From the IMG/VR virus record IMGVR_UViG_3300017751_000263, positions 1 through 22,636 of that record: 22,636 nucleotides of DNA; one strand, 5' to 3'. How positions within the stretch are numbered: position 1 is the stretch's first letter; every line of letters starts with the position of its first letter. The notes under the pieces are model-generated. The model was given only the letters and a program-made list of their open reading frames with translations, was not told where the DNA came from and searched no databases. The position numbers were made by a program, and so were the translations under genes. Source of the stretch: a virus. This document shows, in pieces, positions 1 through 22,636 of this stretch.

Positions 1-3000
1 ATCTTTTAAGAACATACCCTTACTTTTTGTGTAAGTGTTCCAAGATATAGGGTTCTGCTGTTTATTTACGGCATTTCTAAAATCAGACAACATTTGATTG
101 TAGTCTTGATTAAAGTATTCTGGAAAATGGTTGGCTAAAAGTATATCAGCAGTTTCTTCTGTGCTACCTTTTTTAATTCTAGCCCAAGCGTTAGTAAGCA
201 AGGTCCTTACTTTACTGTTTTCTTTTTTAGCATTATTATTCCAAAATGGAGATGACAATGTATTTTGAAGACCAGCCGCTACTGCTAGTGCCTCGTTTTT
301 AATTTCACCTTGCTGTGCATCAGGAAGTATATTAAAGCCCTGAGAAGCCATTAAAAGCTCCATGTCGGCTAAGTATCTTCTTTTTGCAGAGTCAGAGGTA
401 ATTTCAGTTTCAATATTGTTATCAGCTTTCCACTGTTCAATAGTTACTACACCTACTTTACTTCTAATAAGGTCTCTAAACTTTAGTTTTCTACCTTTGT
501 ACTCAACATCTAATTCATTATAGTTGTCAAGCTTTACTCTTTCAAATACAGGCTGATTAACAATCTCAGTTAAAAGAGCTTGCATTTCAGGCGTGTTTTG
601 ATATAGTGTTTGATAAGTGTGCCAGTTTTCATGGTGAAACACTTCTTGAGTCATTGTAAGCGGATTAATAAACTTAGCCAAACCAATAGCCATACCAATA
701 GCAGGTTTACCTAAATCATCAATAAGGCTTTCATCAAAAAAGATTGCAGTGTTAGGCTCAAGCTCCATTTGTTCATCTGCCCAAACTTCAAGTTGACCAC
801 CATATAATCTTTTACCTAGTCTTTGTCGTGCAGCAGATAAAGTTTCAGACTTAGCTTGTATGTTTTTTACTTTATCCGCACCTCCTGTTACCGAAGCAGT
901 ATCACTTACATCTTCTTTTGAAGTAACGTCTTCATCAACTTCTTTTTCTTGAGTACGATTATCTTCTGACTTTTCAGTTTTTTCTTTTGCCGATTCTGTA
1001 GTTTCTTCATTTACAGACTCTTGCGTAGTAACTGTTTCAGTTACATTACCTGCTGCATCTACAGTCTTGGTAGTAACTGTCTCGCCTTCAGTTTTAGTAA
1101 ATACAAAAGTACCTTCTTCAGCGTTTTTTTGAGCTTCAAAGTCTATACTAAAATCTGCACCTGCTATTTGCTGTGCTTTTTTTACTTTACCTGTAGCTAC
1201 GATTTCATCATAGTAAGGCTTATTTTTAGTGTCAGCTATAAATGCTTGCTCTTCTTCGGTAAGCTCTTCACCTCTAGCCTCTTTATCAACTATTTCATTA
1301 AGCTGTGGCAATACATCACGCTCTACTCGTTCCTGTTCACGACGCATAGTTGCTTGTGCGTAAACATTTTTTATAGCAGACTCATGTACTTGGTTTTCAG
1401 TCCTAGCTGTTTTAGGGTTACCTGCCTCATCTAGTTGTGGATTACCTGCTTCGTCTAGTAATTGTATATCACCAGCTTTTACTTCAGCAATAGCCTCTTC
1501 TACACCTGCAAGCATAGCAGCCTCTTGGTCTTTTTCTAAACCTTGAGCTTTAATCTTTTCTTTTTCAGCCTCTAAGCTTTCAAGCTGTCTGTCAACAATA
1601 TTTTTATTTCTATTTTTTTGACGAGTAGCTAATATTACTCTAGCTTTTTCTTTTTCATTAAGACCTATGCTAGGAGTACTCTCAACAAGAGTCTCCATTT
1701 CTTTGGCTGTTTCTGTAAAGGTAGTATGCTGTTCTTCAGTTATTTTACCTTCTTCTAACAGGTGATTTACTAAATCTACATAGTAATCCCCTTTACCTTC
1801 AAGTACTCGTTTTACAAGTAACTTATCTAGTTGCCTTACTTTTAATGCTTTTAATTCTTGAACAGATTTACCAGAGGTAGCTCTTGTACCTCCACCAGGT
1901 TCTTCACCTAATTGTTTTTCCGTTAAGTCAAATTGCTCGACGTCTTGAAATAAAAACTCTTCATCAAACCCCTTTTCAAGCGTAAACAAACGTTTTCTTT
2001 CTGCAGACACATCTACTGCTGCCTTAACACCAGATACGGCCATAGACGAAGCAAATGCAATCACACGAGTAGGTAAAGCTTCTTGGCTAGTAAAGTAATC
2101 CATATAGGACATAAACTCTTCACCTTTTGCTTCAGCTAAATTACTTTTAGATGACCAGTCTTGATAAACTTCTTGGAACTGCTCAAGCATACCATCTGTA
2201 AGTACAATACCAGATACTTTAGCCATATTACCAATAACTGACTTTATACCTGGTGCTTTTGTAAAGTTTAATGATAAAGCTTTTTGTGTATTTTTAGGAA
2301 GCATAGCTTTTAAAAACTTATTACCTCCTGTAACAAAACCTAACTGAAGACCATCTACAGCCATCCATTTCATATTGTCTACGAATGTATCATGTGCAAC
2401 TACAGATGCTTGCTCTTTAGTAAGACCGTCTCTTAGTGCGTCATTGTATACCTGACCAGCTATTATCGTACCTTCACTTATATTACCCAATGCAGCTCCA
2501 CCCGCAAAAGATGTAGCTCCTTTAGCAAATTTAGAACCTTGGTGCATGTGCTTAACTAAACCAAGCTGTTGCATTTTACGGCCTACGCTAAAGCTTTTGT
2601 TAGCTGCTGACAAGCCACGATACACTGCTTGTGCACCTCTAGCACCTACCATACCAGGTATAAAAAATGATAATGTAAATGGAACTGCTCTAGACGCATG
2701 TGTAAACCAAAAATCTATATCAAACATATCATTGAACGTAACGTTAGATACGTCTGATAGTTCGGCTACAGGGTCTCCTACAGCTTGCAATTCTTTACCT
2801 GCTTTATGAAAAGCATCAGAGAAAAAACTAGATACAGGTTTTGTAGTATCTAGCCCATAAATTTCTTTAGAAAGCTCAGAAGCTACTACATGTGCAGGAG
2901 ACGTTTTAGTAATAAAATCAGTAGCATCACCTAACCCAACAACTAAATCACCAAGACCTGCTACAAAAGAACGAGCACCTTTTTCAACAAGGTTCATGTC

Positions 3001-3213
3001 GTAATCTATAGATTGCTTGCTTGCTGCTTGTTCTAAGTACTGCTGTTCGGCTAGTTTTTCTTCTTCAGTATAACCAACACCAAAAATGCTAGTTGAGTCT
3101 ATACCTTGTTCTTTAGATAAATCTACCCTTACAGATGGGGTTTCTTGTGACTTTAAAAAACTGTTGTCGTATTTTTTAATGTCATCTTTAGGTGAACCTA
3201 CTCCGTTGCTCAT
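1..3213 (-). CDS. Giant putative ejected virion protein with HExxH motif (3' end outside window)
   Basis: The reading frame is open from the ATG at 3211-3213 to the left edge, 1071 codons without a stop, so the C-terminus lies outside. The start follows the stop of the upstream gene by one base, which fixes it well. Near residues 168-193 is a hydrophobic Phe/Gly-rich stretch, followed by helical Gly/Ala-rich sequence; the middle (about 420-800) is highly charged, Lys/Glu-rich and probably coiled or disordered, with a tandem LDEAGNP repeat (586-600). At residues 861-865 (bases 619-633) it reads HENWH, matching the HExxH zinc-metalloprotease signature, preceded by a hydrophobic segment (IGMAIGLAKF) as is usual for the active-site helix. 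E952 in MELLMASQG is a possible third zinc ligand, which is speculative. Position at the end of the virion operon and large size suit a capsid-packaged protein that is ejected into the host. The ejection role is inferred; I do not recognise the whole family. Confidence 0.85.
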   Translation of the reverse strand, partial: MSNGVGSPKDDIKKYDNSFLKSQETPSVRVDLSKEQGIDSTSIFGVGYTEEEKLAEQQYLEQAASKQSIDYDMNLVEKGARSFVAGLGDLVVGLGDATDFITKTSPAHVVASELSKEIYGLDTTKPVSSFFSDAFHKAGKELQAVGDPVAELSDVSNVTFNDMFDIDFWFTHASRAVPFTLSFFIPGMVGARGAQAVYRGLSAANKSFSVGRKMQQLGLVKHMHQGSKFAKGATSFAGGAALGNISEGTIIAGQVYNDALRDGLTKEQASVVAHDTFVDNMKWMAVDGLQLGFVTGGNKFLKAMLPKNTQKALSLNFTKAPGIKSVIGNMAKVSGIVLTDGMLEQFQEVYQDWSSKSNLAEAKGEEFMSYMDYFTSQEALPTRVIAFASSMAVSGVKAAVDVSAERKRLFTLEKGFDEEFLFQDVEQFDLTEKQLGEEPGGGTRATSGKSVQELKALKVRQLDKLLVKRVLEGKGDYYVDLVNHLLEEGKITEEQHTTFTETAKEMETLVESTPSIGLNEKEKARVILATRQKNRNKNIVDRQLESLEAEKEKIKAQGLEKDQEAAMLAGVEEAIAEVKAGDIQLLDEAGNPQLDEAGNPKTARTENQVHESAIKNVYAQATMRREQERVERDVLPQLNEIVDKEARGEELTEEEQAFIADTKNKPYYDEIVATGKVKKAQQIAGADFSIDFEAQKNAEEGTFVFTKTEGETVTTKTVDAAGNVTETVTTQESVNEETTESAKEKTEKSEDNRTQEKEVDEDVTSKEDVSDTASVTGGADKVKNIQAKSETLSAARQRLGKRLYGGQLEVWADEQMELEPNTAIFFDESLIDDLGKPAIGMAIGLAKFINPLTMTQEVFHHENWHTYQTLYQNTPEMQALLTEIVNQPVFERVKLDNYNELDVEYKGRKLKFRDLIRSKVGVVTIEQWKADNNIETEITSDSAKRRYLADMELLMASQGFNILPDAQQGEIKNEALAVAAGLQNTLSSPFWNNNAKKENSKVRTLLTNAWARIKKGSTEETADILLANHFPEYFNQDYNQMLSDFRNAVNKQQNPISWNTYTKSKGMFLKD

Positions 3214-3214
3214 T

Positions 3215-5011
3215 TTATTTCTGTTGTGTAATTATACTGTTTCGAATAGCGCCAGCGAGTTCTACTAACTCTTTTTCACTAGCTTCTATAACTTCTTGCT
3301 GTACGCCCCTTTCTTGCGCAAGTAAAGATAAGTTTTTAATAAATAACTGTGGGTCGTCAGAAACTATAGCTGAATACAAATCTGGATTAGCGTTAACATT
3401 AAGAATTTCATTCAAGTCTTGTATGTCTGTTTGATAAATTTGTGAGAATGCTAACATAACTGCTTTTGTAGCCAACGAAGGCGAGTTTACACTAAGTCTA
3501 TCAAGTTGGTCTTCTATAGCAGAATCATTGTATACAGCAAACTCATACAATCTTTGTGGACTAGATTTTCTGTCTATATCTACAAAGTTAACGTTTACTT
3601 TACCAGTGTCTTGATAACGGTTATCATCATTTATTTGTTTGTTGTAAGATGCGTTATCATACTTGATTAAGTCATTAACTTTATTTGCTTTTAGAGGTGA
3701 CTTAAAGTCTAGCTCTTTGTATATGTAGTCATCAGAACCTAAACCAAACAAACCACCTTCAGCAGTTAATGCCATTACATAAACAGGCTCTACTTGACCT
3801 TGATAGCCAGCATCTACCTCTTCTTTAGTAAGTATTTTAGGGTTATCTCCTACAGTTTTGTAAGACAAGGTAGTACCTAGTATATTCCAAGAATCACCTT
3901 CTAGTTCAATACCATCTTCCATTTGGAATCCATCTGCTCCAAACCAAGAACCACTAGAGTTGTTTACTTTCTTACCATCTAAGTATACATCATCATCTGC
4001 ATACGCTTTTCCTGGTATAAAGCTATTATCTATAAATGTATTTACAAGCTCCACACTATAGTCCTCAAACGCTAGCTTACCATATATAGGAGCTTCTATT
4101 TGAGCGTCAGTTTGTTGCGCAAGTTGCTGTAGCCTTGTAGTACCATCTTTAAACTTAGGATTTCTATTTTCATTATCTATAATTTTAGTACCATCTATAG
4201 GTGCAAAATTAGAATCGAATACCTCTGATATAGTATTAGCAAGTCTAGGTTTATCGCTCTTAGTAAATGCATTAGGACCTTCTAGTCCACCAACATAACT
4301 AGCTGCGTAGTTTCTTATTTTATTATAGTCAACATCAAAAGCTGTGTCTACTGGTAAATTATTTTCGTTAGCATAATTTAATCTAAAAGCAAATTCATTA
4401 TCATCATGCGCCAATATAACATCTACTCTCGCTGTGCCTGGAGGCGCATTTTTAAACGCAGCTGCATCAGGGTTCTTGTGTTGCATTTTAGCAGCTAGAG
4501 GCATTCTAAACGTATCTACTTGACCTGTTTGATATAACTGTGCTAACTTATGTGTAGAATTAAATACTTTATCCATTCCTTGACCTTCTTCGATGGCCTC
4601 AAAGTATTTAGCAAACTCACTAGTATTTTTTTGTAGCTCTACTGCTTCAGTACCACCTAACACAGACTGTTTAAATCTTTCAATCTCAGCTTGGCCGCCT
4701 TCGTACCAGAATCTAGTTATATCACCACCATACTTAGTAGCAATAACATTCTTAAATTCTTCCGCTGCTTCAGCGTATATTTCTGACATACGAGCTTTAT
4801 CTTTACTTCTGTACGCAAAAGTTTTAGCTTGCTGTTGTATATTATCTATAGACGCCATAGTATTAGTATGAGCTGCATTTTGCTTTTCATACTCATAGTC
4901 TTGATACTTTTGCTCTGCAAGTTCTTGCTGCATATTGTATTTTACCCGTTGCCTAAAAGCTGGGGATTTACTCAGCATATTATTTGCTGCATTTACTTTA
5001 TCAAAATTCAT
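3215..5011 (-). CDS. Unrecognised large virion protein (598 aa), probable cargo/ejection protein
   Basis: No family is recognised. The first 110 or so residues are strongly helical and rich in Gln, Lys and Ala (NMQQELAEQKYQDYEYEKQ), looking like a coiled coil. The middle is mixed and acidic, with a Gly/Ser/Asp-rich patch near residues 350-400, and the last 80 residues return to predicted helix (EVIEASEKELVELAGAIRN). There is no signal peptide or clear membrane segment. The ATG overlaps the upstream stop as TAATG, and the next gene begins one base after this stop, so it is very probably translated with its neighbours. Sitting between a lysozyme-domain protein and the giant HExxH protein, it is probably another internal virion or ejected protein; this rests on position only. 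A structural tail component is the main alternative. Confidence 0.85.
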   Translation of the reverse strand: MNFDKVNAANNMLSKSPAFRQRVKYNMQQELAEQKYQDYEYEKQNAAHTNTMASIDNIQQQAKTFAYRSKDKARMSEIYAEAAEEFKNVIATKYGGDITRFWYEGGQAEIERFKQSVLGGTEAVELQKNTSEFAKYFEAIEEGQGMDKVFNSTHKLAQLYQTGQVDTFRMPLAAKMQHKNPDAAAFKNAPPGTARVDVILAHDDNEFAFRLNYANENNLPVDTAFDVDYNKIRNYAASYVGGLEGPNAFTKSDKPRLANTISEVFDSNFAPIDGTKIIDNENRNPKFKDGTTRLQQLAQQTDAQIEAPIYGKLAFEDYSVELVNTFIDNSFIPGKAYADDDVYLDGKKVNNSSGSWFGADGFQMEDGIELEGDSWNILGTTLSYKTVGDNPKILTKEEVDAGYQGQVEPVYVMALTAEGGLFGLGSDDYIYKELDFKSPLKANKVNDLIKYDNASYNKQINDDNRYQDTGKVNVNFVDIDRKSSPQRLYEFAVYNDSAIEDQLDRLSVNSPSLATKAVMLAFSQIYQTDIQDLNEILNVNANPDLYSAIVSDDPQLFIKNLSLLAQERGVQQEVIEASEKELVELAGAIRNSIITQQK

Positions 5012-7008
5012 TAGTCTATCTTTTCGTCTATGTTAGTGTAAACGTTTTCTGTAGCTACTGGGTCTGCCGTAACGCCTGGTGTTTGAGCTGCTTCTCTAAA
5101 AGAACGCATATCCATGTAGTTTCTAGAATACTCTGTTGCTTCTTTAAATAAATTCAAACCTATGTTAGCTTGTCTATTTTTTCTATTAGACTCTAATTTT
5201 GCAGACAATTCTGCGTGGTTCATATCAGCAGATAACTTCTGTTGAGAATAAGCTCCAGCAGTTTTCGCATATAAATCTAAGTTTTTTTGACGAATTTCTG
5301 CGTTTTTTCCAGCTAAATCTACTAAAGCATTAACTCTACTAGCATCTGCAATACCAGCATTAGACAAAGCTAAACCTCGTTGACCGCCTGACATTGCCAT
5401 TACGTTTTTCATTGCTCCAGAGTAAGCTGCTGCTATATCTTTTAACGCTGCTTGCTTTTGAGCATACGGCATTCCCTGGTCAGAAGCTTGTCTAGTTTTT
5501 AATAGTGCCTCTTTAAATAGTGGTGATACATGCGATTTAGTTACCTCGTCACGCTCAGTGGCTTCAAATATATTTTTGATACCTGCACCAGCAGATAGCG
5601 CAAAGAATGCTTTATCGACGTTGTCAGCAAGCCCCTTCAAAACGTTTAAAGTTTTTTCACCTATAACAGGTAGCTTATCTTTAATTTTTTGTTTTGTAAG
5701 GTCAAGTTTATCTTTTCTAGTACCGCCAGTTACATCACCAAAAGCATCAGACATCATTGCGTTTTCTGGTTGCAAGAAGTCTACAAAATCTTTTTGTGCA
5801 TCTATTTTATCTTGCTCTTCAGTTATAGCGGTTCTAAGCTCTGGAGCTGAATCACCTACTGGGTCAAGTGTAGGAATACTACTTAAATCTTTATTTTTTT
5901 CTGCTTGAAACGCTATCTCTCTGTCTGTAAGAGTAGGAGTTGTTGTTGCAGTAGTAGTTGTATCTACTGGTTTAGAGTATTTATCTATAAAGTCTACTAT
6001 GTTTTGAGTAGATATTTTTTGTGCTTCTTTATATTTAGGAGACTTTGTTTTATCAGCAGGGGGCGTATACCCCATAATAGACCCTAAAAATCCCGTTTGT
6101 TGAGTCGCAGACTGATTAGGAGGGTTTTCGTATCTATATATTAAAGTATCTGCTTCTTTTCTAGCCTCTATAGATGCGTTTTCGTCATCTCTTATTTTAT
6201 AAACTTCCTCTATAGAATAAGCGTCACGATTTTGCTGCACCTCTTGTTCTAATTCAGAAACTTTTGCATTAAACAACTCGCTAGCGGCATTAAAATCTTT
6301 TGGGTCTAGTGCTTTAGTTTTTTGGTATGCTAAATCTTTAAGAGCACGTTTTTCTTCTACACTTTTGTTAGTGTTATTTATTTTAGTTTTTAAGCCTTCA
6401 AATACTTCTTTTTCAGTAGTAGTAAACCCTGAAAAATCATATGCGTCTACAAACTTATTTCCCCCACCAAAAGCAGTTATAGATGCTTTTGTAATTAATT
6501 TTTCACCATCAGCAAGCCAGCCTGGGTTTTGTTTAAGTACGGTAGCTTGTTTTGCTAGTGGCACTGGAGTAGAAGGGTCTGTTCCTACTAATTCTGGGTA
6601 TGCTATAGCAACATATAGCTCACCTGGTTCGCCACCTTTTTTCTTAAATTGATTTTCTAAGTATTCCTCTACAAGATTAAGTTGACGCAACACTGGCATT
6701 CTTTCTATCTCATCAATCTCATACTTAGTACCACCAATAGTTTTATACGTTTCACTCTGTTGTTTTTGTCTATTAAAGTCAGGATAAAACTGTATAAGAC
6801 CAGCAGCTTTGCCGTCTCCTAAGTTTCTTTGAGCAGCACTAAAACTACCTGCTGTCTCTTTTTCCATTGCTGCTAATATTTCATCAACACTTACGCCTAA
6901 GTTTTTAGCAATAGATTTAATTTTATTATTTACCCCAGGTTGAGCTAAAAAATCTTTCTTATTTTGCGCTATTCGAGCTGCGCTTGGCATTGCTTTTACT
7001 GGTATCAT
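5011..7008 (-). CDS. Virion-associated peptidoglycan hydrolase, lysozyme-like N-terminal domain (665 aa)
   Basis: Residues 25-135 look like the phage-type lysozyme/soluble lytic transglycosylase domain: IKSIAKNLGVSVDEILAAM leads to KETAGSF, in which E51 is the expected catalytic glutamate, then a conserved N62, then AAGLIQF (68-74), the substrate-cleft motif, then a helix resembling eQL..V..YL. Such domains cleave the glycan chain of peptidoglycan, here probably to let the tail or ejected proteins cross the cell wall. The remaining 500 residues are mostly helical, with a Thr-rich linker around 350-360 (TTTTATTTPTLT) and a long Ala/Gln-rich helical C-terminus (about 530-645). No signal peptide is present, which argues against a secreted lysis enzyme. 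The ATG overlaps the upstream stop (TAATG), and the gene after it starts the same way. The enzyme domain is well supported; its delivery from the virion, as with T7 gp16, is inferred. Confidence 0.9.
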   Translation of the reverse strand: MIPVKAMPSAARIAQNKKDFLAQPGVNNKIKSIAKNLGVSVDEILAAMEKETAGSFSAAQRNLGDGKAAGLIQFYPDFNRQKQQSETYKTIGGTKYEIDEIERMPVLRQLNLVEEYLENQFKKKGGEPGELYVAIAYPELVGTDPSTPVPLAKQATVLKQNPGWLADGEKLITKASITAFGGGNKFVDAYDFSGFTTTEKEVFEGLKTKINNTNKSVEEKRALKDLAYQKTKALDPKDFNAASELFNAKVSELEQEVQQNRDAYSIEEVYKIRDDENASIEARKEADTLIYRYENPPNQSATQQTGFLGSIMGYTPPADKTKSPKYKEAQKISTQNIVDFIDKYSKPVDTTTTATTTPTLTDREIAFQAEKNKDLSSIPTLDPVGDSAPELRTAITEEQDKIDAQKDFVDFLQPENAMMSDAFGDVTGGTRKDKLDLTKQKIKDKLPVIGEKTLNVLKGLADNVDKAFFALSAGAGIKNIFEATERDEVTKSHVSPLFKEALLKTRQASDQGMPYAQKQAALKDIAAAYSGAMKNVMAMSGGQRGLALSNAGIADASRVNALVDLAGKNAEIRQKNLDLYAKTAGAYSQQKLSADMNHAELSAKLESNRKNRQANIGLNLFKEATEYSRNYMDMRSFREAAQTPGVTADPVATENVYTNIDEKID

Positions 7009-8342
7009 TATGCAATTCTATTTATTTTACCACCTGGATGTGTTGCATCTCCGTAGTTGTTAACTGAATTTAATGCTGAAAGTATCTGTAGAGGTGTACC
7101 TTGTACAGCGTATGTGTTTTTAGATTCAGGTGAGTTTTTAGTAATCTTTGCGTTTGTTACGTATTCTTCGCCTTCAATCTCTGCTACGGGTTTACCGTTT
7201 TTAGTAGCCATTACGCCACCTTCTTCATGAGATGGACCTTTTACTACACCATCAAAAGTACCACCGTATTTTAAGTACGATATACTTCCTTGAAGACTAT
7301 CTAGGTAGGATTGCATATTAGAGACTTGTTCTTTTTTATCTTCCATTTTTTGACCTCTAATTAAACCTAAATCACGTTTTTCAAACAAATTAGAACGTTT
7401 TCCTAAGTACTCTTTTTTGTCTTCTTCTGCTTTAGCGTACTCTGCATCTATACGTTTCTGTATTTTTCTTTTGTATTTTTTACCTCTAATACCCCCAAGA
7501 AGTCTTCCAAAAAACTTACCTACTTTTTGCCCTACACCTGGCATACCAAAATATGCTCCAACAGCTGTACCTGCAGTACCTCCTATAGCTTCACCTTTTT
7601 CTTTTCTAGCCTGTTTAGCTAAATTTGTAATAGTCTTTTCATCTACTTCATATCTATCAGCTATAACTTCATGCTCTAAACTGTGCATGTCTGAGTCACT
7701 AGTAGTCATTTTATTAATATCAAAACCTGTTTCTGTGTAATAGTCTGTATTTTCTACATCTTTAAACGCAGCCTTATTAAGTTGTGAGTATTCCATATAA
7801 TCACTTGCAACATCAACAGCAGCCGAACCAATACCAGCCCCTTCTGATTTTACAAATTTACCTACACCAGTTTCCGCAAACTTATCTGCAAGCCCACCTA
7901 AATTGTATTTTTTAATATTACTTTTCATAAGACCACCTGCTTTCATTTCTGGTACTGCAGGCTTTGCAACCTTAGTAGTAGAAGATTCAAAAGTTGGTGG
8001 GTAAAAATTAAAGTAATCTTTTTGAAAGCGTTCTCTGTGAGCTTCGTCTATTAAATTAAATTCAGCTCTGTCTTGATTAGACATTCCATATGGGTCAAAA
8101 TAAGTACCTAAGTTATGACGCTCTCTATACTTTTCATTAGCAGCTACCTGTTTAGGTGTACCAAAAGTATCAGTGTAAAATCTTTTTAAGTCTTTAATAC
8201 TATTTAAGCTAGCCGTATCTATATAACTACCTACCTCAAGGTTTGCTTTTGAAAAATCAAGCCTAGTAGGTGTTTGCTCCTTTTCATTATAATAAGGAGT
8301 TTTAGGATATATAGGGTTATCGTATTTATCTCGTCTTGGCAT
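7008..8342 (-). CDS. Virion protein with glycine-rich hydrophobic segment and GPSHEEGG/GEEYV module (444 aa)
   Basis: Three parts can be seen. Residues 1-130 are polar and Tyr/Lys/Asp-rich. Residues 135-150 read AGGLMKSNIKKYNLGG, and 250-286 form a small-residue-rich hydrophobic stretch (AIGGTAGTAVGAYFGMPGV) flanked by basic clusters, resembling a glycine-zipper membrane-active segment. After a charged helix (287-350), residues 358-402 carry KYGGTFDG, then GPSHEEGGV, then AEIEGEEYVTNAKITK. Modules of this type (GPSH..GG followed by E.E.GE.V) recur, to my knowledge, in large virion proteins of Bacteroidota phages, and the last part resembles the GE[FY]Vi-nakaTk motif of other phage internal proteins; their function is unknown. 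Both ends overlap neighbouring genes as TAATG. A role in membrane passage or DNA ejection is inference. Gene reality is certain. Confidence 0.88.
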   Translation of the reverse strand: MPRRDKYDNPIYPKTPYYNEKEQTPTRLDFSKANLEVGSYIDTASLNSIKDLKRFYTDTFGTPKQVAANEKYRERHNLGTYFDPYGMSNQDRAEFNLIDEAHRERFQKDYFNFYPPTFESSTTKVAKPAVPEMKAGGLMKSNIKKYNLGGLADKFAETGVGKFVKSEGAGIGSAAVDVASDYMEYSQLNKAAFKDVENTDYYTETGFDINKMTTSDSDMHSLEHEVIADRYEVDEKTITNLAKQARKEKGEAIGGTAGTAVGAYFGMPGVGQKVGKFFGRLLGGIRGKKYKRKIQKRIDAEYAKAEEDKKEYLGKRSNLFEKRDLGLIRGQKMEDKKEQVSNMQSYLDSLQGSISYLKYGGTFDGVVKGPSHEEGGVMATKNGKPVAEIEGEEYVTNAKITKNSPESKNTYAVQGTPLQILSALNSVNNYGDATHPGGKINRIA

Positions 8343-11300
8343 TATATTATTGTTTTTCTATAGTGTGTCGTAACTGACCGTAAATTAAAATCTAAAAAAG
8401 AACTACCTGAAATTACTTGCTCTAGTTTTATACTTAAATGATTTCCTTTAAGTCTTTTTGTAACAAAAGTCGGAACTATTTGTTTGTTAATAACTACTTT
8501 GTCAATATCAGTTGCAGATAAGTCTAAAACTTCTTCAACGTCTATATCTGTACTATAAGCAAATTTAGTAAAAATTCCGCTAGCAGGATTTTCTTTTGTA
8601 TATACACTAATCTTATCATATGTTTTTAAAGAGTTAGGTTCTTCATTATTTATGATTTGCACATAAGGATTAGAGCCATTAGAACCATAAAAATTATTTA
8701 CAGAAGAACCTTTACCGTTAATGTATATTTTTTTTCTACCATCATCTACAAAAGTGTCTTGCATACCAACAGAATAATTATATCCTTCGTGGCTAATATT
8801 TACAAAACTTACATAACTTCTTTTGCTAGTAAATATTTCTAATTTTTCATTATATGATAAGTTTAAATTTTGAACCGCAGAACCATCATAATAAGATACA
8901 CTAAAGTTTATTTCATTTAAGAAATTATCATACATAATATCTATACCTCCAGCTGTAGAACCACTAGTAATTAATGAGCTATCATTTATACTTAAGTTCT
9001 TTATAGGGCTTAAAGGTTTAGTGCAATTTAAAATTTCAGATAAATTAATAACTGTTTTTGAGTTAGAAATTGTAATAGCACATATACTAGCATTTAATGC
9101 ATCTACCCAGTAGATACCTTTATCAGTACTAATAGCGTTATGAATGTGCTGGCTACCATGCTCTGTACTTAGATAATCATTTCTTTCTACAACGTTTCCT
9201 GTACCTACCGCAGATTGTATAGCAATAGCGGAGCCATCTTGTGATTGTATTAAAGCTCTAGTGTTTATAGATAAAACTGAAGTAGCTTTATCCTGTAGAC
9301 AATAAACAGTATCTTTTAGTTTAGATAAATTTTTAATAGGACCATAATTTCTGTCTACTTCAAAAGTTTCATTAGAATCAAAATTAGAAAAAGCATCGTT
9401 AGTTGCACCAGCTAATTTTATATTGGAAGCAGCTATAACATTACTTAAATCAGTTACATTAGGTATGTTAAAGTTTTTAGCTGGAAATGACTTAGTACTG
9501 TTTGTTGCTGAGTAAGAACTATCATAACTATAATCGTCTTCAAATTCTAACTTTGGCGTATTAGCGCCAGTAAATGTACCGCTTCGTAAATCTAAATTTA
9601 TACTAGACTCTACAGGGAACACTAACGCTTGAACTGTAAGCTTGTCTGTATCTGCTGCTACCGTTTCTTCATGATACTTACTTAAGGTAAACATGTTTAC
9701 ATATGTGTCACCACCAAAAACATGAAAGTCATATATATTTTTAGCTTTAGTAACTTCTTGATAAGAACCTGTAGAAATCCACCTTGTATTTAAAAAAGCT
9801 GATTCTGAATTACCGCCATACTGACCAGAGTTATTATCAAATTGTCTAATAATTTTTACATAGGACTTAGATGGAAGGAAATTACTTTTGTCAATTTTTT
9901 TTGTAGAAAAAGCATCACTAGAGGATGAGTAAATGTTACCATCTAAAGCAAAATCAAACTTATCATTCTCACCTAAACTTAATAATAAAGTTTTATTACC
10001 ATTTTGTATAAAACCACCATTATTTCTAACTAAATTGCTTTCTAGATTAATTGTTAGGTACTTGTATTTTGCGTCGTCTGTTGATTTTTCATAAACTACT
10101 GCTGAGTTTTGAAAAGAAACACTAGTTGATATTAAACTACTATCTACTATTTCACCCGCTTCTACAGTTTTTCCAAATGTTATAGGTTTTCTGTTTACTT
10201 GTGTACTTGCAGTGTAGTCTTGTTTTACTAAACCTTCACTAAGTTTATGATTTGTGGCATCGTTACAATGATACTTAGACACCATAGAGTTGTCTACAAG
10301 AAATGGTAGGCTCGGTGCTACAGTGTATGATATTTTAGGGGTTATACCATACAACACATAGCTAGTGTTTACTTGTGTGCTAGCGCTATCATTAGCCCAA
10401 TATATTCTATCGGTATTTGTAGCGTTACTATCATAAAGTTGATTATAATCATTAGGTCTAAGTACTCTATCACACTGAAGGTGATTACATATTTTCAACT
10501 CATCAGTACCACTGGCAGTGTAATTAAGCCTGTCAAATATTACTTCAGGAGAATCTACAGTATATACTGGAGCTAACCCCGCATTTCCTTGCGTATAGTT
10601 ACTAGTAGTGCTAGAAGGGTTAGGAGAAAAAACAGCAATCTTGTCAAGGCCTAATTTATTCTGCATAGTAAGATTATCAGAATGGTCTGCATACTGTAAG
10701 GTGGTATTTAAAAGCCCAGCTGTTACTACTCTTCTATCAGAGTCATTTCTTTCAGCTCTTACTATATCAAAACCTGACACTTTTTCTCTAGTACTAGGTG
10801 ATAATATTACTTCAACCCTTAAATGTAATATGTATCCATTACCTGCTTCGTCTTTTAAAATATATTTGTTCGGATAACCACTTGAGCCTCCGCCATGCAC
10901 TATATTTGTTGCACTACTATTAAAATGCCTATAGTCATCTTCTATAGATGGCATTCTTAAATCACCAATTGTGTAAGTAAATGTTGGGTTTCCTGTACGG
11001 TCATAAAATTGAATACCAAATCTATAAACTTCATCACGCATGTAACCTACATATTGCTCTGCAAAAATCGGGCTTTTATAATTATTATACTCATTTCCTT
11101 TTTCACTTTTAGGAAAAGACCCATAATAAGGCACGCCAGCTTTATTTCTATCAGTACCCCCTTGTTCTGAATATCTTAAAAGACTTATTTCGTCTAAATC
11201 AAAAGGTTTCAGTCTGTAACTAACCCTTACAGAGTCGCTACCTTCTATATCATTATATCTGTAAGCATAGCCGTTAAAAAAACCATTACTTTCAGCTCCT

Positions 11301-13162
11301 AATACTGGTTGATGAGTGTTTGCACCCCCATAAGTAAATCTATAAGCCCCTTTATCGGAACTGTCAGGAACATCTTGAGCATGAACAATAGGGTGTCTAT
11401 ACAAGTCTGGGTTATATAAACTTGGGTTTACGTAACCCGTATATGTAACATAATCACCGCTACCTATAGTAGCGTCATTCCAACTTTCACTTGTTATAGA
11501 ATCAGTTGTCTTACCCATATAGAATTCGTGGTCATAAGACTTTACTTTAAATATCTCTGGACTAGAAAATAAATTTTCACTTTGACTTTTCAAGTTACCT
11601 GCAAAAAGCCTGTTATCTTTAATACACAATGTTTGTGCTATATCCCAAACATTATCCCTACTTAGTATTTCTTCTGCAGTCACCACTGTAGCTGGCTCAC
11701 TACCTGTGTGGACAATAGTCATAGAGCCTGACTCAGTAATGCTTTCAGTTTTTATACTATAAAACACAGCACTACCTTGATTGTCTAGGTAGTGTATACC
11801 TATCAACTCTATTTCATCAAAATTTGTATCAATCCCAGATAGAGAAAAAACTACATTTTTATTTGAATTATCTGCTATATTACCTCCTACTACAGTATTA
11901 ATTAGCCCACCATAATTGGTTTTAGCTAAAGGTATTGGGTTTGTTATAGGGGAAGTAGATGATTTACCACCTGAAGATGTCGTCAACCTATAGCAATAAG
12001 ACCAAGAACCGCAATTTATACTACCACCAACATTTACCGATTCTACAGTTAAAATTGGCAGTGTATTTCTAGGAAATAAATTAAAATCATCTGTTTCATT
12101 ATACAATGAAATGTCGTATAAAGAAGATTCTAAATTAAAAGTTCTTACGGGGTTTACACCATCCGTCCAATACAGTCTTTTAAAGCTTTCGTTTTCTTCA
12201 ATTTTTACTATAAATAATTTAGTAGTATTTGAAGCAATACCTATATTACCGTGTATAACTGGTACTATTTCTGTTATTGCACCAGACGAATCTGTAATTA
12301 ATTTAACTATAGCTTGCTCTGTAGAGCTTACATAGCAAATAGCAGATATAAACCCTGTAAAAGAAGAAAATCCTAAAGGTTGTAATGCTCTAGTAAAACT
12401 TACACTTGAAAAAGTATCAGAACTATTAGTGTTTGGTGAACAAGAAACTCCAGAGTAACTTCCTTCAGCGGTGTCACCCCAAGTAGTAATAACATCAACA
12501 GCTGCACCATCAAACGGTGTAATGCTATTATCTTTTGGGGTAAAGTATAAATTTAAAGTAGTAGTGGTCGTAGCAGTAACTTTCTGTACTATAGTAATAT
12601 TAAATGCTGCTGTAAATACACTATCTTTTTTAAGTAATTCAGCAGAAAATAATATTGCTTCATCATTAGTGTATATAGGTGTGTCGCCTGATTTAGGTCT
12701 ATCTTGACTACTAAACTCAACAGAAGTTGTATCTAAGCTAGACTCCGTAGTGTCTATTTGTATAAAATCACTACCATTAGAAAATGCAAAGTATGAACCG
12801 TTGGCTTTTTTAAATTTAAATTTTATGGTCCGTAAATAATTACCTGCAGTTGATGTTGGATTACCGCTACCTGTCCATGCAGAACTATTGTTTTCGTAAA
12901 GCCAGCTTTTACCGCTATCATTTGTTGCAGGGCTTAAATAAAATACAGATAAATCTAATGTGTCTGCTAATAGATTACCTTTTAAATTTTGTAAAGATGC
13001 AAAATCAGCATCTTTAGAATCTAAATTTACATTTAAGGCATCTGAATACTGGTCATTACCTATAAGTGAAGGGTCTACGTCAGTATTCAACCCTTTAAAA
13101 AATACGTTAGGTTTTTTACTTCCTCCTAGTTCAGCTAACTGTTCTCTTAATGTTTTTGCCAT
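8342..13162 (-). CDS. Muzzle/tail stabilization-type protein, crAss-like (1606 aa)
   Basis: This is the largest complete gene in the window. Residues 18-63 hold the pattern KGLNTDVDPSLI, then QYSDALNVNLDS, then LQNLKGN, which I associate with the crAss-like stabilization/muzzle family, whose N-terminus typically states that a fixed set of features is declared from an initial list of points. The rest is rich in Ser, Thr, Asn and Tyr with short alternating hydrophobic stretches, typical of a beta-rich tail protein, and it ends in DFNLRSVTTHYRKT. In the crAss-like virion such a protein forms the distal part of the short tail, below the ring proteins. The gene starts three bases after the stop of a tail-tubular-like gene, the expected neighbour, and its stop overlaps the next ATG. 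Family assignment is by pattern only; a receptor-binding or fibre role for part of it is possible. Confidence 0.85.
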   Translation of the reverse strand: MAKTLREQLAELGGSKKPNVFFKGLNTDVDPSLIGNDQYSDALNVNLDSKDADFASLQNLKGNLLADTLDLSVFYLSPATNDSGKSWLYENNSSAWTGSGNPTSTAGNYLRTIKFKFKKANGSYFAFSNGSDFIQIDTTESSLDTTSVEFSSQDRPKSGDTPIYTNDEAILFSAELLKKDSVFTAAFNITIVQKVTATTTTTLNLYFTPKDNSITPFDGAAVDVITTWGDTAEGSYSGVSCSPNTNSSDTFSSVSFTRALQPLGFSSFTGFISAICYVSSTEQAIVKLITDSSGAITEIVPVIHGNIGIASNTTKLFIVKIEENESFKRLYWTDGVNPVRTFNLESSLYDISLYNETDDFNLFPRNTLPILTVESVNVGGSINCGSWSYCYRLTTSSGGKSSTSPITNPIPLAKTNYGGLINTVVGGNIADNSNKNVVFSLSGIDTNFDEIELIGIHYLDNQGSAVFYSIKTESITESGSMTIVHTGSEPATVVTAEEILSRDNVWDIAQTLCIKDNRLFAGNLKSQSENLFSSPEIFKVKSYDHEFYMGKTTDSITSESWNDATIGSGDYVTYTGYVNPSLYNPDLYRHPIVHAQDVPDSSDKGAYRFTYGGANTHQPVLGAESNGFFNGYAYRYNDIEGSDSVRVSYRLKPFDLDEISLLRYSEQGGTDRNKAGVPYYGSFPKSEKGNEYNNYKSPIFAEQYVGYMRDEVYRFGIQFYDRTGNPTFTYTIGDLRMPSIEDDYRHFNSSATNIVHGGGSSGYPNKYILKDEAGNGYILHLRVEVILSPSTREKVSGFDIVRAERNDSDRRVVTAGLLNTTLQYADHSDNLTMQNKLGLDKIAVFSPNPSSTTSNYTQGNAGLAPVYTVDSPEVIFDRLNYTASGTDELKICNHLQCDRVLRPNDYNQLYDSNATNTDRIYWANDSASTQVNTSYVLYGITPKISYTVAPSLPFLVDNSMVSKYHCNDATNHKLSEGLVKQDYTASTQVNRKPITFGKTVEAGEIVDSSLISTSVSFQNSAVVYEKSTDDAKYKYLTINLESNLVRNNGGFIQNGNKTLLLSLGENDKFDFALDGNIYSSSSDAFSTKKIDKSNFLPSKSYVKIIRQFDNNSGQYGGNSESAFLNTRWISTGSYQEVTKAKNIYDFHVFGGDTYVNMFTLSKYHEETVAADTDKLTVQALVFPVESSINLDLRSGTFTGANTPKLEFEDDYSYDSSYSATNSTKSFPAKNFNIPNVTDLSNVIAASNIKLAGATNDAFSNFDSNETFEVDRNYGPIKNLSKLKDTVYCLQDKATSVLSINTRALIQSQDGSAIAIQSAVGTGNVVERNDYLSTEHGSQHIHNAISTDKGIYWVDALNASICAITISNSKTVINLSEILNCTKPLSPIKNLSINDSSLITSGSTAGGIDIMYDNFLNEINFSVSYYDGSAVQNLNLSYNEKLEIFTSKRSYVSFVNISHEGYNYSVGMQDTFVDDGRKKIYINGKGSSVNNFYGSNGSNPYVQIINNEEPNSLKTYDKISVYTKENPASGIFTKFAYSTDIDVEEVLDLSATDIDKVVINKQIVPTFVTKRLKGNHLSIKLEQVISGSSFLDFNLRSVTTHYRKTII

Positions 13163-13165
13163 GTT

Positions 13166-13795
13166 TTAGTATCTAGGTACGTGTGGGACTAAGCTATTCC
13201 AGTATTTAGATATAGCTCTCATTTCGCTTCTGTTAGGCATGTTATCATTACCTCTGGCTTGCGCACAAAGCCTAAACCAATCGCGTTTTAAATCATCGTA
13301 TATATACTTAGGAAGCTTTTGATTGTAATAATCTTTTGCTTTGTATTTATACATTAAGTAAGCAGATACAGCGTCCTCATGATTTGCTTCAATTGTAGGA
13401 AATCCTTCAGCATCTGTATCTATTGCTGTATAAGAAATGTCTATAGATGTGTCACTTACCTCTGGAAATCTAACAAACCCATTAGACATGTAATAAGTGT
13501 TGTGGCCTATACCTTGTGTGTTTGTTTCTTTGAAAGGTCTTTGCTCCATTTCATAGTAACGATTATTGGCATTTTTTATATCTATTAACTCTATAAAGTC
13601 TGCTGGCAAAGCGGCTTGCTTGTTATTAATAGTTAAAGAAGCTTCCTTAACTACAAATGTTTTTAATGAACCTATTTTTTTTTCTGCTTCAAAAGCCCAC
13701 TCTACAAAATTATTAAACTCAGACGCAGCATTTTGCACGCCTAAGTTTCTAATAACAGATTGAACAACTTGTTTAACACTTATCCTGGGTTGCAT
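13166..13795 (-). CDS. Tail-tubular/ring-type connector protein (209 aa), R1-like candidate
   Basis: The protein starts with a helical section (VKQVVQSVIRNLGV, then FNNFVEWAFEAEKKIG), continues with LPADFIELIDI at 63-73, a Tyr-rich beta section, and IEANHEDAVSAYLMYKYKAK at 135-154 leading to a long helix. This helix-beta-helix layout and the LPaDFiel and HedAV.AYlmYK patterns match the P22 gp4/tail-tubular type connectors of crAss-like phages, where the corresponding gene sits directly upstream of the muzzle/stabilization gene, as here. Such a protein would form a dodecameric ring under the portal, linking the head to the tail. The ATG follows the TAG of the IHF-like gene by one base, and the muzzle gene starts three bases after its own stop. 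The function is inferred from layout and position. Confidence 0.85.
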   Translation of the reverse strand: MQPRISVKQVVQSVIRNLGVQNAASEFNNFVEWAFEAEKKIGSLKTFVVKEASLTINNKQAALPADFIELIDIKNANNRYYEMEQRPFKETNTQGIGHNTYYMSNGFVRFPEVSDTSIDISYTAIDTDAEGFPTIEANHEDAVSAYLMYKYKAKDYYNQKLPKYIYDDLKRDWFRLCAQARGNDNMPNRSEMRAISKYWNSLVPHVPRY

Positions 13796-13796
13796 A

Positions 13797-14219
13797 CTAG
13801 TAATCTTTTACTTCGTTAATTAACTTCTTAAATTTATTTAAAGGCAATATTTTATACCTTTTGTAAGTTGTTGGTCGCTCCCACACTAATTTATTATAAT
13901 AATCATCTAAGATAGGAACTTTATACTTTACTAGCTGCCCTTGTTTTTCAGACTCTTGCATGTCTATACGTACATGAAAAGGTCTTTTGTGTTGCTCTTT
14001 TTTAATATACACTTTACCTAAATTATATGGTAGTGTAAATTTTTCTCTTTCTATAGCTACTTGGTTCATTAAGATTCTTAAGAAACAAGTAATTACTTTA
14101 TAATACGTAGAATACGATACTCTTTTATTGTTAATAGTTAGCGTGGACTTAATTGAATTGTACACATCTTTTAGTGCCACGTATTTACTTTTATACTTCC
14201 TTAGATTTAGTTTTTTCAT
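13797..14219 (-). CDS. IHF/HU-like small basic protein in the neck gene cluster (140 aa)
   Basis: The start chosen is the ATG at 14217-14219, giving MKKLNLRKYKSKY and a 29-base overlap with the gene upstream. A longer form from 14279 would overlap by 89 bases and add a Leu/Ile/Gln-rich leader (FYYTICLLTLQTIKQ) that reads as a shadow of the upstream gene. Residues 35-75 follow the core of the IHF/HU fold: a helix (YSTYYKVITCFLRILMNQV), then KFTLPYNLGKVYIKK, comparable to the V.LPGfGtF.v strand turn of HU. A basic Trp/Tyr/Lys-rich tail follows (LVWERPTTYKRYKILPLNKF). crAss-like phages are known to keep an IHF-like gene in exactly this block, where it may be a virion component rather than a DNA-bending regulator. 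It is the only gene in the window ending in TAG. The fold match is distant and needs structure prediction. Confidence 0.78.
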   Translation of the reverse strand: MKKLNLRKYKSKYVALKDVYNSIKSTLTINNKRVSYSTYYKVITCFLRILMNQVAIEREKFTLPYNLGKVYIKKEQHKRPFHVRIDMQESEKQGQLVKYKVPILDDYYNKLVWERPTTYKRYKILPLNKFKKLINEVKDY

Positions 14220-14835
14220 CTGTTTGATTGTTTGGAGTGTCAGCAGACAGATTGTATAATAAAACAATTTCTTTTGCAATTATTTCTTGTGTCAGTATAC
14301 TAATCAACTCGCTAGGTATCGGATACTCTGTTGTGTCATCATCTACGTAGCTACTAACTTGCGTAGGGTTACTAAACACCCCTTTTATTTCTAATGTACC
14401 ACCAGAAGCAGGGGAATCCCCTTCAAATACATATATTCTGTTAGATGTTATGCTTGCATACTTTTTTGTAGTGTTACGCATAAATCTAGACTCTTGTATA
14501 AAATTCCTATCGTGGTCTTGCACAAGAGCGAGTAACTCCATAGAGGCGTCTACACTTGTTGAATCCCTAAAAGCTATACTTCGTATTGCTCTGTTGTTAT
14601 TAAAGCCTACAAAAGGCTTGTATTCGTATCCTGCGCTACTTAAAGAAGTAACATCTAACTGATAACAAGCTTCTGATGTTTTTCTACCATTGTCAGTATA
14701 CTTCATAAGAAGCTCTGCACGCTTTACATGAATCATTTGTTTTACCTGCCTAAGAGATAAATTAGAATCATCTGACCCTACACCGCCTTCTACGATGTTT
14801 TTAATGTTGTACGCTATTTCGTTTAATGTTGCCAT
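14191..14835 (-). CDS. Putative neck/ring connector protein (214 aa)
   Basis: The sequence opens with ATLNEIAYNIKNIVEGG followed by SDDSNLSLRQVKQMIHVKRAEL, two helices with a Gly/Asp loop, a pattern I associate with structural proteins of Bacteroidota phages. The centre is beta-rich, and 171-205 read YPIPSELISILTQEIIAKEI and a polar tail. This helix/beta/helix plan, size and position match the small ring proteins stacked below the portal in crAss-like virions. The gene follows a terminator-like hairpin, and its ATG has an A/T-rich leader (AAATTATATAAG) with no Shine-Dalgarno sequence. Its 3' end overlaps the IHF-like gene by 29 bases. Assignment to a particular ring is not possible from sequence alone. 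Confidence 0.85.
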   Translation of the reverse strand: MATLNEIAYNIKNIVEGGVGSDDSNLSLRQVKQMIHVKRAELLMKYTDNGRKTSEACYQLDVTSLSSAGYEYKPFVGFNNNRAIRSIAFRDSTSVDASMELLALVQDHDRNFIQESRFMRNTTKKYASITSNRIYVFEGDSPASGGTLEIKGVFSNPTQVSSYVDDDTTEYPIPSELISILTQEIIAKEIVLLYNLSADTPNNQTDEKTKSKEV

Positions 14836-14849
14836 CTTATATAATTTTT

Positions 14850-14892
14850 AAAAAAAAGAAAGAGCAGTGCAGCGAACACCACAACTGCTCTT
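14850..14892 (-). terminator. Intrinsic terminator after the 211-aa connector gene
   Basis: On the minus strand a perfect 9-base stem (AAGAGCAGT pairing with ACTGCTCTT) encloses a 15-base loop and is followed within two bases by eight T residues. It lies in the 83-base gap after the gene ending at 14919 and before the gene starting at 14835. Reading in the direction of transcription, it would end or attenuate messages coming from the head genes. Confidence 0.75.
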
Positions 14893-14918
14893 CCAAAGCA
14901 AGGGAGCAAAAAGCACCG

Positions 14919-15554
14919 TTATTTGCCTCCACCTAATACTTTATTTCTTTCTAAGACCTCTGCTTGCATTAACGCATATCTTGGGTCTCCTAAAGTTTGT
15001 AGTACTTTACGTGCGGCAATTTGAGCTATTTCTTCATATGTATGCTCAGATAAATGAGTAAACGTACTTGTATATCGCAGGTACGTAATATCTACCTTAG
15101 TTGATGAAGTAAACCCTACAAATTTTAAACTACCACCTTCTTGAAAAACAACAGGGTTGTTGGCATCTGCTTTATTAAAAGGGTCATTAGTATAAGCTGA
15201 ATAATCAGATAACTGAATAACTTTTACAGATGTTGTAGGTGACTCTGCTAACCTTGCTGATAATAATCTATAATATATTGGGTCAGTAGCAGCACTATTT
15301 AATGTAGAAACTGTTTGTGTAAAATTATTACTAGAATCTAACGTAATTTGTTCTGTTAGCACAAGTTTTTCTAATTTTTCTCGTGCATCTTGGTCAACCT
15401 CAAAAATAGTATAGTATTGTTGCAAAAACTCATCAACAGCCATTTCTATATACTCCGTAAGCTGCGTATTAGAAAAATAAGCCGTGTCTTCACGGTCTAT
15501 TATCTGACGAATCCTATCTCGTATATTATCTTCAGTTGTTAATGCTAATGTCAT
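14919..15554 (-). CDS. Putative neck/ring connector protein (211 aa)
   Basis: The N-terminus (DNIRDRIRQIIDRED, then YFSNTQLTEYIEMAVDEFLQQYY) is a pair of amphipathic helices, and the C-terminal third (LSEHTYEEIAQIAARKVLQT at 168-187, then LGDPRYALMQAEVLERNK) is again helical, with a beta-rich middle. The ends resemble the head-tail adaptor (gp6/gp4-like) helical bundle in which subunits pack into a ring beneath the portal. A ring protein of a crAss-like neck is the best guess; a head-completion protein is the alternative. It ends with a Gly-rich tail. The upstream gene ends three bases before the ATG, so translation is probably coupled, and the gene is followed by an intrinsic terminator. The assignment rests on layout and position, not a sequence match I can name. 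Confidence 0.82.
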   Translation of the reverse strand: MTLALTTEDNIRDRIRQIIDREDTAYFSNTQLTEYIEMAVDEFLQQYYTIFEVDQDAREKLEKLVLTEQITLDSSNNFTQTVSTLNSAATDPIYYRLLSARLAESPTTSVKVIQLSDYSAYTNDPFNKADANNPVVFQEGGSLKFVGFTSSTKVDITYLRYTSTFTHLSEHTYEEIAQIAARKVLQTLGDPRYALMQAEVLERNKVLGGGK

Positions 15555-15557
15555 TTA

Positions 15558-16223
15558 TTAAGCTTTTACTTTTTTACTTTTAGGCGCTTCTCCACGAAGC
15601 TCATGTTTAATTAAAGCAAAAACATCTTTGTTTTCTTTTAACCAAACAATAACCTGTTCTTCGTTAGTTCCGATAGCCTGTTTTCCGTACATAAAAGTAC
15701 TATTTTTATAAGTAAGATTTTTTGACTTAAGTGCGTCTACAATAAATACTCTGTAGTCTTTTTCTGGGTCAAAATGTAATTCCATAAATTTATCTGGAGC
15801 ATCTTGAGCAACCTTAATGATTTTAGCTCTGAGAACATCCGTATCAGAGTTCATATTCATTTTGGTTAGTTTTGCAAAATCAACCACATCTTTTACGTTC
15901 ATTTTTGCAGCTTCAATAATAGCCTGCGCACTATTTAAAGTTTCCGCAGTTTCTATTTTCTCTTTCTCTACAATATCTTCTCTAGTCCACGCAACTAAAA
16001 CATCAGGGTGTGACTTAAGCCACTTGTCTAGAATAACGTCGTTTTCAACTTCTTTACTTAAAACAAACGAAGCGCTTCTAACTGTATGTGAGCGCTCTAA
16101 GCCATTTACATCTAAAAGTGTTTGTATTCTACCTTGTCTGTCTTTGTACTGCGAACCAAACTGCATTCTGTGTAGTTTAGTTTTGGTTTTGTGTGTGTAC
16201 ACAATTAAATTCTTGTTCTCCAT
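15558..16223 (-). CDS. Unrecognised phage structural-region protein (221 aa)
   Basis: I do not recognise the family. Residues 1-60 contain many basic and polar residues (HKTKTKLHRMQFGSQYKDRQGRIQ), the middle (80-130) is a Lys/Glu/Ala-rich helix, and the C-terminus is a short basic tail (SKKVKA). KWLKSHPDV and VIVWLKENKDVFAL are each short amphipathic segments; they look alike (hydrophobic, then WLK, then charged) and may mark two related subdomains, which I cannot confirm. There is no membrane segment or signal peptide. The gene begins after the strong terminator at 16246-16273 with the A-rich leader GTAAAAAAGCAAGAAAA, so it may have its own promoter or be read by terminator leak-through. Position between capsid and connector genes suggests a head or neck role. 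Confidence 0.82.
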   Translation of the reverse strand: MENKNLIVYTHKTKTKLHRMQFGSQYKDRQGRIQTLLDVNGLERSHTVRSASFVLSKEVENDVILDKWLKSHPDVLVAWTREDIVEKEKIETAETLNSAQAIIEAAKMNVKDVVDFAKLTKMNMNSDTDVLRAKIIKVAQDAPDKFMELHFDPEKDYRVFIVDALKSKNLTYKNSTFMYGKQAIGTNEEQVIVWLKENKDVFALIKHELRGEAPKSKKVKA

Positions 16224-16245
16224 TTTTCTTGCTTTTTTACTAGTT

Positions 16246-16273
16246 AAAAAACACCCCCTCCGAAGAGGGGATG
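16246..16273 (-). terminator. Strong intrinsic terminator after the head genes, TTCG loop
   Basis: On the minus strand CATCCCCTC pairs with GAGGGGGTG over nine base pairs (one T-G wobble) around a TTCG tetraloop closed by C-G, an especially stable hairpin, directly followed by TTTTTT. It lies 20 bases downstream of the decoration-like gene and upstream of the ATG at 16223. It is the clearest RNA-level signal in the window and would insulate the highly expressed head genes from the neck genes. Confidence 0.88.
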
Positions 16274-16292
16274 AATATTATTGAATAATTAA

Positions 16293-16754
16293 TTATCCAT
16301 TTAATGTAATCGAACCAACAGCAGATTGGTGAGCAAATGCATACCAATTAGTACCGTCACATAACAATTCAATTACTTCTCCACCAACAGCAGCAGTTTC
16401 AATGATAACAAAATCAGCAGCAGTGTTAGTAGCTCCGTCTGCAGAAGCATCAGCGTTTGTAAGACCAACTATAGTATCTGCAACAGCAGAAGCAATTTTT
16501 AAGTCACCACTTCCAGAAGGAGATGCAGCAACTACAAATTTAAAGTTAAGTCCAGCTTTTGCAGCAGGCAGAGTTACAGTTTTGTCCGAGCTACCAGTCA
16601 TAGTAACTAAGACAGTTGAGCCTGACTCCTCTTCGATAAGAGTTTTATCAGTAGCTCCTTGAGAGATTACATTAATCAATGTACCTCTAGAACGCTTCAG
16701 GTAGTTACCTGCTGCACTCTTTTCATATTCCGCTAAATATTTTTCTTCAGCCAT
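16293..16754 (-). CDS. Putative capsid decoration/auxiliary protein (153 aa)
   Basis: The N-terminus is short and basic (YLKRSRGTLINV, 19-30) and the rest is a beta-rich, Ala/Gly/Ser/Thr-rich domain. Its pattern (VTLPAAKAGLNFKFVVA at 60-76, then DTIVGL, then EVIELLCDGTNWYAF at 126-140) resembles the small beta-domain proteins found beside capsid genes in many aquatic phages, thought to decorate the capsid or form head fibres. It begins about 20 bases after the capsid gene stop and is followed by a strong terminator, so it is probably expressed from the same message at high level. Codon choice is less AT-biased than in the neck and tail genes, as in the capsid gene. The decoration role is inference from position and composition. 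Confidence 0.83.
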   Translation of the reverse strand: MAEEKYLAEYEKSAAGNYLKRSRGTLINVISQGATDKTLIEEESGSTVLVTMTGSSDKTVTLPAAKAGLNFKFVVAASPSGSGDLKIASAVADTIVGLTNADASADGATNTAADFVIIETAAVGGEVIELLCDGTNWYAFAHQSAVGSITLNG

Positions 16755-16773
16755 TTTTTCTACTTTTTAAAAA

Positions 16774-18216
16774 TTAAATATTAAGACCAGTTGGCTTCAA
16801 AATACCGCAAGATAATGGGTTACGGATAATTACACCAGATTCAGAAAGGATGTGACATTCGAAAGTATCATTACCGTTAGCAGCCATCAAAGAAGATGGG
16901 TCGTTAGGGTTAATCATACCAGGAACGTACTTCTTAACGTAGTTTCTGTTGAATCCTTCAGCACCTTTAGCGATAAGCTCAACGTTAGCTACACCATCTT
17001 GAACTGACATATCCATGAATACCATCAACGCAGATAATTCAGCAGAATCAAATCCACCAACACCTGAAGTTAATTTTGCAATATTCGGGTCATCAAAACA
17101 AGGGTTGTGTACAACTGTTATTTTGTTACCTAATACGTGGTAAGTAGTAAAGTTAACACCAACTGATACATCTTGTCCAGCTTTGTCTACAAATGTAGAG
17201 CCAGCAGAACCAGCATTAGCTAAACTAGTACCAACAAACTGTTTCATAGCCTTTTGGAATTGAACCATACCTGCCATACCAGTGAAACAAACAAATTCGT
17301 TTCCTGTAGGCTGTAATGTATTCAATGAAAGACTTGCTAAAGCGTCAAGTAAAATATCTTCAGTTAAAGCACCAGCATTGTAGTTGAATACGTTTCCTGA
17401 GTCAATTTGTGCGATGATACCATCACCCATAACTGGGAATCCTGAAGTTGCAGAACCAGCATCACCAGGGAAAGTAATATCACCTGAAACTGAAGACTTA
17501 CCAAACCATCTGTTCAATTCAAGCTCGTACATGAACTGGTCAGTCATTTGTTGCTCTTTAGTAAAGTACCATAGTCTGTGACCATTGTGCTCTACCCAAG
17601 TAACATCGTGTAAATCAACACCATTAATCTTACACTTTCTACGAGAAAGAGTTAAGTGATTACGGTGAGTTTCTGGGTAAGCGTATAATTCACCTACTTC
17701 GTCACCAAGAGAACCTTGACCGAATGCAGAACCAATTACACCAAGCTGAGTAGCTGTAGTAAGGTCAGTATCAAAAGCTTGTAAAAGTTTTACAGTTACA
17801 TCTGTTTGACCAGCTGCTCCTGTGTTTTGAGTTCCAACTGCAGTTACAACACCTGTAGTACCTGTAGTATCAATTCTTACTACATCATTTACTGCTAGGT
17901 GACAGTATTCGTCAGCAGCTTCAGCAGAAGCGATTTTGTAAGTTACTACATCACCAGCAGAACGGTTAGTAGCATCAGCTACGTCTAGAATTGCAGGTTT
18001 TTTGTAACGAGACATTACTTTCCATTCGAAAGCGTTTGCTCCAATTACTTTTTCAGAAGCACCAAATCCTAGGCGCTCCAATAAGTACGTCATAGAGTAG
18101 CGAGGGTACAATTCAATGATTTTCTTCGCAATCTCTGGGTACTTTAGCATGTTAGCGACAAGCGAGTTGTCTGCTGTGTTATACGACGGGTCGTATTTTG
18201 CACTATATACCTTCAT
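16774..18216 (-). CDS. Major capsid protein, HK97-fold candidate (480 aa)
   Basis: The size, place between scaffold-like and decoration-like genes, and sequence character indicate the main shell protein. The N-terminus (YPEIAKKIIELYPRYSMTYLLERLGF, helices over about residues 27-52) leads to a Gly/Ala/Thr-rich beta core, a segment containing WYFTKEQQMTDQFMYELEL (about 216-234) resembling the E-loop/spine helix region, and a C-terminus with Gly-rich loops (ANGNDTF, then SCGILKPTGL). This resembles capsid proteins of crAss-like phages. No clear N-terminal delta domain or nearby Ser/His protease is evident in the window, so maturation may not need cleavage, or the protease lies elsewhere. The gene has better-adapted codons (AAC, TTC, GGT more common) than its neighbours and a 40-base leader that is almost all A/T. 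Confidence 0.9.
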   Translation of the reverse strand: MKVYSAKYDPSYNTADNSLVANMLKYPEIAKKIIELYPRYSMTYLLERLGFGASEKVIGANAFEWKVMSRYKKPAILDVADATNRSAGDVVTYKIASAEAADEYCHLAVNDVVRIDTTGTTGVVTAVGTQNTGAAGQTDVTVKLLQAFDTDLTTATQLGVIGSAFGQGSLGDEVGELYAYPETHRNHLTLSRRKCKINGVDLHDVTWVEHNGHRLWYFTKEQQMTDQFMYELELNRWFGKSSVSGDITFPGDAGSATSGFPVMGDGIIAQIDSGNVFNYNAGALTEDILLDALASLSLNTLQPTGNEFVCFTGMAGMVQFQKAMKQFVGTSLANAGSAGSTFVDKAGQDVSVGVNFTTYHVLGNKITVVHNPCFDDPNIAKLTSGVGGFDSAELSALMVFMDMSVQDGVANVELIAKGAEGFNRNYVKKYVPGMINPNDPSSLMAANGNDTFECHILSESGVIIRNPLSCGILKPTGLNI

Positions 18217-18256
18217 TTTTTAAAGTATTTAATAAATTAATAAATATAATTATCAA
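18217..18256 (-). promoter_or_regulatory. Nearly pure A/T leader of the capsid gene
   Basis: The 40 bases between the scaffold-like stop and the capsid ATG contain only one G and one C. The last part (ACTTTAAAAA before ATG) has no Shine-Dalgarno sequence, which fits the unstructured A-rich translation-initiation regions of Bacteroidota. A TTGATA at 18251-18256 with TATTAA 16 bases further on resembles a sigma-70 promoter, but chance is likely in such AT-rich DNA, and Bacteroidota promoters follow another consensus. Confidence 0.4.
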
Positions 18257-19264
18257 TTATTTTAAAAAACCTTTTGGGTCAAAACCATCTGTTTTTGTTT
18301 GTACAAATGATTTTTGACTTCTTGAATTTTTACTAGGAGAAGTAATGTTGTTCAAAATTTTAGACTTTCCTTGTTCAACGCCTTGCGTCCGAACCATTTT
18401 AAAGATTTTGTCCTTGTTCTTCCAAAGAAAAGCAGCCTCCGCAACATTGGCGTGAGTTTCAAATATTTCTTTAGAAAAATCTCCTTTCGTTATATAATTG
18501 TATAATTTACGTTTTTCATCAGAACTTACTTTGCCTCCAAAAAACTCATCACGAGTTTTAATATGACTTTGTAGTTCTTTTCTTGCATTAGTCTGAGCCT
18601 CTGCGGCTTGCCTTTCTGCGTTAATTTGTTGCTCCTTCAAAGTAGTTCTTTCCTTTTGGATAAACTTTTGTAGTTGCGTTCTTATTTGTACTGCCTCACG
18701 TTTTAGTAAGCCAGATTCTTTAAGCTTGTTGAGTGTGTCTTCAATGTAATCTTCATCAAAATTAGAAGCTTGCATGTCTGCAATAACCAACTCTTCATCT
18801 GAACGTTTAATAAATTCCTGTAACTCAGAAATAGTTTCATTGTCTTGTACAGGATTTTCAATTAAACTTTTTACTTGATTAACAAACTCTTCTTTTGTTT
18901 TTGCCTCAACCCCAAGTTCTTGACCAACTTCATTCCAATCAAACTCTTCAGTCGTAGACTCAACAGAATCCCAATCATCTTCTTGAGTTTCTGCTGACTC
19001 TTCTTCAGACTCAACTTCTTCTTTAGCTTCTACCTCTACGGCATCCCAACTAAATTCATTGTCATTTTCTGTTTCTGTTTCAGAAAAAGATTGAACATCA
19101 CCATCAGAATCCTGCTCTCCTACTTCTTGTTGTTCTTGTGGAGAACCTTCTACTGATTCAATTTCTTTTGCCGCTTCAGAACTAATAAATGCTGATGCGT
19201 CAAATGAATCTTGCGCTTCTTGCCCAGAAGTTACCTGGTCAATAATACTGTTACTTTCACTCAT
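18257..19264 (-). CDS. Putative capsid scaffolding protein, acidic and helical (335 aa)
   Basis: The gene lies between portal and capsid genes, the standard place for a scaffold. The first 130 residues are extremely acidic (many Glu, Asp, Ser) and probably disordered; residues 130-245 are helical with a Lys/Gln/Arg-rich coiled coil (LKEQQINAERQAAEAQTNAR); the C-terminus is basic (SPSKNSRSQKSF, then DPKGFLK). An acidic head, coiled coil and basic tail are typical of phage scaffolds, in which the basic end binds the capsid protein. Inside the acidic region the motif W-[DN]-x-V occurs three times: FSWDAVE (71-77), DDWDSVE (96-102) and FDWNEVG (108-114). No protease motif is visible. Scaffold is the best guess, by position and composition; no sequence match was available. 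Confidence 0.83.
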   Translation of the reverse strand: MSESNSIIDQVTSGQEAQDSFDASAFISSEAAKEIESVEGSPQEQQEVGEQDSDGDVQSFSETETENDNEFSWDAVEVEAKEEVESEEESAETQEDDWDSVESTTEEFDWNEVGQELGVEAKTKEEFVNQVKSLIENPVQDNETISELQEFIKRSDEELVIADMQASNFDEDYIEDTLNKLKESGLLKREAVQIRTQLQKFIQKERTTLKEQQINAERQAAEAQTNARKELQSHIKTRDEFFGGKVSSDEKRKLYNYITKGDFSKEIFETHANVAEAAFLWKNKDKIFKMVRTQGVEQGKSKILNNITSPSKNSRSQKSFVQTKTDGFDPKGFLK

Positions 19265-19285
19265 GCTTTTTGTTTTTTAGTACAA

Positions 19286-19293
19286 CAAAGGTA
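19286..19293 (-). promoter_or_regulatory. Bacteroidota-type -7 element candidate (TACCTTTG)
   Basis: In the gap between portal and scaffold-like genes the minus strand reads TACCTTTG, a perfect match to the TAnnTTTG -7 element of Bacteroidota housekeeping promoters. It lies about 22 bases before the ATG at 19264, which would give a short leader of roughly 15 bases. I could not find a convincing TTTG element about 20 bases further upstream, so this is tentative. It would start a message for the head genes, ended by the terminator at 16246-16273. Confidence 0.35.
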
Positions 19294-19299
19294 ATACAA

Positions 19300-21543
19300 T
19301 TATTTATTAACTTTTGCCGACTGTTTGTTTAATTGTTCTTGCACATCGCCTCTGACACCTTCTAATTGAATTCTTGCTTTTTCTTTTAGTGCGTCAGACT
19401 CGAATTTTGTTTCTTGATTAATTTCTGCAACAGTAACCTTAGAGTCAGCTGCTATTTTAGCAATATCAAGTTTATTTTGTAGCTCTGCGTTCATTTTTTC
19501 ATTTTCCGCTGCTATTCTTTGAGATTCTTGTTGTTGCTGTGCTTGAGCTTGTTGTGCAGCTTCTTGTTGCGCTTGTTGTTGCATTTTCTTCATAGAATCC
19601 ATTCCACGCTCTAATACAGTTTCAGCTTCATTCAAGCTATCAGCTTTAAGTACTTTAATAGCATCTAGCATACTAAGTGAGCCACTTTGTAATGCAGCCT
19701 GTGACATTTGCTGTACCATTTGTCGCATAGCATCGTCTTTACCACCATCACCCATAAACACACCGTAGTCATTTAAAGCGACATCAGGTAGTACACTTAA
19801 AAATTTGTAACCACCATCGCCTAATATGTAGCCAGCTTTCTTACCTTCTGACCAACAGATTTTCATTAGGTTACACATTCGCTCAAATACCATTTTCTTT
19901 ACCTCACCGTGTTGGAAGAACCAACCTTTTGTAGACAAAGCAGATTGAACAATTGTTCTTTGCACATTACCTACATATTCATATTGAGATACTGAACCTT
20001 CACGTTGTGGTGATACACCAGATATTTGACCAGCAGTTTGCTCTAGCATCATTTTAAGCTCTATAAGCTGCTTAACTGAGTTAGAAAGGGTAAAGTCTAT
20101 TTGTTGGAATTGATTAAACCTAGAGGCTTCCTGTCCTTCCATTTGACTATTGATAGGTATAATACCATCAGTCTTTAGGTGATACATTACACTTTGCATG
20201 TCCATTCCAATATTAGTTGGTAATTGAGATACATCATAAACAACAGCCTTACCACCAGCTCTTGCAAGTGTAAGTTCTATATGGTAGTGTACTATATTAT
20301 ACATCATTTGTACGTGACGCAGTAAATCACATAAAGAGATACTACTACCAGTAGAATAGTTGTGTATACATCCTACGTAAGATAAAGGCGTAGTACCTGC
20401 ATCATCTACAGAACGTACTTGATTTGGCCTACGTCTGCAGTTTACATATATCTGTCCACCTATTTCAGTAGCTTCCCACACATCGTCTACAAACTTTTTT
20501 TCTATTTTTTCTTTTTTACGAGGCTTGTAATTATCTCCAACAATTTTTCTAAACGGAGTCTTAGGGTCGTGCTTGTTTTCTGAAACTTTAAAATTAATTT
20601 CTTTAACAGACTTCCACTCACAGGTAACAACTCGTATTCTAACTCCTTTGTCTTTGTCGAAGTCAATCCACTCAATGTCAGCATTAAAATCAGATAACTT
20701 GTCAATACCATCAATCTGACGAATTTCTTCAAGCTTCTGTACATCTTCTTTAGTGAGTTGTTCACGGTATTCGTCTATTACTTCGTTTACGGATAAAAAT
20801 CTTTCTTCTGCTACCCAATTTGCCTCTTCTAGATAATCACTTTGTATAGATGAATCCCAAATAACGCTACGTGGGTCTATGCGTCTTACAAAAGGGTCTC
20901 CGTTTTTAACGTATACTTTATAAAAACATTTACCTGTAACAAGAAAATCTCTAAAGCCGCTACGGAAAATATCTTTTAGTCTATATTTTTCTACAAGATA
21001 ATCTAGTCCATCTTGACAAACTTCTTCAATAAGTTCTTTGTACTCATAACGCATGAATTCATCTATATCATCAGGTATAGGAAACTCACCGTTTTCTGTA
21101 GGTGGCTTAGTGCCAAATGCAGTTTCAAACTGATTATTTATGTCTTCTAGTAATTTATTTGCAACTAAAGACACCTTGAACTTTTCTTTGCGAAGAGCAG
21201 CGTCTTTATTAATAGCTGTTACCTTTTTATCTAAAGGTCTTTCAGCATCTTCATTAACAAGTAAGTCAATTTTAGTTTGCGCTAGCGGAAAGTTAGCCAT
21301 TTGCGCAGGAAAAGGTAATCCATACTGGTCTGTTATGTACTCATAGTCTTTTGTATTAATATGACCATTGTACATAGCATAGTTTGCAATATCTTTATTT
21401 CTGTTATTAAGAAAGTTGTCAGCAGATGAGTTAGCTCCACCTAGAAACCTAGTAATTGAGCGTAAGTTATCTATACACCATTCTTCAGTTTTTTCGCTAT
21501 CAGGTATAGCTTGCCTGGGAAACCCATGATTATTAACAGCCAT
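19300..21543 (-). CDS. Portal protein (747 aa)
   Basis: The gene directly follows TerL, as portal genes normally do. The protein is large for a portal, as in crAss-like phages. Recognisable stretches are FPAQMANFPLAQTKIDLLVNE (about 74-94), the conserved early segment after a helical N-terminus; FRDFLVTGKCFYKVYVKNGDPFVRRIDPRSVIWD, the beta-rich wing; and LCDLLRHVQMMYNIVHYHIEL with SNSVKQLIELKMMLEQTAGQISGVSPQREG, probably the stem and tunnel region. The last 97 residues (from 651) are Gln/Ala-rich and helical (AQQEAAQQAQAQQQQ), a likely coiled coil inside the barrel or contacting DNA or scaffold. It forms the dodecameric ring through which TerL pumps DNA. The start is three bases after the TerL stop. 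The family assignment is good; positions are estimates. Confidence 0.9.
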   Translation of the reverse strand: MAVNNHGFPRQAIPDSEKTEEWCIDNLRSITRFLGGANSSADNFLNNRNKDIANYAMYNGHINTKDYEYITDQYGLPFPAQMANFPLAQTKIDLLVNEDAERPLDKKVTAINKDAALRKEKFKVSLVANKLLEDINNQFETAFGTKPPTENGEFPIPDDIDEFMRYEYKELIEEVCQDGLDYLVEKYRLKDIFRSGFRDFLVTGKCFYKVYVKNGDPFVRRIDPRSVIWDSSIQSDYLEEANWVAEERFLSVNEVIDEYREQLTKEDVQKLEEIRQIDGIDKLSDFNADIEWIDFDKDKGVRIRVVTCEWKSVKEINFKVSENKHDPKTPFRKIVGDNYKPRKKEKIEKKFVDDVWEATEIGGQIYVNCRRRPNQVRSVDDAGTTPLSYVGCIHNYSTGSSISLCDLLRHVQMMYNIVHYHIELTLARAGGKAVVYDVSQLPTNIGMDMQSVMYHLKTDGIIPINSQMEGQEASRFNQFQQIDFTLSNSVKQLIELKMMLEQTAGQISGVSPQREGSVSQYEYVGNVQRTIVQSALSTKGWFFQHGEVKKMVFERMCNLMKICWSEGKKAGYILGDGGYKFLSVLPDVALNDYGVFMGDGGKDDAMRQMVQQMSQAALQSGSLSMLDAIKVLKADSLNEAETVLERGMDSMKKMQQQAQQEAAQQAQAQQQQESQRIAAENEKMNAELQNKLDIAKIAADSKVTVAEINQETKFESDALKEKARIQLEGVRGDVQEQLNKQSAKVNK

Positions 21544-21546
21544 TGT

Positions 21547-22636
21547 TTATTCTTTATATGGTACTAATCGTCCGTTTTCTCGTTTATAGTAAACGAAGCC
21601 GACGTTATTAACTTTCGATTCACCAAATTTAACACTTTTTTCGTATATGTCTATGTCATGTATAAGACACAGACCAAAAGCTATAACACGGTCAGTATTT
21701 CGTACTCCGTAATTAGCTAATTCGTCAAGTAAATCCATAAACCAAATATCTCCACAGTTTTCTTCGACGTACTTATGTAAATACTGTTCCATTACTGACT
21801 TAGTATGTTTATTCATTTGAATACCATACCTATTTCTGTTTACTGATTTAGGTGAATGAGCTGCCGTAGGTCTTTCTTTCATATACTGCATGCCACCCAT
21901 TCGTTTAAAGTAATCTATAATACCAATTTTAGTAAACTCAATTAGCATTTTAGAGTTATAGTATACAGCAAGCTTTAGGCAACCATCCCAAAACTCTTCT
22001 GCGGTTTTAGGTCTTTCGGTGTATTCTGCTACTACATAGTTACTTGGCATGTCTACGCTATAGAATCTACGGTAGATAATAGCACTACCTAATGAGTCAG
22101 AGCTTTTTGCCGTATCCTGGTCATAAGAATCAATCCCTCCAATATCTAAACCTTTATAGTCTGTCATTGGGTGTGATAATATTTTATATGGACCTTGGTC
22201 GTCTGGTATCCATTGCACATCCATTCCATCACCTAGCCACTCTAGTCTACCTTTTTGTATTTGATTTTCTGTCTGCGGAGAAGACATTATAAGCCCTCTT
22301 TGCTCGTTAATGTTACTTACATTGAACTTAGAAGACTTAGTCTGTAAGAACGCTTCTTCTACGGTTAATGGATAGTTTTGTATATGTAGGTTGTAACCTT
22401 TTTGGTTACCACTCTTACGAAGAGTTTCGCGTTCTTCCATTAGTTTAGACTTCGCCCCTTCAATGTCAGATTTACCTTTTTCTAAATCAAAAAACCCGTG
22501 GTAACATTTGGTAGCTGGTATGAACATAGGTATCAAGTTAAACGCATCTGCGTTATAATACATGTCCATAAAATCTTTAGAAGATGTTTCTATGTCACCA
22601 CCCGTACCACCAATAACAGGAACACCATATTGTATG
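21547..22636 (-). CDS. terL: Terminase large subunit, C-terminal part (5' end outside window)
   Basis: The frame is open to the right edge. The Met at 22569 is not the start: the codons before it continue the protein as GVPVIGGTGGDIE, a conserved TerL stretch, so the ATPase domain lies outside. Residues counted from that Met show YPLTVEEAF (66-74), common in TerL, and the RNase H-like nuclease: GLDIGGIDSYDQD with D142, MLIEFTKIGI with E211, and NTDRVIAFGL with D293, giving a likely metal-binding acidic triad. This enzyme packages DNA through the portal, and the nuclease cuts the concatemer at start and end of packaging. Its neighbour is the portal gene, three bases away. The triad and order give high confidence in family; the lineage cannot be fixed without a tree. 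Confidence 0.93.
   Translation of the reverse strand, partial: IQYGVPVIGGTGGDIETSSKDFMDMYYNADAFNLIPMFIPATKCYHGFFDLEKGKSDIEGAKSKLMEERETLRKSGNQKGYNLHIQNYPLTVEEAFLQTKSSKFNVSNINEQRGLIMSSPQTENQIQKGRLEWLGDGMDVQWIPDDQGPYKILSHPMTDYKGLDIGGIDSYDQDTAKSSDSLGSAIIYRRFYSVDMPSNYVVAEYTERPKTAEEFWDGCLKLAVYYNSKMLIEFTKIGIIDYFKRMGGMQYMKERPTAAHSPKSVNRNRYGIQMNKHTKSVMEQYLHKYVEENCGDIWFMDLLDELANYGVRNTDRVIAFGLCLIHDIDIYEKSVKFGESKVNNVGFVYYKRENGRLVPYKE

Follow-up and report, generated by a model that had tools for sequence, protein, structure and literature searches.

Few viruses of the human gut are as abundant as crAss-like phages. Apart from the polymerase core, their cargo proteins carry no annotation other than RNA polymerase subunit or structural protein. 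Among injected polyvalent proteins, a zincin-like peptidase is the commonest domain (Iyer et al. 2017, PMC5512222). N4-like virion polymerases regularly carry one as a fusion partner, and both HExxxH versions and insertions separating the two catalytic helices are described (PMC5512222). Encapsidation of the N4 polymerase, which enters the particle uncut, depends on the region holding the peptidase domain (PMC5512222); a structure preprint confirmed the HExxH domain C-terminal to the polymerase, and pointed out that HExxH is also present in other enzymes (PMC12633501). In Thermus phage P23-45, the tape measure protein gp96 unites membrane domains and a metallopeptidase domain with a virion polymerase of the two-barrel type (PMC10770324). 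Packaged peptidase-polymerase proteins are therefore a kind already known from N4 and P23-45. In the crAss-like literature that was searched, to which the original polymerase papers (Yutin 2018, Drobysheva 2021) did not belong, so that a prior mention is possible, no cargo peptidase is mentioned, and the search found no paper combining Crassvirales with a zinc metalloprotease.

The window analysed here is the whole 22,636-bp virus contig IMGVR_UViG_3300017751_000263 (Table 1), a Crassvirales-type record by its marker proteins, as the major capsid protein, both tail rings and the portal all match. Its minus-strand frame from 3213 to 1 stays open for 1,071 codons and then runs off the end of the record; the C-terminus of this giant protein is missing because the record is the whole contig and the gene is cut at base 1. 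Within it lies the motif HENWH, whose place, as given in an earlier note, was confirmed by re-reading the frame. We put a probability of roughly 0.85 on HENWH being the active site of a gluzincin-type zinc metallopeptidase domain, N-terminal to a two-barrel virion RNA polymerase in a packaged and ejected cargo protein of about 4,000 residues; for the window's own phage, zinc binding, proteolysis and packaging are what we infer from its relatives and from the motif.

Table 1. Features of the 22,636-bp window, with positions on the contig and the evidence or remark for each.
Feature	Position	Strand	Evidence or remark
Giant virion cargo protein, N-terminal 1,071 residues	1..3213	-	ORF to record edge; relatives ~3,900-4,200 aa
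Zincin-type metallopeptidase domain (predicted), residues ~800-1000	214..816	-	Sequence conservation
E974 (KNEALA), predicted third zinc ligand	292..294	-	Invariant in 22/22 domains; [NDE]-E-x-x-A in most
Q968	310..312	-	Invariant in 22/22 domains
E952, third ligand proposed earlier, rejected	358..360	-	Not conserved
HENWH, residues 861-865	619..633	-	H861 and H865 predicted zinc ligands, E862 predicted general base
G835	709..711	-	Invariant in 22/22 domains
Acidic, poorly conserved linker, residues ~690-790	844..1146	-	Precedes the peptidase-type domain
Conserved N-terminal module, residues ~70-440	1894..3006	-	44-75% identity in three relatives
598-aa neighbour	3215..5011	-	Same place in relatives G001 and G002
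665-aa cargo-like neighbour	5011..7008	-	Residues ~23-179 match PHROG 4928 and baseplate-hub PHROG 196
444-aa cargo-like protein	7008..8342	-	Weak Pfam and PHROG matches
1,606-aa virion structural protein, muzzle-like	8342..13162	-	Position and PHROG 28748
Crassvirales tail ring protein 1	13166..13795	-	Pfam 1.1e-30
Crassvirales tail ring protein 2	14191..14835	-	Pfam 2.6e-21
Crassvirus major capsid protein	16774..18216	-	Pfam 5.8e-40
Portal protein	19300..21543	-	28-31% identity to Crassvirales portals, best E 2e-84

The identity of the giant protein as cargo rests on homology and on gene order. The ring genes are followed by the gene of the muzzle-like protein, then by those of the three cargo-like proteins of 444, 665 and 598 residues and finally by the cut giant gene, an order behind ring and muzzle genes that matches that of Crassvirales cargo genes and was counted in favour of a cargo role; in crAss001, the cargo genes gp45, gp46 and gp47 sit behind the structural gene gp44. 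The 665-residue neighbour, with a match of its N-terminal region to the baseplate hub family PHROG 196 at 2.9e-13, is probably a cell-wall-lysing ejection protein, and the one of 598 residues is likely ejection cargo as well. The 444-residue protein carries a glycine-zipper-like stretch at residues ~248-296.

Relatives of the giant protein give its probable extent and its modules. The nearer one (L001/G001) has 4,026 residues, with 67% identity over the C-terminal 280 residues and 69% overall, and another (G002) has 3,981 residues and 45% identity. A short stretch of the N-terminal module also matches phi14:2 gp67, and linkers of low conservation flank the peptidase-type domain on both sides. 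The two-barrel polymerase motif is found as GSDKDGD at 2237-2274 in L001/G001, G002 and L021, and the profile of the giants aligns to crAss001 gp50 and phi14:2 gp66 around the catalytic GSDFD[IV]D. When the polymerase region of six giants was compared by hhalign with 13 crAss-like polymerases, phi14:2 gp66 and crAss001 gp50 among them, the probability reached 97.8 (E 1.1e-12) with the catalytic aspartates in register; tblastn with the same region matched 50 records, of which the named ones are crAss-like phages. These alignments in the relatives lead us to read the window protein as the N-terminal quarter of a virion RNA polymerase fusion, whose polymerase part, judging from those relatives, lies outside the window. 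It is this fusion, overlooked in the earlier note, that gives the motif its meaning.

Two further observations concern the polymerase and C-terminal regions. The polymerases of environmental crAss-like phages (L016, L017, L021, L046-L071) show GSD[KL]DGD in place of the [GA][SA]DFD[IV]D of gut Crassvirales, and the former corresponds to the DGD form found in cellular polymerases. Moreover, few stretches of the giant are as conserved as the C-terminal region at residues ~3600-3900 of the L016 protein, where a profile built from the giants finds the C-terminal end of cr1_1 gp77 (E 2.6e-7 in a set of 19 proteins).

Taken alone, HENWH is weak evidence, because an HExxH appears in 306 of 20,000 shuffled versions of the protein (1.5%); the number expected from composition is 0.015 per protein of this kind, and HENWH is the sole HExxH among the 15 listed genes and in 45,268 six-frame codons. 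The chance of such a motif arising in a long protein is the whole case for a fortuitous match, and that reading, to which we give a negligible weight, is removed by the conservation of H861, E862 and H865 in all of the 22 aligned domains. Those domains make 17 clusters at 70% identity, reach down to 12% identity to the window, and share as sole invariant columns G835, H861, E862, H865, Q968 and E974; the same six residues are alone invariant within residues 420-1280 of 14 full-length giants. This is the pattern expected of an enzyme active site: the catalytic residues stay constant while the rest of the domain evolves fast. The earlier proposal of a conserved zinc-peptidase-type site in a giant virion protein is in this way sustained, and the three motif residues, for which a homolog alignment had been proposed, proved to be invariant. 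On the other hand, the third ligand suggested at that time, E952, is ruled out, since most homologs have N, K, D, A, L, R, S or T at this position; the invariant acidic residue is E974, and its equivalents lie 88-151 residues past the second histidine in the 22 domains.

The loci were gathered by three routes, namely via the domain, via the N-terminal module and via the polymerase motif alone, the last being independent of the HExxH motif. All of the 23 loci found by the polymerase route, which include same or near-same phages, showed an HExxH or HExxxH located 1,201-1,649 residues upstream of the polymerase motif. The HExxxH form belongs to a subgroup (L048, L061, L062, L064 and L066) with HELTGH, HEYTGH or HEFTGH at the same aligned place. 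The residues around the motif differ between lineages. The segment preceding it, previously described as hydrophobic and helix-like, reads SSVVLVTT, AGAIFVDP or GMSVFINN in homologs and, as judged from these sequences, looks more like an edge strand ahead of the active-site helix of a zincin.

Structure prediction gave a partial answer. With four sequences AlphaFold returned a poor model (pLDDT 54), and with 22 sequences one of pLDDT 68 and pTM 0.65 with good helices. In the latter, HENWH (positions 72-76) falls within one helix, 65-81 of the construct, in a block predicted at moderate confidence (pLDDT 76-82), and E974 is placed on the helix 180-192 at pLDDT about 90-95, with the expected sheet region, residues 826-855, below 50. 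Foldseek of this model against PDB and BFVD gave no matches and did not find a zincin fold. The model thus has both histidines on one helix, as the proposed structural check asked, and speaks neither for nor against a zincin fold. Families built on sequence did not recognise the domain: across the 22 members no Pfam peptidase family rose above its gathering score (the best was M54 at E 0.06, for a single member), searches of PHROG and of PDB sequences gave no match, annotated phage records returned a chance match at E 5 only, and no relatives were found in the bacterial genomes searched.

The earlier note had held peptidases to be no standard part of crAss-like ejection proteins, a view contradicted by the same motif type in crAss001 gp47 and in the polymerase fusions of Suoliviridae, cargo proteins of crAss-like phages that are common in the human gut. 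Mass spectrometry placed gp47 among the proteins of the crAss001 virion (PMC10172136); its HEAFH is at 2157, and the 4,551-residue gp76 of cr1_1 has HEAFH at 2001 and the polymerase motif at 3445. A tblastn search with the gp47 region matched 56 phage records, and HEA[FWY]H is kept in the 16 aligned members from Steigviridae, Suoliviridae and one unclassified phage, some of whose frames require TAG to be read as Gln, and is followed by an ExxA[ED]xF-type motif. The Suoliviridae giant fusions L034, L035, L037 and L039-L042 are open only with TAG as an amino acid, as published for the group. In this gp47/gp76 type the HEA[FWY]H...EExxA domain lies upstream of the polymerase, the same place as in the relatives of the window: the distance from HExxH to DxDxD is 1,430-1,529 residues in eight of nine fusions measured (1,772 in cr7), compared with 1,338-1,407 for the nearer relatives of the window. 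In crAss001, the gp47-like part and the polymerase are encoded by separate genes.

Common descent of the two domain types is likely, with a weak resemblance in sequence. When 135 windows of eight crAss-like cargo proteins were ranked against the profile, the HEAFH windows of cr1_1 gp76 and crAss001 gp47 came first and second, in the same register (P 0.013-0.014). The hhalign comparison of the 22-sequence alignment with the gp47-domain alignment gave a weak match (P 0.003), and 4- or 7-sequence profiles gave no significant match to the gp47 domain. In phi14:2 and FpV4 the peptidase-type domain is absent at the corresponding place.

As in N4, the window's relatives would combine HExxH and a downstream glutamate, with HExxxH variants, in a giant packaged polypeptide containing the virion polymerase. 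The architectures differ: the N4 polymerase is T7-like and single-subunit with the peptidase domain C-terminal to it (2124-2375), whereas the relatives of the window have a two-barrel polymerase and the domain is N-terminal, and N4-type MPTase domains show neither a Pfam nor a sequence match to the window domain. With P23-45 gp96 the likeness lies in a two-barrel polymerase with a DFDGD motif plus metallopeptidase and membrane domains within one giant virion protein; gp96 is, however, the tape measure of a long-tailed phage with its polymerase at the N-terminus (motif at 779). The recurrence of such proteins in three distant phage groups (N4, P23-45 and crAss-like) suggests a requirement common to phages that deliver giant polymerases into cells.

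In the proposed mechanism, H861, H865 and E974 would bind zinc and E862 would activate water, in a cargo protein packed in the capsid and ejected together with the DNA. Its most probable substrates would be the giant cargo chain itself or other ejection proteins, cut either while the particle is being packed or once the cargo has been ejected, and such a cut could separate the membrane or channel part from the polymerase. For this whole statement, peptidase identity together with cutting of the cargo chain or of fellow ejection proteins, we see about an even chance. The poorly conserved linkers flanking the domain and the split of gp47 and polymerase genes in crAss001 were counted in favour of processing; against it were counted the N4 polymerase, fused to such a domain and packaged uncut (PMC5512222), and crAss001 again, where gp47 keeps the peptidase though the polymerase is already a separate gene. 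This last point, by which cutting at the junction cannot be the sole use, lends some credit to a rival reading in which the peptidase is likewise active but cleaves a host protein (of the envelope, of defence or a transcription factor) met at cargo entry. Iyer et al. 2017 (PMC5512222) suggest that injected polyvalent proteins may put their peptidase domains to work within the host, and the lineage-dependent residues flanking the motif would fit such a target; the fixed place upstream of the polymerase in 23/23 loci favours instead a role tied to that chain, and we consider a host substrate possible, with the odds against it. Its broader version, that Crassvirales, the dominant gut phages included, ancestrally inject a zinc protease with the RNA polymerase and that this protease cuts host proteins at the start of infection, is doubtful.

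A conserved metal site with another job, be it a structural zinc or some other, non-proteolytic HExxH chemistry, would accommodate the occurrence of HExxH in other enzymes (PMC12633501), the Foldseek result and the HExxxH subgroup. The glutamate of HExxH, however, is no metal ligand in a structural site and is invariant in 22/22, as is the downstream glutamate in its ExxA setting 88-151 residues on, and polyvalent-protein peptidases with HExxxH have been described (PMC5512222), which makes this explanation rather improbable. Far less plausible still is a former peptidase that now only helps the polymerase fusion to fold or to be packaged: N4 offers a parallel, with its peptidase-domain region needed for encapsidation of a protein packaged uncut (PMC5512222), but here the catalytic residues are the most conserved of a domain that otherwise falls to 12% identity. 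Taken jointly, a non-proteolytic or vestigial role is unlikely. The preferred reading, that of a gluzincin-type active site in polymerase-fused cargo, amounts to a useful and directly testable prediction in an abundant phage order, with a packaged protease and four residues to test, and its study is possible in the cultured crAss001 through the HEAFH of gp47.

Other HExxH motifs occur elsewhere in crAss-like cargo. Those of phi14:2 gp65 (L025; HEIMH, residue 245) and FpV4 gp32 (L023; HEVIH, residue 4065) have weak SprT-like matches at E 0.004-0.02, and HELVH at residue 517 of cr1_1 gp77 (L027) has a weak match to the lethal-factor family (E 1e-4).
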